Assembly (NCBI GenBank): GCA_002401455.1
Contig: NVTE01000003.1
Coordinates: forward strand, 1 to 64,000
Reading direction: 5' to 3'
From: Alphaproteobacteria bacterium
GTDB lineage: Bacteria; Pseudomonadota; Alphaproteobacteria; Sphingomonadales; Emcibacteraceae
Length of the DNA: 64,000 bases
The notes beneath the pieces are model-generated. The model did no database searches. It worked only from the letters and a program-made list of their open reading frames with translations, and was not told the origin of the DNA. Shown here piece by piece: positions 1-64,000 of the stretch; within the stretch, counting starts at the first letter, position 1, and the number at the start of each line of letters is the position of its first letter. The position numbers and the translations under genes are program-made.

Positions 1-148
1 ATAGCTGTAGGTTCACTGTTCCATTCTCAATTTTTGAAATATGGCTTTGAGGGATGCCAATTTTTTTGCTGAGGGCTCTTTGGCTCAGACCTTTGGCTTC
101 CCTTGCCTCTTTTATTTATTGTGTAATATGCGCTATTGACTCATGCAT
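1..148 (-). pseudogene. XRE/Cro-CI family HTH regulator N-terminus, truncated by window edge and interrupted by in-frame TAA
   Basis: Minus-strand translation MHESIAHITQ*IKEAREAKGLSQRALSKKIGIPQSHISKIENGTVNLQL; classic HTH_3 pattern; ochre codon at 116-118. Confidence 0.6.
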
Positions 149-449
149 GATATGTATCCACGGATCAAAAAGATTTCATGATATGTGAAAGTAAATCCTT
201 ACCTCTCGTGCCACCGAGATGGAAGTTTGCCACTATAGAAATTATTACTCCGATGCGTTCCCCAATTACTTATTTTTATGAAATAAGCACGCCCCCATCC
301 GGTTACCGCTTTTGTCCTGTCCGGTCTTTAATTTCATAACTTTTCATAAGTTCTTATGGATCCTTATATTTGATCTTTTGTTAATGAGTTTATTTCTGTA
401 AAGCCATTTCTTCAAGAGTTTGGTATATGATATTGATCAATAATTGACA

Positions 450-465
450 TCAATGATATCATTGA
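450..465. promoter_or_regulatory. Perfect 16-bp palindrome TCAATGATATCATTGA upstream of the TA operon, candidate autoregulatory operator (related half CAATGAAATCAT at 469-480)
   Basis: Read directly; just upstream of the antitoxin start at 495. Confidence 0.5.
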
Positions 466-494
466 ATACAATGAAATCATAAAGGAGCATAGCA

Positions 495-743
495 ATGGCA
501 AATATTACGATTCGTGATCTTCCAGATAATACAAAAGAAAACCTGAGGGTTCTGGCAGCAAAGTCTGGTGTATCCTTGGAAGCTTATGCACGGCTAGTTT
601 TACAGAAGGCATCAAGTTCAGATTCTTTTCTTCAGCAAAATATTCTTGATTTGGCCGGTAAATATTTTGGCCGTAAATATGGCGTGGAACTGGGTCTGCC
701 GGAACGCAGTTCAACACGGGGAGAGATTAACTTCGAGCAATGA
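495..743 (+). CDS. FitA-like ribbon-helix-helix antitoxin
   Basis: MANITIRDLPDNTKENLRVLAAKSGVSLEAYAR is typical of FitA/plasmid stability antitoxins; 4-bp overlap with PIN toxin. Confidence 0.85.
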   Translation: MANITIRDLPDNTKENLRVLAAKSGVSLEAYARLVLQKASSSDSFLQQNILDLAGKYFGRKYGVELGLPERSSTRGEINFEQ

Positions 744-1162
744 TCATACTTGATACAAATGTCATTTCTGAGCTCATGAAGGAAAATCCTGATGCGGTTG
801 TGTTAGCCTGGATTTCAAAGCAGAAACAAGCAAATTTGGCGATTACCGCTATTGCTATTGCGGAAATTCAAAGAGGTATATTGCGATTACCTGAGGGGAA
901 ACGTCGTCAAAAACTTGGTACTAATTTTTTGAGCTTTATTGATAATGCCTTTAGTGGCCGGATATTGCCCTTTGATGAACATGCGGCTCATATATATGGG
1001 GAGGTTTCTTCAGAAAGGGAAAAAGCGGGTTTCAATACAGACGCCGTGGATTTGATGATCGCTGCCATCGTGAAATACCATAATGCTTCCATAGCAACCA
1101 GAAATACCAAAGATTTTAAAGACTGTGGCATCAAGCTTGTAAACCCTTGGGTGAGCCATTAA
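740..1162 (+). CDS. VapC/FitB-type PIN domain toxin
   Basis: MIILDTNVISELMKENPD...AVDLMIAAIVKYHNASIATRNTKDFKDCGIKLVNPW PIN signature. Confidence 0.92.
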   Translation: MIILDTNVISELMKENPDAVVLAWISKQKQANLAITAIAIAEIQRGILRLPEGKRRQKLGTNFLSFIDNAFSGRILPFDEHAAHIYGEVSSEREKAGFNTDAVDLMIAAIVKYHNASIATRNTKDFKDCGIKLVNPWVSH

Positions 1163-1576
1163 TATTAAACGGTAAGTGCTTCTCCATATCACCTGATATA
1201 TGCTGCGAATTACGTTGCCTGTGGGCTCTCGGGGTAATCTAAGTCAATTTAGGCTGATGATTTTCTGGCTTCTTATTTGTCAAACAAAACAACCTCCACC
1301 CAGGTCCCATTTTCGTCCTGTCCAGTCCACTCATTATCTTTGAACTAATTTAGGAGGGGAGAAAACGTCTACAGAAAGACTCTGGACATACAACCATAAA
1401 CGGACCAATATGACCATTAATAAAATAACTCCAAAAATGAAATTATTTATGTTATCCAAAACCCCTTAAGAATAAGAGTATTATAATTATTGATTGATTT
1501 GGGCAGGTCGTAAATAATAGCGTTTCCAGCTCAACTTAAGCAGTCGGGGCTATTTATTGTTTAGAAGCTTATTTAT

Positions 1577-2983
1577 TTGAGGCAGGGAATGTTATACGAG
1601 ATTTATTTAGAGAATATTTTTAATGCGAAGAATGATATTAATTTGGAGCATTATAATAAAGCAGTCAAAGAGGTATTATCCGGTTTATACAAAGATTTAA
1701 AAACGGGGTCTAAAAAACGGCAGTTTCTGAACTCGTATCTTCAACTTCCCGGCGAACGTAAAGACCTGACTGATATTAGGGCAACTGCAGACCGTATTTT
1801 GAAGAAATTCAGTGATGTTGTTGTTCTTGGAACCGGCGGCTCAAGTTTAGGAGCACAAATGCTCGTTGCCCTTATGGGGCAAAAAATACAAGTCCCAAAT
1901 GGTGGTGCAAGATTGCATTTCTCAGACAATTTGGGCCCACATACCATGCAACAGCTATTTAATGAGCTAGACCTATCTAAAACACATTTCCTGGTGATTT
2001 CAAAATCAGGTGGTACTGCTGAAACCATAGCTCAGATGTTAGCATGTTTTTCCAATATTCTGACATTGGTTGGTGAAAAAAATATCAGGGAATATTTCAC
2101 AATAATTGTGCAGCCGGGGAAAAGTTTTTTACATGATTTTGCCAAAAAATGGCATTTGCCAATTCATTATCATGACCCAAATCTAGGGGGACGTTTCTCA
2201 GTACTTTCTGTTGTTGGTTTACTTCCTGCGATGATTGCTGGTTTGGATGTCGTCGCTTTACGAGAGGGGGCCGCACAAATTTTGCAACAGACGATAAATG
2301 CGGATAATATTTGTGATGTAGGGCCGGCAATTGGTGCGATAGCCGCGTATGAATTACAAAAAAATAATAATATCAATATTAACGTTATGATGCCATATGA
2401 ATGTCGTCTTAAAAGCTTTTCAGCATGGTACAAACAATTATGGGCAGAAAGTTTAGGAAAAGATGGCAAAGGGACGACACCTCTTGATGCGCTGGGCCCT
2501 GTAGATCAGCATAGTCAGCTTCAGCTGTTTTTAGATGGCCCCAACGATAAATATTTCACCATCATAACCACATCCAGTATGGGTACAGGGCCGACCATTG
2601 ATTCGATGTTGATCCATGATGATGAATATTCATATATGGCTGGCTGCACTATAGGAGATATGGTTGAAGCAGAGGCGATTAGCACCATTGAGGCGTTAAG
2701 GCAAAGGGGAAAGCCAGTTCGGCATATTCGGATCCAGGAATTAAATGAAAGAAGCCTAGGGGCTCTTATCATGCATTTCATTCTGGAGACCATTATCAGC
2801 GCACATTTGATGGGTGTGGATCCTCATGATCAGCCCTCCGTGGAATATGGTAAAAAATTGACAAAAGAATATCTGGCGGATCTTAGAACAATAAAATCAT
2901 CTAATGCATCAACAAAATTAAAATTTGAAAACCTAACCATCGACTGTTCAAATAGCAATAAACATGAGGGGAAAAATACATGA
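1577..2983 (+). CDS. pgi: Glucose-6-phosphate isomerase
   Basis: VVVLGTGGSSLGAQML, VISKSGGTAET, GGRFSVLSVVGLLPA motifs; 4-bp overlap with galU. Confidence 0.88.
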   Translation: MRQGMLYEIYLENIFNAKNDINLEHYNKAVKEVLSGLYKDLKTGSKKRQFLNSYLQLPGERKDLTDIRATADRILKKFSDVVVLGTGGSSLGAQMLVALMGQKIQVPNGGARLHFSDNLGPHTMQQLFNELDLSKTHFLVISKSGGTAETIAQMLACFSNILTLVGEKNIREYFTIIVQPGKSFLHDFAKKWHLPIHYHDPNLGGRFSVLSVVGLLPAMIAGLDVVALREGAAQILQQTINADNICDVGPAIGAIAAYELQKNNNININVMMPYECRLKSFSAWYKQLWAESLGKDGKGTTPLDALGPVDQHSQLQLFLDGPNDKYFTIITTSSMGTGPTIDSMLIHDDEYSYMAGCTIGDMVEAEAISTIEALRQRGKPVRHIRIQELNERSLGALIMHFILETIISAHLMGVDPHDQPSVEYGKKLTKEYLADLRTIKSSNASTKLKFENLTIDCSNSNKHEGKNT

Positions 2984-3855
2984 AACCTGTTAAAAAGGCA
3001 GTCTTTCCAGTTGGGGGCATGGGAACACGTTTTCTACCAGCAACGAAGTCCATGCCGAAAGAAATGTTACCCATAGTGGACAAACCGCTGATCCAATATG
3101 CTGTGGAAGAGGCCCGGGCTGCTGGTATCAATGAGATCATTTTTGTCACTGGTCGAGGCAAATCGGCAATTGAAGATCATTTTGATCACTCCTATGAATT
3201 GGAGGACATGCTCGCCAAAAAAAATAAAAACGATATTCTAGAACAATTGGCACAGATATTACCTGATGAGGGCAGTATAAGCTATATCAGGCAACAGGAG
3301 CCTTTGGGTTTAGGTCATGCAATCTATTGCGCACGCCATATTGTGGGAGACGAACCGTTCGCTGTTTTATTGGCCGATGACTTGGTAAGAGCTGATCGGC
3401 CATGTCTTAAACAGATGCTTGATCTCTATTATGAGAGGGGCGGAAATGTTGTTGCGGTTGAAGAGGTCCCGCATGAAAAAACCTCCAGTTACGGCATATT
3501 GGATGTGGCAAGCCGCGAAGACAAGATCATTGAAATAAAGGGAATGGTTGAAAAACCCAAGCCCGAGGATGCGCCATCAAATCTGTCCATTATTGGACGA
3601 TATATCCTTCAACCAGAAATATTTGACCATCTTGCTAAAAAACAGCTCGGTGCTGGCAATGAAATTCAACTGACTGATGCGATGGCGAAGATGTTGGGGG
3701 ACAGCCCTTTTCATGGCTATTTGTTTGAGGGAGAACGGTTTGATTGTGGAGATAAAACCGGCTTTATCCTAGCTAACCTTGCTTTCGCAATGGAAAGACC
3801 AGAAATGTGCGAGGGCATTAAAAACTATATCCACAAAAATAAGCTTTTGATATAG
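2980..3855 (+). CDS. galU: UTP-glucose-1-phosphate uridylyltransferase
   Basis: KAVFPVGGMGTRFLPATKSMPKEMLPIVDKPLIQYAVEEA signature. Confidence 0.96.
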   Translation: MKPVKKAVFPVGGMGTRFLPATKSMPKEMLPIVDKPLIQYAVEEARAAGINEIIFVTGRGKSAIEDHFDHSYELEDMLAKKNKNDILEQLAQILPDEGSISYIRQQEPLGLGHAIYCARHIVGDEPFAVLLADDLVRADRPCLKQMLDLYYERGGNVVAVEEVPHEKTSSYGILDVASREDKIIEIKGMVEKPKPEDAPSNLSIIGRYILQPEIFDHLAKKQLGAGNEIQLTDAMAKMLGDSPFHGYLFEGERFDCGDKTGFILANLAFAMERPEMCEGIKNYIHKNKLLI

Positions 3856-4481
3856 TGTAACTCCGTTCCCTGCTGTTAATGTCCGTCATTTGTTATTTGG
3901 AATAATCTTCAAATATATATGAAAGGCCATGTGAAGAACTTATCAAGGGGACTGTCATATGATTTTTATCTTAAGTCCAGCAGCATTCAGTCTTTCAAGG
4001 GCGTTGACAAAACCCTTTTGTGTTTTGATCATTGTCTTATGGTCTAGATAAAAAATATCGGTATTGTCACAGGAAGAGATATAGATCGTATTTATGGTAT
4101 CGGGGGCTGAAGGGGTTCTTTTTTGAAAATATATCAATGAGGGAATGCATGGGCGTGAGGGAGCTAAATTTGTTTGTTGTTTGATTTGGCACCGTATTGG
4201 GGGTGGTGACCAAGATCACTTAAGGTATTTGTCCATTGGTGCTTAAATAATCCATAGCCCCTGGTCATCAGTAAAGGCGCTATAACTGCTTAACGTCAGT
4301 AACAGAGCCACCCTCAAGATGATTTCAACCATTATTTCCCCCAATATTGTAAGATATAATCTTGGTACGTATATTGGAGTATTATCAAACGAAATGAATG
4401 TGTTGTCAACACAGTGGTAAAATTGGAAACCGGGGGGCTTGTGTCCCTCGAGTAACCGACAAATGCTCCTCAACTTACCCG

Positions 4482-4964
4482 TTAATCCTCAATTGTGCCG
4501 ACCGGGACCCCGTGCAATTTTTTGGCGCAACGGATGCTGAGGGACGTTTTGACGCTGTCCACATTGGGGGCAGGGGTCAGTTTGGTGGTCAGGAACGTCT
4601 GAAACTGGGCCAGGTCGCGGGCGACAATTTTCAGGATGAAGTCAATTTCGCCGTTAAGCATGTAAGTCTCACGCACCAGCGGCCATTTTGCCACTAGCGC
4701 TTCAAAAGCCTGTAGATCGCTTTCTGCCTGACTGTGTAGGCCGACCATGGCAAAAACCGTCAGGCCATAGCCCATGGATTGAGGATTGAGGTCCGCATGA
4801 TAGCCCCGGATATATCCGGCTTCTTCCAGGGCCCGGACCCTGCGCAGGCAGGGCGGTGCTGTAATGCCGACACTTTCGGCCAGATCAATATTGGTGATGC
4901 GACCATTTTCCTGAAGATTTTCCAGAATTTTACAATCAATATCATCCAGTTTTACACGATGCAT
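4482..4964 (-). CDS. Lrp/AsnC family transcriptional regulator
   Basis: LDDIDCKILENLQENGRITNIDLAESVGITAPPCLRRVRALEEAGYI HTH and RAM domain. Confidence 0.95.
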   Translation of the reverse strand: MHRVKLDDIDCKILENLQENGRITNIDLAESVGITAPPCLRRVRALEEAGYIRGYHADLNPQSMGYGLTVFAMVGLHSQAESDLQAFEALVAKWPLVRETYMLNGEIDFILKIVARDLAQFQTFLTTKLTPAPNVDSVKTSLSIRCAKKLHGVPVGTIED

Positions 4965-5241
4965 TCGGCCTATCCCTTGACGCTTATTTGTGACTTGTTC
5001 TTTAGGTTTGGTTTTTTTATCGGTTAAGACGGTAGCGCCGAAAGCGGTATATTTCGAAACAAAATATCTTAACTTTGATAGATTATAATATAATTCGACT
5101 AATTTACATAATAAAATGTTCTTTTACGTGATATTAATACAAAATATGTAATTTCTCCTCATTGGAAATATGGTTTTTTAACTAGCACTTGGTTGAAAAA
5201 AAATGTATATTTTCATGTGGTAATATTATTATTTCAGTGGC

Positions 5242-7605
5242 TTGAAATATAAAGTGGCGGCGATCCTTATTAGGGTATGCTTTAAAGGTTGGGCAAGGGA
5301 TACAGTGCAGAAAAGAGACACGTTCGACGACAGGATTCGTAACCTGATTGCGCTCGCGCAGGATGAGAGCGAGCATAGCAGAACCCTGTTGTTCTCTCAT
5401 ATCAGCGATCTTTTCCTTCAGAAACGGCCCATGGCATCTGATATTCAGGTTCGGATGCTGACCGAAATCCTGAAAGAATTGCTGGATCAGGTCGAATTGC
5501 CGGTTCGCCAGGAAATTGCCTCGGCCCTTTGCGAGTTAACGGAGCCGCCTGAGGAGTTGATCGACATCATGTGTGAAGATGTGGTGGAGGTCTCAGGCCC
5601 GTTGCTGGAGAAAGCAAATCTGCCCGACGAAAAGCTGATTCACATTATCCGCTATGGTACTGAAACACACAGGCTTCATGTTTCCCGGCGTTTTGGTCTC
5701 TCGCCCTTGGTCCGTCATGAGCTGGAAAAAGCTTTTGAGGAAGCCCATAGTTCTAAACTGAAATACAGCCTGAATGAACTCGATAAACTTGCCGAAGACG
5801 TCATTCCTGATATGGATGAGGAAACGACGGCTAATATTCTTGAGGTGTTACGAGCGCAGAAGATCCACAAAAGCTATCCTGAGAAATCCTCGGACAATAT
5901 GACTTCTGAGACCCTAGAGGGGGGCGGATCAGGCGAAAATTTATCTCCTGTGATTGCCGCTACTTTTCCTAGTCATCAGTCGAGACCTCAGGGGGAAGAA
6001 GAAAATATAGCCGGTCTGTCAATCCCGACGATTTTGCAGGAAACACGGTTTGACTTGAATGATGAGGTCAAGGCCGACGTGCCGAAGGAGCAACCTCAGG
6101 CGGAGCAAAGTCAGCCCTTTGACCCGTCTTTTAATGACAGAGGTCCTGCTTTTCCCCGGGACAGAGCCGCCAATGATGCTGCGCTGCCCTCTGCACGAGG
6201 TCCCTCAGATAATATTGTTCCAGATAATAATCATTTGGGCCATATTTCCCCAGACAGCACCCTTAAAATGGGGGATGCCTCATCGGACCTGAATGAGGGC
6301 ATCTGGCAAGAGATTCAGGTAGCCCGTCAGGAAACTAATCGGCAGCATGAATTTGTCCGAACCGTTGCGGACTGGTTCTGGGAAGTGGATAGAAATGGCC
6401 TGATCAGCTTTATTTCGGAAGAAGCCTTTATGGTTTTTGGCCAACCATCCTCTTCTCTTATTGGGGCAGATTTTATTTCACTGTGCCAGGTCCCGGATAC
6501 CGGTAATGATATTGACCGGACGGGTAAGTCGTTCGATGGGTTGTTTGAACATCGCTCTTCTTTCCGCAATGTGCCTTTTTACATCGCGGGGCAGAATGAG
6601 GAAAAGTCCCTGTGGTATATCAGTGCCATTGCCATATTTGATATTCATTCCGGCCGTTTCACCGGGTTCCGCGGCACCGCGCGGGCTGAGACCGGTGAAG
6701 AACCGTTGTCCGTCATGCCTCCGGTGCCTGAATCCGCTGTTAGCGATGCTTCGTGTTCTGGTCACCAGGAAGAGGTTTTGGAAGAATATGTCACCACCCA
6801 GGCCATCAGAGCCGGGGCACCAGATATATCTTCACCCGATATGTCCGCATCAGACCTCGCCGCTCAAGCCGCGATGATAGAGAATAAGGAAGAGCTGCTT
6901 CAAAATCTGTCTCACGAATTCAGAACCCCTTTAAACGCCATCATTGGTTTCTCAGAAATGATCAATATGGAAACATGGGGGCCGGTGAATGAACAGTATC
7001 ACCAGAACGTCAAGAATATCTTGACGGCGGCTCTTCAGCTGAAAGAAGGGGTCAACGATGTTCTGGACTCGGCCCGGCTTGAATCAGGCTTGATGCAGAT
7101 CCAGCCGGAATCATTTTCCCTGAAATCTATCTTGAGGAACAGCATGGAAAATGTGGAGGCCATGGCCGCAGAAAATCATGTGCAGTTGATGACTAATGTG
7201 AATAACATTGATGTCATCCTGTATAATGATAAGCAAAGTGTTGAGCTGTGCCTGACCAAAATGTTAACCAGCATCCTCAAACGCGCCATTGGCGGGGAAG
7301 TGTTCAGCCCCTCTGTGCTGATCAACAGTAATGCCCAGGTGAGAATCGAATTACCCCTGCTCGGGGCTAGAATTAATGAATTAGAAGCCGAAAAAATGTT
7401 TGATCGGCTTCAGACCGCACCTGTGGATCATAATAATATAGACCAGAGCGGGGCAAAATTTACGACAAAGATCTCTGCCGGATTTGGATTATCCATCGCT
7501 CAAAGCCTGGCCCGCATGATCGGTGGCGACATTGCTGTCCATAGCTCACAGGGCTATGTTACCCATTTGGTGCTCACCCTCAGCAATCATGAGCCTGTGG
7601 CATAA
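5242..7605 (+). CDS. DUF2336-like/PAS/HisKA histidine kinase-like protein with an atypical ATPase region; start uncertain
   Basis: N-terminal helical DUF2336-like region, PAS (EFVRTVADWFWEVDRNG), HisKA LSHEFRTPLNAIIGFSEMI, C-terminal GFGLSIAQSLARMIGG. Confidence 0.8.
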   Translation: MKYKVAAILIRVCFKGWARDTVQKRDTFDDRIRNLIALAQDESEHSRTLLFSHISDLFLQKRPMASDIQVRMLTEILKELLDQVELPVRQEIASALCELTEPPEELIDIMCEDVVEVSGPLLEKANLPDEKLIHIIRYGTETHRLHVSRRFGLSPLVRHELEKAFEEAHSSKLKYSLNELDKLAEDVIPDMDEETTANILEVLRAQKIHKSYPEKSSDNMTSETLEGGGSGENLSPVIAATFPSHQSRPQGEEENIAGLSIPTILQETRFDLNDEVKADVPKEQPQAEQSQPFDPSFNDRGPAFPRDRAANDAALPSARGPSDNIVPDNNHLGHISPDSTLKMGDASSDLNEGIWQEIQVARQETNRQHEFVRTVADWFWEVDRNGLISFISEEAFMVFGQPSSSLIGADFISLCQVPDTGNDIDRTGKSFDGLFEHRSSFRNVPFYIAGQNEEKSLWYISAIAIFDIHSGRFTGFRGTARAETGEEPLSVMPPVPESAVSDASCSGHQEEVLEEYVTTQAIRAGAPDISSPDMSASDLAAQAAMIENKEELLQNLSHEFRTPLNAIIGFSEMINMETWGPVNEQYHQNVKNILTAALQLKEGVNDVLDSARLESGLMQIQPESFSLKSILRNSMENVEAMAAENHVQLMTNVNNIDVILYNDKQSVELCLTKMLTSILKRAIGGEVFSPSVLINSNAQVRIELPLLGARINELEAEKMFDRLQTAPVDHNNIDQSGAKFTTKISAGFGLSIAQSLARMIGGDIAVHSSQGYVTHLVLTLSNHEPVA

Positions 7606-7725
7606 CCCCCTGAATTTCCAGTTTTTTTCTTATTTTCCTTTTTGTGGCAAGCTGAGTCTGAGCCTATGAGGAAAATTTACATCAAATTTTATGCAATTTT
7701 GATCTGCTGGGTCAGGGGGTTTTAG

Positions 7726-7752
7726 TTAAAATTTTAGTTAAAATTTTATTAA
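7726..7752. promoter_or_regulatory. CtrA-like motif cluster (TTAA repeats; TTAA-N7-TTAA at 7738-7752) upstream of flp
   Basis: TTTTAGTTAAAATTTTAGTTAAAATTTTATTAAACC; 12-bp tandem repeat with TTAA spacing of 8 then 7. Confidence 0.45.
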
Positions 7753-7866
7753 ACCTTACCTTCTAACCACCTGTAATTAAAAACAAATTTCCAAAACATG
7801 TTAACCATTTCTTCATATGTGTCCGCCATATTAGGATCACAAGTTTGGCTTTAGTAACTATTTAAA

Positions 7867-8076
7867 TTGGCATTAGGAGATTTAGAAATGAGAAAATTTT
7901 TTGCACAGATTCGCAAGTCGGAAAAAGGCGCAACAGCTATTGAATATGGTCTGATTGCTGCATTGGTTGCCGTTGCGATCATCACTGGCCTGACCTCTTT
8001 GGGTACTGAACTGAATACAACATTCGGTGAAATTGAAGGTAAACTGGCTGGTGCCGTTCCTTCAACCACACCTTAA
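7867..8076 (+). CDS. flp: Flp family type IVb pilin (start probably 7888, MRKFFAQIRKSEKGATAIEYGLIAALVAVA)
   Basis: Flp pilin motif GATAIEYGLIAALVAV. Confidence 0.95.
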   Translation: MALGDLEMRKFFAQIRKSEKGATAIEYGLIAALVAVAIITGLTSLGTELNTTFGEIEGKLAGAVPSTTP

Positions 8077-8112
8077 TAGTCAGAGTGTTGCATTAATACG
8101 AAATGTATCTTG

Positions 8113-8157
8113 GCAGGGGCTTTGGGTTTAATCTCCAAAGCCCCTGCTTTAGTTTTT
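8113..8157 (+). terminator. Strong stem-loop plus T-rich tail between the two Flp pilin genes
   Basis: GCAGGGGCTTTGG-GTTTAATCT-CCAAAGCCCCTGC followed by TTTAGTTTTT. Confidence 0.7.
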
Positions 8158-8174
8158 AGTAAGGGGAAGTGCTT

Positions 8175-8339
8175 ATGTCTAAAAATGTTGTTAAAAGAAT
8201 TGTGGCCAGCGATGCTGGTTCAACGGCTATCGAATATGCCTTGATTGCGGCGCTGATTGGCGTTGTTTGTGTGGGCGCGTTAACCGCCATCGGCGGGACA
8301 CTTGATACTACCTTCACCACTATTTCATCAAACATGTGA
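8175..8339 (+). CDS. Second Flp family pilin (54 aa, below ORF-track cutoff)
   Basis: MSKNVVKRIVASDAGSTAIEYALIAALIGVVCVGALTAIGGTLDTTFTTISSNM. Confidence 0.9.
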   Translation: MSKNVVKRIVASDAGSTAIEYALIAALIGVVCVGALTAIGGTLDTTFTTISSNM

Positions 8340-8533
8340 TGCCCGCCAGGGGTGTCAGGGGCGGTTAAGTCTCGGTGGGGGATATTTAGCTTCATCCCCC
8401 CCCCTGTTCGTATAGACAAATAGCATACCCCCTCTGATATTTCTCTCTCTTTTCATTATGGTTAACGAAAAAAACACCATTTATCTGTATTTTCTAATCA
8501 ACAATAAAATATAGGTAGACGGGAAACACTGTT

Positions 8534-9061
8534 TTGTTAATGATCATAGTACTTGTTATATTTTCTTTGCTTATGTTTTGGGCCGCTTATTCTGACTTGA
8601 AAAGCTTAACCCTGTCCAACCGTCTTTGCCTGGCAACCGCCTCGCTCTATCCTATGTATCTTTTGACACTCTATATGGCTGACCAGGGTCTGCCCTTGTG
8701 GGATGTTGTGATCTCAGGGGCCATTGCCGCCGCCATTTTTATGATCTGCGTCGGCTTTTTCGCCCTGAATATTATGGGGGGTGGGGATGTGAAATTAATC
8801 CCGATTGTCGCCCTTTGGGCCGGAGCAGCCCATATTTTAAACTTCCTGCTCATCATGTCAGTGGTGGGGGGGCTATTTGCGGCGGTGATTATCGTTATAA
8901 ACCGCTTTAAAGCGTCGAAATATCATAAATCTTCAGCAAATATAAACCTCTCCATGGCAGAAGAGAAGGAGAGTGCGGTTCCTTATGGTGTCGGCATCGC
9001 TATTGGCGGACTTTATGTGGCTTATCAGTTATTTACCACATTGGACAATAGGGCGCTTTAA
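8534..9061 (+). CDS. cpaA: Prepilin peptidase CpaA/TadV (A24 family)
   Basis: AAYSDLKSLTLSNRLCL ... GGGDVKLIPIVALWAG. Confidence 0.9.
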   Translation: MLMIIVLVIFSLLMFWAAYSDLKSLTLSNRLCLATASLYPMYLLTLYMADQGLPLWDVVISGAIAAAIFMICVGFFALNIMGGGDVKLIPIVALWAGAAHILNFLLIMSVVGGLFAAVIIVINRFKASKYHKSSANINLSMAEEKESAVPYGVGIAIGGLYVAYQLFTTLDNRAL

Positions 9062-9086
9062 GGGTAGCAGAACAAGGATTGTATAG

Positions 9087-10034
9087 ATGAATATAAATAT
9101 AAGAAGCGTTGTACTGATTGGTATCGCATTGGTGATTGCCGGCGTAACTGCGCTGCTTGCCAGAAATCTTGTCAGCACACCCCAAGGGACCGTGGGGGAG
9201 CAGGTCGTGGTTAAGGTTGTGGACTCCAAAATGAAAATTCTGGTGGCGGCAATTGACATGCCGGTTGGTCATTTCATTAAGGCGGAAGATTTGGTTTGGC
9301 AATCCTGGCCCGATGAGACGGTCCATGAAAGATATATTCAGCAAGAATCTGATATTACGATGGAATCTCTGACTGGTGCGGTCGCGGTCAACACCATATC
9401 TGCTGGTGAGCCGATCCTGGATAATCGTCTGGTCATGCCGGGTAACAGAGGGTTCATGGCTGCGGTTCTGCCGGCAGGAAAACGGGCAATCTCAATCCGT
9501 ATTACCCCGACTTCCGGTAATGCGGGATTTGTCTTCCCGGGCGACCGGGTTGATATCCTGCTAACCCATGAAATCGAAATTGAAAGTGAAGGCCGTGATA
9601 AGGCGCGGCTCAGTGAAACCATTCTCCGGGATGTTCGGGTTCTGGCCATCAACCAGAGTACTGATAATACAACTCATGTGCCTTCTATTGGCAAAACAGC
9701 GACCCTGGAAGTCACACCTAAAGAGGCGGAAAAAATTTCTCTGATAAGAAGCATGGGGGAATTGACCCTGGTCCTGAGAAGCCTGGGGCAGCCGGAAGAT
9801 GAGAATTCCGGCCAGGCCACCGCAAGCCTCCAGACATCCACATGGGATAGTGACGTCAGCCTTCAGCTGTCAGGATCCCGTGGGTCGGGTAAAAGCATGT
9901 CGGTAAATGTTTTCCGAGGTGGGATGAAAAAAGCCCAAAGCAATACAATCGACTTTAATCAACTCATGAATCAAGCACTGAAATCAGGGCAGAATGACGA
10001 CAGTGGGGAAGACTCAGAGGAAGCAGACCAATGA
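9087..10034 (+). CDS. cpaB: Flp pilus assembly protein CpaB/RcpC
   Basis: VLVAAIDMPVGHFIKAEDLVWQSWP SAF domain; gene order. Confidence 0.93.
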   Translation: MNINIRSVVLIGIALVIAGVTALLARNLVSTPQGTVGEQVVVKVVDSKMKILVAAIDMPVGHFIKAEDLVWQSWPDETVHERYIQQESDITMESLTGAVAVNTISAGEPILDNRLVMPGNRGFMAAVLPAGKRAISIRITPTSGNAGFVFPGDRVDILLTHEIEIESEGRDKARLSETILRDVRVLAINQSTDNTTHVPSIGKTATLEVTPKEAEKISLIRSMGELTLVLRSLGQPEDENSGQATASLQTSTWDSDVSLQLSGSRGSGKSMSVNVFRGGMKKAQSNTIDFNQLMNQALKSGQNDDSGEDSEEADQ

Positions 10035-11485
10035 TCAATAACCGGGTATTAATATCATCAGGTAACCTGGTGAAATGGGTAAGGTGCCTTGGCATCATGG
10101 CCGTAACTATGCCACTGCTGGTATTTACTATGATAGGTACTGCGGCGGCCGTTGAGGCGGAGCAGAAAAACATTGAAGTTGGCAAAGGCACCTTGATTCG
10201 CTTTACAGAGCCGGTAAATAACGTTTTTCTGGCCAATTCCGGGGTTGCCGACCTGCAGGTCAAATCGCCAACTCTGGTCTATGTTTTTGGTAAGAGCCAA
10301 GGTGAAACAAATCTTTATGCGGTGACCGCAGATGACCGGGTGATTTACGAGGGAACCATCTCCGTCAATCATAACCTGGGCAGTCTGGAGGCGGCGCTCC
10401 ATCATGTACTGCCCGATGCCAGCATCCAGGTGAAATCCTATGAAGGACTGCTGGTGCTCACCGGACATGTGGATAACCCGACAGAGGCGGAAGATGCCCG
10501 ACGGATGGCCGAAGAATTTATCGGCAAAAAATCGACCATCATCAACAAGCTGGAGATTGCCACACCGGTTCAGGTGAATCTGCGGGTCAGAATCGCCGAA
10601 ATCGGCCGCGATACCAAGAAACAGCTTGGTTTTAACTGGGAAAATCTCTTTGCCAGTGGGAGTACAGCCATCGGTATGATCCAGGGAGCCAATGTGGTTA
10701 ACCTGATCCCGGACCCCCTGGGCCTGCCCAATAGCCTGGTCAAAGAATTCGCGGTTCAGGGCCGGGGCGTTAATAGCCTTTTTGGCGGCTTCAAGTCCGG
10801 TAATTTCGATATTAATTTTATCATTGATGCCCTGGAAACAGAAGGGGTCCTGTCCATTCTGGCCGAACCTAATCTGACCACACAATCCGGCGAGCCGGCC
10901 TATTTCCTGGCCGGGGGTGAATACCCGGTCCCGACCCTGGATGATGGTCAGGTGGTTATTGAATTTAAGAAATTCGGGGTTTCCCTGGAATTCACCCCTG
11001 TGGTGCTCAACAATGGTCAGATCAATATGCGGATCAAGCCGGAAGTCAGCCAACTGTCTTCAAACGGCGCCATTACCCTGCAGGGCTTTAATATTCCTGC
11101 GCTGAGCACACGACGGGTTGAAACCACGGTTGAGCTGGGCAGTGGTCAAAGTTTTGCCATTGCCGGTCTGCTGCAAAATAGTGTCACCCATGACCTGGAG
11201 AAATTCCCCTGGTTAGGAGATCTTCCGGTTCTGGGCGCTTTATTCCGGTCCAGCGAATTTCGCCGTCAGGAAACCGAGCTGGTGATCATTGTCACCCCCT
11301 ATATCGTAAGGCCTCACAAAGGCGGCACCATGCCGTTGCCGACGGATGGGTTTCAGGTGCCAAATGATTATGAGCGTTATGTCAAGGGCCAGTCATATGC
11401 CACCAGAAAAGCGGGTATGCCAGCCCCTGTGCAGGGCAAGAATGGTCATAAGCTGAAAAGCGCAGCTGGGTTCATTCTGGACTAG
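10031..11485 (+). CDS. cpaC: Type II/IV secretion system secretin CpaC/RcpA
   Basis: Secretin domain ILAEPNLTTQSGEPAYFLAGGEYPVP; gene order. Confidence 0.95.
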   Translation: MINNRVLISSGNLVKWVRCLGIMAVTMPLLVFTMIGTAAAVEAEQKNIEVGKGTLIRFTEPVNNVFLANSGVADLQVKSPTLVYVFGKSQGETNLYAVTADDRVIYEGTISVNHNLGSLEAALHHVLPDASIQVKSYEGLLVLTGHVDNPTEAEDARRMAEEFIGKKSTIINKLEIATPVQVNLRVRIAEIGRDTKKQLGFNWENLFASGSTAIGMIQGANVVNLIPDPLGLPNSLVKEFAVQGRGVNSLFGGFKSGNFDINFIIDALETEGVLSILAEPNLTTQSGEPAYFLAGGEYPVPTLDDGQVVIEFKKFGVSLEFTPVVLNNGQINMRIKPEVSQLSSNGAITLQGFNIPALSTRRVETTVELGSGQSFAIAGLLQNSVTHDLEKFPWLGDLPVLGALFRSSEFRRQETELVIIVTPYIVRPHKGGTMPLPTDGFQVPNDYERYVKGQSYATRKAGMPAPVQGKNGHKLKSAAGFILD

Positions 11486-11504
11486 GGCCGGACAAGGGAA
11501 AAAG

Positions 11505-12179
11505 ATGATGAAGAAAAATATTATGAGAAAAATGATGAACCGTATCCCCGGCCTGCTGTCTATTGTGACTTGTCTGGTGCTTGCCAGCTGCAGCGGGGCG
11601 GCTAATTTCGCCGACGGTGATAATCAGAAACGCAATCAGGTCCAGATGATTAAAATCCCCTTCATGATGACCTTTGAAGCAGGCCGTACAGACCTGTCCG
11701 ATGAGGGCGTCACTGGGCTGGATAATTTCATGATGCGAAGCAATGTGTCTTACGGCGATGAATTGAGTCTGGACTTCCCCCTGAACCGGGATGGCAGCTT
11801 GTCTGATATGAGCCGGAAAAGATTGGTCTTCATGGCCGGGCATCTGAAAGAACGCGGATTGCGTCTGTCGTCAGATGTTACGCCTTATGGCATGAGCCCG
11901 GCGGATAATCAGGCCCGTTTCCTCATCTCACGTTATGTGGTGACTCCCCCGGTATGCGGGGACTGGTCACAACCTTCCATGGGGAATTACGCCAATGCGA
12001 GCCTGTCAGAACTTGGTTGTTCAAATCAAGCTAACCTGGGGCTTATGGTGGCGAACCCGCGGGACTTGATCACGGGGGTCACCAATGGTGTTCCAGACAC
12101 AGAAAATTCTGCGAAGGCCGTTCTGACCTATAGAACAAAAAAACCGACCAAATTATCCAAGATTTCTAAAAAGAAATAG
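11505..12179 (+). CDS. cpaD: CpaD family pilus assembly lipoprotein
   Basis: Lipobox LVLASCSG; VCGDWSQPSMGNYANASLSELGCSNQANLGLMVANPRDLI typical of CpaD. Confidence 0.9.
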   Translation: MMKKNIMRKMMNRIPGLLSIVTCLVLASCSGAANFADGDNQKRNQVQMIKIPFMMTFEAGRTDLSDEGVTGLDNFMMRSNVSYGDELSLDFPLNRDGSLSDMSRKRLVFMAGHLKERGLRLSSDVTPYGMSPADNQARFLISRYVVTPPVCGDWSQPSMGNYANASLSELGCSNQANLGLMVANPRDLITGVTNGVPDTENSAKAVLTYRTKKPTKLSKISKKK

Positions 12180-12203
12180 CAAGTTAAGTAACGGGAATAG
12201 ATC

Positions 12204-13442
12204 ATGAGTATCGCTTCACTGCTGAAAAAAAATGAAACTGTCGAAGATGAATTCGAAGCCTATGTCTGTGATGATGACACAACACAGGCCCTGGTCCCGG
12301 TTCTCAATGAACGGGAATGGGCACCGTCTCTGATTAAAAAGGGCGGGATTGAGAATGCCATCAGGACTCTGGCGACCGCAACGTCACCGAAATTTCTGTT
12401 TGTTGATTTATCAAAGTCAGCAGAGCCGATGGAGGACATGAATGCCCTGGCCGAGGTCTGCGAACCGGGAACGATGGTGATTGCCATCGGCAAGGAAAAT
12501 GATATTAGCCTGTATCGGGAGCTGATCAATTCCGGGGTTCAGGAGTATCTGGTTAAACCGGTGACAACTGATCAGATCAGGGAGTGTATTCTGACGGCGG
12601 AGACCACTCTGCGCATGTCTAATGAAACAGAAGTTGAGGTGACGGAGAAAGCAACTGACAAGCTGGTTGCTATTGTCGGTATGAGAGGGGGAGTGGGGGC
12701 GAGTACCATCGCCAGCAGCTGTGCCTGGATCATTGCCAATGACATGAAACGCAATACCGCAATTCTTGATATGGATATTTATTTTGGCACCGATGCCCTG
12801 ACATTTGACTTGGAGCCGGGCCGGGGTCTGTGCGATGCTCTGGAAAACCCCAGCCGTATTGACGGATTGTTCATTGAGCGGGCGATGATTCGCCAAAGTG
12901 ATAATCTGTCGATTCTGGGGGCGGAAGCTTCCTTGAATGATCCGACCTATACCGATCCCTCCGCCATGAGCCATTTGTTATCGGAACTGAAACATAATTT
13001 CAATTATGTGCTGATGGATCTTCCGCGTAATATGGCGGCTGAATATCCCTTGATGTTATCAGAAGCTGATGAAATCATATTGGTCAGTGACCTTACTCTG
13101 GCGGCGGCGCGGGATGTGATCCGCTTTTTGGCCCTTTGCAAGACCGTTGCGCCGGAGACAACAGTCAAAGTTGTTCTGAACAAGGTTGCTGGGGCCGGTA
13201 TGGTTGAAGTTGATAAAAGGGATTTTGAGGCTTCGATTGAACGCTCGGCGGATTGGGAAATTCCCTTTGATCCAAAACTGATGGTTCAGGTCTCCCGGGC
13301 CGGAAAACCTCTGCCTCAGGCTGCTAGAATGAGCAAAGTTGTAAAGGTTTTGAAGGAAATCAGTGTTAACATTATCGGTGAGAAAACAGAAAAATCAAAA
13401 GAATCGTTTTGGAAAAAACTGACTTCAAATTCCGGAAAGTAG
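12204..13442 (+). CDS. cpaE: CpaE/TadZ pilus assembly ATPase
   Basis: Receiver-like N-terminus and GMRGGVGASTIASSCAWI deviant Walker A. Confidence 0.92.
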   Translation: MSIASLLKKNETVEDEFEAYVCDDDTTQALVPVLNEREWAPSLIKKGGIENAIRTLATATSPKFLFVDLSKSAEPMEDMNALAEVCEPGTMVIAIGKENDISLYRELINSGVQEYLVKPVTTDQIRECILTAETTLRMSNETEVEVTEKATDKLVAIVGMRGGVGASTIASSCAWIIANDMKRNTAILDMDIYFGTDALTFDLEPGRGLCDALENPSRIDGLFIERAMIRQSDNLSILGAEASLNDPTYTDPSAMSHLLSELKHNFNYVLMDLPRNMAAEYPLMLSEADEIILVSDLTLAAARDVIRFLALCKTVAPETTVKVVLNKVAGAGMVEVDKRDFEASIERSADWEIPFDPKLMVQVSRAGKPLPQAARMSKVVKVLKEISVNIIGEKTEKSKESFWKKLTSNSGK

Positions 13443-13482
13443 GCACAAAGTTAGGTGTAAGTTAAGTAATGCGTGAGAGAAA

Positions 13483-15213
13483 ATGAAACCAGCATTTGGA
13501 AGAAAAACACAGCATGAGGGTAAATCAACCCTGATTGCCAAGAAAGTTCTAAAACCGAACAGTTTTGGCAAGGGTCAACTTACCTCAACACATGATGGCA
13601 CCCAGGCGGTTAATAATGTCGGAGGCAGTTCTGTTGTATCGGATGCTGGTGTGGTCGATAAGGCTTACGACCTTATTGAATCTGTAATGCTGGAGAGAAT
13701 TGACCCCGCCCACGCTCGGGAAATGGACCGTGGGGAAGTAACGGCCCTTATTGAAGACATTATTGAAGAGGAAACCGGCCGCCACCGGATGGACATCAAT
13801 GAACTTGAACGGCGGGACCTTTTGACCGTCCTTCTCAATGAGTTGTTGACTGCGGAAAGCAGCAAGGCCAAGCCAGGTATTGATGAAGAAGTCAATGTGG
13901 TCAGAAGTCGGAAGAAATCCCAAAAGCAAACCAATGAACAAAAACAGCAGGTCAGCCAGGACAGCATCATGAATGCTAAAGACCGGCTGCAACCTCTGCT
14001 GCTCGAATATATTGATGCCTCTGCCGCCAATGAAATGGATCGGTCTGAGCTGGCAGAACAAGTTAGTGAAGCGGTCAATGAGCTGATGGCTCAGGAAAAA
14101 ATAAACCTGAACCTGCGGGAGCAACGTGACCTGGTTAATATGCTGCTTCATGACATGCTGGGGCTGGGTCCGCTGGAACCGCTGCTTAGCGATGAGAGCA
14201 TTACCGAAATTATGGTCAATGGCCCCAAACAGGTGTACATCGAAAGAGGCGGAAAGCTAGAGCTTTCCGATGTCACCTTCCGGGATAATCAGCATGTGAT
14301 GAATATCTGTACCCGGATTGTGACCGCCGTTGGCCGAAGGGTCGATGAATCGACTCCTCTTTGTGACGCCCGTCTAGCCGACGGCAGTCGGGTGAATATC
14401 ATTATTCCGCCGCTGGCCCTTGATGGCGCAACAATTTCCATTCGTAAGTTTGCCAAGCAGAAAATTACCCTGGACCATATGATTGACTGGAAAAGCATGT
14501 CCCATGATATGGGAACTGTATTAAAAATTGCTGGGGCCTGCCGTCTGAATATTTTGATATCCGGCGGGACCGGTTCTGGTAAAACCACCATGCTCAACGC
14601 CCTGTCACGGATGATCGATGTTGGCGAGCGGGTGGTAACCATTGAAGATACAGCCGAACTGCAAATGCAACAACCCCATGTGGTCAGGTTAGAAACGCGC
14701 CCGGCGAACCTTGAAGGTAAAGGCGAAATCAGTATGCGTGATCTTGTGAAGAATGCCCTGCGGATGCGTCCGGACCGTATTATTCTGGGGGAAGTGCGTG
14801 GCGCGGAGGCCTTCGATGTGCTTCAGGCCATGAATACCGGCCATGACGGTTCCATGTGTACCCTTCATGCCAATAATACCCGGGAAGCTCTGACCCGTAT
14901 GGAAAATATGATCGGTATGGCCGACTTGAAGTTGCCCCAGAAAGCCGTCCGGGAACAGATCGCAGGGGCAGTGGACCTTGTGGTTCAGGTTTCTCGAATG
15001 CGCGACGGCGGGCGTCGCTGTGCGTCAATCACAGAGGTGGTCGGCATGGAAGGTGATATCATCACCACCCAGGACTTATTTGTTTATGAATTTACCGGGG
15101 AGGATGCTGACGGCAATCTTCTGGGGCGTTTCAAGTCTACAGGGGTTCGGCCCTATTTCATGGAAAAAGCCGCCTATTTTGGGTTGGACAAAGCCTTGAT
15201 GGAGGCCTTATAG
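13483..15213 (+). CDS. cpaF: CpaF/TadA secretion ATPase
   Basis: ILISGGTGSGKTTMLNALSRMI and RMRPDRIILGEVRGAEAFDVLQAMNTGHDGSM. Confidence 0.97.
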   Translation: MKPAFGRKTQHEGKSTLIAKKVLKPNSFGKGQLTSTHDGTQAVNNVGGSSVVSDAGVVDKAYDLIESVMLERIDPAHAREMDRGEVTALIEDIIEEETGRHRMDINELERRDLLTVLLNELLTAESSKAKPGIDEEVNVVRSRKKSQKQTNEQKQQVSQDSIMNAKDRLQPLLLEYIDASAANEMDRSELAEQVSEAVNELMAQEKINLNLREQRDLVNMLLHDMLGLGPLEPLLSDESITEIMVNGPKQVYIERGGKLELSDVTFRDNQHVMNICTRIVTAVGRRVDESTPLCDARLADGSRVNIIIPPLALDGATISIRKFAKQKITLDHMIDWKSMSHDMGTVLKIAGACRLNILISGGTGSGKTTMLNALSRMIDVGERVVTIEDTAELQMQQPHVVRLETRPANLEGKGEISMRDLVKNALRMRPDRIILGEVRGAEAFDVLQAMNTGHDGSMCTLHANNTREALTRMENMIGMADLKLPQKAVREQIAGAVDLVVQVSRMRDGGRRCASITEVVGMEGDIITTQDLFVYEFTGEDADGNLLGRFKSTGVRPYFMEKAAYFGLDKALMEAL

Positions 15214-15221
15214 GAAAAATA

Positions 15222-16205
15222 ATGGATTTTACTAACCCGACCATAGTTATCATAGGTATCTTTATCTGTGTTTTTGTCCTGATCGGCATACTTGCAACAG
15301 CCATGGGGCTTGTAGGCGATAATAATAAGATAATCGGCAAAAGGCTTGATCAAATCAAAGCCCGTCATAGTGGGGGCAAGAACCTCGCCAAGGAACAGGC
15401 CAAAAAGGCTCTTTTTATCAAAAAAGAAACGTCCTTTCTGGATCGTTTTATTCCCAAGCCGGAAGAATTGCGGGACCGGCTTAACAAAACTGGCAAGGAC
15501 ATTTCTTTTAAAAAATATGTCTCGGCCACGGTGGTTCTGGTGGTGATTTTCGCTTTTGTGGTGAAAGTTATTGGCGGATTGTCGTTCATGCCAGCCCTGA
15601 TGGTTGGTTTGTTTTCCGGATTGTTCATTCCCCATGTCTATGTCAATGCTGTGATCAATAAACGCCTGAAAAACTTTACTACACAGTTCCCTGAGGCGAT
15701 CGACCTGATTGTACGGGGCCTGCGGGCAGGTCTGCCGATAACGGAATCAATCTACGCCGTCTCCCGGGAGATGAAGGCCCCTATATCCATTGAATTCGGT
15801 AAAATAACCGATGAAATCAGATTGGGGAAGACGATGGATGAAGCGCTGTGGGCGACGGCAAAACGTCTTGATACCCCTGATTTCAAGTTTTTTGTCATCA
15901 GTTTATCTGTCCAGCAGGAGACGGGCGGTAACCTGACGGAGACCCTGATCAACCTGTCAGAAATTCTTCGGGGGCGGACCCGGCTGAAGCTTAAAATCAA
16001 GGCGATGATTTCGGAAGGCAAGGCCAGTGCTTATATTATTGGTTCCCTGCCGTTTCTCATGTGTGGCTTGCTGTCTTTTATGAATTTTGAATATATGTCG
16101 GTGATGTTTACCGATCCCAAGGGGCAGATTGCTCTGATGGGGGCGGCCATATGGATGGGTATTGGTGTCTTTATTCTATCCCAAATGATAAATTTCGAGG
16201 TCTGA
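15222..16205 (+). CDS. tadB: TadB inner membrane platform protein
   Basis: T2SF domain FPEAIDLIVRGLRAGLPITESI; gene order. Confidence 0.93.
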   Translation: MDFTNPTIVIIGIFICVFVLIGILATAMGLVGDNNKIIGKRLDQIKARHSGGKNLAKEQAKKALFIKKETSFLDRFIPKPEELRDRLNKTGKDISFKKYVSATVVLVVIFAFVVKVIGGLSFMPALMVGLFSGLFIPHVYVNAVINKRLKNFTTQFPEAIDLIVRGLRAGLPITESIYAVSREMKAPISIEFGKITDEIRLGKTMDEALWATAKRLDTPDFKFFVISLSVQQETGGNLTETLINLSEILRGRTRLKLKIKAMISEGKASAYIIGSLPFLMCGLLSFMNFEYMSVMFTDPKGQIALMGAAIWMGIGVFILSQMINFEV

Positions 16206-16208
16206 CCC

Positions 16209-17180
16209 ATGGAAGCTTATTTACCCGATGGCGTAACTATTGAAGACGTTATTACCATCCTTGCGGCCATGTCGGCATTCCTTGTCGTGTTGGCGATCTG
16301 GAGTAGTGGCCTTATCAAGGACCCAATGCATGGTAGGGTCAAGCATCTGCAAGAGCGCCGGAAGGACCTGAAACGCGGCTATACGGCCCCCAATAAACGG
16401 CGGCCAACTGTGGTCAAGGCGTCTTACTTTGGTGCCATGAAGGATATTGTCAGTAAATTTAACCTGGTGAAAAATGAACAGGCTGAAAAGTTTCGCCTGA
16501 AACTGTTACAGGGCGGTTACCGGTCAAAAGACGCTCTGGTCTATTTTATGTTTCTGAAGCTGGTGTTGCCTATTCTGGTGGCGGCGGTTGCGGTGGTCTT
16601 GATTTACGGTATGGGGATGTTTGACCTGAAACCGATGATGAAAATAATGGCTTGTGTCGGATCGGCCCTTGTGGCGTCTTTTCTGCCGGAAATAATTCTG
16701 AAGAATATGACCACCAAACGTAATCTAATGATGCAACGGGCCCTTCCGGATATGCTGGATTTGTTGGTGATCTGTGCGGAAGCCGGCCTGACACTGGATT
16801 CTGCTCTTCTCAGGGTCGTCAAGGAAATGGCTCAAACGGGTCCGGAACTGGCCGATGAGTTGAACTATACGGCTATTGAACTTGGTTTCCTGCCGGAACG
16901 TCGGCAGGCCCTGGCAAACCTCGCTTCGCGGGTGACCCTTCCCTCTATTCAGTCGGTGACCGCGACGCTGATTCAATCAGAGAAATATGGTACACCATTG
17001 GCGCAATCGCTTCGGGTTTTATCTGCTGAATTCAGAAATGAACGCATGATGAGAGCGGAAGAGAAGGCGGCTAAACTTCCGGCGACGATGACAATTCCCC
17101 TCATTCTTTTTATATTGCCGACGCTGTTTGTGGTTCTGATTGGTCCTGCGGCCTGTCAGATTTCAGAAACCATGGGCTAG
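16209..17180 (+). CDS. tadC: TadC inner membrane platform protein
   Basis: T2SF domain LPDMLDLLVICAEAGLTLDSALLRV. Confidence 0.93.
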   Translation: MEAYLPDGVTIEDVITILAAMSAFLVVLAIWSSGLIKDPMHGRVKHLQERRKDLKRGYTAPNKRRPTVVKASYFGAMKDIVSKFNLVKNEQAEKFRLKLLQGGYRSKDALVYFMFLKLVLPILVAAVAVVLIYGMGMFDLKPMMKIMACVGSALVASFLPEIILKNMTTKRNLMMQRALPDMLDLLVICAEAGLTLDSALLRVVKEMAQTGPELADELNYTAIELGFLPERRQALANLASRVTLPSIQSVTATLIQSEKYGTPLAQSLRVLSAEFRNERMMRAEEKAAKLPATMTIPLILFILPTLFVVLIGPAACQISETMG

Positions 17181-17269
17181 GGGCCGGATTCTAAAATCTC
17201 CTTTTAGGGAAGGCCCAGGCCCTTTTTCGGTTAAATTAACCGGGGGATTCTCTTGTTTTTTTAAGATAG

Positions 17270-17285
17270 TTAACAAAAGGTTAAC
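17270..17285. promoter_or_regulatory. CtrA-type box TTAA-N7-TTAAC
   Basis: TTAACAAAAGGTTAAC, exact match to TTAA-N7-TTAAC, 149 bp before the 17434 start. Confidence 0.6.
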
Positions 17286-17433
17286 TTTTTAGTTGATTCG
17301 GCGAATCATTTAGGGGATGATCTAGTCAGTTGAATCCACGGGAGGAATCTCGTCAGACTATTTAAATTAAATATGATTTTGTGCTGATTTTAAAATATAA
17401 GCCAAAATCCAACACCGCAGGGTATTCCAGCTT

Positions 17434-18609
17434 ATGAATGCTTCTTTATTTAGCACCCATACGTCACAACGGAAAAAAATATCCGATCCGGATATTCTTG
17501 CGCCTTCCCGCCATGAAAAAGAATTTGGCTTGTTTGACTCTGTATTTCATGAAGTTAGCAATGCCATCGCCATTATTTCCCATGAGTCCGATAACCTGAC
17601 ACCGGTCATTCTGGATATCAATCATCACTTTGAACTGGTTACCGGTTATCACCTTGATGAACTCCGGGGATGCTCCCTGTATGATTTCCTGGCGGAAACA
17701 GAATCCAGACCCAATCGGGAAGTCATTGAACAGGCATTGGCTAGCCGACAGGCCGCTATTCTCTTTTGCCCCTGGGTTACAAAACAGGGTAAAATTATCG
17801 ATATCGACATGACCATCAGGCCCTTCAGTAGTGATACTGACGGCTCCCGGTTTATTTGTGTTCTAAGGGAAAGTAACAGCGATCATAACACCCGTGACAA
17901 GGCGGCACGGGAGATTAAAAGCAATCTTCTCGCCGCCATGCACCATAATTTCAAGACGCCGCTCAATGGTATTCTGGGATATTCCGAAATTATCATGTCG
18001 GAGATGATGGGGCCAATCGGACAGGAATCATATAAGGGCTATGCTCAGGACATTCATGGTGCGGGAACAGACCTGCTTCAGCTCATAGATAACCTACTGG
18101 AACTGAAAGAACTGGAAACAAATGAATTCGAGCTTCAAGAGGAAAAATTTTCTATTGGACGCATGATTTCGGAATGCCTAAATAAAGTGTCTGGTGAGGC
18201 GGAGAAGACGGGTGTCGATCTGTCTTATACGGTTGATCAGGTCTCGTCTAATCTCTTAGGTGATAAATCACGCCTGCAACAGGTTATTCACAGTCTGTTG
18301 GAAAACGCTCTGAAATTCACCCCGGCCGGTGGACAGATAACCATAACAGCAAGACGGGACAGAGAGGGGGGCTATCTGATTTGTTGCGAGGATAATGGTG
18401 CCGGCATGCCGGCACAGCAATTGGCAAAAGTATTTTGCTATGATACCCATTTGTCCGACATATATTCCACCCCTACGGTCGGCATTGGCTTTGGTCTGTC
18501 CTATGTCAAACAACTCATTGAAAAGCACGGGGGGACTGTTTCGATTATCAGTTCCGTGGGGAAAGGAACCCGGGTAAGCTTGCACCTGCCCTCTGAGCGC
18601 CTGTGTTGA
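17434..18609 (+). CDS. PAS domain sensor histidine kinase
   Basis: HisKA MHHNFKTPLNGILGYSEII, N box LLENALKFTPAGG, G1 DNGAGM, G2 GIGFGLSYVK. Confidence 0.92.
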   Translation: MNASLFSTHTSQRKKISDPDILAPSRHEKEFGLFDSVFHEVSNAIAIISHESDNLTPVILDINHHFELVTGYHLDELRGCSLYDFLAETESRPNREVIEQALASRQAAILFCPWVTKQGKIIDIDMTIRPFSSDTDGSRFICVLRESNSDHNTRDKAAREIKSNLLAAMHHNFKTPLNGILGYSEIIMSEMMGPIGQESYKGYAQDIHGAGTDLLQLIDNLLELKELETNEFELQEEKFSIGRMISECLNKVSGEAEKTGVDLSYTVDQVSSNLLGDKSRLQQVIHSLLENALKFTPAGGQITITARRDREGGYLICCEDNGAGMPAQQLAKVFCYDTHLSDIYSTPTVGIGFGLSYVKQLIEKHGGTVSIISSVGKGTRVSLHLPSERLC

Positions 18610-18737
18610 ATAAAATCCCTGATGAACCACCAGAATAAATATTTCAGAAACCATGAAGAAAAGCCTATCCATGACTTGCTTTATGGTACCCGCCCCCCAT
18701 ATAACTGATGATAGATATAACGACCAGGATAAATAAA

Positions 18738-19028
18738 ATGGCCCTTCCTCTGAATATTATTTCCGCTAATGACCTGCGGAGTGGTTTGAATGTTTATTTC
18801 GTTGAGGAGGGGGGTAAGGGCCGTTGGGATACGGATATATCCCAGGCGTCGGTCTTCGAGAAAGAGAACCTGGCCCCGGCCTTTGGTCTGGCGAAGCAGG
18901 ACATGGACAACAATATTGTAGTGGATTGCCTGACAGTAGCAGTGAATGATCAGCATGTTCCCCTGACAACTCGTGAAAAAATTCGCAGTAGCGGACCCTC
19001 CAGCAAATATGGCCATGGGACGGAATAA
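18738..19028 (+). CDS. DUF2849-like small protein
   Basis: MALPLNIISANDLRSGLNVYFVEEGGKGRWDTDISQA; family assignment from memory. Confidence 0.5.
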   Translation: MALPLNIISANDLRSGLNVYFVEEGGKGRWDTDISQASVFEKENLAPAFGLAKQDMDNNIVVDCLTVAVNDQHVPLTTREKIRSSGPSSKYGHGTE

Positions 19029-19040
19029 CAGGGGACGAAC

Positions 19041-19832
19041 ATGATCGTACGCCAGATATATGCCGATAACCCCCTGAGGAATTTTCACTATCTCATTGCC
19101 TGCCCCGAAACCCGGGATGCATTGGTGATCGACCCGCTTGACGTGACGAGATGTCTTGAGGCCGCCGATGATCTAAACCTGAATATCACCAAAATTCTCA
19201 ATACCCACGAACATTGGGATCATATTGGGGGCAATGAGGAAATGCGCCAGAAAACCGGGGCAAAGGTCTATGCCCATCACGGGGCTGCGGAAAAAATAGG
19301 CAGTGTGGATGTGGGGCTGAAAGCCGGGGATGTGATTGAAATTGGAGCAACTGTTATGCTCAGGGTTTTGGATACACCCGGTCATACCATGAGCCATGTT
19401 TGCCTGTTATCGGAGACGGAACAGCCGGCTTTGTTTTGCGGCGATACCCTGTTTAACGCCGGCGCTGGAAACTGCCATAATGGTGGCGATCCGGATGACT
19501 TGTATGAGACATTCTCCCGCCAGTTGGACGTGCTGCCGGACCATACCCGGATTTATCCGGGCCATGATTATATTATCAATAACCTGGAATTTACCCTGGA
19601 CCGGGAACCCGGTAATGACGCAGCGCATAACATGCTGGAGAAATTACGCGGCCAAAATCCCCATGAGGCCTATATCACTACCATGGCTGATGAGCGGCGC
19701 GTTAACAGCTTTTTCAGGCTGGAAAATCGGGAGATTATCCGGAAACTGAAAAGCGAAAATACTGAAATTTCTGAGATTCCTGACCCGCGGGAGATATTTA
19801 AAGCTCTCCGGGCGCTGCGAAATCACTGGTAA
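19041..19832 (+). CDS. gloB: Hydroxyacylglutathione hydrolase (glyoxalase II)
   Basis: NTHEHWDHIGGN metallo-beta-lactamase motif, FCGDTLFNAGAGN, C-terminal glyoxalase II domain. Confidence 0.9.
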   Translation: MIVRQIYADNPLRNFHYLIACPETRDALVIDPLDVTRCLEAADDLNLNITKILNTHEHWDHIGGNEEMRQKTGAKVYAHHGAAEKIGSVDVGLKAGDVIEIGATVMLRVLDTPGHTMSHVCLLSETEQPALFCGDTLFNAGAGNCHNGGDPDDLYETFSRQLDVLPDHTRIYPGHDYIINNLEFTLDREPGNDAAHNMLEKLRGQNPHEAYITTMADERRVNSFFRLENREIIRKLKSENTEISEIPDPREIFKALRALRNHW

Positions 19833-19862
19833 CGTTAACAAAAATAATTGAAGGAAAAACAT

Positions 19863-20162
19863 ATGAGTCTTGAAGACATTACAACTGAAATCCGCACTAA
19901 AGCTGAAACCATGGAAGCCAATGGTAAAAAGGTCAAGATTGACCTGAAGGGGGAAGGGATCATCCTCATCGATGGTACAACAACGCCACCAACGGTCAGT
20001 AATGATGATGCTGATGCTGATGTGACTTTGATTGTCAGTGAAGAAAATTTTGAGGGCCTTATGGATGGCTCCCTGAATCCCCAGATGGCCTTTATGATGG
20101 GCAAGCTTAAAATTGATGGCGATATGGGCCTTGCATTGAAACTGGGTGACCTGTTTAGCTAG
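19863..20162 (+). CDS. SCP2 sterol-binding domain protein
   Basis: DADVTLIVSEENFEGLMDGSLNPQMAFMMGKLKIDGDMGLALKLGDL. Confidence 0.93.
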   Translation: MSLEDITTEIRTKAETMEANGKKVKIDLKGEGIILIDGTTTPPTVSNDDADADVTLIVSEENFEGLMDGSLNPQMAFMMGKLKIDGDMGLALKLGDLFS

Positions 20163-20183
20163 GACCTTTCGGAAACGAACCTG

Positions 20184-20209
20184 AAAAGCCCTCTCCGGAG
20201 GGCTTTTTT
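20184..20209. terminator. Probably bidirectional intrinsic terminator
   Basis: AAAAGCCCTCTCCGGAGGGCTTTTTT between convergent SCP2 gene and end of GTA cluster. Confidence 0.8.
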
Positions 20210-20227
20210 AGGTTAAGGACCCTGCAC

Positions 20228-20728
20228 TTAAGGTGCGATCAACCCGTGGACGCGGCAGGCGGCCAGCAGACTGTTCAGGGCGGTGCGGGCCTCGGCATCA
20301 ATGGTTAACCCGCCTGTGGCATCGCTGACGGCGGCCTGCCGGGGGCCGATAACCTGTTGGCCCAGGATATCAATCCGATTGGCGGTCATAACCCCCTTCT
20401 GCCAAAGGCCAGCCACGTAACGGGTCGAGATATTTTCGTCTTTCAGCCACAGGATCAGGCCCTCAAACGGGGAATGATATTGCCAGGCCCCACCGATATA
20501 TTGTGCCAGTTCAGTGTCATGGCTGGTCCAGTCGCCGGTTGCGCCACTGGCCACCAGCCACAGGCCGCCGTCCGCTGGGGATGCTGGGGGAACTGACAGG
20601 GCTGATGTTTCCACTGCCGACTGAACGACAGCGTCCAGAATATTCAGGGCCAGATTGTGGGTGACTTCCTTCTGGGACTGGGTGGAGATGATATAGGGCG
20701 TGTTAAGCCGGGGGGTTTGCTGAACCAT
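20228..20728 (-). CDS. DUF2793 domain protein, GTA/phage tail-end gene
   Basis: NTPYIISTQSQKEVTHNLALNILDAVVQSAVETSALSVPPASPADGGLWLVASGATGDW. Confidence 0.88.
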   Translation of the reverse strand: MVQQTPRLNTPYIISTQSQKEVTHNLALNILDAVVQSAVETSALSVPPASPADGGLWLVASGATGDWTSHDTELAQYIGGAWQYHSPFEGLILWLKDENISTRYVAGLWQKGVMTANRIDILGQQVIGPRQAAVSDATGGLTIDAEARTALNSLLAACRVHGLIAP

Positions 20729-20755
20729 AGTTTTATACCTTTATGTTAAATGTCA

Positions 20756-23023
20756 TTAGAGGGAAACTGTCAGGGGCCAACCCCGGCCGATGGTGTCACT
20801 GATTTGCATGATACGCACATCAAGACTGGTTTGGGTTGACCCAAAATCTTCAATTTGCAGCGTGTCGGGATAGGTGATCTCCGCCTTGACAGAGGTCAGG
20901 GTCCTGACCACAGCGCTGTCATTTAAAATCTCGACATCATATTTTTCGTAAAGCTCACCTAACGGCACATCGGCATTGTCGAGCCAGTCACCGCCAACCC
21001 GGCTGCGCCTGACCCAGGTCAGGATCAAGGTGCCAGCCGCATCACGTTTCCCTTGGGCATGGACCGGAGGAAAGGGTTTCAGCACCTCCGACGTGAAGCT
21101 GTGGGCCTGAGGGATGGCATCCTCTACCCGGCCGCCGGATGTTACCGTCTTGAAGAAGAGGGGCTGGCCGATATCGGAGAAATTCAGTGTCGCTGTGTTG
21201 ACAGTAGCAGAGGATAAAAGCATAAAAATTTCAGATGCGCCGTGACCCGGAACATATCTTTCTGTGCCCCGCCGCCCCCGGAGAAGTCCGCTCAGGCGGA
21301 ACCGGCCATCTGGCTCAAGAACGACCTGCTGAAACTGAAGAATTTCCCCGCCGACCCAGGCGATATTTGCCCCCTTGAGTACGGCATCAGAGGTTTCGCC
21401 CGACAGGGTGTGGCCTGGGTTATCCAGGTGGACCAGCAGGTCGTTCCCTTGATCCCAATAGGCAGATGGTCCGTCAGGCAGAATATTTTCCACGGTTCCG
21501 CTAATGACATCAGCTGCCGAGAAATCAAGCTGGCTATAGGTCTGATCATTATCTCTGGATATGAAAAGGCCAGCCCCGGACCATTTTCCCGTTCCGGCCG
21601 CCACGGCCCAGAACAGAAGGGGAGACGTCACATTCTCGCCCGTGATCGTCGGTATATCAAGGGGGAAAAACTGGCTGGGGGCCAAATTTTCGACCTCCTG
21701 GACCGGCACTGGTCCACTGTCGGCATAACTATTGCGGTCCAGCAGGGTTTTGGAGAATTTTATCGCCAGGCAACTGATACCCTGAACGCCATTCTCTGTT
21801 TCCTGAAGCAGGAAGTCCTGAAGCTCGCCTCCAAGGGTCAGGGTTACAATATCACCCGGTAGCAGGTCGGCATATTTAGGGGGCAAGGCAAAACTCACCG
21901 TTTCTCGCCCATACCAGGCCAGATCAAGCTGTATCTCAGAGGCGGACTTTGCCTTATCTGAGGAGATCACCAGGGGGTAGGCGTTTTGTCGAACAATATC
22001 GCTGGCCACATGAAGCCGTCTGGCCCGTTGATGCCCGGTCTGATAATCCCGGTCTGGATCGATGAAAGACAGGCCAATCTCTCGGGGCAGGTCCATATCC
22101 TGTCGCCGGGACAGGGTGATTTTCTCCCCAGGTTCTGACTTGTTGCTTGAAGAATTGCCAGCCGGTTGTATCAGGTCATCGGGTGCAATGGTCGCCAGTG
22201 ATGTCCTGTCCAGGGTGCGGAATAACAGGCTGTTTTCCTGTTCAACCACATCAAAGTGATAAATCTGGGCCAGTTCTTCTATGGCCGAGCGGGATTTTGT
22301 CGGCCCTGAAATAACATAACCGCCAACCATCTGATCAAGGTCACTGACATCATAGGCGGTAATCCCGGAGAGATCACAAATATCAGATATAATGGCCGAG
22401 AGCGGTATTTCTCCACCTGTATCAGCAATAACTTCAAAGGTCAGGTTGGGAATTCGGTTGGCATATTCTGCCAGCTCCAGGTCGTCAAAAACCACATAAG
22501 CCAGATTCCGTAAGGCGGGGGCAGAATTTTGCCCCTCAAGAGCTTCAATCATCGGATCAGCCTGTTGGAAAGCAGTGCCCGAATAAATTCTGAGGCTGCC
22601 ACCGGATGCCAGGGCTCCGGTGCTATCCCGCAACAGCTTACCATCTGCCCAGATACGACCCACATCAGATATTTTCCGCCCCGATAAGACCACCGCAAAG
22701 GAGGCCGAATAGCTGTAGGTCACGGTAGTGACTTTTTGGCTGCCCTTGCCGCCGCCTTCGGTATTTTCATTGCGGGTTTCTTTCAGGCCTGTGGACCAGA
22801 CAACATTTCCGGGCAGGCGCAGTGTGCCATACACCCGGGAAATAGGTTCGCCATAAGCGGATGTCTGGACGGTGAGGTCTTTCAGGCGTCCGCCTTCAAT
22901 TGTCCGGGACGCAGTTCCCCCGAAAATTGCCTGATCCACCCTTTGGCCAACCAGTCCTCCGATCATACCCCCAATGGGTCCGCCAATGGCTGTTCCGACA
23001 ACGGTAAGTACGACAGATGCCAT
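20756..23023 (-). CDS. GTA tail protein, RcGTA g15-like (phage tail/host specificity), 755 aa
   Basis: GGPIGGMIGGLVGQRVDQAIFGG...RLKDLTVQTSAYGEPISRVYGTLRLPGNVVWSTGL. Confidence 0.88.
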   Translation of the reverse strand: MASVVLTVVGTAIGGPIGGMIGGLVGQRVDQAIFGGTASRTIEGGRLKDLTVQTSAYGEPISRVYGTLRLPGNVVWSTGLKETRNENTEGGGKGSQKVTTVTYSYSASFAVVLSGRKISDVGRIWADGKLLRDSTGALASGGSLRIYSGTAFQQADPMIEALEGQNSAPALRNLAYVVFDDLELAEYANRIPNLTFEVIADTGGEIPLSAIISDICDLSGITAYDVSDLDQMVGGYVISGPTKSRSAIEELAQIYHFDVVEQENSLLFRTLDRTSLATIAPDDLIQPAGNSSSNKSEPGEKITLSRRQDMDLPREIGLSFIDPDRDYQTGHQRARRLHVASDIVRQNAYPLVISSDKAKSASEIQLDLAWYGRETVSFALPPKYADLLPGDIVTLTLGGELQDFLLQETENGVQGISCLAIKFSKTLLDRNSYADSGPVPVQEVENLAPSQFFPLDIPTITGENVTSPLLFWAVAAGTGKWSGAGLFISRDNDQTYSQLDFSAADVISGTVENILPDGPSAYWDQGNDLLVHLDNPGHTLSGETSDAVLKGANIAWVGGEILQFQQVVLEPDGRFRLSGLLRGRRGTERYVPGHGASEIFMLLSSATVNTATLNFSDIGQPLFFKTVTSGGRVEDAIPQAHSFTSEVLKPFPPVHAQGKRDAAGTLILTWVRRSRVGGDWLDNADVPLGELYEKYDVEILNDSAVVRTLTSVKAEITYPDTLQIEDFGSTQTSLDVRIMQISDTIGRGWPLTVSL

Positions 23024-23469
23024 TAAATTGTCCCTTCATAATGATGTGGTAAAATTGGAAATGAATGGATGGAAATAATTCTGGACCGCCATTCCGTATC
23101 TAGTCCATGCTCGACCACCCGGCCGTATTTTTCGCAGGCATGAATGATGCCTCTGTCCGAGATGATGGCAGAATGCTCCAGATATTTGCCAATTCGCAGG
23201 ATAATCACATCTCCTGGATGCATGAGGGACTTTTCCTTGTCCTTGAAACCGGCCTGCGCGGCTTGGCAGGAAATAGCATTTTTCCGGGGAATTTTTTTGT
23301 AATCCGCAAGATCAAAATCACTTAACCCAAGGGTTTTAGAGACGTAAATAATTAAGCCAATACAGTCCAAACCTTGTACGGGGTTCCGTCCTTGATGACG
23401 AAAAGGGCTGCCGACACAACTTCGTGCCGTCAAAAAGATTCTCCTGCGGGGCAGATCATATATGGTCAT
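23023..23469 (-). CDS. GTA NlpC/P60-family peptidase, g14-like
   Basis: CVGSPFRHQGRNPVQGLDCIGLI with downstream HSAI; overlaps g15 by one base. Confidence 0.88.
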   Translation of the reverse strand: MTIYDLPRRRIFLTARSCVGSPFRHQGRNPVQGLDCIGLIIYVSKTLGLSDFDLADYKKIPRKNAISCQAAQAGFKDKEKSLMHPGDVIILRIGKYLEHSAIISDRGIIHACEKYGRVVEHGLDTEWRSRIISIHSFPILPHHYEGTI

Positions 23470-23521
23470 TTCAAAAAAACTTTGCTATCAGTGTTGATTA
23501 GAAAATTTAATAGATAATAAA

Positions 23522-24238
23522 ATGAAGGATTTGTCTGTCATGGACATGAATGTTATTGGGTTGCATATTCACGAATTAAGAAACCAGTGCCGCTTTATTG
23601 AGGCCAGCGTAGGTATTTTAAATCAATCAATGGAAAACCAGGCCTCTGTTGGTGTTTTCTTTGCATTGCAAAATATCATGTTGGGGACAAACCAGATTTC
23701 CCGCTTGTTATGGACGCCCCGCAAGAAAGGCAAGGAACGGGCAGCATCCCTGCGTGAAGCTCTTGACCTGCCGGAAAAGTATCCGTTGAATAATGACGGC
23801 ATCCTGACACTTGTTGATCACGCGGACGAAGCGAATGATCAATGGATTAGCCAGTCCAAGGATCAATATGTCCTTTATGATTTCATTGGTGAAATTGACA
23901 ACAGTCCTCATAAGGAAGTTGAAACCAGGAATATTTTCCGCGCTTTTGATACCACCACCAAAATATACACCTATCTGGGAACCAGTTTTAATCTGGAAGC
24001 CTTGCTGAAAGCTGTCGGTGATGTGAGCAATCGGGTTAACCAGATTCATAGGCGCCTCTATCCCGATCAATGGAAAGAGGCTGAGGCCGAAAAGGCTGAG
24101 CCAGGGGTAAAAGAAACTCCTGCTGAAAAACCGGCCGCGAAAAAGGCGGTTCCAAAGAAGGCAGCGGCTAAGAAGACTCCTGCTAAAAAGGCAGCAGCGA
24201 AAAAATCTGTTCCGAAAAAAGCAGCGGCAAAAAAATAG
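23522..24238 (+). CDS. Uncharacterised protein with histone-H1-like Lys/Ala/Pro C-terminal tail, antisense within GTA cluster
   Basis: C-terminus EKPAAKKAVPKKAAAKKTPAKKAAAKKSVPKKAAAKK; only gene on + strand inside the cluster. Confidence 0.85.
   Translation: MKDLSVMDMNVIGLHIHELRNQCRFIEASVGILNQSMENQASVGVFFALQNIMLGTNQISRLLWTPRKKGKERAASLREALDLPEKYPLNNDGILTLVDHADEANDQWISQSKDQYVLYDFIGEIDNSPHKEVETRNIFRAFDTTTKIYTYLGTSFNLEALLKAVGDVSNRVNQIHRRLYPDQWKEAEAEKAEPGVKETPAEKPAAKKAVPKKAAAKKTPAKKAAAKKSVPKKAAAKK
24130..24236 (+). repeat. Low-complexity Lys/Ala/Pro coding repeats (H1-like tail)
   Basis: Repeated K-K-A-A-A-K-K / V-P-K-K units in ORF 23522-24238. Confidence 0.8.
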
Positions 24239-24244
24239 GTCGCC

Positions 24245-25087
24245 TTATTTTAGGCCGGGATAGTTATACAGGGCATCTGTTCCCGGGATGGCTGTCTCGC
24301 CTTTGAAATTCTTGAAATTTTGAAACTTATCTTTGCAGGTTGCAGATCTTTTATCGCAACCTGCAAAACTTAGATAAAGATCGCCGATCTCTATGGCAAC
24401 GGGTAATTTGTCATAGAGGACGAATTGGCCCCCGGTATAAATTTTCACTTCTGTTTTAAGTCCCGTATTAGCTCCATTTAACCAGCGGACCGAGCCATAA
24501 TCAAACCAGCCATCTGCCTCTGTCCGGTTGGCATCAGAAAAACTGTCCCGACTGACGACCGCTGTGACCTGTCCCAGGCCGGAGAATTTATCAAGATTGA
24601 CGTGACATTTGTCTGACCCCAGATCCGCCCGGCATTCGGGGGAGAAAACATCGCCAATGACCTGTTGGAGCCGTTGGGTCAGCCCCCTGATTTCAACGGT
24701 AAAATGATCGTCCCTCAGGGTGAATTCGCCCAGCCACCCGGTGCGAATATACAGTTTTCCCTGACCTATGACCTGCCAGTTGACTTGAAAAATGGCGATG
24801 GTTGCGTGATCAAACAGTCCGGCGCGAATATCCTTTTCTGACAGACCATCCGATGACAGCAGGGCATGGACCTCCAGGTTATCCACATTCAGGCTATTGG
24901 TGCTGCTGATTGAGGAAGGCAGGAAACCATTGACCGGGCTGAAGGTCAGCGTGTCAATATCCAGCTCCCGGTCATGGGTGGTGAAGGCCATCCGGACCCC
25001 ATCCCGCCGGGTCAGCACCCAACAGGTCACCAGGGTGGTCAGCTCAGACGACAGGTGGCTTTTCAGGTCTGGGGAAATTGCTTTCAT
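24245..25087 (-). CDS. DUF2163/phage BR0599-family protein, g13-like
   Basis: VLTRRDGVRMAFTTHDRELDIDTLTFSPVNGFLPSSISSTNSLNVDNLEV. Confidence 0.9.
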   Translation of the reverse strand: MKAISPDLKSHLSSELTTLVTCWVLTRRDGVRMAFTTHDRELDIDTLTFSPVNGFLPSSISSTNSLNVDNLEVHALLSSDGLSEKDIRAGLFDHATIAIFQVNWQVIGQGKLYIRTGWLGEFTLRDDHFTVEIRGLTQRLQQVIGDVFSPECRADLGSDKCHVNLDKFSGLGQVTAVVSRDSFSDANRTEADGWFDYGSVRWLNGANTGLKTEVKIYTGGQFVLYDKLPVAIEIGDLYLSFAGCDKRSATCKDKFQNFKNFKGETAIPGTDALYNYPGLK

Positions 25088-27436
25088 TTACAGCCGTACC
25101 TCAATCAGGGAAATGGACGGGATATGACCGGCCTGAAAACTCTCCAGGGTGATGGCCAGGAAATCCTCGGCAAACCGCACCGGCACGTCAAATTCAAATC
25201 CGGCGGTGATCACAACCCCGGTCCCGGGAGCTGTGTCAAATGTCACCTTGCCAGTGATTGTGTCCACCTGCCAACCGCTGGCCTGAACCACAGCATCAAG
25301 GGCAATCATCACCGTTCCCGGGGCCGGCTTGGTGATGGTCCGTAGATGGGAGATTCCGCCGCTGTCATAGGTCTTGATCAGCTGGAAAGTTACCGCAGTG
25401 TTGTCGCCGTTGCCGATCTGCTGGTCGGTTGCGGTCCTGTCCTGATCCGGGGATGTGCTTTTATAGTCAAGCCAGTCCTTATAGCGGAAACCATTGGCTC
25501 GGCCAGCCCGTGCCCGGAAAAAACTCAGCAGGTCACTGAGATCATTTTCCGACCGCAGGCCTAGACCGATATCATAAATATTCCGGGCTTCGGCCCATTC
25601 CCGGTTCCGCTGTTCATGACCGGAGGCCATCTCGACCACATTGGTTAAAAACTGGGGCCCGCCGCTGGCACCGTAACTGATGTCTTCGGCTAAGCGTATT
25701 TCGTGAAATCCTGTCATGACAATGTCCTGATCTTTGGTGTAAATTACCCCGTCCCGCATGATCTGGGGGTAGGCCCAAACGAAAACTTCGGTGAAGTTAT
25801 CCTGAAAACCCAACCTGGCCGCAGTATGGATATTTTTCCAGTTCTCCAAGGTCGTCGGCAATAGGTTAAACCCGGCAAAATAATGGGTCCTGGTTCGGGG
25901 GTAGGACAGGGTGAGGTCAATTTGATCAATGGCTTTTGTCCGTTTCCCCCAGGCCGCTTCCAGAGCAAAGTCATAATCTTCAATCTGCAGGAAATCAAAG
26001 GCGGGGTCCTGCCAGTGGCTTGTGGGGAAGTTAGCCTCCCCGGCTATAGGCGCCGTGTCCAGCAATACTTGGGGGCTGTAGAACAGAAGACCGACCTGTG
26101 CGGAGGGGTATTGAGCTTTAATCTGATCCCTGAGCCAGAGGGTGGACAGGCCCAGTTTATCACCGAGCCAGGTCAGATAATCCAGCTGATCGGCTGTGGC
26201 GGTCTCGGTAGAGAGAAGGTGCTTGGTCGGCACAACCCTACCGGTTTCTGATGTGTAAAGTGCTGTCGTGACATCATCATATAAATGGGGCACGCCCGTC
26301 CCGCCCTGGTCAATCCACCACCAGGGTTCGCCGACCTGGTAATGGTGATCTGTGCCCAGCTGATCGTTGATCTGTCCAAAAGCCAGAAACACATCGCGCA
26401 GATAATCCAGTGCCGCCGTATTGGTTGGTGCGACCAGGCTGGACGGCGGCTGCCAGCCGGTGAGCGCCGGGGTGGCGTCATGGGCCTTTTGTTGCCAGCT
26501 CGAGGGGATATTCTGGGCCAAGATCTCATAGGACAGGGAGAGGATGACCTTGAAGCCAAAAAACTGCGCTAGGTCCAGAAAATTTGCATGCCAGCTGATA
26601 GTGGCCTTGTTCAGTTTTGGTTTCGATGGGTCGATGACATAGCGGCTCTCGGTCCCGTCCCAGCTCAGGTTAAAATAATGGCTCATACCGACATAATGGG
26701 TGATCCAGCCCCGGTAGCCGAGCCGCAGCATATTCCAGATCACCCGTTCCGGGCTGAGAGAGGTGATATCATCATAGCCATTGGCGATCCGTAGGTCGTG
26801 GGCCTGAACATAACCATCGCCGATTTTCAGGGTCGAGGTCGGGCCGGTGATGGTGATCTGGGACAGGGTGACCTGGGCCTCTATGGCGCTGGGCAGCGGG
26901 CCGGTGGTCGTGCCGTCAAAGGCCGGGGGCACCATGCTGATAAACAGGCGGTCAATATCGGTGGGATAGACCGGGTCGGCTTCTGAGGGGTGTAGAAACC
27001 CCCCGGCGAGGTCATTAAAATCCAGTGTGATCACCGCGTCCTCCGCCGTGCCGACCGCATAATTCCACAGCCGGACATACCAGGTGCGGGCGGTGCCATT
27101 CTGATCCCGGCCCTCAAGGGTCAGGGTTGGGCTGTTCAGGCCGTCCAGGGCCTTGATGTTGCTGCTTTGCCAGTGGAAACTTAACACAGTATGGGAATAA
27201 TCTCGGGCCGTCTGATACTGGTGAAAAGGGTGATCTATGGTGTCTTCTGAGGCCCAGATCAGGCCGCATAGGTCCTCATAACGGTAAAAAACCAGATCAA
27301 CCACCAGACTGTCAAAGCCGGTGGTCACGGTGGAGGCCATCATGGGCCGGGGGAAGTTCACTGTCCAGTAGCGGGGGGAGAAGCGGCGGATAAAACTGCT
27401 TTCCGTCTGGTCCTCGGGGGTTGCCAACCAATACAT
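25088..27436 (-). CDS. g12-like DUF2460 protein with ~540-aa N-terminal extension containing a TIM-barrel/glycosidase-like region
   Basis: C-terminus EDISYGASGGPQFLTNVVEMASGHEQRNREWAEARNIYDIGLGLRSENDLSDLLSFFRARAGRANGFRYKDW is DUF2460; N-terminal region has VILSLSYE, GEPWWW, FLQIEDYDF, VFVWAYP. Confidence 0.82.
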   Translation of the reverse strand: MYWLATPEDQTESSFIRRFSPRYWTVNFPRPMMASTVTTGFDSLVVDLVFYRYEDLCGLIWASEDTIDHPFHQYQTARDYSHTVLSFHWQSSNIKALDGLNSPTLTLEGRDQNGTARTWYVRLWNYAVGTAEDAVITLDFNDLAGGFLHPSEADPVYPTDIDRLFISMVPPAFDGTTTGPLPSAIEAQVTLSQITITGPTSTLKIGDGYVQAHDLRIANGYDDITSLSPERVIWNMLRLGYRGWITHYVGMSHYFNLSWDGTESRYVIDPSKPKLNKATISWHANFLDLAQFFGFKVILSLSYEILAQNIPSSWQQKAHDATPALTGWQPPSSLVAPTNTAALDYLRDVFLAFGQINDQLGTDHHYQVGEPWWWIDQGGTGVPHLYDDVTTALYTSETGRVVPTKHLLSTETATADQLDYLTWLGDKLGLSTLWLRDQIKAQYPSAQVGLLFYSPQVLLDTAPIAGEANFPTSHWQDPAFDFLQIEDYDFALEAAWGKRTKAIDQIDLTLSYPRTRTHYFAGFNLLPTTLENWKNIHTAARLGFQDNFTEVFVWAYPQIMRDGVIYTKDQDIVMTGFHEIRLAEDISYGASGGPQFLTNVVEMASGHEQRNREWAEARNIYDIGLGLRSENDLSDLLSFFRARAGRANGFRYKDWLDYKSTSPDQDRTATDQQIGNGDNTAVTFQLIKTYDSGGISHLRTITKPAPGTVMIALDAVVQASGWQVDTITGKVTFDTAPGTGVVITAGFEFDVPVRFAEDFLAITLESFQAGHIPSISLIEVRL

Positions 27437-28020
27437 TATAAGTCCCTCTCTGCCCGGTCCATGGCCCGGCGTACCGCCACGGCCACCTGGGTACTACTGC
27501 GCTCTGTCATGTCATGTGCGCCGCCCTGATTGGTGATGTTGATGGTGATGTTACTACTGGTTCTGCCAGAGGATGCGGCCGTAGAGTTGGACCCCGGTTG
27601 GGCGATAATCCGTCCGGAACCTTCCGGCACAAACAGCTCCGGTCCCCGTTCGCCCACCAGATATGGTTGACGTGAGCCGACCGTGCCACCCCCGGCCCGG
27701 CCAAAAAGAAAACTACCCGCCAGATCTCCCAGGATACTACCCATACCGTTGCCGGAGCCAAACAGGCTGTTCAGGCCTGACTGGATGGCGCTGTTGGCGA
27801 TATCATTTAAGACTGATAGGGCAGCGCTTTTGAGGTTGGAAAAGCTGAGCTCGCCTGACCGGGCGAAGTTTTCAAACACCCGGGTCATGGCATCGGTGGT
27901 TTTGCCGGCGACGGCTTCGAGCCCGCCGAAATCTTTTTCGATGTCGGCCAACTGTCCACGCAGGTCGGCACTATCAGCTCTGATCTTCACGACCAGGCTG
28001 TCAAGAATGGTTTCAGTCAT
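27436..28020 (-). CDS. Short tape-measure-like protein, g11-like
   Basis: MTETILDSLVVKIRADSADLRGQLADIEKDFGGLEAVAGKTTDAM...GGGTVGSRQPYLVGERGPELFVP. Confidence 0.87.
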   Translation of the reverse strand: MTETILDSLVVKIRADSADLRGQLADIEKDFGGLEAVAGKTTDAMTRVFENFARSGELSFSNLKSAALSVLNDIANSAIQSGLNSLFGSGNGMGSILGDLAGSFLFGRAGGGTVGSRQPYLVGERGPELFVPEGSGRIIAQPGSNSTAASSGRTSSNITINITNQGGAHDMTERSSTQVAVAVRRAMDRAERDL

Positions 28021-28033
28021 AATTCTTTCCAAT

Positions 28034-28058
28034 AAAAAACCCGCCGGAGGGGCGGGTT
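28034..28058 (-). terminator. Intrinsic-terminator-like hairpin directly before g11 RBS
   Basis: Minus: AACCCGCC-CCTCC-GGCGGGTTTTTTATT then GGAAAGAATTATG. Confidence 0.7.
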
Positions 28059-28136
28059 GATTTAAGTCATGGCGACAATTGTTAAGGGTTCCCTCTCAAA
28101 TGAAGGAAAAAAATATATCAAGGAAACGACTAAACG

Positions 28137-28430
28137 CTATCGCATGATGTTGCTGAGGTTCATGAAGGAACTGACGGCCCGGCCGACCAGGAACATGCCG
28201 GAATAGATCATCACATTGATCCAGTTCATATGGCCATAGCCGTCGCCAATATACTGGCCGAGCAGCACCATGAGCATGATCAGGCCAATGGCCTGAAACA
28301 GGTTGGCGCATAACCTTACCCGCTTTAAGATCTTTTCACGCTTGGGACTGGTTTCTTCCTTGATGCCGGCTTTACGGTCGGCTACCCGCTCGCGCAGGGA
28401 TTTTCTCGGGGTCTGGTTCTTTTTTCTCAT
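28137..28430 (-). CDS. Small two-TM membrane protein inside GTA cluster
   Basis: Basic N-terminus then LFQAIGLIMLMVLLGQYIG and VMIYSGMFLVGRAVSSF. Confidence 0.65.
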   Translation of the reverse strand: MRKKNQTPRKSLRERVADRKAGIKEETSPKREKILKRVRLCANLFQAIGLIMLMVLLGQYIGDGYGHMNWINVMIYSGMFLVGRAVSSFMNLSNIMR

Positions 28431-28438
28431 GCCCCGTT

Positions 28439-28639
28439 TTACGCCTTTACCTGCCGGGATACAAGATCATTTAATTCCGACCGGCTTAACGGCGCTTCCC
28501 CCGATCCGCCCCGGACTTTTCGCCAGCCTGCGTAAGCACACCAGAAATCAGCCGGGGTCGCCCGCCAGAACTGATCCGGGGACCAGCCAAAATTAACATA
28601 GGCAATTTCAGCATAGCGGGCCCAGTCAATCTGGTGCAT
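28439..28639 (-). CDS. Phage tail assembly chaperone, g10.1-like
   Basis: DWARYAEIAYVNFGWSPDQFWRATPADFWCAYAGWR. Confidence 0.82.
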   Translation of the reverse strand: MHQIDWARYAEIAYVNFGWSPDQFWRATPADFWCAYAGWRKVRGGSGEAPLSRSELNDLVSRQVKA

Positions 28640-28967
28640 TTTCTTCTGTATTTTCTTCTGAATTTTCTGGAGTATTGAGGCCGACCAGGCACAGGATCAG
28701 CAGATCCCGGACCACCGGGCTGGCCTTGGCCAGGCCCTCGGCCAGGATCAGTTTGCCCACCTGCTCAAAATTCAGCCGGTCCTCCATGGTCGCCCAGATA
28801 ATCACGGTCATTTCCTTCAGGCCAAAATCGCCGTCAGCGGCCCTGACCGCCAGCCCGATGATGCCGCCCAGGCGTTCCTCAATATCCATGATCGCCTGGA
28901 AGGTTGGTTTCAGGCGATATTCCCCGCTGTCGAGGGTGAGGGTGACGCTGTTCCTAAACACTGGCAA
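28626..28967 (-). CDS. GTA family protein, g10-like
   Basis: FQAIMDIEERLGGIIGLAVRAADGDFGLKEMTVIIWATMEDRLNFEQVGKLI. Confidence 0.85.
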   Translation of the reverse strand: MPVFRNSVTLTLDSGEYRLKPTFQAIMDIEERLGGIIGLAVRAADGDFGLKEMTVIIWATMEDRLNFEQVGKLILAEGLAKASPVVRDLLILCLVGLNTPENSEENTEENAPD

Positions 28968-29367
28968 AACTCACCACGCCGGAGCTTTCCAGGGCGATGC
29001 TATAGGTGCGTTCGCCATTATAGTCCCCGGCATATTCCAGGGAGGTGACCTGAAAGGCGCCGGTGAATTTTGCCCCGCTTTCAAAAACGATTTGATACGT
29101 ATCGACACTGCTGGTCAGGGCCTTGGCCTGGAGGGATGTTTCACTGGCGCTGTCGGTAAAAATACCACTGCCGCTCAGAGAGATTTTCCGGAGCCCGGCT
29201 CCGGGTAATATTTCCCGCCAGCCGCCTGACATCTTGTTGGTCACATCAACCATTTCATTATTAATCCTCAGCGATGTGGAGCGCATGCCGCCGACCACAT
29301 CAAATGTTTCCGGATTACCTCCATCGCCAATTTTCAACAAAAAGGCCCGTCCTTTTTCTGCTGCCAT
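28954..29367 (-). CDS. Phage major tail protein, TP901-1 family, g9-like
   Basis: MAAEKGRAFLLKIGDGGNPETFDVVGGMRSTSLRINNEMVDVTNKMSGGWREILPGAGLRKISLSGSG. Confidence 0.92.
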   Translation of the reverse strand: MAAEKGRAFLLKIGDGGNPETFDVVGGMRSTSLRINNEMVDVTNKMSGGWREILPGAGLRKISLSGSGIFTDSASETSLQAKALTSSVDTYQIVFESGAKFTGAFQVTSLEYAGDYNGERTYSIALESSGVVSFASV

Positions 29368-29464
29368 TTGTCTGTACTCCTTTGTCTATAAGTTTTGAAT
29401 GGGGGGGAACGGCACCGCAGAATGCGGTAGCCCCCTGGCCATCCTCCTCAAAAAAAATGTCACT

Positions 29465-29486
29465 AAAAAACCCGCTCAGGGCGGGT
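29465..29486 (-). terminator. Intrinsic-terminator-like hairpin after the inserted gene pair and before g9
   Basis: Minus: ACCCGC-CCTGA-GCGGGTTTTTT. Confidence 0.65.
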
Positions 29487-29545
29487 CAGCTTAAATATCG
29501 CTCCTCCAGGGAGGGCGGTTTTACGTTAGGAACAGTTATGTGATG

Positions 29546-30040
29546 TCACTTGATTTTTCTCTCATGCCACCGAAAATAGCGTCTTATGAGTTGCCGGAAA
29601 TAAAACATCGCCGGGCGAAACAGTGTGATCAAAAAGAATAGTGATAAAAATACCAAATACACATTCTGCATCGAAAAAGTATGATATTGATTATAGCCTG
29701 ATTCAGAGTAAAAAAAGCTATCGGGTTTATAGGGGTCTATTATAGACGTTACAATTTGTAAAACGCCAAGGAACATAAAGAAGAAATTTAATATCCATGC
29801 AGGTAAAATATAAGTTTTTGGGTAAAAGTAAGCTAATACGCCAAATAAGATAACATAGATAAAAATCAAAGCCTCTATCAGAGGAAATGACCGGGGGAGT
29901 ACGGCAGATAAGAACATGAAAATTATAAGAAATATAACCCAGGAAATTGGGGCCCACCCCAAGGCTGAGGCAAAACCAAGAAGAGTTCTTTCATAAAATC
30001 GCCATTTATATGAGTTATTAACATCCTGAATCATGTTCAA
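29546..30040 (-). CDS. AT-rich multi-TM protein, candidate immunity protein
   Basis: Several hydrophobic segments (APISWVIFLIIFMFLSAVL, ALIFIYVILFGVLAYF, FFFMFLGVLQIV, YLVFLSLFFLITLF); 4-bp overlap with upstream toxin-like ORF. Confidence 0.6.
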   Translation of the reverse strand: MNMIQDVNNSYKWRFYERTLLGFASALGWAPISWVIFLIIFMFLSAVLPRSFPLIEALIFIYVILFGVLAYFYPKTYILPAWILNFFFMFLGVLQIVTSIIDPYKPDSFFYSESGYNQYHTFSMQNVYLVFLSLFFLITLFRPAMFYFRQLIRRYFRWHERKIK

Positions 30041-30681
30041 AATGTCCCCCGCCAGTTAAAAGTCTCGCTCCAGTTCGCTGTAATTTTGTATGGCTTCGAA
30101 TAAGGCAAGTCTTGATCTCCGTTAATCTTATTGAGACTATCAAGGGCATCGCTAAATTTATCGTTTATTTCAAATTTCAATACCCCTTCTAAATGGAGTG
30201 TTCTGTTGATACAACTTACATTAAGGGCAATTCGTGCTGATCGATAAAAGGTGGATCCGCCAACAGAGTAAAGAGGCCCCTCTTGTGTAACATCTGTTGT
30301 TGTTCTATCTCGGTCCGAAAATATTACCATTGTTTTGTTAGCCTCCGTTCGTTCTAATTTACGACAAACGTCAACGGCTTTTCGTATGGCTAATTTTATT
30401 TGTTTAGTTTTAAAACTCTCAACGGCACTCCTGACAGAACGGCTATTCCGAAATTGTTCCAACAGCCCGACATTCGCCAAATTAACGGTTCGACCATTTC
30501 CCAATGCATAATGATCTAGAAAATCACGTGTTGTCCAGCTTTAATGGGACAAGAATTCATCCTCGCTATAAGCGGACGGATTTGATTTATGGCTCTGGAA
30601 ATGCTCGACTGGTAAAACTCTACCGGTTCTCAGATAGTGGCTCATTTGGGTCCGGGCGGGTTTATGCTTCTGATCATACAT
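30037..30681 (-). pseudogene. Toxin-like C-terminal domain ORF interrupted by in-frame TAA (stop at 30541-30543); distal part 30037..30504 open
   Basis: MYDQKHKPARTQMSHYLRTGRVLPVEHFQSHKSNPSAYSEDEFLSH*SWTTRDFLDHYALGNGRTVNLANVGLLEQFRNS...; FLDHYALGNGRTVNL resembles polymorphic-toxin C-terminal domains. Confidence 0.5.
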
Positions 30682-30767
30682 AGGTTATCGCCACAACAAT
30701 AAATTCTACTATAAGTCGTAACACGGCAATTTAAAGGCAAAAAAACATGGGCCTGGTTGAGATGCGG

Positions 30768-31172
30768 TCAGTCCTGGATGGTTCTGGCCCGAAACCGCAG
30801 GATGCCGTGGCGTACCTGACCATCGCCATCAAAAAAATTCTCAAAGAAAATGAAATCCAGCGCCACCAGCTGGTGCCCGGCCAAGGCAAGGTTCTGCCCG
30901 TTCAGCAGGCTGGCCACCTGATCGGCCAGGGACCGGATCTCTCCGCCGCCGCGCTGTCCGGACCAGATATGAATATCAATCAGATGTTCCTGCCCGGTGA
31001 AATCCTTTGCCGACCAGTCCCGGGCACTGCCCTCGCCGATGGTCAGATAGGGCAGGCTTTGGCCTTCGGGGGCGGGGTCGAATATGCCCGAGATGTCGGC
31101 CATCAATTGGCTGTCCCCGGCCAGCCGGTCATGGATGGCCTGCCACAGGCTTTGTGAGCTGAGTATTGTCAT
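30768..31172 (-). CDS. DUF3168 tail completion protein, g8-like
   Basis: LWQAIHDRLAGDSQLMADISGIFDPAPEGQSLPYLTIGEGSARDWSAKDFTGQEHLIDIHIWS. Confidence 0.88.
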   Translation of the reverse strand: MTILSSQSLWQAIHDRLAGDSQLMADISGIFDPAPEGQSLPYLTIGEGSARDWSAKDFTGQEHLIDIHIWSGQRGGGEIRSLADQVASLLNGQNLALAGHQLVALDFIFFENFFDGDGQVRHGILRFRARTIQD

Positions 31173-31193
31173 GGCAAATATCTTTCAGAAAAA

Positions 31194-31505
31194 TTAAATA
31201 AGACCGGAGAATGTCACTTTGACCTCTTCTGTCGCCGGGGTCAGGAAAGGCCGGGCCGGCTGGCGAATGGTGCCGAATTCCACATAGCGGGCATAGGGCT
31301 TGTCGGTGATAATCCGCATGCCGCCCTCGGGTAGTTTTTCTGCTCGGAGTGACTGCGCCAGCGGGCTTGACCCTTTGGGGTTTTTCAGGCCGCGGTAGAC
31401 CCGGGCTCTGGCCCCGATGACAATCTGCTCGGCCATTTGTTCAATCAACCGGGCCAGTTTTTCTTCATAACCGATTATGGTTTGGGTTAAGTTCAGGCTG
31501 GTCAT
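31194..31505 (-). CDS. HK97 gp10-like tail component
   Basis: PYARYVEFGTIRQPARPFLTPATEE. Confidence 0.82.
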   Translation of the reverse strand: MTSLNLTQTIIGYEEKLARLIEQMAEQIVIGARARVYRGLKNPKGSSPLAQSLRAEKLPEGGMRIITDKPYARYVEFGTIRQPARPFLTPATEEVKVTFSGLI

Positions 31506-31825
31506 CAGGGGTGATCCTTCACGATCTCAATTTCCAGAATGCGTTGCCGGTTATCAGGATTGAGCAGGCTGGTCACCCGGTACGCCTGTCCCTGCCACAG
31601 GATATTCCGGGTAGGGAGCAGGTCCTGCTGATAGCGCACCCGGACGGTATAGCTTTCCGCCATATGCCTTTGTCGGGCGGCGGTGGTTACGCCGGCGGAT
31701 TTGGCCGTAACTTCGGCCCAGACCACGGCGATATCCTGCCAGTTTTCCTGTTGCTCTCCGGCGGTGGTCGGGCTGAGCATCTGAGCACGGCAGGTGATTT
31801 TTTGGTGCATAGATCTGGTTGTCAT
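31505..31825 (-). CDS. Phage head-tail adaptor, g7-like (start MTTRSMHQK overlapping g6 stop)
   Basis: WQDIAVVWAEVTAKSAG...ESYTVRVRYQQDLLPTRNILWQGQAYRVTSLLNPDNRQRILEI. Confidence 0.88.
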   Translation of the reverse strand: MTTRSMHQKITCRAQMLSPTTAGEQQENWQDIAVVWAEVTAKSAGVTTAARQRHMAESYTVRVRYQQDLLPTRNILWQGQAYRVTSLLNPDNRQRILEIEIVKDHP

Positions 31826-32391
31826 AGGGCCAGCCGCCGGTAGGGCTGCCACAGTTTTTCCGCCATGAGGACAGCCTGGTTGTCGGCCATCTGACCGCCG
31901 TCATAGGCTGCCGCCAGCCAGTGAAGAAGGCCAAGACGAATGTCGGGGGGAACGTCATTTTGACTGTCGCCAAACCCGGCACTGACGGTGATGCTGATCC
32001 CGGCGACATCTGTTTCAGGCTCGGGCCATTGATAGCCGGTCTGGGGTACGATTTTGGCCAGGTAGGACACATTGTCCAGCAGGTAATTGGCCGGGGCGAT
32101 GACCTGAAAAGCGCCCGTGGTCCAGACCTCTATTTTGTCAATGGACAGCAGGGGAGATAACGGGATTTGGATCACCCCTTCCGGACCATCACCGCGCCAG
32201 TTGTTAAGGGTCAATTGCCATTGCTGGCTGATCAGTTTTCTTGCCGTGAAGGTCTCACAGGCTGTAGTGGCCGCGCGGATATAACTGGCGATCAAGGCGC
32301 CCTCATCCTGGTGGGATATTTTCAGGAAATCCCGGGCTTCGGACAAGAGGACCGGCAACTGTACGGCCATGGAGATAAGCTGTGTTTTCAT
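31822..32391 (-). CDS. Head-tail connector protein, g6-like
   Basis: LPVLLSEARDFLKISHQDEGALIASYIRAATTACETFTARKLISQQW. Confidence 0.88.
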   Translation of the reverse strand: MKTQLISMAVQLPVLLSEARDFLKISHQDEGALIASYIRAATTACETFTARKLISQQWQLTLNNWRGDGPEGVIQIPLSPLLSIDKIEVWTTGAFQVIAPANYLLDNVSYLAKIVPQTGYQWPEPETDVAGISITVSAGFGDSQNDVPPDIRLGLLHWLAAAYDGGQMADNQAVLMAEKLWQPYRRLAL

Positions 32392-32681
32392 TTTTCTTCA
32401 ATCCTGATGGTGAGGGACCGCTCATCGGTGCGGCCCTGATCGGTGGTGATCCGGTTGGTCAACTGATAGACTTTTCCCGCACTGCCCCCGGTGACAAAAA
32501 CGGTTGTCATACCGGCGGCCGGGAGAGGAATATTATCAACGACCAGGTCATCTGGCCTGCCCTGGGGCAGGATAAACCAGCTACTGGCAGTGATCTGTTC
32601 ACTGCTCAGGAGATAACTCACCGACCAGTCAATGACATAGTCAAGGGTCGCCTTGGGATCTTTTAGATATTGTTCGGTCAT
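32388..32681 (-). CDS. Phage fiber-tail adaptor-like protein
   Basis: KDPKATLDYVIDWSVSYLLSSEQITASSWFI...VFVTGGSAGKVYQLTNRITTDQGRTDERSLTIRI. Confidence 0.7.
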   Translation of the reverse strand: MTEQYLKDPKATLDYVIDWSVSYLLSSEQITASSWFILPQGRPDDLVVDNIPLPAAGMTTVFVTGGSAGKVYQLTNRITTDQGRTDERSLTIRIEEK

Positions 32682-32695
32682 ATCTTTTCCATTAT

Positions 32696-33076
32696 TTAAG
32701 AGGGGTCTGCAATTTCAATATCCCAGGCGCCGAGGGTCAGCGTGCTGCCCGACGTTAGGCCCAGCGCTGTGCTGGTTGTGACATAAAGCAGGACGCTGTT
32801 CACCGTATCGAGAAGCGCCACATGGTCGGCGGTCCCGGTGTTATCTACGGTTATGCCCGTTTTGCTGGCGATGGTAACCTTGCGGCCACTCACCTCCCCA
32901 TTTGCCACTGTGAAGTCAGCTCCGGCCATAGCCACGTCGGCCAGAAAGTTAGCGCCAGCCACATTGGCGGCGGCAAAGGTCAACGGTTCCCCCGCGCAGG
33001 TTGTCATAAGGGTGCATTTATTCTTTATTTCATTCAGCGCCGCATCCAGGACGGCGTCGGCTACTTTTTTTGCCAT
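32696..33076 (-). CDS. Phage structural-type hypothetical protein
   Basis: MAKKVADAVLDAALNEIKNKCTLMTTCAGEPLTFAAANVAG...VTIASKTGITVDNTGTADHVALLDTVNSVLLYVTT; family seen next to LamG/fiber genes in phages. Confidence 0.65.
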   Translation of the reverse strand: MAKKVADAVLDAALNEIKNKCTLMTTCAGEPLTFAAANVAGANFLADVAMAGADFTVANGEVSGRKVTIASKTGITVDNTGTADHVALLDTVNSVLLYVTTSTALGLTSGSTLTLGAWDIEIADPS

Positions 33077-33078
33077 GA

Positions 33079-34497
33079 TTAGATCCTTAAAGTTCGAGTG
33101 TTGGTAGGGTGTGTTGTTCTATCGCTGGAAGGGGGCGTTGAGGTCCGGTTTTTCCGCGTCGCCTTATGGCTTCGGGCAAGGTTTGGGGTGAAGGCCGTGG
33201 GGTCAAATATTCCCGCCTCATCACTTATCAGTCTGTGTGTGTTGTCTGTCACCGGGAGGGTTTGATTTTGTATCAGTGAGGTATTGTTCGCCGTGTGGGT
33301 GTGGTTTGTGCTGTTGACCGCTCCGCTGTGGGTCTGTGTGCTGGACGGGCTGTTCGCTGTCTGAGCAAGAGCTGCACCATTAACAATGAAATTATGGGCC
33401 TGTGTCTGTGTCGGACTGTCTGATGCGTGGCTGCACGATGTGCCGTTGACTGCGATGGTCGCCCCACTACTTACAGCCTCTGGAGTGCCTGCGGTGGCGA
33501 ATGTTGCCGGATCGGATTGGTTGTTGTATGCGGTGGTGAGCCAGTCGTCTGAAAGTACGGCTATGCGATAGCGGACTTCTTTCAGGCCACCTGCGAAATA
33601 ATCACCGTTAGGAGTCCCGCCAATCGATACTTGGGTGTTGCTATCGCCGATAAGACCTGTTTTCGTAGTATTCGTAAAACCTGCATTGTCCTTCCGGACT
33701 CCTAAAATCGCACCATCATATCGGAAAGTTACAAATTGCCATACATTTAGCGTTGCATCCGAATTATCAGCCCCAGCAGCAGCAATTGAGCCGGTGGCAA
33801 CTGCAGATGCCCACCCCTCGCCGGAACCGCCAGCGTCAGCCCAAAACTTATGACCCGCGCTGCTTGTTACACGTGTCGCGCTAATGATTCTATCGATCCC
33901 CACGGTAGTAGGTTTTACCCAGGCCTGGATCGTTAATGTGTCTACCCCACTTAGTGCGTCCTCAATTAACGCCCCAAGATCAATGCGCTGATTAAGCCCG
34001 TTCAGGCTAATTGCCGTTCCATAGGGGCCATCTTCGCTGGTGGGTGAGTTAATCAGTGTTCCGTTATGGTTGCCTGCTGAATCCGTTCCCTCCGCGCCAT
34101 TAAGATGATACACAGCTTCATAATCAGACCAAACCGAATTGCGGCCATAGGCGGCGATATCCGCAGGCTGGGCTTCTCCCGCCTTTTTGTACCAGACCCA
34201 GATATCCCTCTCCGCGGCGGTGTTGAGAGTTGGTCGTTTGGTATATAATTCTACATCGGGTGTGCCGCCAGTGACAAAGGTGACAATGTCTAAACTCATC
34301 TGGACGGCCCCGGGGCTATCCTCGGTAAAAACCACATCTCCGCCGCCGTTGAGGGCGCTGTTGTCCCCGCCGTCAAGCATTTCAGTTGGGAAATTGGCCT
34401 CGGTTAGCAGGATCGGGAAACTGGTGTTGTTGCCGGATATCTTGGCATCAGGGATCGTTATTTTACATTTTCGCGCCCAGCCTGTCGGAAATGCCAT
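33079..34497 (-). CDS. DUF2341-like/LamG (concanavalin A-like) protein with Thr/Ser/His-rich C-terminal repeats
   Basis: WARKCKITIPDAKISGNNTSFPILLTEANFP; YHLNGAEGTDSAGNHNGTLINSPTSEDGPYGTAISLNG LamG motif; repeat tail. Confidence 0.8.
   Translation of the reverse strand: MAFPTGWARKCKITIPDAKISGNNTSFPILLTEANFPTEMLDGGDNSALNGGGDVVFTEDSPGAVQMSLDIVTFVTGGTPDVELYTKRPTLNTAAERDIWVWYKKAGEAQPADIAAYGRNSVWSDYEAVYHLNGAEGTDSAGNHNGTLINSPTSEDGPYGTAISLNGLNQRIDLGALIEDALSGVDTLTIQAWVKPTTVGIDRIISATRVTSSAGHKFWADAGGSGEGWASAVATGSIAAAGADNSDATLNVWQFVTFRYDGAILGVRKDNAGFTNTTKTGLIGDSNTQVSIGGTPNGDYFAGGLKEVRYRIAVLSDDWLTTAYNNQSDPATFATAGTPEAVSSGATIAVNGTSCSHASDSPTQTQAHNFIVNGAALAQTANSPSSTQTHSGAVNSTNHTHTANNTSLIQNQTLPVTDNTHRLISDEAGIFDPTAFTPNLARSHKATRKNRTSTPPSSDRTTHPTNTRTLRI
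33240..33475 (-). repeat. Imperfect ~22-aa tandem repeats coding the C-terminal tail of the LamG protein
   Basis: IAVNGTSCSHASDSPTQTQAHNF / IVNGAALAQTANSPSSTQTHSGA / VNSTNHTHTANNTSLIQNQTLPV. Confidence 0.6.
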
Positions 34498-34520
34498 GAC
34501 CTATCCTTTAACTGAAAATT

Positions 34521-34550
34521 AAAAAAAGAGGGCGACCCCAAAGGCCGCCC
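34521..34550 (-). terminator. Intrinsic-terminator-like hairpin between capsid gene and LamG gene
   Basis: Minus: GGGCGGCC-TTTGG-GGTCGCCC-TCTTTTTTT; one G-U pair on the minus transcript that is A-C on the plus transcript. Confidence 0.7.
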
Positions 34551-34576
34551 CATAGGTTGAGGGAGGAAGGTGTGAC

Positions 34577-35785
34577 TTACAGAGCAAACTGCAAGAGCTT
34601 GATGGCCTGATCATTGGTGACCGCCCCGCCCACGCGCTTGGTGGTATAGAAATGGACGTAAGGTTTGTTGGAGTAAGGGTCACGCAGAATGCGGGTGCCC
34701 ATACGGTCCGTCACGGTATAGGCCCGTTTCATGTTGGCAAAACTCAGGGACAGGGAGGATGCTGCCTTTACCGGCATATCGGCAACCTCAATCACCGGGT
34801 AGCCCAGCAGGGTAGCCGGGGCGCCTTTTTCCAGTCCGGGACGCCAGAGGTAATTACCGTCAACATCCTTGAATTTACGGATTTCCGCCAGCAGGCTGGT
34901 ATTCATATAGAATTTGGCGTCTCCCCGGTAGCCGGATTTCATGGCATGGATCATATCGACCAGAATATCTGATGGATCAGAGGCCGCCCAGTCGCCGGCG
35001 ACACCGGTTTTCAGGGCTTGAATTTCACCGAAGGCCCGGCTACCATCACTGGCGGTGCTGACGGTATATTGCAGGAAGCCTTTGGGTTTGTTGGTGCCGC
35101 TGCCATTGACGAAGGCGTCATTTTCCTGATAGGAAAATTCTTCGGCCAGTTCTTCGGACAACCAGGTTTCCACATTGAAACTGGCATCATCCAGCATGGT
35201 CTGGGTCGCGGCCGGATTGGCGTAGATTTCCCCAAGTGGTGGGATGATTTCTTGTAATGTGGGGGTGTTGGTTTCCACCCGGGTACCGGATTCCGAAATC
35301 CAGCCGGAGGTAATGCCGCCCACATTAACTAGCTTTTTATAGGTCGAAGAGCCAATGGCAATAACATTGGCCTCTGCCCTGATCGGGGACAGATCCCGCA
35401 GGCGTTTTTCGATCAGCTGATCCAGCTCCACCGGAACCGCATAGCCGCCGTCACTGTCAACCGTTGTGCTCAGGGCTTTTTGATCCAGTGGCACGTCATG
35501 ACCCTTGCGGATAAAGCCGTCAAAAAATTGACGTTTCTTTTCCAGCTGCGCCGAATCCAGGGTCTGTTTGGCCGAAAGGTTAGGGCGGTTTGACGCCGCG
35601 TGCAGGCTGTTGGCTTTGGCCTGAAGCCGGTCCATTTCCTGGCCCAGGCGGGTCAGTTTTTCTTCGGTTAGGCTATCGGCCTGTCCCTTGCTTTCAATTT
35701 CCGCCAGTCTTTCATCATTGGCGGACTTGAAAGTTTCAAAAGAACGGGTCAGGTTTTCCAACGCTTCTTTAGTTTCCAATGTCAT
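34577..35785 (-). CDS. HK97-family major capsid protein, g5-like
   Basis: TTVDSDGGYAVPVELDQLIEKRLRDLSPIRAEANVI ... PKGFLQY ... FYTTKRVGGAVTNDQAIKLLQFAL. Confidence 0.96.
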   Translation of the reverse strand: MTLETKEALENLTRSFETFKSANDERLAEIESKGQADSLTEEKLTRLGQEMDRLQAKANSLHAASNRPNLSAKQTLDSAQLEKKRQFFDGFIRKGHDVPLDQKALSTTVDSDGGYAVPVELDQLIEKRLRDLSPIRAEANVIAIGSSTYKKLVNVGGITSGWISESGTRVETNTPTLQEIIPPLGEIYANPAATQTMLDDASFNVETWLSEELAEEFSYQENDAFVNGSGTNKPKGFLQYTVSTASDGSRAFGEIQALKTGVAGDWAASDPSDILVDMIHAMKSGYRGDAKFYMNTSLLAEIRKFKDVDGNYLWRPGLEKGAPATLLGYPVIEVADMPVKAASSLSLSFANMKRAYTVTDRMGTRILRDPYSNKPYVHFYTTKRVGGAVTNDQAIKLLQFAL

Positions 35786-36343
35786 TCAGGTGTTCCTTTG
35801 TAGATTTCCAACCGTATCATTACGGGTGGATGGCGCCATAAGCGCGGTTAAATGCCGAAGACCGGCAACGACGGCGGTCTCGTCCGCCGCCGTGATAAAA
35901 TCTGTCTTGAAAGCGGAGATGCGGGCCTGTTCATTCATGGGGAATGTCACCAGGGAAATTTCCCACAGGTCCACGTCCAGGAGCAGCCGCACCCCATCCG
36001 CGCGTTTTTTAGATTTTAGGGTATGAAAACCAATGGACAGGCCGTCCAGCGCCCCAGCTCCCAGCAACTGATAGGCTTCCTGGGCCCGGGCCACATCCAG
36101 GATCAACCGCCCCTGCACATAGAGCCCCCGGGCGTCCTCATAAACTTCGTCCAGGATACCGACCGGCTCCTTGGGGTCATGTTGCCAGAGAAATTTAATG
36201 CCGCTGGCTCTGCGGTCCAGCAGGGAGCGTCTGAAAGCCCCAGGCAGGATCAGGTCATTGCCCCGGTCCACCACATTGAACACGCTGGCATAGCCCTCGA
36301 AATGGCCGATCTGGCCCTCTGTTTCTTGGTTAAGTAAAATCAT
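35786..36343 (-). CDS. HK97-family prohead protease, g4-like
   Basis: GHFEGYASVFNVVDRGNDLILPGAFRRSL...FLWQHDPKEPVGILDE. Confidence 0.95.
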   Translation of the reverse strand: MILLNQETEGQIGHFEGYASVFNVVDRGNDLILPGAFRRSLLDRRASGIKFLWQHDPKEPVGILDEVYEDARGLYVQGRLILDVARAQEAYQLLGAGALDGLSIGFHTLKSKKRADGVRLLLDVDLWEISLVTFPMNEQARISAFKTDFITAADETAVVAGLRHLTALMAPSTRNDTVGNLQRNT

Positions 36344-36664
36344 TCATTGTCCAAATGTTTGGCCAAGCTGAAGCAGCTTGAATTTCACGGCCAGCCCCAG
36401 AAGCAGGGCCGAAAAGATCAGACGCATGAACCAGCGGATCACGGCCTGACGGGCGGTTTTCTTGGTATCGCGCCAGCTGTCGAGAAGGTCGCGCAATTCG
36501 GAGATGTCGGAACCGGCACTCGCGTCACTCAAGCCCAGTTGGGCTAGGGCACGGGCAGCGCCTTCTTCCGAGGCCTGGGCGATCAGGAGATAGATATTCT
36601 CGTCAGATACCGGGTGTTTTTTTGCCTGCCGTACCGCTTGGAACAGGCCGGATCCAATTCTCAT
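36344..36664 (-). CDS. DUF6127-like protein, g3.5-like
   Basis: SEEGAARALAQLGLSDASAGSDISELRDLLDSWRDTKKTARQAVIRWFMRLIFSALLLGLAVKF; position between portal and protease. Confidence 0.72.
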   Translation of the reverse strand: MRIGSGLFQAVRQAKKHPVSDENIYLLIAQASEEGAARALAQLGLSDASAGSDISELRDLLDSWRDTKKTARQAVIRWFMRLIFSALLLGLAVKFKLLQLGQTFGQ

Positions 36665-37866
36665 TCCAGGGTATCGCCGCCCGGGATGGCCCCCAGGCCA
36701 ACGGCGGTGCGCTTTTCATTGATGGTCAGGAAACCGGCCTGGCCAATCCGTTGCCACAGGGCCTGACGGTCGTGGCTCAGGGCGGGAATGCTGTCTAGGT
36801 CATAGGCAAGCCGCAGGTCATCGCCAAAATAGGGGGTCAGCCAGACGTTCAGCGACGACATCATCTTGGCCATCATCGGCAGCAGGGTTTCCCGCCATAA
36901 CGCCCGATTGGCTTCCTTGTAATTGCTATAGGTATTGTCGCCGGGAATGCTCATGACCATGGGCGGCACTCCGAAGGCCAGGGCAATCTCCCGGGCGGAG
37001 ACATGTTTGGCATTGATAAAATCCATATCCGTCGGCGAGAAAGCCATCTGCTGCCACTTCAGGCCACCTTCCAGAAGAAGGGGTCGGCGGGCATTGCGGG
37101 TGCCCTGGAAATTTTCTTCCATTTCCTCCTTCAGCCGGTCGAATTGCTCAGTACTGAGCACGGCATTGCCGTCTTTCGGCTCAAACACCAGGGCACCGGA
37201 GGGTCGGGCTGAATTATCCAGCAGGGCCTTGTTCCAGCTGGAGGCCGCATTATGGACATCAATGCTGTAGGCCGCCGCCTCCAGGGGTGACAGGCCATAA
37301 TAATCATCGGTGGGATGGAAGGTCTTGATATGAAGGACCGGGCTTTTGCCGGTGACCGGGTCGACGGAAAACTGATGTTCCCGACCAGCAACCCCATATA
37401 TGTAGGCTTTGGGCCAGCCGCTGGCCCCGGGAACAATTTTCACACGGTCCGGGCGCAGAGCATAGAGTTCCGCCGGTTGGCCATCGCCGCCCATGACCAT
37501 TTCCAGGTAGCTGTTGCCTGCAATATTGAGATAGGCAAAGGCGGTCTCAAAAAACACCGCCCGGCCCTGGGTGGGATTGGGCCGCTCCAGCAGGTCCAGC
37601 AGGGGGTGATGATCAAGTCGCTGGTCGCCCCTGAAGAGCTGAAGGGGCACAGAGGCCGCACTTTCCGACAGGATGCGTATTGCCCGGTTGGTGATGACAT
37701 TCTTGGCATAGCCTTCGTCGGCCAGGCTTTGGTAATTCCGGCCTGACCAGCGCGGCGCATTCAAGCCGAGCCAGAGGGTTTCGGTCCCGCCCAGCAAAGG
37801 GGCGACAGCGCTTTCTTTCTTCTCCGGTGGTGTATCTTTGCCAAAAAGGCGACGAAACGGTCCCAT
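36661..37866 (-). CDS. Phage portal protein, HK97 family, g3-like
   Basis: VITNRAIRILSESAASVPLQLFRGDQRLDHHPLLDLLERPNPTQGRAVFFE; start MGPFRRLFGK. Confidence 0.95.
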   Translation of the reverse strand: MGPFRRLFGKDTPPEKKESAVAPLLGGTETLWLGLNAPRWSGRNYQSLADEGYAKNVITNRAIRILSESAASVPLQLFRGDQRLDHHPLLDLLERPNPTQGRAVFFETAFAYLNIAGNSYLEMVMGGDGQPAELYALRPDRVKIVPGASGWPKAYIYGVAGREHQFSVDPVTGKSPVLHIKTFHPTDDYYGLSPLEAAAYSIDVHNAASSWNKALLDNSARPSGALVFEPKDGNAVLSTEQFDRLKEEMEENFQGTRNARRPLLLEGGLKWQQMAFSPTDMDFINAKHVSAREIALAFGVPPMVMSIPGDNTYSNYKEANRALWRETLLPMMAKMMSSLNVWLTPYFGDDLRLAYDLDSIPALSHDRQALWQRIGQAGFLTINEKRTAVGLGAIPGGDTLE

Positions 37867-38046
37867 AGGTCTCTCCAGATGAGGGGTGAAATAAAGTCCG
37901 GACGAACGGTAAAGTGGGCCGCGGGCGCTGCACTTATGCTCAAAAGCTGTAATAAAGTTTGCAGGAGCGGAACCTTGTCCGCCGTCCGGTAGGGGCTGAT
38001 TGTCAAGGATAGTCCGAGGAACAATCAGCAAAAATAAATCAGAAAA

Positions 38047-39396
38047 TCAGATATGTCGTATTTGAGGCCGGCTTTGGGCTTTCAGCAACAGTTCCGTCAC
38101 CGCCCAGACCATGGCATCGACCCGGTCCGGGCTTTTGCCACCGTCCAGGCCGTCGGGGGTCAGGCTGCACATCTGGTCTTCCAGCTCTGAGAAAAATCCC
38201 CGGTGCATGACCCGGCCCTGTTCATAAAGGGCAGCCACGGGTTCTGCGCGCAGGACTTTGCCCCGGCTGGCTCGTACTGCCCGGTAGCTGACATTCGGGT
38301 CAATCTGCCGCAACAGGCTTTCCACCAGTTCGCCGCCATTATTGACTTCAGCCACCAGCCTGTCGGCATCAAACCGGTGATAGGCACTGAGTGCCGCTTT
38401 GGCCCAGCCGTGGGGGCTGAGACCTTGAACCGAGCAGTCTTCCAGAATGTAAGCCGTTTTGTTGCGGTCCAACCCGGCGACAATGATGCCGCAGGTATCG
38501 GCCTTTTTGCCGCTGGTCACCGGCGGGTCGACGGCAACCACGATGCGCTCAAAGTCAGGAACCTGCCGTATTCTGATAGTCTCCAGCAGGTCCCGGGTCC
38601 ATAGGGCACCGGGCACATCGGTTAGAATTTCGCCGTAAATTTCCTGGCGGCCAATGCGGGTGCCGTCATATTGCCCGACCACCTGATCAAAGAAGCTCTG
38701 GGGCAGGTTCGATCTATTGTCAAAGGTCGAGCCCCGAACAATGCGGGTTGCGCCGTCCTCGACCAGTCGCCGTAGCAGGGGGATATTGCGCGGGGTCGTG
38801 GTCGCCAGAACCTTGGGCTCTTTACCGAGCCTCAGGCCGAGCAGAAGATTTGACCATGTTTCCTCAATATAACGCCATTTGGCCATCTCATCGGCCCAGG
38901 CCACATGATGTTGCGGCCCGCGAAGCTGATCGGGCGATTCCGCAGAATAAAGAAAGGCCTGAACCCCGTTGGGCCAGACCAGCTTTTTATTGCTGCTGTA
39001 AAAGGTCGGCATGAAAGATTTTGGGGTCGCGGCCAACAGTCCGCTTTCGCCCTCGATCATGGTCAATTTACCGTCCAGATGGGTATCGGCCACCAGCGCG
39101 ATCCGTTCCGGGGCGCCTTTGGGGGCGATCAGTGGGCTGTCGCCTTCGACCATATCCCTGATCCATTCAACGGCGGTTCTGGTCTTGCCAAAACCGCGTC
39201 CGGCCAGGATAAGCCAACAGAACCACTTGCCCTCCGGCGGCAGTTGATTTTGGCGGGCCCAAAAGCTCCAGTCGTAATTCAGGGCCTCACATTCGTCTTC
39301 TGTCAGGTCCCGTAACAGTTCCTGGCGTCGGGTGGGGTCAAGGGCTGAAATCCATTCGGCCAGCGAGCGATTGTCGCCGCCTTCAGCTGTCGGCAC
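38047..39396 (-). CDS. Terminase large subunit, g2-like
   Basis: FCWLILAGRGFGKTRTAVEWIRD Walker A; VAWADEMAKW Walker B; IVVAVDPPVTSGKKADTCGIIVAG nuclease. Confidence 0.96.
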   Translation of the reverse strand: MPTAEGGDNRSLAEWISALDPTRRQELLRDLTEDECEALNYDWSFWARQNQLPPEGKWFCWLILAGRGFGKTRTAVEWIRDMVEGDSPLIAPKGAPERIALVADTHLDGKLTMIEGESGLLAATPKSFMPTFYSSNKKLVWPNGVQAFLYSAESPDQLRGPQHHVAWADEMAKWRYIEETWSNLLLGLRLGKEPKVLATTTPRNIPLLRRLVEDGATRIVRGSTFDNRSNLPQSFFDQVVGQYDGTRIGRQEIYGEILTDVPGALWTRDLLETIRIRQVPDFERIVVAVDPPVTSGKKADTCGIIVAGLDRNKTAYILEDCSVQGLSPHGWAKAALSAYHRFDADRLVAEVNNGGELVESLLRQIDPNVSYRAVRASRGKVLRAEPVAALYEQGRVMHRGFFSELEDQMCSLTPDGLDGGKSPDRVDAMVWAVTELLLKAQSRPQIRHI

Positions 39397-39814
39397 TGGA
39401 TTTTTTCGCCATGAGGCCCAGTTTTTTCATCAGGCGGTTGCGCGGGGAGGGGCCTTTGGTGTTGTCGTCAACATTCTGGCGTTTTTTACCGTCGCCAAAT
39501 ATTTCCGGCCGATGGGCCTTCAGAAGAAAGATGGCGATTTTCTCATCCACCACCGGGCCATCGGGCACTTCGGTATCGTCTTTTCCCATTGCTTTATCCC
39601 ATAAGTATGCTTCCAGGTAATCCAGGGCCTGTTCCATGGCATGGTGCCATTTCTCCTGGAATTTTGGATATTGATTGCGCCGCCGATAGACCAGCGACCG
39701 GTCCAAATTCGCCTTAGTGGTGGCCTTGGTCACATTGCCGGTCTGTTGTAGGACCTCCAGAAAGAGGGCCTCTTTCTTCGTCGTCCACCGTTTGCTGGTC
39801 GGTGATTTTGCCAT
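39383..39814 (-). CDS. Small terminase-like/g1-like DNA-binding protein (probable start MAKSPTSKRW)
   Basis: RWTTKKEALFLEVLQQTGNVTKATTKANLDRSLVYRRRNQYPKFQEKW HTH; overlaps terminase large gene. Confidence 0.8.
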   Translation of the reverse strand: MAKSPTSKRWTTKKEALFLEVLQQTGNVTKATTKANLDRSLVYRRRNQYPKFQEKWHHAMEQALDYLEAYLWDKAMGKDDTEVPDGPVVDEKIAIFLLKAHRPEIFGDGKKRQNVDDNTKGPSPRNRLMKKLGLMAKKSSADS

Positions 39815-39832
39815 ACAAACCCTTTCAGACAT

Positions 39833-39860
39833 AAAAAAACCGCGCTCATAGGAACGCGGT
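39833..39860 (-). terminator. Intrinsic-terminator-like hairpin in the 5' leader of the GTA cluster
   Basis: Minus: ACCGCG-TTCCTATGAG-CGCGGTTTTTTT followed by ATGTCTGAAAGGGTTTGTATGGC. Confidence 0.55.
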
Positions 39861-39950
39861 GCAGCTTTGGGCAAGAACCCTGTGTTTTGATAGTTTGTCG
39901 GAGGCGGGGTCTTAGGTATTCCTGAGAGCCAATTTCCGACCATGTAATAA

Positions 39951-39979
39951 AGACTACACTAGCGGCCCCGCTTTGTCAA
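39951..39979 (-). promoter_or_regulatory. Candidate sigma70-type promoter of the GTA cluster (TTGACA-N17-TAGTCT)
   Basis: Minus: TTGACA AAGCGGGGCCGCTAGTG TAGTCT. Confidence 0.6.
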
Positions 39980-39983
39980 GAAA

Positions 39984-40003
39984 TTATTCCTATTTATTCC
40001 TAT
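39984..40003 (-). repeat. Perfect tandem direct repeat (TTATTCCTAT)x2 immediately upstream of GTA -35
   Basis: TTATTCCTATTTATTCCTAT read directly. Confidence 0.75.
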
Positions 40004-40022
40004 AATAGGCAAAAATGTAGGA

Positions 40023-40799
40023 TTACTCAGGTTTTTTCAGGATATTCTTGGCCACATTGACCACGTCACCAGTGAAGTTGATCATCTTCTGGCCGCCGTC
40101 CACGGGAATCGTCGTGCCATTGATCGATTTACTGGTCAGGAGTAGCAGCGCGGTCTTGGCGATGTCTGCCACATCAAGTGGCTCACCGATGAAGTTCAGA
40201 TGGCTGGCCAGGTCGAAATTTCGTGCACTCTGGGTACTGCTGATCAGGGTCAGGCCCGGGGCGATGCCATTGACCCTGACTTTCGGGCTCAGGGCCTGGG
40301 CCATGGTTTCTGTTGCGCCGCGCAGGGCATATTTGCTCAGGGTATAGGAATGAAAATCGGGGTTGAGGGCAAAGGCTTTGCTGTCGATGATATTGATGAC
40401 GCTGCCTTTCTCGCCGTCAGGGATCCGGCCGTGCAGGGCGCGAGCCAGTTGTAGCGGTGCCCGAAGGTTGACATTCTGATGGGAGGCAAAGCTGTCTTCG
40501 GTAAAATCAAGCAGGCTGTCATTGATAAACTGCGAGGCGTTATTGATCACATGGCGCAGCGGGTGGTCCGGATGTGAGCATAAATTCAATAATCCCTCGA
40601 CCTGATCATAGTCACCAAGGTCTCCCGGGATCAGCGCCCCATTACCGCCTTGTGCCTGAATGGATTTTAGGGTTTCTTCGGTCTCAGACTGTGATGTGTG
40701 ATAATGCAGATAGATGTAATAACCTTGTTTTGCCAGCATTTCGGCCAGGCATTTGCCAATGCGTTTGCCAGCGGCGGTTATCAGGATAGCCTCTGCCAC
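40023..40799 (-). CDS. SDR oxidoreductase, pteridine/dihydromonapterin reductase-like (GTG start)
   Basis: ILITAAGKRIGKCLAEMLAKQGY...INNASQF...YTLSKYALRGATETMAQAL...VDGGQKM. Confidence 0.8.
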   Translation of the reverse strand: MAEAILITAAGKRIGKCLAEMLAKQGYYIYLHYHTSQSETEETLKSIQAQGGNGALIPGDLGDYDQVEGLLNLCSHPDHPLRHVINNASQFINDSLLDFTEDSFASHQNVNLRAPLQLARALHGRIPDGEKGSVINIIDSKAFALNPDFHSYTLSKYALRGATETMAQALSPKVRVNGIAPGLTLISSTQSARNFDLASHLNFIGEPLDVADIAKTALLLLTSKSINGTTIPVDGGQKMINFTGDVVNVAKNILKKPE

Positions 40800-41344
40800 T
40801 ATTGTATATCCAGATCGTTGATGGACATGTCCGGCCGCTGCCACCAGGGGGGATTGGCCCCTTCATAATGAGCGGTGCAGATAACCTGTGCGGGATCACC
40901 GCTGAAGCTGACCGTATTGGTCGGCGTTTCGACAACGTCGACCTTGTGACAACGGACGGCAAGTCCCTGATCAAGCAGGATCGCATTTATTTTTGACATA
41001 AAGCAGGCGGCGAGAACTTCCGTGGTCGGGTCGCCCGGCGTGATCATGATATGGGGCAGGTTTTCCGGCTCAGTGGTCTTGAAATAATCCAGCATCTGAT
41101 CCTGGCTTGACAGTTGAAGGCTGTGGTCCACATGATCGTCAATCCACCTGTGCCAGACCTGTTTAAGGATGGCAAAGGGCGCCATCATATTCACTGCCCC
41201 GTCCAGCTGGTCATTTCCTGTGGAAACCAGATAGACTTTGACATATTCGTTATGGCCGTGGGGTATGAAACACCGACTGTTCCTGATATTGAACAGACGA
41301 TGGCTCATGCAATAGCGGCGGGTAAAACATATTTCAAAGCTCAT
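40799..41344 (-). CDS. 6-pyruvoyltetrahydropterin/6-carboxytetrahydropterin synthase family protein
   Basis: CFIPHGHNEYVKVYL metal motif, DHSLQL, PTTEVLAACF. Confidence 0.82.
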   Translation of the reverse strand: MSFEICFTRRYCMSHRLFNIRNSRCFIPHGHNEYVKVYLVSTGNDQLDGAVNMMAPFAILKQVWHRWIDDHVDHSLQLSSQDQMLDYFKTTEPENLPHIMITPGDPTTEVLAACFMSKINAILLDQGLAVRCHKVDVVETPTNTVSFSGDPAQVICTAHYEGANPPWWQRPDMSINDLDIQ

Positions 41345-41383
41345 AATTGGCTTGATATCTTAGTCATGGCCTCGAGTCCAGAA

Positions 41384-42073
41384 TTAATGTCCCAACCGAT
41401 AGCCGCCGGCTTCGGTGACCAGAAGGGTCGCGGACGAGGGGTTTTGTTCTATTTTCTGGCGCAGGCGATAGATATGGGTCTCCAGCGTGTGGGTGGTGAC
41501 CCCGGCGTTATAGCCCCAGACCTGGTCCAGCAAGACATCCCGGCTGATGGGGCTGCCATCGGACCGTTTGAGATATTTCAGGATCGCGGTTTCTTTTTCC
41601 GTCAACCGGATCAGCTCCTGGGTGTCCTGGTTAATGAGGGTCTTGTCGCCGGGCTTGAAAGAATAGGGGCCGATAATAAAGGTCGCGTCTTCACTGATGG
41701 CATGCTGGCGTAATTGGGCCCGGACCCGGGCCAGAAGAATGCCAAACTTGAAAGGTTTGGTCACATAGTCGTTGGCTCCGGCATCAAGCCCAAGGATGGT
41801 GTCGCTGTCGCTGTCATTGGCGGTCAGCATGATGACGGGGATTTTGATGTTGGCTTTGCGCATCAGGCGACAGACCTCCCGCCCGTCCAGATCGGGCAAT
41901 CCCACATCCAGAAGAATAAGGTCAAAGTTACCGTCTTTTGCGGCATTCAGGCCGTCCATGCCGGTACCGGCCTCGGTCGTGGCATATTCCTCATGGAAGC
42001 TGAACTGCTCGGCCAGGGTGGCGCGAAGCTCTTCATCATCATCCACCAGTAAAAGATTATAAGTCTGATCCAT
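41384..42073 (-). CDS. OmpR-family response regulator
   Basis: LLLVDDDEELRATLAEQF..LILLDVGLPDLDG..KPFKFGILLARVRA + winged helix. Confidence 0.95.
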   Translation of the reverse strand: MDQTYNLLLVDDDEELRATLAEQFSFHEEYATTEAGTGMDGLNAAKDGNFDLILLDVGLPDLDGREVCRLMRKANIKIPVIMLTANDSDSDTILGLDAGANDYVTKPFKFGILLARVRAQLRQHAISEDATFIIGPYSFKPGDKTLINQDTQELIRLTEKETAILKYLKRSDGSPISRDVLLDQVWGYNAGVTTHTLETHIYRLRQKIEQNPSSATLLVTEAGGYRLGH

Positions 42074-42144
42074 GACATTATCCTGTTATTTTTTGCCGTG
42101 CCCTATTATACATGCCACTATAACATATACTTATTTATGATCTA

Positions 42145-43305
42145 ATGGAATTGAATATGGCGATGGTTCCGCCCCCGACAAGTGACAAAGATGATAAAAA
42201 GCTGCTTGATCACAAGATTGTGACCGTCGAGCGGGCGGCGTCCGACCTCAGGCGCGGCCTTGCGGTGGTGGTCAGCGACGAGGCGGGCAGCATTCTGGTG
42301 CAGTCGGCAGAATTGCTGGTCGATCTGTGGATTGAGCGGTTTCGCAGCCTTTCCGGCGGTGAGCCGGTAGTGGGCCTGACCAAAACCCGGGCTAATGTGC
42401 TGCATGTGTCGCCGCGCTCTGGTCATGTGGCGCTGATTAAAATATCCCGCTATATGGATAGTGCGGTGATCCAGTCCATGGCCGATCCCGCCGATGACCT
42501 GATGCGGCCGATGCTCGGACCTTTCCAGGTGGCGACCAGAGGGGCCGAGGCCGTTCATGAAGCTGGATTGAAGCTCTGCAAGGTTGCCCGACTGCTGCCA
42601 GCGGCGCTCTTATCCACCTTTCTGCCGACAGAAGACGGTGCCCAGTGGGCCAGGGATAAAGACTTGTTGCATGTCCGGGCTGATGATGTGCTGAATTTTG
42701 ACCATAGTGATGCGGCGGGTTTGCGCAAGGTCACCTCGGCCAAGGTGCCGCTCAGCGGCTCCGAGAAAACCACTATGGTCGCCTTTCGTCCTGATGATGG
42801 CGGCACCGAGCATTTTGCCCTGATCATCGGTGATCCCAATCGCCATGACCCGGTGCTGACCCGCATTCATTCAGAGTGTTTTACCGGCGATCTGCTGGGC
42901 TCGTTGAAATGCGACTGCGGCGAACAGCTCAATGGCGCGATCCGGCATATGCAGCAGGCCGGTGGCGGCGTGCTGCTGTATCTGGCCCAGGAGGGGCGCG
43001 GCATTGGCCTGATCAATAAACTGCGGGCTTACCAGTTACAGGATCAGGGCTTTGATACGGTCGATGCCAATGAACGGCTGGGGTTTCATTCTGATGAACG
43101 TATATTTGAACCGGCGGCCCATATGCTGAAGATACTGGGATTTTCCGCCGTGCGCCTGTTGACCAACAATCCGCTTAAGGTCGCCGGGCTGGAGAAATGT
43201 GCCATCGTGGTCAGCGAGCGGGTCGAACATGCTTTTCCGGCCAACGCCCATAATGACCATTACCTGCAAACCAAAAAGAAACGCTCGGGCCATCTGTTGT
43301 CCTGA
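42145..43305 (+). CDS. ribA: GTP cyclohydrolase II with N-terminal extension
   Basis: RIHSECFTGDLLGSLKCDCGEQLNGAIRHMQQAGGGVLLYLAQEGRGIGLINKLRAYQLQD. Confidence 0.93.
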   Translation: MELNMAMVPPPTSDKDDKKLLDHKIVTVERAASDLRRGLAVVVSDEAGSILVQSAELLVDLWIERFRSLSGGEPVVGLTKTRANVLHVSPRSGHVALIKISRYMDSAVIQSMADPADDLMRPMLGPFQVATRGAEAVHEAGLKLCKVARLLPAALLSTFLPTEDGAQWARDKDLLHVRADDVLNFDHSDAAGLRKVTSAKVPLSGSEKTTMVAFRPDDGGTEHFALIIGDPNRHDPVLTRIHSECFTGDLLGSLKCDCGEQLNGAIRHMQQAGGGVLLYLAQEGRGIGLINKLRAYQLQDQGFDTVDANERLGFHSDERIFEPAAHMLKILGFSAVRLLTNNPLKVAGLEKCAIVVSERVEHAFPANAHNDHYLQTKKKRSGHLLS

Positions 43306-43324
43306 GAAATGAGAATTTAGCTTT

Positions 43325-44506
43325 ATGAGACCTGAACTACCCCCAAGGGTTTTAGCGATCCTGTTGGCGGCGCTGGTGGCGCTGACGCCTTTTTCCATTG
43401 ATACCTATTTGCCGGCCATACCGGCGATGGCCACCTGGTTTGGTACCAGTATTGGCATGGTAGAAATGACCATAGGGTCTTTCTTCCTGGGCTATGCTCT
43501 GGGCCAGATTGTTGGTGGTCCGCTGTCAGACCATTATGGCCGCCGGCGGGTTGGTGGGCCGGGCGTGGTGATTTTCCTGGTGGCGACTATCGCAATTATC
43601 TTTGCCCCGAATATTGAAAGTGCCATTTTTGGCCGCTTTGTCCAGGCCTTTGGCGGCGGTTTTGTCACCGTGATTGCGCCATCGGTGGTCCGGGATCGTT
43701 ACACCGGCAAAGAGGCGGCGCGGATGTATGCCCTGATCGGGGTGGTGATGATGCTGGCCCCGCTGGTGGCACCGGCGGTGGGCGCACTGCTGCTAAAAAT
43801 TGCTGACTGGCGGATGATTTTTGCCTTTCTGGCAACGTATGCCCTGATTTCCCTTGCGATTATATTTCTGGCGCTGCCGGAGCGGAAAAAGGCGCTGACC
43901 GAAAGGCTGAATATGGCCAAGGTCTGGGCCAGTTATGGAAAAGTGCTGAGCCACAGGCGAGCCGTGGGTTATATGGTGACCCAGAGCTTCAGTTCGGCGG
44001 TGATGTTTCTGTTTTTGACCGGGTCGGCTTTTGCCTATATTACCTATCTTGGGGTATCGACCGATATGTTCCCGGTTCTGTTCGGGGCCAATGTTGTCAC
44101 CATGATGTTCTTTAACCGGCTCAATCCCTTTCTGCTGAATATTTTTAGCCCCCACCAGTTGATCGGGGCCGGGATCACCATACAGCTTGTGGCCAATGCC
44201 TCCCTGTTGGCCGGTCAGTTCATTGATCCGCTGAACCTCTATATGGTGGTGCCGATGATCATGCTCTCCGTTGGAGCCGCCGGGTTAACCTCGCCCAATA
44301 CCTTTGCCTGTTATCTGGAGGACTTTGAGGAGAACAGCGGTGCGGCAACGGCGCTCTTGGGCACGGCCCAATTTGTTCTGGCTGGCATCCTGAGTGCTGT
44401 TCTCGGGGTCCTGCACAGCGACAATATCCTGCCCATGACCAGCATGATGCTGATGGCGAGTATTATATCGGTGCTGAGTTACTGGACGCTGACCCGGCGA
44501 AGTTAA
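43325..44506 (+). CDS. MFS transporter, Bcr/CflA multidrug efflux family
   Basis: LLAALVALTPFSIDTYLPAIPAMATWFG...QIVGGPLSDHYGRRRV. Confidence 0.93.
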   Translation: MRPELPPRVLAILLAALVALTPFSIDTYLPAIPAMATWFGTSIGMVEMTIGSFFLGYALGQIVGGPLSDHYGRRRVGGPGVVIFLVATIAIIFAPNIESAIFGRFVQAFGGGFVTVIAPSVVRDRYTGKEAARMYALIGVVMMLAPLVAPAVGALLLKIADWRMIFAFLATYALISLAIIFLALPERKKALTERLNMAKVWASYGKVLSHRRAVGYMVTQSFSSAVMFLFLTGSAFAYITYLGVSTDMFPVLFGANVVTMMFFNRLNPFLLNIFSPHQLIGAGITIQLVANASLLAGQFIDPLNLYMVVPMIMLSVGAAGLTSPNTFACYLEDFEENSGAATALLGTAQFVLAGILSAVLGVLHSDNILPMTSMMLMASIISVLSYWTLTRRS

Positions 44507-45549
44507 AGAAACTCATGCTTTTTCAGTTGGTGGCGCAGCTGGTGATAGGTCAGGTTCAGGAATTTGGCGGTATCGCGCTGGTTATGTTTGTTGCTCTCCA
44601 GCGCATCCTCGAGCATGGTCCGCTCCAGGGCGGCGACGGTCAGGCTGTAATCAACCGGTTTGCCGTCGAGCAGCGGGCTTTGCGGTCGCATAGGCGCGGG
44701 GGCCTCTTTTTCTATAGGCGTAGGCCCACTGTCCGTGGCTTTCTGTATTTTGGCCTGGGGGCGGAAGGGCGATTCAAAGGGGTCGATCTCCATGGCATCC
44801 ACCGGGGAGAATTCATCTTCTGAATGATAGACCGCGCGCTCAACAACATTTTTCAGCTCGCGGATATTTCCCGGCCAGTCGTGCTGCATCAGGGCGTCGA
44901 TCATATCGTCGGAGAAGCCAGGGAAGCTCATCCAGTCGCGCTCCTGGGCCACCCGCTGGCCAAACTGAAAGGCCAGCAGCAGGATATCATCCCGCCGGTG
45001 CCGCAGGGGCGGCAGGGTAATCACATCAAGGGCCAGACGGTCGAGCAGGTCGTGGCGAAACTCGCCCCGGTCGGCAGCGGTCGGCAGGTCGATGTTGGTC
45101 GCCCCGATAATCCGCACGTCGGTATGGATGGTCTTGTTGCTGCCAATACGCTGGAAGGTGCCATATTCGGTCACCCGTAGCAGTTTTTCCTGGGCCGCCA
45201 GCGAGGTGGTGGCAATCTCGTCAAGAAACAGAGTGCCCTGATGGGCTTCTTCAAAGCGGCCGATGCGTTTATTGCTGGCGCCGGTGAAGGAGCCGGCCTC
45301 ATGGCCAAACAGTTCTGATTCCAGCAGATTTTCCGGCAGGGCGGCGCAATTGACTTGAATGAAGCTCTGCTCCCAGCGCGGTGACAGGAAGTGCAGGCGC
45401 GCCGCGATCAGCTCCTTGCCGGTGCCGCGCTCACCGATCACCAATACCGGCCGGTCATGACGGGCGGCACGGGAACATTGGTCGATGATCTCGAGAAAAG
45501 CCGGGCTTTCACCGATCAGGGTTTGGTCTTGGGCAGCTTTCAGGCGCAT
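44503..45549 (-). CDS. pspF: Phage shock protein operon sigma-54 activator PspF
   Basis: AAA+ domain GERGTGKELIAARLHFLSPRW, ESELFGHEAGSFTGA; divergent from pspA. Confidence 0.93.
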   Translation of the reverse strand: MRLKAAQDQTLIGESPAFLEIIDQCSRAARHDRPVLVIGERGTGKELIAARLHFLSPRWEQSFIQVNCAALPENLLESELFGHEAGSFTGASNKRIGRFEEAHQGTLFLDEIATTSLAAQEKLLRVTEYGTFQRIGSNKTIHTDVRIIGATNIDLPTAADRGEFRHDLLDRLALDVITLPPLRHRRDDILLLAFQFGQRVAQERDWMSFPGFSDDMIDALMQHDWPGNIRELKNVVERAVYHSEDEFSPVDAMEIDPFESPFRPQAKIQKATDSGPTPIEKEAPAPMRPQSPLLDGKPVDYSLTVAALERTMLEDALESNKHNQRDTAKFLNLTYHQLRHQLKKHEFL

Positions 45550-45673
45550 ATTGTTAAACTTTGTAATTTTTCACTAATTAATAGTGTATTGGCCCAACAG
45601 AGTTTTGGCAAGAAAATTATCAAATCCACATATAATATCTATATTACAGTATGTTAGTATAAAAATATAAAAC

Positions 45674-45689
45674 TGGCACGACCTGTGCA
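45674..45689 (+). promoter_or_regulatory. Sigma-54 (-24/-12) promoter for pspA operon
   Basis: TGGCACGACCTGTGCA versus TGGCACG-N4-TTGCA. Confidence 0.82.
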
Positions 45690-45743
45690 ATGTAAGAACC
45701 CGAGTACCACGAGAGGGGTGCAAACATAACTTGGAGAAAGAAC

Positions 45744-46427
45744 ATGGGCATTTTTACCCGCCTGACAGACATTGTAAATTCAAACATCAACCACATTCTG
45801 GATAAGGCGGAAGATCCGACCAAAATGATCCGGATGATGGTTCAGGAAATGGAAGACACCCTGGTTGAAGTCCGGTCCTCTGCCGCCCGTGTGATTGCCG
45901 ACCGCAAGGAACTTGACCGCAATATGGTCCGCTTGCAGGACGCCCAGGACGAATGGTATAGTAAAGCCGAACTGGCCCTGACCAAAAACCGGGAAGACCT
46001 GGCCAATGCCGCTCTGGTCGAACGGGCCAAGCTTGCCGAAATGGCCGAAAGCCTGACCGGCGACCGGGACCCTTTGGATGAAGCCCTGAAGAAGTACGAG
46101 GGTGACATCATCAGCCTGGAAGCTAAAATCAAGGAAGCCAAGCAGAAGCAGCGGTCCCTGATGGAACGTCATGCCAGTGCCACCAGCCAGCTCAAAGTGC
46201 GTCAGAAACTCTATGATAACCGGATTGGCGACGTCATGGTCCGCTTTACTCAGATGGAAAAGCGTGTTGATGATACGGAAAGCCGGGTTGAGGCTGCTGA
46301 TATGGGACGTGAAAAAACTTTGAATGAAGAATTCGCCGACCTGGAGTCTCAACAGAAGGTTGCTGATGATCTGGCTGCTTTGAAAGCAAAAATGACCAAA
46401 GCCAAAACATCAGGCCAAAAGAAATAA
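45744..46427 (+). CDS. pspA: Phage shock protein A
   Basis: MGIFTRLTDIVNSNINHILDKAEDPTKMIRMMVQEMEDTLVEVRSSAARVIADRKEL. Confidence 0.97.
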   Translation: MGIFTRLTDIVNSNINHILDKAEDPTKMIRMMVQEMEDTLVEVRSSAARVIADRKELDRNMVRLQDAQDEWYSKAELALTKNREDLANAALVERAKLAEMAESLTGDRDPLDEALKKYEGDIISLEAKIKEAKQKQRSLMERHASATSQLKVRQKLYDNRIGDVMVRFTQMEKRVDDTESRVEAADMGREKTLNEEFADLESQQKVADDLAALKAKMTKAKTSGQKK

Positions 46428-46486
46428 AGAAGCAATAATGACGGTCCCCCTTCTTCAGGGGGGATTTAGCAAGAAAGGTTGATACA

Positions 46487-46699
46487 ATGGAAACTCTCGG
46501 CGTCCTATTCATGGTGATCGTAGCCCCCTTACTGATCATCTTCCACTATACGACAAAGTGGAAACAATCAAAAACACTGACCTCTGAAGATGAGAAAATC
46601 CTCACCGAATTGTGGGACAGTGCGGAAAGAATTGAAAGCCGTATTAAGAATATCGAGCGTATCCTTGATGCTGATTCCCCCGACTGGAGGGCAAGATAA
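46487..46699 (+). CDS. pspB: Envelope stress protein PspB
   Basis: Short N-terminal TM plus coiled coil; between pspA and pspC. Confidence 0.85.
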   Translation: METLGVLFMVIVAPLLIIFHYTTKWKQSKTLTSEDEKILTELWDSAERIESRIKNIERILDADSPDWRAR

Positions 46700-47106
46700 T
46701 GACCATGCCACACCATAATGAACCGCCAAAATACAATAAATTGTATCTGGATAAGAAAAACGGGAAAATATGTGGGGTCTGTGCCGGGCTGGCCGATTAT
46801 ATCGGTATTGACAAGGCAATCGTTAGGGTTGTCGCCATCCTGGGTCTGATTTCCCCCGCCAGTGGCATTGTTATCATCGCGTATATTCTCCTGTGCTGGA
46901 TCTTGGAAACCAAGCCTGAGGATCTCTTCGAAACCAAGGAAGAAGACGAGTTCTGGAAAGGGGTTCGAACCCAGCCTAAGAACACCATCCGTGATGTGCG
47001 TCATAAATTTCGGGAAATTGAACGCCGCCTGCGGGCCGCTGAAGCCCATGTGACCTCACGGGAATATAAATTGCATAAAGAATTTGAAGACCTGGAAAAA
47101 CAGTAA
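46699..47106 (+). CDS. pspC: Envelope stress protein PspC
   Basis: LYLDKKNGKICGVCAGLADYIGIDKAIVRVVAIL PspC domain. Confidence 0.95.
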   Translation: MTMPHHNEPPKYNKLYLDKKNGKICGVCAGLADYIGIDKAIVRVVAILGLISPASGIVIIAYILLCWILETKPEDLFETKEEDEFWKGVRTQPKNTIRDVRHKFREIERRLRAAEAHVTSREYKLHKEFEDLEKQ

Positions 47107-47135
47107 GCCACAGGTTTAATGAGAAGGAATGAAAA

Positions 47136-47363
47136 ATGAGTATCTATGATCGCCAAAACGCCAAGAAACTTTTTAAGAACAGTCGTCGCGGAAAAGTATG
47201 CGGTGTCTTCTCCGGCCTTGGGGATTACCTGGGCATCAACCCGCTGATTTTACGCCTTGCCGGCATTGTTGCCATATTGATGACGGGTCCCATTGTCATT
47301 CTTGGTTACCTTCTGGTCAGCGTCCTGCTGGATGACAGCGGTCATGGCCTCTACGGCAATTAA
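47136..47363 (+). CDS. Second PspC-domain protein, short
   Basis: RRGKVCGVFSGLGDYLGINPLILRLAGIVAILMTGPIVILGYLLVSVLL. Confidence 0.88.
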   Translation: MSIYDRQNAKKLFKNSRRGKVCGVFSGLGDYLGINPLILRLAGIVAILMTGPIVILGYLLVSVLLDDSGHGLYGN

Positions 47364-47398
47364 GTCTCAGAATAATAATAAGAAAAATATAAGGATAA

Positions 47399-47686
47399 GT
47401 GGATATGCAAGTTTTTGAGATGATCGTGCTGATTGTGGCCATTGGTGTGGGGGGTGGACTGATAAAAAGTTACCTGAACCGCCCGGACCAGAAGCTCTCA
47501 AAGGGTATGCTGGGCAACCTGATGCAGGACTTGGGTCGGGATGGGGAAGACGGTTATTATAGCCGCAAAGACATGGCTCCGTTTATGGAAAAATTTACTG
47601 CCATGGAAGAGCGTATTCAGGTCTTGGAACGCATCGCCACCGACAAGGGGAGCAATCTCGCCTCTGAAATAGATAATTTAAAATAG
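47399..47686 (+). CDS. PspB-like small membrane/coiled-coil protein
   Basis: N-terminal TM, then FMEKFTAMEERIQVLERIATDKGSNLASEIDNL. Confidence 0.6.
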   Translation: MDMQVFEMIVLIVAIGVGGGLIKSYLNRPDQKLSKGMLGNLMQDLGRDGEDGYYSRKDMAPFMEKFTAMEERIQVLERIATDKGSNLASEIDNLK

Positions 47687-47724
47687 ATCCGCCGTACAGA
47701 GCAAGGATAGAGTTAGGACAGAGC

Positions 47725-48276
47725 ATGACACATACAGCAACAGAAATCATTGTCACCACCCAGGGCGGCGACCCAGCACAGGGGACCCTGACCATTGGCG
47801 ACAAAATCTTTCCCTGTGCATTAGGGAAACAGGGCATTACGCCGTCAAAGTTTGAAGGCGACATGAAAACCCCAAGAGGCAGTTTTCCGCTCAGAACCGT
47901 TTATTACCGTTACGATAAACTGGCCAGGCCCATCTATAGCAAGGTGCCGATGATGGCGTTGCTGGAAGACGATGGCTGGTGTGATGATCCGGAGGATCAG
48001 GCCTATAACCAGTCAGTGATGCTACCCTATCATGCCAGCGCCGAACGCTTATGGCGGGATGATGACCTCTATGATGTGATCGTTATCCTGGGCCAGAATG
48101 ATGACCCGGTCGAGAAGGGCCGGGGCAGTGCCATATTCCTCCATGTGGCCAAAGAAATACAGAACGGTCAGTTGTTTGAAGGGACCGAAGGCTGTATCGC
48201 CCTGAGAAAACAGGACCTGCTGGAAATCCTGCCCATATTATCGCCTGAGACAACCTTAAAAGTAATGACCCACTAA
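47725..48276 (+). CDS. L,D-transpeptidase (YkuD-like) family protein
   Basis: C-terminal GTEGCIALRKQDLLEIL; FPCALGKQGI. Confidence 0.8.
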   Translation: MTHTATEIIVTTQGGDPAQGTLTIGDKIFPCALGKQGITPSKFEGDMKTPRGSFPLRTVYYRYDKLARPIYSKVPMMALLEDDGWCDDPEDQAYNQSVMLPYHASAERLWRDDDLYDVIVILGQNDDPVEKGRGSAIFLHVAKEIQNGQLFEGTEGCIALRKQDLLEILPILSPETTLKVMTH

Positions 48277-48337
48277 CCCTATCCACAGAATCGTTCATTT
48301 TGATGGATTATCAATTTGTCTGATATCTTCCAAACTG

Positions 48338-48371
48338 CCGGTGTTCCTTAAAAAAGGGATGCCGGTTTTTT
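48338..48371 (+). terminator. Intrinsic terminator
   Basis: CCGGTGTTCC-TTAAAAAA-GGGATGCCGG-TTTTTT. Confidence 0.7.
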
Positions 48372-48378
48372 ATTTTGG

Positions 48379-49035
48379 CTAAAATCGGGCACCGAACAGG
48401 GCAGTGCCGACCCGGACCGAGGTCGCACCGGACCTGACCGCGGTCTGATAATCACTGCTCATGCCCATGGAGAGTTTTCCCAGGCCGTTGCGTTCCGCGA
48501 TCTCTTTCAGCTGCCTGAAATAGGGGGCGGGGTCTTGGCCTGAGGGCGGGATACACATCAAGCCAATGACGGGCAGGGACAAGCTCACCCGACACAGGGT
48601 GATGAAGGCATCTGCTTGCTCAGGCGCGATGCCAGCCTTCTGGTCTTCGTGGCCGATATTGATCTGGATATAACAGGGGCAGGAAATGTTCTCTTCCTGA
48701 CTGATCCGGGACAGGGCCCGGGCGAGTTTAGGCCGGTCGAGGGTTTCGATGACATCAAAAACATGGATCGCCTGGCGGACCTTATTGCTTTGCAGGGGGC
48801 CGATCAGGTGAAGCTTCACGCCGTTGTAGTTGGAGCGCAGGTCGGGCCATTTGCCGGCGGCTTCCTGGACCTTGTTTTCGCCAAAAATGCGGTGGCCCTG
48901 GTCTAGTAAGGGGATGATGTCCTCTACCGGTTTGGTTTTAGAGACCGCCACCAGGGTGATGTCATCTCCTTTGCGGCCTGACTCTATGGCGGATGTCTGG
49001 ATATTCTGAGTGACGGTTTCAAGTTTACTGGTCAA
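48379..49035 (-). CDS. YggS family PLP-binding protein
   Basis: ITLVAVSKTKPVEDI...FGENKVQEAAGKWP...LHLIGPLQSNKVRQAI...LSMGMSSDYQTAVRSGATSVRVGTALFG. Confidence 0.96.
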   Translation of the reverse strand: MTSKLETVTQNIQTSAIESGRKGDDITLVAVSKTKPVEDIIPLLDQGHRIFGENKVQEAAGKWPDLRSNYNGVKLHLIGPLQSNKVRQAIHVFDVIETLDRPKLARALSRISQEENISCPCYIQINIGHEDQKAGIAPEQADAFITLCRVSLSLPVIGLMCIPPSGQDPAPYFRQLKEIAERNGLGKLSMGMSSDYQTAVRSGATSVRVGTALFGARF

Positions 49036-49037
49036 GG

Positions 49038-49673
49038 TTGGTTTCCTGTATTATGGTGCGCGGTATGACATTAACAGACATCGCAAAACGGCTCAATGAA
49101 GATCACAGTCTTCTTCCGCCGGTCTTTTTCATGACCGATCAGCAGGCGGTTTCGGCCCCTGTAGGGGTCATTTCAAGGCTTCCCCCGGGGGCGGCGGTGA
49201 TATTTCGGGATTATCATCATCCTGAACGAGACAGGCTTGGTGCGGACTTGGCGGTGCTTTGCCGGGATAGGGGGCTGATCTTTCTGGTTGCTGGCGATGC
49301 GGGTCTTGCTGTTAAACTCAAAGCAGACGGGGTGCATTTGCCAGAAGGGCTGATGGCAGAGGCGGCGGTCCTTCGGGCCTCTCATCCAGAGTGGATGTTG
49401 ACCGTGTCCTGTCATGATCTCGCGGCGGTGAGGAGGGCGGAAAAAATCCCCCTGGACGCGGCCTTGGTCGGCCCGGTTTTTCCGACCCACAGCCACCCGG
49501 AAACCTTATCCGGGGAGAAGCCGACCCTGGGACTGTCCGGGGTGCGGCAGATGACAGCAGCCACGTCCCTGCCGTTGTATGCACTGGGGGGCATAACAGA
49601 GAAGAATGCAAGCCAATTGACCGGCACTGGCGTCGTGGGAATTGCGGCGATTCGGGGATTTATGTCTGATTGA
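49038..49673 (+). CDS. thiE: Thiamine phosphate synthase family protein
   Basis: ADGVHLPEGL...ALVGPVFPTHSHPE...LPLYALGGITEKNASQLTGTGVVGIAAIRGF. Confidence 0.83.
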   Translation: MVSCIMVRGMTLTDIAKRLNEDHSLLPPVFFMTDQQAVSAPVGVISRLPPGAAVIFRDYHHPERDRLGADLAVLCRDRGLIFLVAGDAGLAVKLKADGVHLPEGLMAEAAVLRASHPEWMLTVSCHDLAAVRRAEKIPLDAALVGPVFPTHSHPETLSGEKPTLGLSGVRQMTAATSLPLYALGGITEKNASQLTGTGVVGIAAIRGFMSD

Positions 49674-49683
49674 AAAGAAGGGC

Positions 49684-50661
49684 TTAGAAGTTCACATTAG
49701 TACCCAGGAAGAAGACTTGGCTGCTCCTGACCTGGTCCAGTTCGCTGTCTTGACCATAGGAATAATAGGTAAAGCGACCGGTGAAACGGATGTTGGAATG
49801 GATCTGATAGGCGGCGCCAATTTCCAAGGCATAGACGGTGTCGTAAAATTCCTCTGTAGAGGCAAAAAGGCGTTCGCGTTCGCGTTTATATTCCCCAAAT
49901 TTAACATCGGCGCCCCAATTACGCCCCGCATAGCCCAAGCCAATGTCAAAGCCTTTCAGGCCTGACTCATAGAGCATTTTTTCCTGACTGAACGACGCGC
50001 CCAGGCTAAACCCGGCATAGCCCATATCAACGGATAGATTGTAGACCTGACGGTTGTTGATTTTATTAAACCCTGCCCCGTCATACAGCGGAGACATGAT
50101 GGAGGAGGGTTCAACCAGGAACTGTGAGCCAAAGGAAATGCCCAGGGCACCTGTATCCAGCCTCTGGCCCTCGGTTCCATAGGAAAAAGTAACGCGGTTG
50201 CCGGAGGAGCTGGCACCCATACTCGAAAACCCGGAAGGAGTGGCAGAGGAAAAACCACTATTACCCATATTGAAAACCAGAGAGGGTTTCACGGCAAAGG
50301 ATTGCTGGACGGATAATTTCTTGTCCGCCTGCTCCAGGGTCAGGCTGGTGTCTGGTTCAGACAACGTGATATATTGATCAGCATTTTCCTTGGCCGGTTT
50401 GCCCAAGAGAAGAACCTCTGGCCCAATGGCCTTTTGCTCAGGCTTATTGCTGAAAAATGATAGAAAAGTGGATGTCAGGCTTTTTGTTTCCTGAGGTGCA
50501 TCCTGGGCTGTGTCCGGGGAGGGTGCCGGTTCCGCATAGGCAGCAGCACCCATGGCATAAATACCAATGGTGCAAAGTAGTGCAATGCTGCCTCTTAGGC
50601 CTTTCACGTATAATTCCTCACTGTTTTTTAGGCACGGGCTGATGCTCATTTCAAATTTCAC
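49684..50661 (-). CDS. Porin-like outer membrane beta-barrel protein
   Basis: Signal-like N-terminus, alternating aromatic beta strands, terminal ...VFFLGTNVNF. Confidence 0.7.
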   Translation of the reverse strand: MKFEMSISPCLKNSEELYVKGLRGSIALLCTIGIYAMGAAAYAEPAPSPDTAQDAPQETKSLTSTFLSFFSNKPEQKAIGPEVLLLGKPAKENADQYITLSEPDTSLTLEQADKKLSVQQSFAVKPSLVFNMGNSGFSSATPSGFSSMGASSSGNRVTFSYGTEGQRLDTGALGISFGSQFLVEPSSIMSPLYDGAGFNKINNRQVYNLSVDMGYAGFSLGASFSQEKMLYESGLKGFDIGLGYAGRNWGADVKFGEYKRERERLFASTEEFYDTVYALEIGAAYQIHSNIRFTGRFTYYSYGQDSELDQVRSSQVFFLGTNVNF

Positions 50662-50795
50662 TGAAATCAGCTCAACACCTTTGTTATCGGCGATTACTAA
50701 AGAATCGCGTATATGCAGTGAAGTATATAATATAACACAATAAAGATCAATTAAGATTCAATAGAGTTGTCTCTATCTCTATCGGGATAAGCGGC

Positions 50796-51782
50796 TTATA
50801 GGTTATCAACCAGGAATTGTTTTAAATTGACATCCGGCCGGGCACCCATATGGGTGATGACCTCACTGGCTACCAGATTTCCCATCTGACCACAGGTGCC
50901 AAGGTCAAGATTTCGGCTGTATCCATGAAGAAATCCGGCTGCGAACAGATCGCCGGCCCCGGTGGTATCGACCAGGTTATCAACTTTGCAGCCTCCAATA
51001 TCAATAATATCGTTGGCACTGACAATGGTGCAGCCCTTGGCCCCGCGGGTGATGGCCGCGACTTCGCAATGCTGTTGCACGGCTTTCAGGGCGACGGACA
51101 TGTCCTGGGTATCATAGAGCATCAGAAGTTCGTCTTCATTGGCGAAGAGAATATCAATCTCATGTTCGGCCAGCTGCAGGAATTCCTGCTTGTGACGACC
51201 AACGCAGAAGGAATCAGACAGGCTGAGCGAGGTCTTGCGCCCGGCATTATGAGCGAGAGACATGGCTTTGCGGAACGCGGCCTTGGCCTGTTCCGGGTCC
51301 CAAAGATAACCCTCCATATAGGTGACGGCTGAGCTGGCGACAATTTCCGGATCAATGTCCTGTTCGGTCAGGTTGACGCAGGCCCCAAGATAAGTACACA
51401 TGGTGCGTTCGGCGTCGGGGCTGACCATGACCAGACAGCGGGCAGTGGATACGCCGCTCTGGTCCTTGGCGGTGGGAAAGGTGATGCCGAGAGAGCTGAT
51501 GTCATGGTCAAAGACGGCGCCCAGCTGGTCATCCTTGATCTTGCCCATATAGGCGGTTTTACTGCCCAGTGAGGCGAGGCCGGCGATGGTGTTGGCGGCG
51601 GAGCCCCCGGAACATTCGATGGCGGCGCCCAGTTTGGCATACAGTTTTTCCGACGTTTCCTCGTCGACAAGCTGCATGCTGCCTTTGGGAATGTCGTTTC
51701 GGGTCAGGAAGTTATCTTCAACATTGACCAGAACATCAACGATGGCATTACCGATACCGAGTACATCAAATTTATGTGTCAT
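50796..51782 (-). CDS. Adenosine kinase / PfkB family sugar kinase
   Basis: FDVLGIGNAIVDVLVNV...GGSAANTIAGLASLG...VDTTGAGDLFAAGFLHGYSRN. Confidence 0.93.
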   Translation of the reverse strand: MTHKFDVLGIGNAIVDVLVNVEDNFLTRNDIPKGSMQLVDEETSEKLYAKLGAAIECSGGSAANTIAGLASLGSKTAYMGKIKDDQLGAVFDHDISSLGITFPTAKDQSGVSTARCLVMVSPDAERTMCTYLGACVNLTEQDIDPEIVASSAVTYMEGYLWDPEQAKAAFRKAMSLAHNAGRKTSLSLSDSFCVGRHKQEFLQLAEHEIDILFANEDELLMLYDTQDMSVALKAVQQHCEVAAITRGAKGCTIVSANDIIDIGGCKVDNLVDTTGAGDLFAAGFLHGYSRNLDLGTCGQMGNLVASEVITHMGARPDVNLKQFLVDNL

Positions 51783-51937
51783 AATTGTCCCTTGCTTTTT
51801 TCTGGTCGGAGTATAGGTAGCGAAGGTCTTCATGCAAGGAATAAAGTGATTAAAGTGAAAAGTTTGCTTGCCTTTTCCCCCAAGTAGCCCATATTTTCAC
51901 CAGAGGGTGGTTTACGGGGTTATAAGGATAAAAAGAC

Positions 51938-52657
51938 GTGAAAAATATCATACGCTCACTGGAGCGGACACTAGCCCAGATTTTTGAACCGGCATTTCTC
52001 AAAGTTTTTGTGCTGGGCATCCTGACCACGATGGTGGCGATCATCGCGACCTGGTTTCTGGCCAATTATCTGAAGGGCCAGATCATTCTGACCCAATTCG
52101 ACTGGCAGTGGGTCAATGACTTCTTCCAGTGGATTTTGGATGTGGACTGGATTTTCAACATTATCTTTTTCTTCCTGATGGGGATTTTTTTTCCGCCGAT
52201 CGCGACGGTCTTCATGTCCCTGTATCTGGATGACATCGTCGATGCGGTCGAGAATAAATATTACCCGGAGCGCAAGGCCGGAAAGCGAATCGGAGTCGCT
52301 CACCTGGCCTATCTTGCGCTGCGGCTGGCCTTCTGGATTGTGATCCTGAATATCATTGTGATCCCGTTGTATTTCTTCTTTTTCTGGCTGCCCTTTGTGC
52401 CGCTGGTGATCTTTTATACCCTGAATTCCTACCTGCTGGGCTGGGGTTATTATGAGATGGTCGCCGTGCGCCACCTGGGCATCCGCGAGGCGGGCCAGCA
52501 TCGGAAGTCGATCCGGGGACAGGTGCTCGGCGGTGGGTTCGTTGTCACCCTGCTCTATTCCTTCCCGGTGGTTAATCTGGCGGCCCCGATCTTGGGCGCG
52601 GCGATTCTCGCCCATCTGTTCCACCTGTCCCTGCAAGACCGGGAGCGGGAGACCTGA
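51938..52657 (+). CDS. EI24/CysZ-like membrane protein
   Basis: Multi-TM; FFPPIATVFMSLYLDDIVDAVENKYYP...LGWGYYEMVAVRHLG. Confidence 0.83.
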   Translation: MKNIIRSLERTLAQIFEPAFLKVFVLGILTTMVAIIATWFLANYLKGQIILTQFDWQWVNDFFQWILDVDWIFNIIFFFLMGIFFPPIATVFMSLYLDDIVDAVENKYYPERKAGKRIGVAHLAYLALRLAFWIVILNIIVIPLYFFFFWLPFVPLVIFYTLNSYLLGWGYYEMVAVRHLGIREAGQHRKSIRGQVLGGGFVVTLLYSFPVVNLAAPILGAAILAHLFHLSLQDRERET

Positions 52658-53127
52658 TGCGTAAACTGTGGATTTTAGCTCCGATATTTTTGTCCGGCTG
52701 TCAGGCGGGAGGGGCCCTTGAGGACCAGGCCCCACCGGCGCCGGTCGTCGCAGAAGAAATCGCCTTGGCCGAGCCAGTGGTTATCCTGCCGCCAAAGCCC
52801 CGTTTTGTCATAGACAACATCATGAACCTGGCCCCGGATACGCTAGAGAATATCTTGGGCGTGCCGTCATTGAAGCGGACGGAAAAGGACGCGCGGGTCT
52901 GGCTGTATCAGAATTCAGAATGTATCCTGCATCTGTATTTTTATCCCAATGAGAATGGCGATTTCCGGCTGGATTATGTCGAGGCCGCGGCTGCGGACCT
53001 GACCAGTGACAATCCCACCGTATCGGCCAATGCCTGCCTCGACAGCCTTGTGGTGGCTACAGGGGATCAACCACTGTCTTCTCCCGAAATGGACAAAGGT
53101 CCTCAACCGGACAGGTCGGACAACTAG
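52657..53127 (+). CDS. Hypothetical lipoprotein
   Basis: Lipobox PIFLSGCQAGG; 3' end overlaps nth by 71 bp tail-to-tail. Confidence 0.72.
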   Translation: MRKLWILAPIFLSGCQAGGALEDQAPPAPVVAEEIALAEPVVILPPKPRFVIDNIMNLAPDTLENILGVPSLKRTEKDARVWLYQNSECILHLYFYPNENGDFRLDYVEAAAADLTSDNPTVSANACLDSLVVATGDQPLSSPEMDKGPQPDRSDN

Positions 53128-53701
53128 GCCGTCTGGCCTTGCAGATATAGCGGCCATGCAGAATCAGCCAGTGATGGGCATGGCGCATAAATTCTTTCGG
53201 AATGGCTTTTTCCAGCTTTTTCTCCACCGCCAGCGGCGTCTTGCCGACCGCCATGCGCGTGCGGTTGCCAACCCGGAACAGATGGGTATCGACGGCAATG
53301 GTCGGGTGACCGAAAGCGATATTCAGCACCACATTGGCCGTCTTGCGCCCAACTCCGGCCAGGGTCTCCAGATCGTCACGATTTTCCGGCACCACGCCGC
53401 CAAAATTATCGACCAGGGTCTGGGCCGCCTTGATGACATTCCGGGCCTTGGTGTTAAACAGGCCGATGGTCTTGATGTGGTCCTTCAGCCGAACTTCACC
53501 AAGCTCGAGCATCTGCTCAGGGGTTGAGATGATCTCAAACAGGGCCTTGGTGGCCTTATTGACCCCGATGTCGGTCGCCTGGGCCGACAGGGCGACGGCG
53601 ACCAGCAGGGTATAGGAATTGGTATAATCCAGCTCGCCCTGGGGCTCCGGGTCCCGCTCTTGCAATCGGCGGAAAAATTCTGTGATATCTGCTTTTTTCA
53701 T
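53057..53701 (-). CDS. nth: Endonuclease III
   Basis: LVAVALSAQATDIGVNKAT, LAGVGRKTANVVLNIAFG, C-X6-C-X2-C-X5-C iron-sulfur motif. Confidence 0.97.
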   Translation of the reverse strand: MKKADITEFFRRLQERDPEPQGELDYTNSYTLLVAVALSAQATDIGVNKATKALFEIISTPEQMLELGEVRLKDHIKTIGLFNTKARNVIKAAQTLVDNFGGVVPENRDDLETLAGVGRKTANVVLNIAFGHPTIAVDTHLFRVGNRTRMAVGKTPLAVEKKLEKAIPKEFMRHAHHWLILHGRYICKARRPSCPTCPVEDLCPFREKTVVDPL

Positions 53702-53712
53702 GGCTCAGCCCC

Positions 53713-54528
53713 TCAATTCTTCGGCAGGCCCAGAACGTCGAACATGTCATAGAGGCCGGCGTCTTTGGTTGTGGCCCAGAGGGCGGCCTTGACTGCGCCA
53801 CGGGCGAAAATCGCCCGGTCACCGGCTTTATGGGTCAATTCCAGCCGTTCATCATAGGCGTTGAAGCTGACCGTATGCTCGCCGGCGACATTGCCACCGC
53901 GCAGGACAGCAAAGCCGATGTCGCCGCGCTTGCGCTCGCCGGTGATGCCGTCCCGGCCCCGGTCTGAGACCTGATCAAGGTCGACCCCACGGCCCTTGGC
54001 GGCACTGTGGCCCAGGCTGAGGGCGGTGCCCGATGGCGCGTCGACCTTATGACGGTGGTGCATCTCCAGGATTTCAATATCAAAATCCTCATCGAGCATG
54101 CTAGCGGCTTTCTGGGTCAGGTAAAACAGCAGGTTAACGCCGAGGGAGAAATTGGAGGCATAAACCACGGGCACTTTTTCCGCCGCCATATGCAGGGCTT
54201 TTTCGTCCAGCTCCGACATGCCGGTGGTGCCAGCAATATGAATGGTGTTATGTTTGGCGGCGTAACTGGCGTGGAGCACGGTGGCGGTCGGGCAGGTAAA
54301 ATCAATCACCACATCGGACGTTTCAAACAACGCTTCGGCATCTTCGGTCACGGTGAGGGCGGTTTCGGCCCCGGTTACCGGATGGCGGATAGCCTGGCCG
54401 ATATGGGGGCTGTCATGACGCTCTGTGCCGCCGGAAAGCGCGGCCTTTTCCTGATCCAGGATCGCCCCGATCAGGGTCTGTCCCATGCGGCCACCACAGC
54501 CGACAACGCCAATTTTCACTTGTGTCAT
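53713..54528 (-). CDS. dapB: 4-hydroxy-tetrahydrodipicolinate reductase
   Basis: IGVVGCGGRMGQTLIGAI...EMHHRHKVDAPSGTALSLG. Confidence 0.96.
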   Translation of the reverse strand: MTQVKIGVVGCGGRMGQTLIGAILDQEKAALSGGTERHDSPHIGQAIRHPVTGAETALTVTEDAEALFETSDVVIDFTCPTATVLHASYAAKHNTIHIAGTTGMSELDEKALHMAAEKVPVVYASNFSLGVNLLFYLTQKAASMLDEDFDIEILEMHHRHKVDAPSGTALSLGHSAAKGRGVDLDQVSDRGRDGITGERKRGDIGFAVLRGGNVAGEHTVSFNAYDERLELTHKAGDRAIFARGAVKAALWATTKDAGLYDMFDVLGLPKN

Positions 54529-54587
54529 GATTTTCTCCATAATTGTGCCCCTCTGTGTACCCAATTATGGTGCCTGTGGGAAGGGGG

Positions 54588-54749
54588 TTATTTCCCGTCC
54601 TTGTCCATCTCGTCTTCCTCGAACAGCGCCCGGTAGGCATCGCCGTCCAGGTCGTCATACTGGCCGGTGCGCATGGACCAGAGGAACGCGCCCAGGCCGA
54701 GCAGGCCGAGGAACAGGGCGATGGGGATTAAAAATATCAGGCCTTCCAT
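54588..54749 (-). CDS. ccoS: cbb3-type cytochrome oxidase assembly protein CcoS (53 aa, absent from ORF track)
   Basis: MEGLIFLIPIALFLGLLGLGAFLWSMRTGQYDDLDGDAYRALFEEDEMDKDGK. Confidence 0.95.
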   Translation of the reverse strand: MEGLIFLIPIALFLGLLGLGAFLWSMRTGQYDDLDGDAYRALFEEDEMDKDGK

Positions 54750-54773
54750 GGTCTCACTTTCGCAGTTGTAGCT

Positions 54774-56984
54774 TTATCTGTCGCCTCGGCTGGAATACAG
54801 CTTGGTCATATTAAGCCGGAGCGCATTTGCCGTCACCACGATCGAGGAGGAGGACATGGCAATGGCCGCAATCAGCGGGGTCAGGAAGCCAGCGGCGGCA
54901 AAGGGCACCGCGATCAGATTATAGACAGCCGCTAGGGCAAAATTGGTAAAGACCAGTTTCCGGCTCATATGCGAGACCTGCCAGGCGCGGACGATGGAGT
55001 CCAGTTCCTGGGACTGGAAAATAAAGTCAGCGGCATTCTGGCTGACATCCGCGGCGGTGGAGGGCGAGATAGAGACGTAGGAGGCGCGAAGCGCAGGAGC
55101 GTCATTAAGCCCGTCCCCCACCATCAGAATTTTCTTTCCCTGAGCTTTCAGCTCTTCCAGCCGGTCGATCTTGTCTTGTGGTTTAGCAGCGCCGACAAAC
55201 TCTGTAATGCCGAGTTTAGCGGCAACATCGGCAACCACATCCGGTCGGTCACCGGACAGCAGAAGGATGTCAAATCCTTTGTTCTGGAACCAGGCGACCA
55301 CCTGAACAGCATCTTTGCGCAGGCGGTCCTGAAAGGCAAGGAAGATAGCTTCTTTGCCTTCAGCCTTTAACCAGAGCTCACTATAGCGCGTATTGGCCTG
55401 AATAGCCATGTCTACGTCGCACCATTCCCGGTTGCCCAGGCGCACTTCCCGGCCATTGATGGTCGCTTTCAGGCCCATGCCCGGTTCTTCATGGAGCGGG
55501 CTGTCAGTGGCGATGGTCGGAATATCCCGGTCATGGCAGGCGACAACCAGCGCCCGGCACAAGGGATGGGTCGAGGTTTTGGCCAGGCTGGCCGCCAGCT
55601 CCAGAGTTTCCGGGGCTAATTCGTCGCCATTGGCAATTTCCGGCTGGCCCAAGGTCAGGGTACCGGTCTTGTCAAAGACGATGGTATCAATTTCCGCCAG
55701 TCGTTCCAGCCCGTCGGGGGCCTTGACCAGGATGCCATTGTTGAACAGGCGGCTGGAGGCGACAATCTGGACCACCGGTACCGCGAGTCCTAAGGCACAG
55801 GGGCAGGTGATGATCAGGACGGCAATGGCCGTGATTAGGGACTGTTCCCAGCCAACGCTGGTGAAAATCATCCAGCCGAGGAAAGTGGAAAGTGCCAGCA
55901 GATGCACGGCCGGGGCATAAATCTGGGCCGCTTTATCGGCCAGCCGGACATATTTGGCCCGGCCCTGTTCGGCGGTTTCCATAAGGCCGATGATCTCATC
56001 AAGAAGAGTCTTGCCGGTCAGGGCCGTGACCCGGATATCCAGGGCACCGCTGACATTCATGGTGCCGGCAAAGACTTTGTCGTCCAGAGTGGCTTTGACC
56101 GGCAGGGTTTCGCCGGTGACCAGACTGGTATCCACTTCCGAGGTGCCGCGCACGATCACTCCGTCCACAGGGATGCGTTCACCGGGGGCGACCCGGACGA
56201 CCATTTCGGTGGCTAGAAGCTCAATCGAGCAGCTTGACGTGTCGCCGTCGGGATTGACGACTGTGGCCTTGCTGGGCCGGTAACTCATCAGGTTATGGGC
56301 GGTGGCGCGGGCGTGGTTGCGCATTTTCCGGTCGAGAAAACGACCGATCAGCAGGAAAAACAGCAGCATAACAGCCGCATCATAATAAGTGTCCCCGCCA
56401 CGGGTCAGGGTCTGCATGACGCTCATCATCAGCGACAGGATCACGGCCAGGGAGATCGGCACATCCATATTGAGCCGCCGGGACTTGAGCGCGGTCCAGG
56501 CGGACTTATAGAACGGCAAGCCGGCGATGGCCGCGGCGGGCAGGGCGATCAGGGCGGAGATCCAATGGAAAAAGCCCCGGGTCTGATCACCCATGTCGGT
56601 GCCGGACCAGTCGGACACCGACAGCAGCATGATATTCATCATGGCAAACCCGGCGATGCCCATGCAGATCAGTAGCCAGCGGCCTTCCTTGTCGCCTTCG
56701 GCGGCCGAGGGGTCGTCCTTGAACAGATACCCTTTAAAACCAAGACCTTTCAGGGTTTCGATAACTTGATCACTGTTGGCGGCATTATCGGGGTGATCCG
56801 GCGACCATTGTACGGCCAGCCGCTGGGTGGTCAGGTTCAGGCGGACATTGCTGATGATCGGGTTCTTTTGCAGCGCGCCTTCGATTTCCCGGATGCAGGA
56901 CGGGCAATGCAGCCCTTCCACCAGAAAATGTTCCAATTCCGGGCCCTTGGTGTCAAAGCTTTTTCCTGAGTGTAATGCCGTCAT
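54774..56984 (-). CDS. ccoI: Copper-translocating P-type ATPase CcoI/FixI
   Basis: HMA CPSC, CPCAL, DKTGTLT motifs. Confidence 0.96.
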   Translation of the reverse strand: MTALHSGKSFDTKGPELEHFLVEGLHCPSCIREIEGALQKNPIISNVRLNLTTQRLAVQWSPDHPDNAANSDQVIETLKGLGFKGYLFKDDPSAAEGDKEGRWLLICMGIAGFAMMNIMLLSVSDWSGTDMGDQTRGFFHWISALIALPAAAIAGLPFYKSAWTALKSRRLNMDVPISLAVILSLMMSVMQTLTRGGDTYYDAAVMLLFFLLIGRFLDRKMRNHARATAHNLMSYRPSKATVVNPDGDTSSCSIELLATEMVVRVAPGERIPVDGVIVRGTSEVDTSLVTGETLPVKATLDDKVFAGTMNVSGALDIRVTALTGKTLLDEIIGLMETAEQGRAKYVRLADKAAQIYAPAVHLLALSTFLGWMIFTSVGWEQSLITAIAVLIITCPCALGLAVPVVQIVASSRLFNNGILVKAPDGLERLAEIDTIVFDKTGTLTLGQPEIANGDELAPETLELAASLAKTSTHPLCRALVVACHDRDIPTIATDSPLHEEPGMGLKATINGREVRLGNREWCDVDMAIQANTRYSELWLKAEGKEAIFLAFQDRLRKDAVQVVAWFQNKGFDILLLSGDRPDVVADVAAKLGITEFVGAAKPQDKIDRLEELKAQGKKILMVGDGLNDAPALRASYVSISPSTAADVSQNAADFIFQSQELDSIVRAWQVSHMSRKLVFTNFALAAVYNLIAVPFAAAGFLTPLIAAIAMSSSSIVVTANALRLNMTKLYSSRGDR

Positions 56985-56992
56985 GGGGTGCT

Positions 56993-57502
56993 CTATTTCT
57001 CAGCCTCGATGATGATTTTTTCCTTGAGCTGGTAGACAGGGCCATTGGCCTGTTTGACAAGGATGGTGATATTCCATTGCCCGGCGGCGGGCAGGGTCAC
57101 AGGTGCGCTGTAGATGCTGCTGCCGGTCTTGGTCAGGATGATCCGCTGATCGTGGACATCGGTCACCGCCCGGCCAACGAGAGCGACAACTTTCGCTGGC
57201 GGAAGATCACTGACCGGCCAGGTGATGGCCACGTCGATCCGGTCACCTGTCAGGCGGGTTGGTCCATGGCTGAGGCTAATGTCCCAACCAGAGTTTTTCT
57301 GGACCTCGGCGGCGGCTATTTCGTCGTTATAATACAGGCCTTTTTTATAGGCGTCCTTGGTCTCAAGCCCGCCCCAGGTACCGATGGCAATGGTCGTCAT
57401 GATGGCGTTGACGGTGAAAATAACCAGAAAAAATCCGACAATCCACATCAGGGCCTTTTTACCGGTAAATTCTTTGACCGGCTTTTGGGGGGTGATCGTC
57501 AT
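56993..57502 (-). CDS. fixH: FixH/CcoH family protein
   Basis: ALMWIVGFFLVIFTVNAIMTTIAIGTWGGLETKDAYKKGLYYN. Confidence 0.94.
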   Translation of the reverse strand: MTITPQKPVKEFTGKKALMWIVGFFLVIFTVNAIMTTIAIGTWGGLETKDAYKKGLYYNDEIAAAEVQKNSGWDISLSHGPTRLTGDRIDVAITWPVSDLPPAKVVALVGRAVTDVHDQRIILTKTGSSIYSAPVTLPAAGQWNITILVKQANGPVYQLKEKIIIEAEK

Positions 57503-59019
57503 TATTTGGGTCCTCTGAAGGTCGTTGCATTATTGCTGATACTGCTGCCGTCCAGGTCTCTGGCGGTGATGGAAATGGCCTTGCTGTCCGCAGACAGCTG
57601 CGCTCTGGGCACGGACAGATAGACTTTGACAGACCGTACCCGATCCCGGTTCACCTCGATGACAGGCAGGCCTTCCGGGGTTCTGTCCAGAACGCCCTCA
57701 ACCCGGATGTCATAGCCGTCCAGGCCGCTGACCGCCAGCGAAAATTTGCGGATGTCATGGGTTTTATTGAGGATCTTAACCGTATAGCCATTGCGAATAT
57801 CCCCGGAGGATAGCTCCACAAACAAGGGATTTCTGTCCCGCAGGACATTGACTTCCAGGTTGGCCCGATGGGTCAGGCCCCAGATGATACTGCCGGTGAC
57901 GACGATCATGAAGATGGTATAAAGCAGGGTCCGCGGACGGACGATCTGGATCTTTTCCGGCTCACCTTTTGCCCGGCGGTCAAAGTTGGCCAGGCTGTCA
58001 TAGGCGATCAGGCCCTTGGGACGGCCGATCTGCTCCATGACACTGTCACAGGCATCAATACACAGGGAGCATTGGATGCATTCCAGCTGCATACCATCGC
58101 GAATATCAATCCCCACGGGGCAGACGACAACACATTGTCGGCACTGAATGCAATCGCCACGCCCGTCCCAGGTTTCACCCTTTTTGTGGGGGGCGCGGGG
58201 CTCGCCCCGGTCGTGGCGGTACATGACAGACAGGGTATCCTCATCCATCATCACCCCCTGAATACGCGGCCAGGGGCACATATAGGTGCAGACCTGTTCC
58301 CGGGAAAATCCACCCAGAAGATAGGTGGTTGAGGTCAGGATCATGATCCAGAAATATGTGGTCAGCGGCGCATCAAAAGCAATCAGCTGATGGACCAAGA
58401 GGGGGGCATCATTAAAATAGAAGACCCAGGCCCCGCCGGTAAGCACGGAAATGATCAGCCAGCTTATATGTTTGGCGGTTCTTTTAGCAAATTTGTCGGC
58501 GGTCCATTTGGCTTTGTCGAGCTTGAGGCGGGCGTTGCGGTCACCCTCAAAGAAGCGCTCGACCACCAGAAACAAGTCAACCCAGACCGTCTGCGGACAG
58601 GTATAGCCACACCATATACGCCCTGCGGTGCTGGTCACCAGGAACAGGGCAATCCCTGACAGGACCATCAGGCCGGTGATATAATAGACCTCCTGGGGCC
58701 AGATCTCAATGAAGAAGAAATAGAAACGGCTGTTGGTGATATCCATCAGGATCGCCTGATCCGGAATGCCCGGTCCCCGGTCCCAGCGAATCCAGGGTGA
58801 AAAATAATAAATGCCCAGGGTGACGACCATCACCCACCATTTGATGGTCCGGAAAGTGCCTTTGGCCCGCTTGGGGTGAATTTTTTTCTGGGCCGCGTAA
58901 AGGGCGCGATTTTCCGCCTTATTGACGGCCTCAACCTTGGCCCGTGCCACATTAGCGTGGGGAATGATTTCAGGTGACTTCTTGGGGGGAGTGTCAGAAT
59001 TCTGCGGCTCATATGCCAT
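57502..59019 (-). CDS. ccoG: Cytochrome c oxidase accessory protein CcoG/FixG
   Basis: WCGYTCPQTVWVDLFL; two ferredoxin-type C-X2-C-X2-C-X3-CP motifs. Confidence 0.97.
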   Translation of the reverse strand: MAYEPQNSDTPPKKSPEIIPHANVARAKVEAVNKAENRALYAAQKKIHPKRAKGTFRTIKWWVMVVTLGIYYFSPWIRWDRGPGIPDQAILMDITNSRFYFFFIEIWPQEVYYITGLMVLSGIALFLVTSTAGRIWCGYTCPQTVWVDLFLVVERFFEGDRNARLKLDKAKWTADKFAKRTAKHISWLIISVLTGGAWVFYFNDAPLLVHQLIAFDAPLTTYFWIMILTSTTYLLGGFSREQVCTYMCPWPRIQGVMMDEDTLSVMYRHDRGEPRAPHKKGETWDGRGDCIQCRQCVVVCPVGIDIRDGMQLECIQCSLCIDACDSVMEQIGRPKGLIAYDSLANFDRRAKGEPEKIQIVRPRTLLYTIFMIVVTGSIIWGLTHRANLEVNVLRDRNPLFVELSSGDIRNGYTVKILNKTHDIRKFSLAVSGLDGYDIRVEGVLDRTPEGLPVIEVNRDRVRSVKVYLSVPRAQLSADSKAISITARDLDGSSISNNATTFRGPK

Positions 59020-59110
59020 GATAAAAATACTCTGTTAAATTATGAGAGCTGTTCCAATGCTGTCTCTCCTCCCCGCAGAGGCAAAACTGGAACAGACTTA
59101 AATTATAGGT

Positions 59111-59974
59111 CTAAACACCCCCACCCAAGGAGTGAATATAAACCGCCAGGCTTTTGATGGTTGCCGGATCAAGACGTCCAGACCAGGTGGGCATGACGCC
59201 CTTGCGGCTGAAGGAAATCGTTGCTCTCAGCGTTTCCTGGTCTGCGCCATACAGGGAAATGCCATCGGTCAGGTTCGGTGCGCCGAACTCTTTATTGCCT
59301 TTAGCATTCTCACCATGACAAATGGCACAGTTTTCCTGAAACATCTCATGTGTCCCGGCAGGGGGGGCAATGGTTGTGTCCGACAGGGACACCACATAGG
59401 CAGCCATGTCTTTGATCTGGCCTTTGTTAAGGATTTCATCGTTCAGGAAGGCTGGCATGTCGCTGATCCGGGTGTCTTCATGGACGCCGCGTATACCAAC
59501 ACTGATTGTTTCGTGGATTTCATTCAAGGTTCCGCCCCACAACCAGTCATCGTCATTAAGGTTGGGATAACCTTTGGAACCTGAGGCGCCGGACCCATGG
59601 CAGCCGGAACAATTGTCCCCGAAAGCGGCCTTGCCCCCAGCCATGGCAAACTCCATAAGGTCTGGTGTATTTTTGATGGTTGCAAGGTCTGCATCCAGGA
59701 GTTTTTCGGAGAATACTTTCCGGGAATCCTTGGCGGCCTGGAGCTCTGCATTGACCGTGTCACGCTGGGAGTATCCGAGCATTCCTTTGGTATGTCCGTT
59801 GACCAGGGGCCAGGCGGGCATCAGGATCCAATAGCCGATTGACCAGATGATGGAGGCGTAGATGATCCACAACCACCAGCGCGGCAGGGGCGTGTTCAGT
59901 TCTTTAATGCCGTCCCACTCATGACCGGTGGTATAGGTTTTGGTGACTTCATCATATTCGGGTTCTGATGACAT
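59111..59974 (-). CDS. ccoP: cbb3 oxidase subunit III CcoP
   Basis: Two CxxCH motifs: NCSGCHG and NCAICHG. Confidence 0.96.
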   Translation of the reverse strand: MSSEPEYDEVTKTYTTGHEWDGIKELNTPLPRWWLWIIYASIIWSIGYWILMPAWPLVNGHTKGMLGYSQRDTVNAELQAAKDSRKVFSEKLLDADLATIKNTPDLMEFAMAGGKAAFGDNCSGCHGSGASGSKGYPNLNDDDWLWGGTLNEIHETISVGIRGVHEDTRISDMPAFLNDEILNKGQIKDMAAYVVSLSDTTIAPPAGTHEMFQENCAICHGENAKGNKEFGAPNLTDGISLYGADQETLRATISFSRKGVMPTWSGRLDPATIKSLAVYIHSLGGGV

Positions 59975-59978
59975 AATC

Positions 59979-60128
59979 TTATTCCTCCTCAAGAGGGCGG
60001 TTCGCCGCCTTGGTGAATTTAGTTTTGTTGGTGGGCCAAAAAGCATAAACCATGGCGATGACGAACATGCTGAAGAGCATGAGCAGGCCCCAGCTTTCGG
60101 AGAAATTAGCGACTTCCTGATGGGTCAT
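59979..60128 (-). CDS. ccoQ: cbb3 oxidase subunit CcoQ
   Basis: MTHQEVANFSESWGLLMLFSMFVIAMVYAFWPTNKTKFTKAANRPLEEE. Confidence 0.92.
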   Translation of the reverse strand: MTHQEVANFSESWGLLMLFSMFVIAMVYAFWPTNKTKFTKAANRPLEEE

Positions 60129-60138
60129 TGTCGGGTTC

Positions 60139-60867
60139 CTACCTGTTGTTTTCTTTTTCGTTATAAAGGGAAAAATCAACCAGCGTGCCGAGCATCTGCA
60201 AATAAGCAATCAGGGCGTCCAGTTCGCTAACCTTTTTCGGGTTGCCGTCAAAGTCACGGACCTGGGCGGTTGGATAGCGTTCTTCGAAGGCGTCAAAGTC
60301 ATCGCTATCTTCATCAAGCTGAGCTTTCAGGTCGGCTTCGGCATAGGTGATCTGATCTTCAGTGTAGGGAACCCCAACCATTTTGTTGGCTCTAAGGCTG
60401 GCCGAAATCAGGTTGGTTTTCAGATCATTTTCTGCCAGGAAGGGATAGCCGGGCATGACGGATTCCGGCACAATTGCGCGCGGTGCCGCCATATGTTCCC
60501 GGTGCCATTCGTCGGAATATTTATTGCCGACACGGGCAAGGTCGGGACCGGTCCGTTTTGACCCCCACTGGAAGGGATGGTCATACATGCTTTCCGCTGC
60601 CAGAGAATAATGACCGTAACGTTCCACTTCGTCCCGGGTGGAGCGGATCATCTGGGAATGGCAATTGTAGCAGCCTTCCCGGATATAGATGTCCCGTCCC
60701 GCCAGTTCCAGTGGGGTATAGGGCCGCATGCCCTTTACCTTTTCAATAGTGTTTTCCAGATAGAATAACGGGGCAATTTCCACCAGTCCGCCAATGGAAA
60801 CCGTAATCAGGATTCCAAGGAGAAGAATGAGGGGTTTCTTTTCAAAGATTTCATGCTTGAATGACAT
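60139..60867 (-). CDS. ccoO: cbb3 oxidase subunit II CcoO
   Basis: [52 protein letters not shown]. Confidence 0.97.
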
Positions 60868-60896
60868 TTTCTTGAGCTCTTTCTTATTCTTCTGGT

Positions 60897-62594
60897 TTAT
60901 TCTGCAGGTGCAGCCTGGGTTGCGGGAGCAACCTGGCCATCGGGAATGCCCTGGGTTCCGGGCTGGTCTTCGGGAACCGCATTCCCTTCGCCGCGGGCTG
61001 TTCTCACCAGATTATAGACCATGATCAAGGCACCGATGAGGAACAGTAATCCTCCGGTGGCCCGAATGATGTAATAGGGGTGCATGGCTTCCACAGTTTC
61101 CACAAAGGAATATTCCAGGAACCCAAGATCATCATATGCCCGCCACATCAGGCCCTGCATAATACCAGATACCCACATGGCACAGATATAAAGCAGGATG
61201 CCAATAGTCGAGATCCAGAAGTGCATATTCACCAGTTTCAGGGAATAGAGGTCCTTGCGTTTCCACAACCAGGGGAACATGCAGTAAAGAGCACCAAAGC
61301 TTACATAAGCCACCCAGCCCAGGGCACCGGAATGCACATGACCAATGGTCCAGTCTGTATAATGGCTCAGGCCATTGACAGCTTTAATCGCCATCAGCGG
61401 TCCTTCGAAGGTACTCATGCCATAGAAAGCCAGGGAGACGACCAGCATTTTCAGAACCGGATCGGTCCGCAGCTTGTCCCATGCTCCGCTAAGGGTCATC
61501 AGGCCGTTGATCATGCCGCCCCATGATGGCATCCACAGGATGATGGAGAAGGTCATGCCCAAAGTCTGTGTCCAGTCGGGAAGGGCGGTATAATGAAGAT
61601 GATGAGGCCCGGCCCAGATGTACAGGAAGATCAGGGACCAGAAATGGACGATCGACAGACGATAGGAATATACCGGCCGTTGGGCCCGCTTGGGCACGAA
61701 GTAATACATGATGCCGAGGAAACCAGCGGTCAGGAAGAAGCCAACGGCATTATGGCCGTACCACCATTGGGTCAGGGCATCCTGAACTCCAGAAAACAGG
61801 GAGTAACTTTTGGGTTCAACAAAAGAAACCGGCATGGCCATATTGTTAACCAGATGCAGCATGGCAACGGTGGCAATGAAAGCCAGATAGAACCAGTTGG
61901 CCACATAGATATGAGTTTCTCTCCGTTTCCAGAGGCTACCGAGGAACACCAGAAGGTAAGTTACCCAGACAATGGTCAACCAGATATCAACATACCATTC
62001 AGGTTCAGCATATTCTTTACTCTGGGTGATGCCCAAAAGGTAGCCGGTGGCCGCCAGCACGATAAACAACTGATAGCCCCAGAAAACAAACCACGGGGCA
62101 ATTTCCCCAGCCAGACGGGTCCGGCCCGTCCGCTGTACCACATAAAATGAGGTGGCAATCAGAACATTGCCGCCAAAGGCAAAGATCACCGCAGAGGTGT
62201 GCAGGGGTCTCAGACGTCCGAAATTGGTCCAGGGCAGGTCAAGGTTCAGGACTGGGAAAGCCAGTTGCCAGGCGATAATATCCCCGGCCAGAAAGCCCGT
62301 GATCCCCCAGAAACAGGCCGCAATAACACCAGCCTTAACAACACCGTCATTGTAAAAAACCCCGGCGGGGGAGACTTCTGCTTGGAGTTTTCCATCTGTG
62401 CCGAAGCCCATTTTCAAGACCGCAATAATGCCCGCAGTGAAGGCAAACATTACCAAATATCCGTGAAAAGCCATCCCAGAGGAGGTTGTTTTGGCGACGA
62501 CGATTAGGGCGAGCAGAATACCTATGCCCAGGCACAGGGCCGTTAACCCTTTGGCCAGGCCGCTGACGGTTGGAGGGGAACTGAGGTTTGTCAT
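60897..62594 (-). CDS. ccoN: cbb3 oxidase subunit I CcoN
   Basis: Haem-copper oxidase subunit [37 protein letters not shown]. Confidence 0.97.
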
Positions 62595-62708
62595 TTTTAT
62601 AACCTGAATTTAAATGTTAAACATTTTATTTAGCAAACACATAATATTACTGGACATAATATTTGATATATTAAGTATCCGTACTAGGCTATTCTTATCC
62701 TAGAAACA

Positions 62709-62722
62709 TTGATTCAGGTCAA
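62709..62722. promoter_or_regulatory. FNR/FixK-type box
   Basis: TTGATTCAGGTCAA, 115 bp upstream of ccoN start. Confidence 0.78.
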
Positions 62723-62852
62723 CAAAAATCCACAGTTGAGCTATGTGAATTTTACAAAGCTGCCATGCGTTTAAAGAATTAAAGTGTAAAAATTCCTGCA
62801 CAGACTATAGTCACATTGAACCAATTCTTTTTGTGTGAGGGAGGGACCTAAA

Positions 62853-64000
62853 GTGGCTTGTTCAACTTTAAATAATATTTTCAGGTTAACTATTTTAACT
62901 GCGGGGGCTCTTGTCCTTACCAGTTGTGGCGAAAACCAAGGCCAAAATAATCTTAGTGACATTGAATTGTCTGATGCTCTTCATGAGCGTATTCTGACCA
63001 TCGACAGTCATGTGGATATTTCTTCCGATTATACTTTTCTGCCAGCTTACGACCCTGGCCAGATGACAGAGATGAAAGTTGATTTGCCCAAAATGGAGGA
63101 GGGCGGACTGGATTCTGCGTTTTTTGTGGTTTATGTGGGGCAGACAGAACGGACTGAAGAAAATTACGCTGCCGCCAAGAAATTGGCTGAGCGAAAATTT
63201 GATGCCATTCACCGAATGACGGATGAGCTGTATCCAGACCGGATCGGCCTTGCCTATAGTCCCGACGATGTGAGGCGTATATATAAAGACGGCAGGAAAG
63301 TGGCGATCATCGCCATTGAGAACGGTTATGTCATTGGCAAGGATATAACCCTGGTGGAAGATTATTATAACCGGGGTGCCCGATATATGACGTTGGCTCA
63401 TAATGGTCATAATGACATATGTGACAGTGCCCAGCATAAGGAAAAGCTGGGCGATGATCCGGTTGAGCATGGTGGGGTCAGTGAATTTGGCCGGCAAGTC
63501 ATCGGCGAGATGAACCGGGTTGGCATGATGGTCGATATTTCACATGTCTCTGTGGCCTGCATGATGCAGGCTGTGGAGATGTCCAAGGCCCCCCCGATTG
63601 CGTCCCATTCCAGCGTCCGTGCCCTTGTGGATCATCCGCGTAATCTGACCGATGAGCAGATGACAGCGCTGGCGGCTAAGGGTGGGGTCATGCAGCTGGT
63701 GGCTTATACGGGGTTTGTTAAGGCTGACCCAGGGCGCAGTGATGCTGTTGATACCCTTTTGGTTGAGGTTGCGGGACTTCACGGGTTGTCGGATGATGAT
63801 TATGAGAATATTGAGAGGACAGAGGAATGGGCGCAGGGAATGGATGTTCTTAACAAGCAATTTCCCATCGCTACAGTCAGTGACTTCATCGATCATCTTG
63901 ACTATGCGGTAAAGCTCATTGGGATTGACCATGTGGGGATCAGTTCTGATTTTGATGGCGGCGGGGAAATTACCGGATGGTATGATGCCTCTGAAACTTT
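62853..64000 (+). CDS. Lipoprotein membrane dipeptidase (peptidase M19), truncated by window end
   Basis: GTG start; lipobox LVLTSCGEN; TIDSHVDISSDY; PPIASHSSVRALVDHPRNLTDEQM; GIDHVGISSDFDGGGE. Confidence 0.9.
   Translation, partial: MACSTLNNIFRLTILTAGALVLTSCGENQGQNNLSDIELSDALHERILTIDSHVDISSDYTFLPAYDPGQMTEMKVDLPKMEEGGLDSAFFVVYVGQTERTEENYAAAKKLAERKFDAIHRMTDELYPDRIGLAYSPDDVRRIYKDGRKVAIIAIENGYVIGKDITLVEDYYNRGARYMTLAHNGHNDICDSAQHKEKLGDDPVEHGGVSEFGRQVIGEMNRVGMMVDISHVSVACMMQAVEMSKAPPIASHSSVRALVDHPRNLTDEQMTALAAKGGVMQLVAYTGFVKADPGRSDAVDTLLVEVAGLHGLSDDDYENIERTEEWAQGMDVLNKQFPIATVSDFIDHLDYAVKLIGIDHVGISSDFDGGGEITGWYDASET

Follow-up and report, generated by a model that had tools for sequence, protein, structure and literature searches.

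Four hairpins followed by T-runs lie in the gene transfer agent (GTA) cluster of the 64,000-nucleotide stretch of alphaproteobacterial DNA analysed here (the window), and by their sequence all four are typical intrinsic (Rho-independent) terminators on the transcribed strand. We consider it moderately probable that they do different work: the hairpin in the leader would be a gate passed by antitermination, the one after the capsid gene a stop that sets capsid dosage, and those before g9 and g11 terminators that insulate embedded genes. The preliminary description of this DNA had seen them as four staged steps of one control, a picture that proved too uniform, since the hairpins at 29465 and 28034 are read here as the ends of embedded cargo and host genes.

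The source assembly (G000, 69% complete) is that of an Emcibacter-like alphaproteobacterium whose closest relatives by capsid sequence (82–90% identity) are mostly Emcibacter sp. MAGs. The cluster occupies the minus strand from ~40.0 to 20.2 kb and is syntenic with those of relatives, in the order small terminase, large terminase (TerL), portal, protease, capsid, LamG protein, connectors, tail tube, tape measure, GTA hub and shortened megatron (Table 1). Its head-tail genes, conserved in order (TIGR02218 GTA hub, Rcc01695 family, a partial GTA_megatron, portal, capsid and terminase), identify it, by gene content, as an RcGTA-type gene transfer agent. The g12-like gene (25088–27436) carries fused non-contractile tail sheath domains, and g15 (20756–23023) encodes 755 amino acids compared with 1299 in the megatron model. 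Between g13 and g14, antisense to the cluster, is a plus-strand gene (23522–24238) whose tail is a lysine/alanine-rich repeat; a GTA remnant (L324:5257-5847) carries a gene at the matching position, likewise on the plus strand.

Table 1. Features of the GTA cluster and its control region, listed in the direction of transcription.
Feature	Position	Strand	Evidence
CCTATTATAGG palindrome, candidate activator site just 5' of promoter	39999..40009	-	Conserved in most family loci
Predicted GTA promoter TTGACA-17-TAGTCT, AAGCGGGG in spacer	39951..39979	-	Conservation
Start of transcribed region, CATGGTCGGAAATTGGCTC	39926..39944	-	Conserved in genus
Small leader hairpin (GGG-loop-CCC) 5' of terminator, genus only	39868..39881	-	Stem kept, with differing sequence, in 8 genus members
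Leader intrinsic terminator between promoter and g1	39833..39860	-	Energy, d score 30.3, covariation, conservation
g1, small terminase-like	39383..39814	-	phrog_4044 terminase small subunit; same ATG used in relatives
Terminase large subunit	38047..39396	-	Terminase_6N/6C
Major capsid, HK97 fold	34577..35785	-	PF05065, TIGR01554
Post-capsid element: UUCCUCCCU stretch and intrinsic terminator, alpha-r8/suhB-like	34521..34570	-	RF00519 score, CCTCC motif, covariation
LamG-domain protein	33079..34497	-	Laminin_G_3
Low-GC cargo insert, gp17 to tail tube gene, with the 29465 terminator at its end	29403..30767	-	Gap and GC comparison
Terminator at cargo insert end, 98 nt before g9	29465..29487	-	Energy, score
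g9, tail tube	28954..29367	-	PF06199
Two-helix membrane protein gene, 97 aa, not GTA core	28137..28430	-	Distribution in family
Terminator between membrane-protein gene and g11	28034..28058	-	Energy, score; conserved in L110, L112, L114, L115, L122
g11, tape-measure-like	27436..28020	-	Profile matches

All four elements were found on the minus strand within 1–3 bases of where they had first been placed, with stems at 39839–39860, 34529–34551, 29469–29487 and 28038–28058 and T-runs reaching down to 39833, 34521, 29465 and 28034, respectively. In the same order, folding energies with tails were −14.5, −18.0, −11.2 and −14.3 kcal/mol, folding z-scores −4.6, −3.5, −3.6 and −4.1, and d'Aubenton-Carafa-type scores (d) 30.3, 13.6, −0.9 and 14.6. 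Five hairpins on the sense strand scored −0.9 or higher, namely these four and one inside terL, compared with a mean of 0.18 and a maximum of 1 in 60 dinucleotide shuffles of the 20-kb cluster; GC-rich hairpins followed by U-tracts are present above chance, and the four are the top intergenic terminator-like elements inside the cluster. The 34521 hairpin pairs better on the minus transcript (−18.0 versus −11.5 kcal/mol), as had been surmised. The placement 'directly ahead' of a start given in the preliminary description holds for g1, the LamG gene and g11 (ATG at 39814, 34497 and 28020), where the T-run ends 14–24 nt short of the start codon and so runs nearly into the next ribosome site, but not for g9, whose ATG at 29367 is 98 nt from the T-run. 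Among related GTA clusters, where we checked hairpin conservation as that description had advised, the leader, post-capsid and g11 hairpins are conserved and the g9 hairpin is genome-specific.

The leader hairpin lies ~85 nt 3' of the predicted start site. No part of the region is better conserved in Emcibacteraceae than the promoter: TTGACA-17-TAnnnT is kept in 12/12 loci, and in the genomes searched the −35/spacer block occurs without mismatch in the GTA cluster only, bar one match within coding sequence. The hairpin was present in all 12 Emcibacteraceae leaders read, 90–140 nt from the −35 start. Its stem keeps 91% of pairs (32–54% pairing when the partner strand was slid) and shows six two-sided changes, a covariation that, coming from only eight sequences, is support for the stem rather than proof. 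Between T-run and g1 there remain ~20 nt, too short for a second promoter, so the promoter's transcripts must cross the hairpin, which would have to be leaky or antiterminated. Plain leakiness, with the hairpins setting relative mRNA levels in the manner of simple partial terminators and a strong promoter pushing polymerase through with no antitermination factor, accords with the consensus −35 and 17-bp spacer, with the high need for capsid that a post-capsid stop would suit, and with the outcome of the antiterminator search described below; it is nevertheless rather unlikely, as d values of 13 to 43 in 11/12 loci mark a strong leader stem, four terminators in series would leave very little read-through, and a dosage role leaves the stop before the first gene unexplained.

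The genes 5' of the leader differ between loci and some point away from it (L110, L115 and L119), so the leader hairpin does not simply terminate an upstream gene. In the window these genes (40023–42073) are a response regulator, a PTPS-like gene and an SDR, whereas the usual Emcibacter context is COQ9, rpsU, GNAT, hydrolase and lipoprotein; the difference suggests a move or rearrangement. A GTA regulator was considered at this position and set aside: in the window and in relatives the genes there, named from sequence, are host genes.

Attenuation was also part of the preliminary description. In its classical form a leader peptide, a ligand or a competing helix would decide whether the leader terminator forms, which we regard as very improbable here. 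The transcribed leader of ~110 nt does have the extra small hairpin, and in the window an ATG in frame with g1 stands at its start; this ATG is, however, absent from L112, L122 and L123, and L110 and L113 have an interrupted frame, so leader-peptide attenuation was rejected. Neither a conserved leader peptide nor a mutually exclusive antiterminator helix was found, the folded leaders having no conserved or consistent competing pairing, and the leader gave no riboswitch match. Processive antitermination, by contrast, is the part of the earlier proposal that best suits the leader hairpin, though not all four: its position between promoter and g1 is conserved, a second promoter has no space, and Caulobacter offers a precedent. 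In our analysis the hairpin fits a gate that needs antitermination, and it corresponds to the early-cluster terminator of a GafYZ-type system.

We postulate that one conserved promoter (39979–39951) drives the cluster, with transcripts that would start near 39944 and, by default, terminate in vivo at the leader terminator after ~110 nt, before g1, leaving the particle genes off. On GTA induction, polymerase would be enabled to cross the leader and the later stops by a processive antiterminator that joins it at the promoter or in the early transcribed region. The post-capsid terminator would still shed part of the polymerases, the rest reading through, and give more capsid than tail mRNA, and the alpha-r8-like capsid 3' end may release a small RNA.

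Just 5' of the promoter, CCTATTnATAGG or close variants occupy the palindrome position in most Emcibacteraceae GTA loci. As a regulon marker CCTATTnATAGG was rejected: its other genomic copies are no commoner than those of a reversed-pattern control, and the two examined lie in coding or unrelated sequence. GafA-bearing relatives have a AACCAAATAGG-like sequence 5' of the promoter and often AGCGTnACGCT in the spacer. At their transcript start, variants of the window's CATGGTCGGAAATTGGCTC, of the form CATrGTCgaaAATTG, occur at the same spacing in 20/36 promoters versus 0/12 and 0/7 controls, which are small because few control regions give a promoter pick. The window spacer AGCGGGGCCGCT is a perfect palindrome, but genus-wide the symmetry is weak (41/2000 shuffles did as well), being clearer in GafA-bearing relatives; as the genus does not keep it, a GafZ-type spacer palindrome was not retained as a firm claim.

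In the Caulobacter GTA, polymerase is carried past terminators within the cluster by GafZ, a homologue of the GafA C-terminal part (PMC11150451). Antiterminators of the lambda-Q type (PF06530, PF03589) were not found in Emcibacteraceae aside from a single PF06530 match, under the threshold, in G028, where no capsid relative was found; nor did the family yield an extra NusG paralogue, one NusG per genome being the rule, or the cluster any Caulobacter-like 150-bp repeats. For GafA and GafZ we used DUF6456 (PF20057), which we take to be the Pfam domain that matches them. This search detects the Caulobacter protein, our positive control, and finds the domain in 13/16 genomes from the order's other families, frequently beside the GTA cluster. 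Across 33 Emcibacteraceae genomes, several ~98–100% complete and some incomplete, no GafA/GafZ was found even at E up to 10 with a profile built from GafA proteins of the order itself, a result that would still be compatible with a very divergent relative. The stops are thus retained in Emcibacteraceae although no GafZ is detected there, so another factor is to be expected.

Nearly every Emcibacteraceae locus has the post-capsid hairpin behind its capsid stop, and in the genus the hairpin's stem pairs in 100% of the cells compared, with two-sided changes. Just 5' of it stands a conserved UUUCCUCCUGCAAACU stretch, UUCCUCCCUCAACCU in the window, that matches the core of the alpha-r8 small RNA, which consists of UUUCCUCCCU and then a terminator (PMC12559287). 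Against a cut-off of 41 bits, the RF00519 model scores 30 bits in the window, 25–35 bits in five relatives and 42 bits at the G006 capsid 3' end; most genomes have a separate full-score member. The CCTCC motif precedes 12 of the 13 Emcibacteraceae post-capsid terminators, compared with 0/50 post-capsid terminators in other groups and 1/312 for other terminators. Matches to a NiCo riboswitch and to MIR5286 were far under cut-off and taken as chance. Control of late gene dosage, as first proposed for all four sites, fits this hairpin and not those at 29465 and 28034, and capsid-dosage control is a plausible role for it. If real, a small-RNA-like capsid 3' end would connect the production of particles with small RNAs of a family that has been implicated in the response to starvation. 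Possible, though doubtful, is a fuller version of our reading, in which the antiterminator would be unrelated to GafZ and lambda Q and recruited to a promoter with an early transcribed sequence that alphaproteobacterial GTAs conserve, and each stop of polymerase behind the capsid gene would yield an alpha-r8-type small RNA as the end of the capsid transcript.

The hairpins at 29465 and 28034 are better read as mainly insulating embedded genes, because one lies in a genome-specific insert and the other comes after a gene that persists where the GTA has been lost. The gap between gp17 and the tail tube gene is 1403 bp in the window versus 13–55 bp in nine relatives, the insert has a GC content of 0.35–0.41 versus ~0.55, and old gp17-end sequence is left at its right edge; at the same junction in relatives a hairpin of the 29465 type is absent. 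Relatives of the insert's two genes are located before g11 in L112 and L115. Within the insert (29546–30681) a reading frame broken by a stop upstream of a 155-aa ORF is followed by a membrane protein, and the insert may be decayed. The 97-aa membrane-protein gene ahead of g11 is present in 27/33 family genomes, GTA-less ones included; it stands alone at the empty GTA site in three GTA-less genomes (one genus, those examined) and beside a GTA remnant in G018, and its product may be host-useful or holin-like. Both terminators would end embedded genes that are transcribed on their own, in the cargo insert and for the presumably host-useful membrane protein, and would protect the tail genes from that transcription while the GTA is off. 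Other low-GC inserts lie between GTA core genes in L115 and L119 (before portal and protease), each terminator-ended, with the T-run followed by an ATG or the next ribosome site.

These two hairpins, and the extra ones at the low-GC insert ends of L115 and L119, would also be expected if every hairpin simply ended a neighbouring or inserted gene (morons, upstream host genes) with no part in GTA control. As an account of all four this is distinctly unlikely: the leader hairpin is 3' of the GTA promoter and kept where the 5' neighbour points away, and no insert precedes the post-capsid hairpin.

A gate at the leader and a stop after the capsid gene have counterparts elsewhere in the class. In 85 terL loci, from the class and viral contigs, a strong sense terminator lay 5' of g1 in 43 (antisense 9; inside terL 4), leaving about half of the class loci without one, and in 54/171 capsid loci a strong terminator followed the capsid stop (antisense 1; inside the capsid gene 0); these counts are not independent because the loci are related and partly redundant, with some near-duplicates and some phage relatives among them, and some of the terminators 5' of g1 may be those of the preceding gene. 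The recurrence of promoter-proximal and post-capsid terminators suggests that GTAs may generally be switched by terminator bypass.

To our knowledge, and in the literature searched, GTA antitermination has been demonstrated only in Caulobacter, and the Emcibacteraceae are informative in that the stops are kept where the only known GTA antiterminator is not detected. T7-like phages have a terminator, Tphi, after the capsid gene; the post-capsid stop resembles it in lying just 3' of the major capsid gene and differs in lying within a GTA operon and being joined to an alpha-r8-like element. The late switch of phage lambda at PR'-tR' uses the antiterminator Q. As there, late structural genes stand behind a promoter-proximal terminator and a loading site is expected at the promoter, although the promoter elements differ and no Q-type protein was found here; the lambda comparison has been drawn for the Caulobacter GTA as well (PMC11150451). 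With alpha-r8/suhB/MmgR (RF00519; PMC12559287) the capsid end shares a UUUCCUCC stretch ahead of a Rho-independent terminator, but here this sits in the capsid 3' UTR and is mostly under the Rfam cut-off. RcGTA has the same structural gene family and order; its GafA, whose C-terminal part binds the promoter in Rhodobacter capsulatus (PMC9638019, PMC6363796), is not known to act as an antiterminator and is not detected in Emcibacteraceae. The Caulobacter GTA, with GafYZ/IHF activation and GafZ antitermination (PMC11150451), likewise has an RcGTA-type cluster, an early terminator, an element between −35 and −10 and a long 5' leader. Its terminator, however, is three 150-bp repeats after the first gene and not a simple hairpin before it, and its GafZ has no relative detected in Emcibacteraceae. 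Relative to that precedent, what appears new from sequence comparison is a stop placed before the first gene, widespread and kept in a family without detectable GafZ, together with a capsid end that resembles a small RNA.
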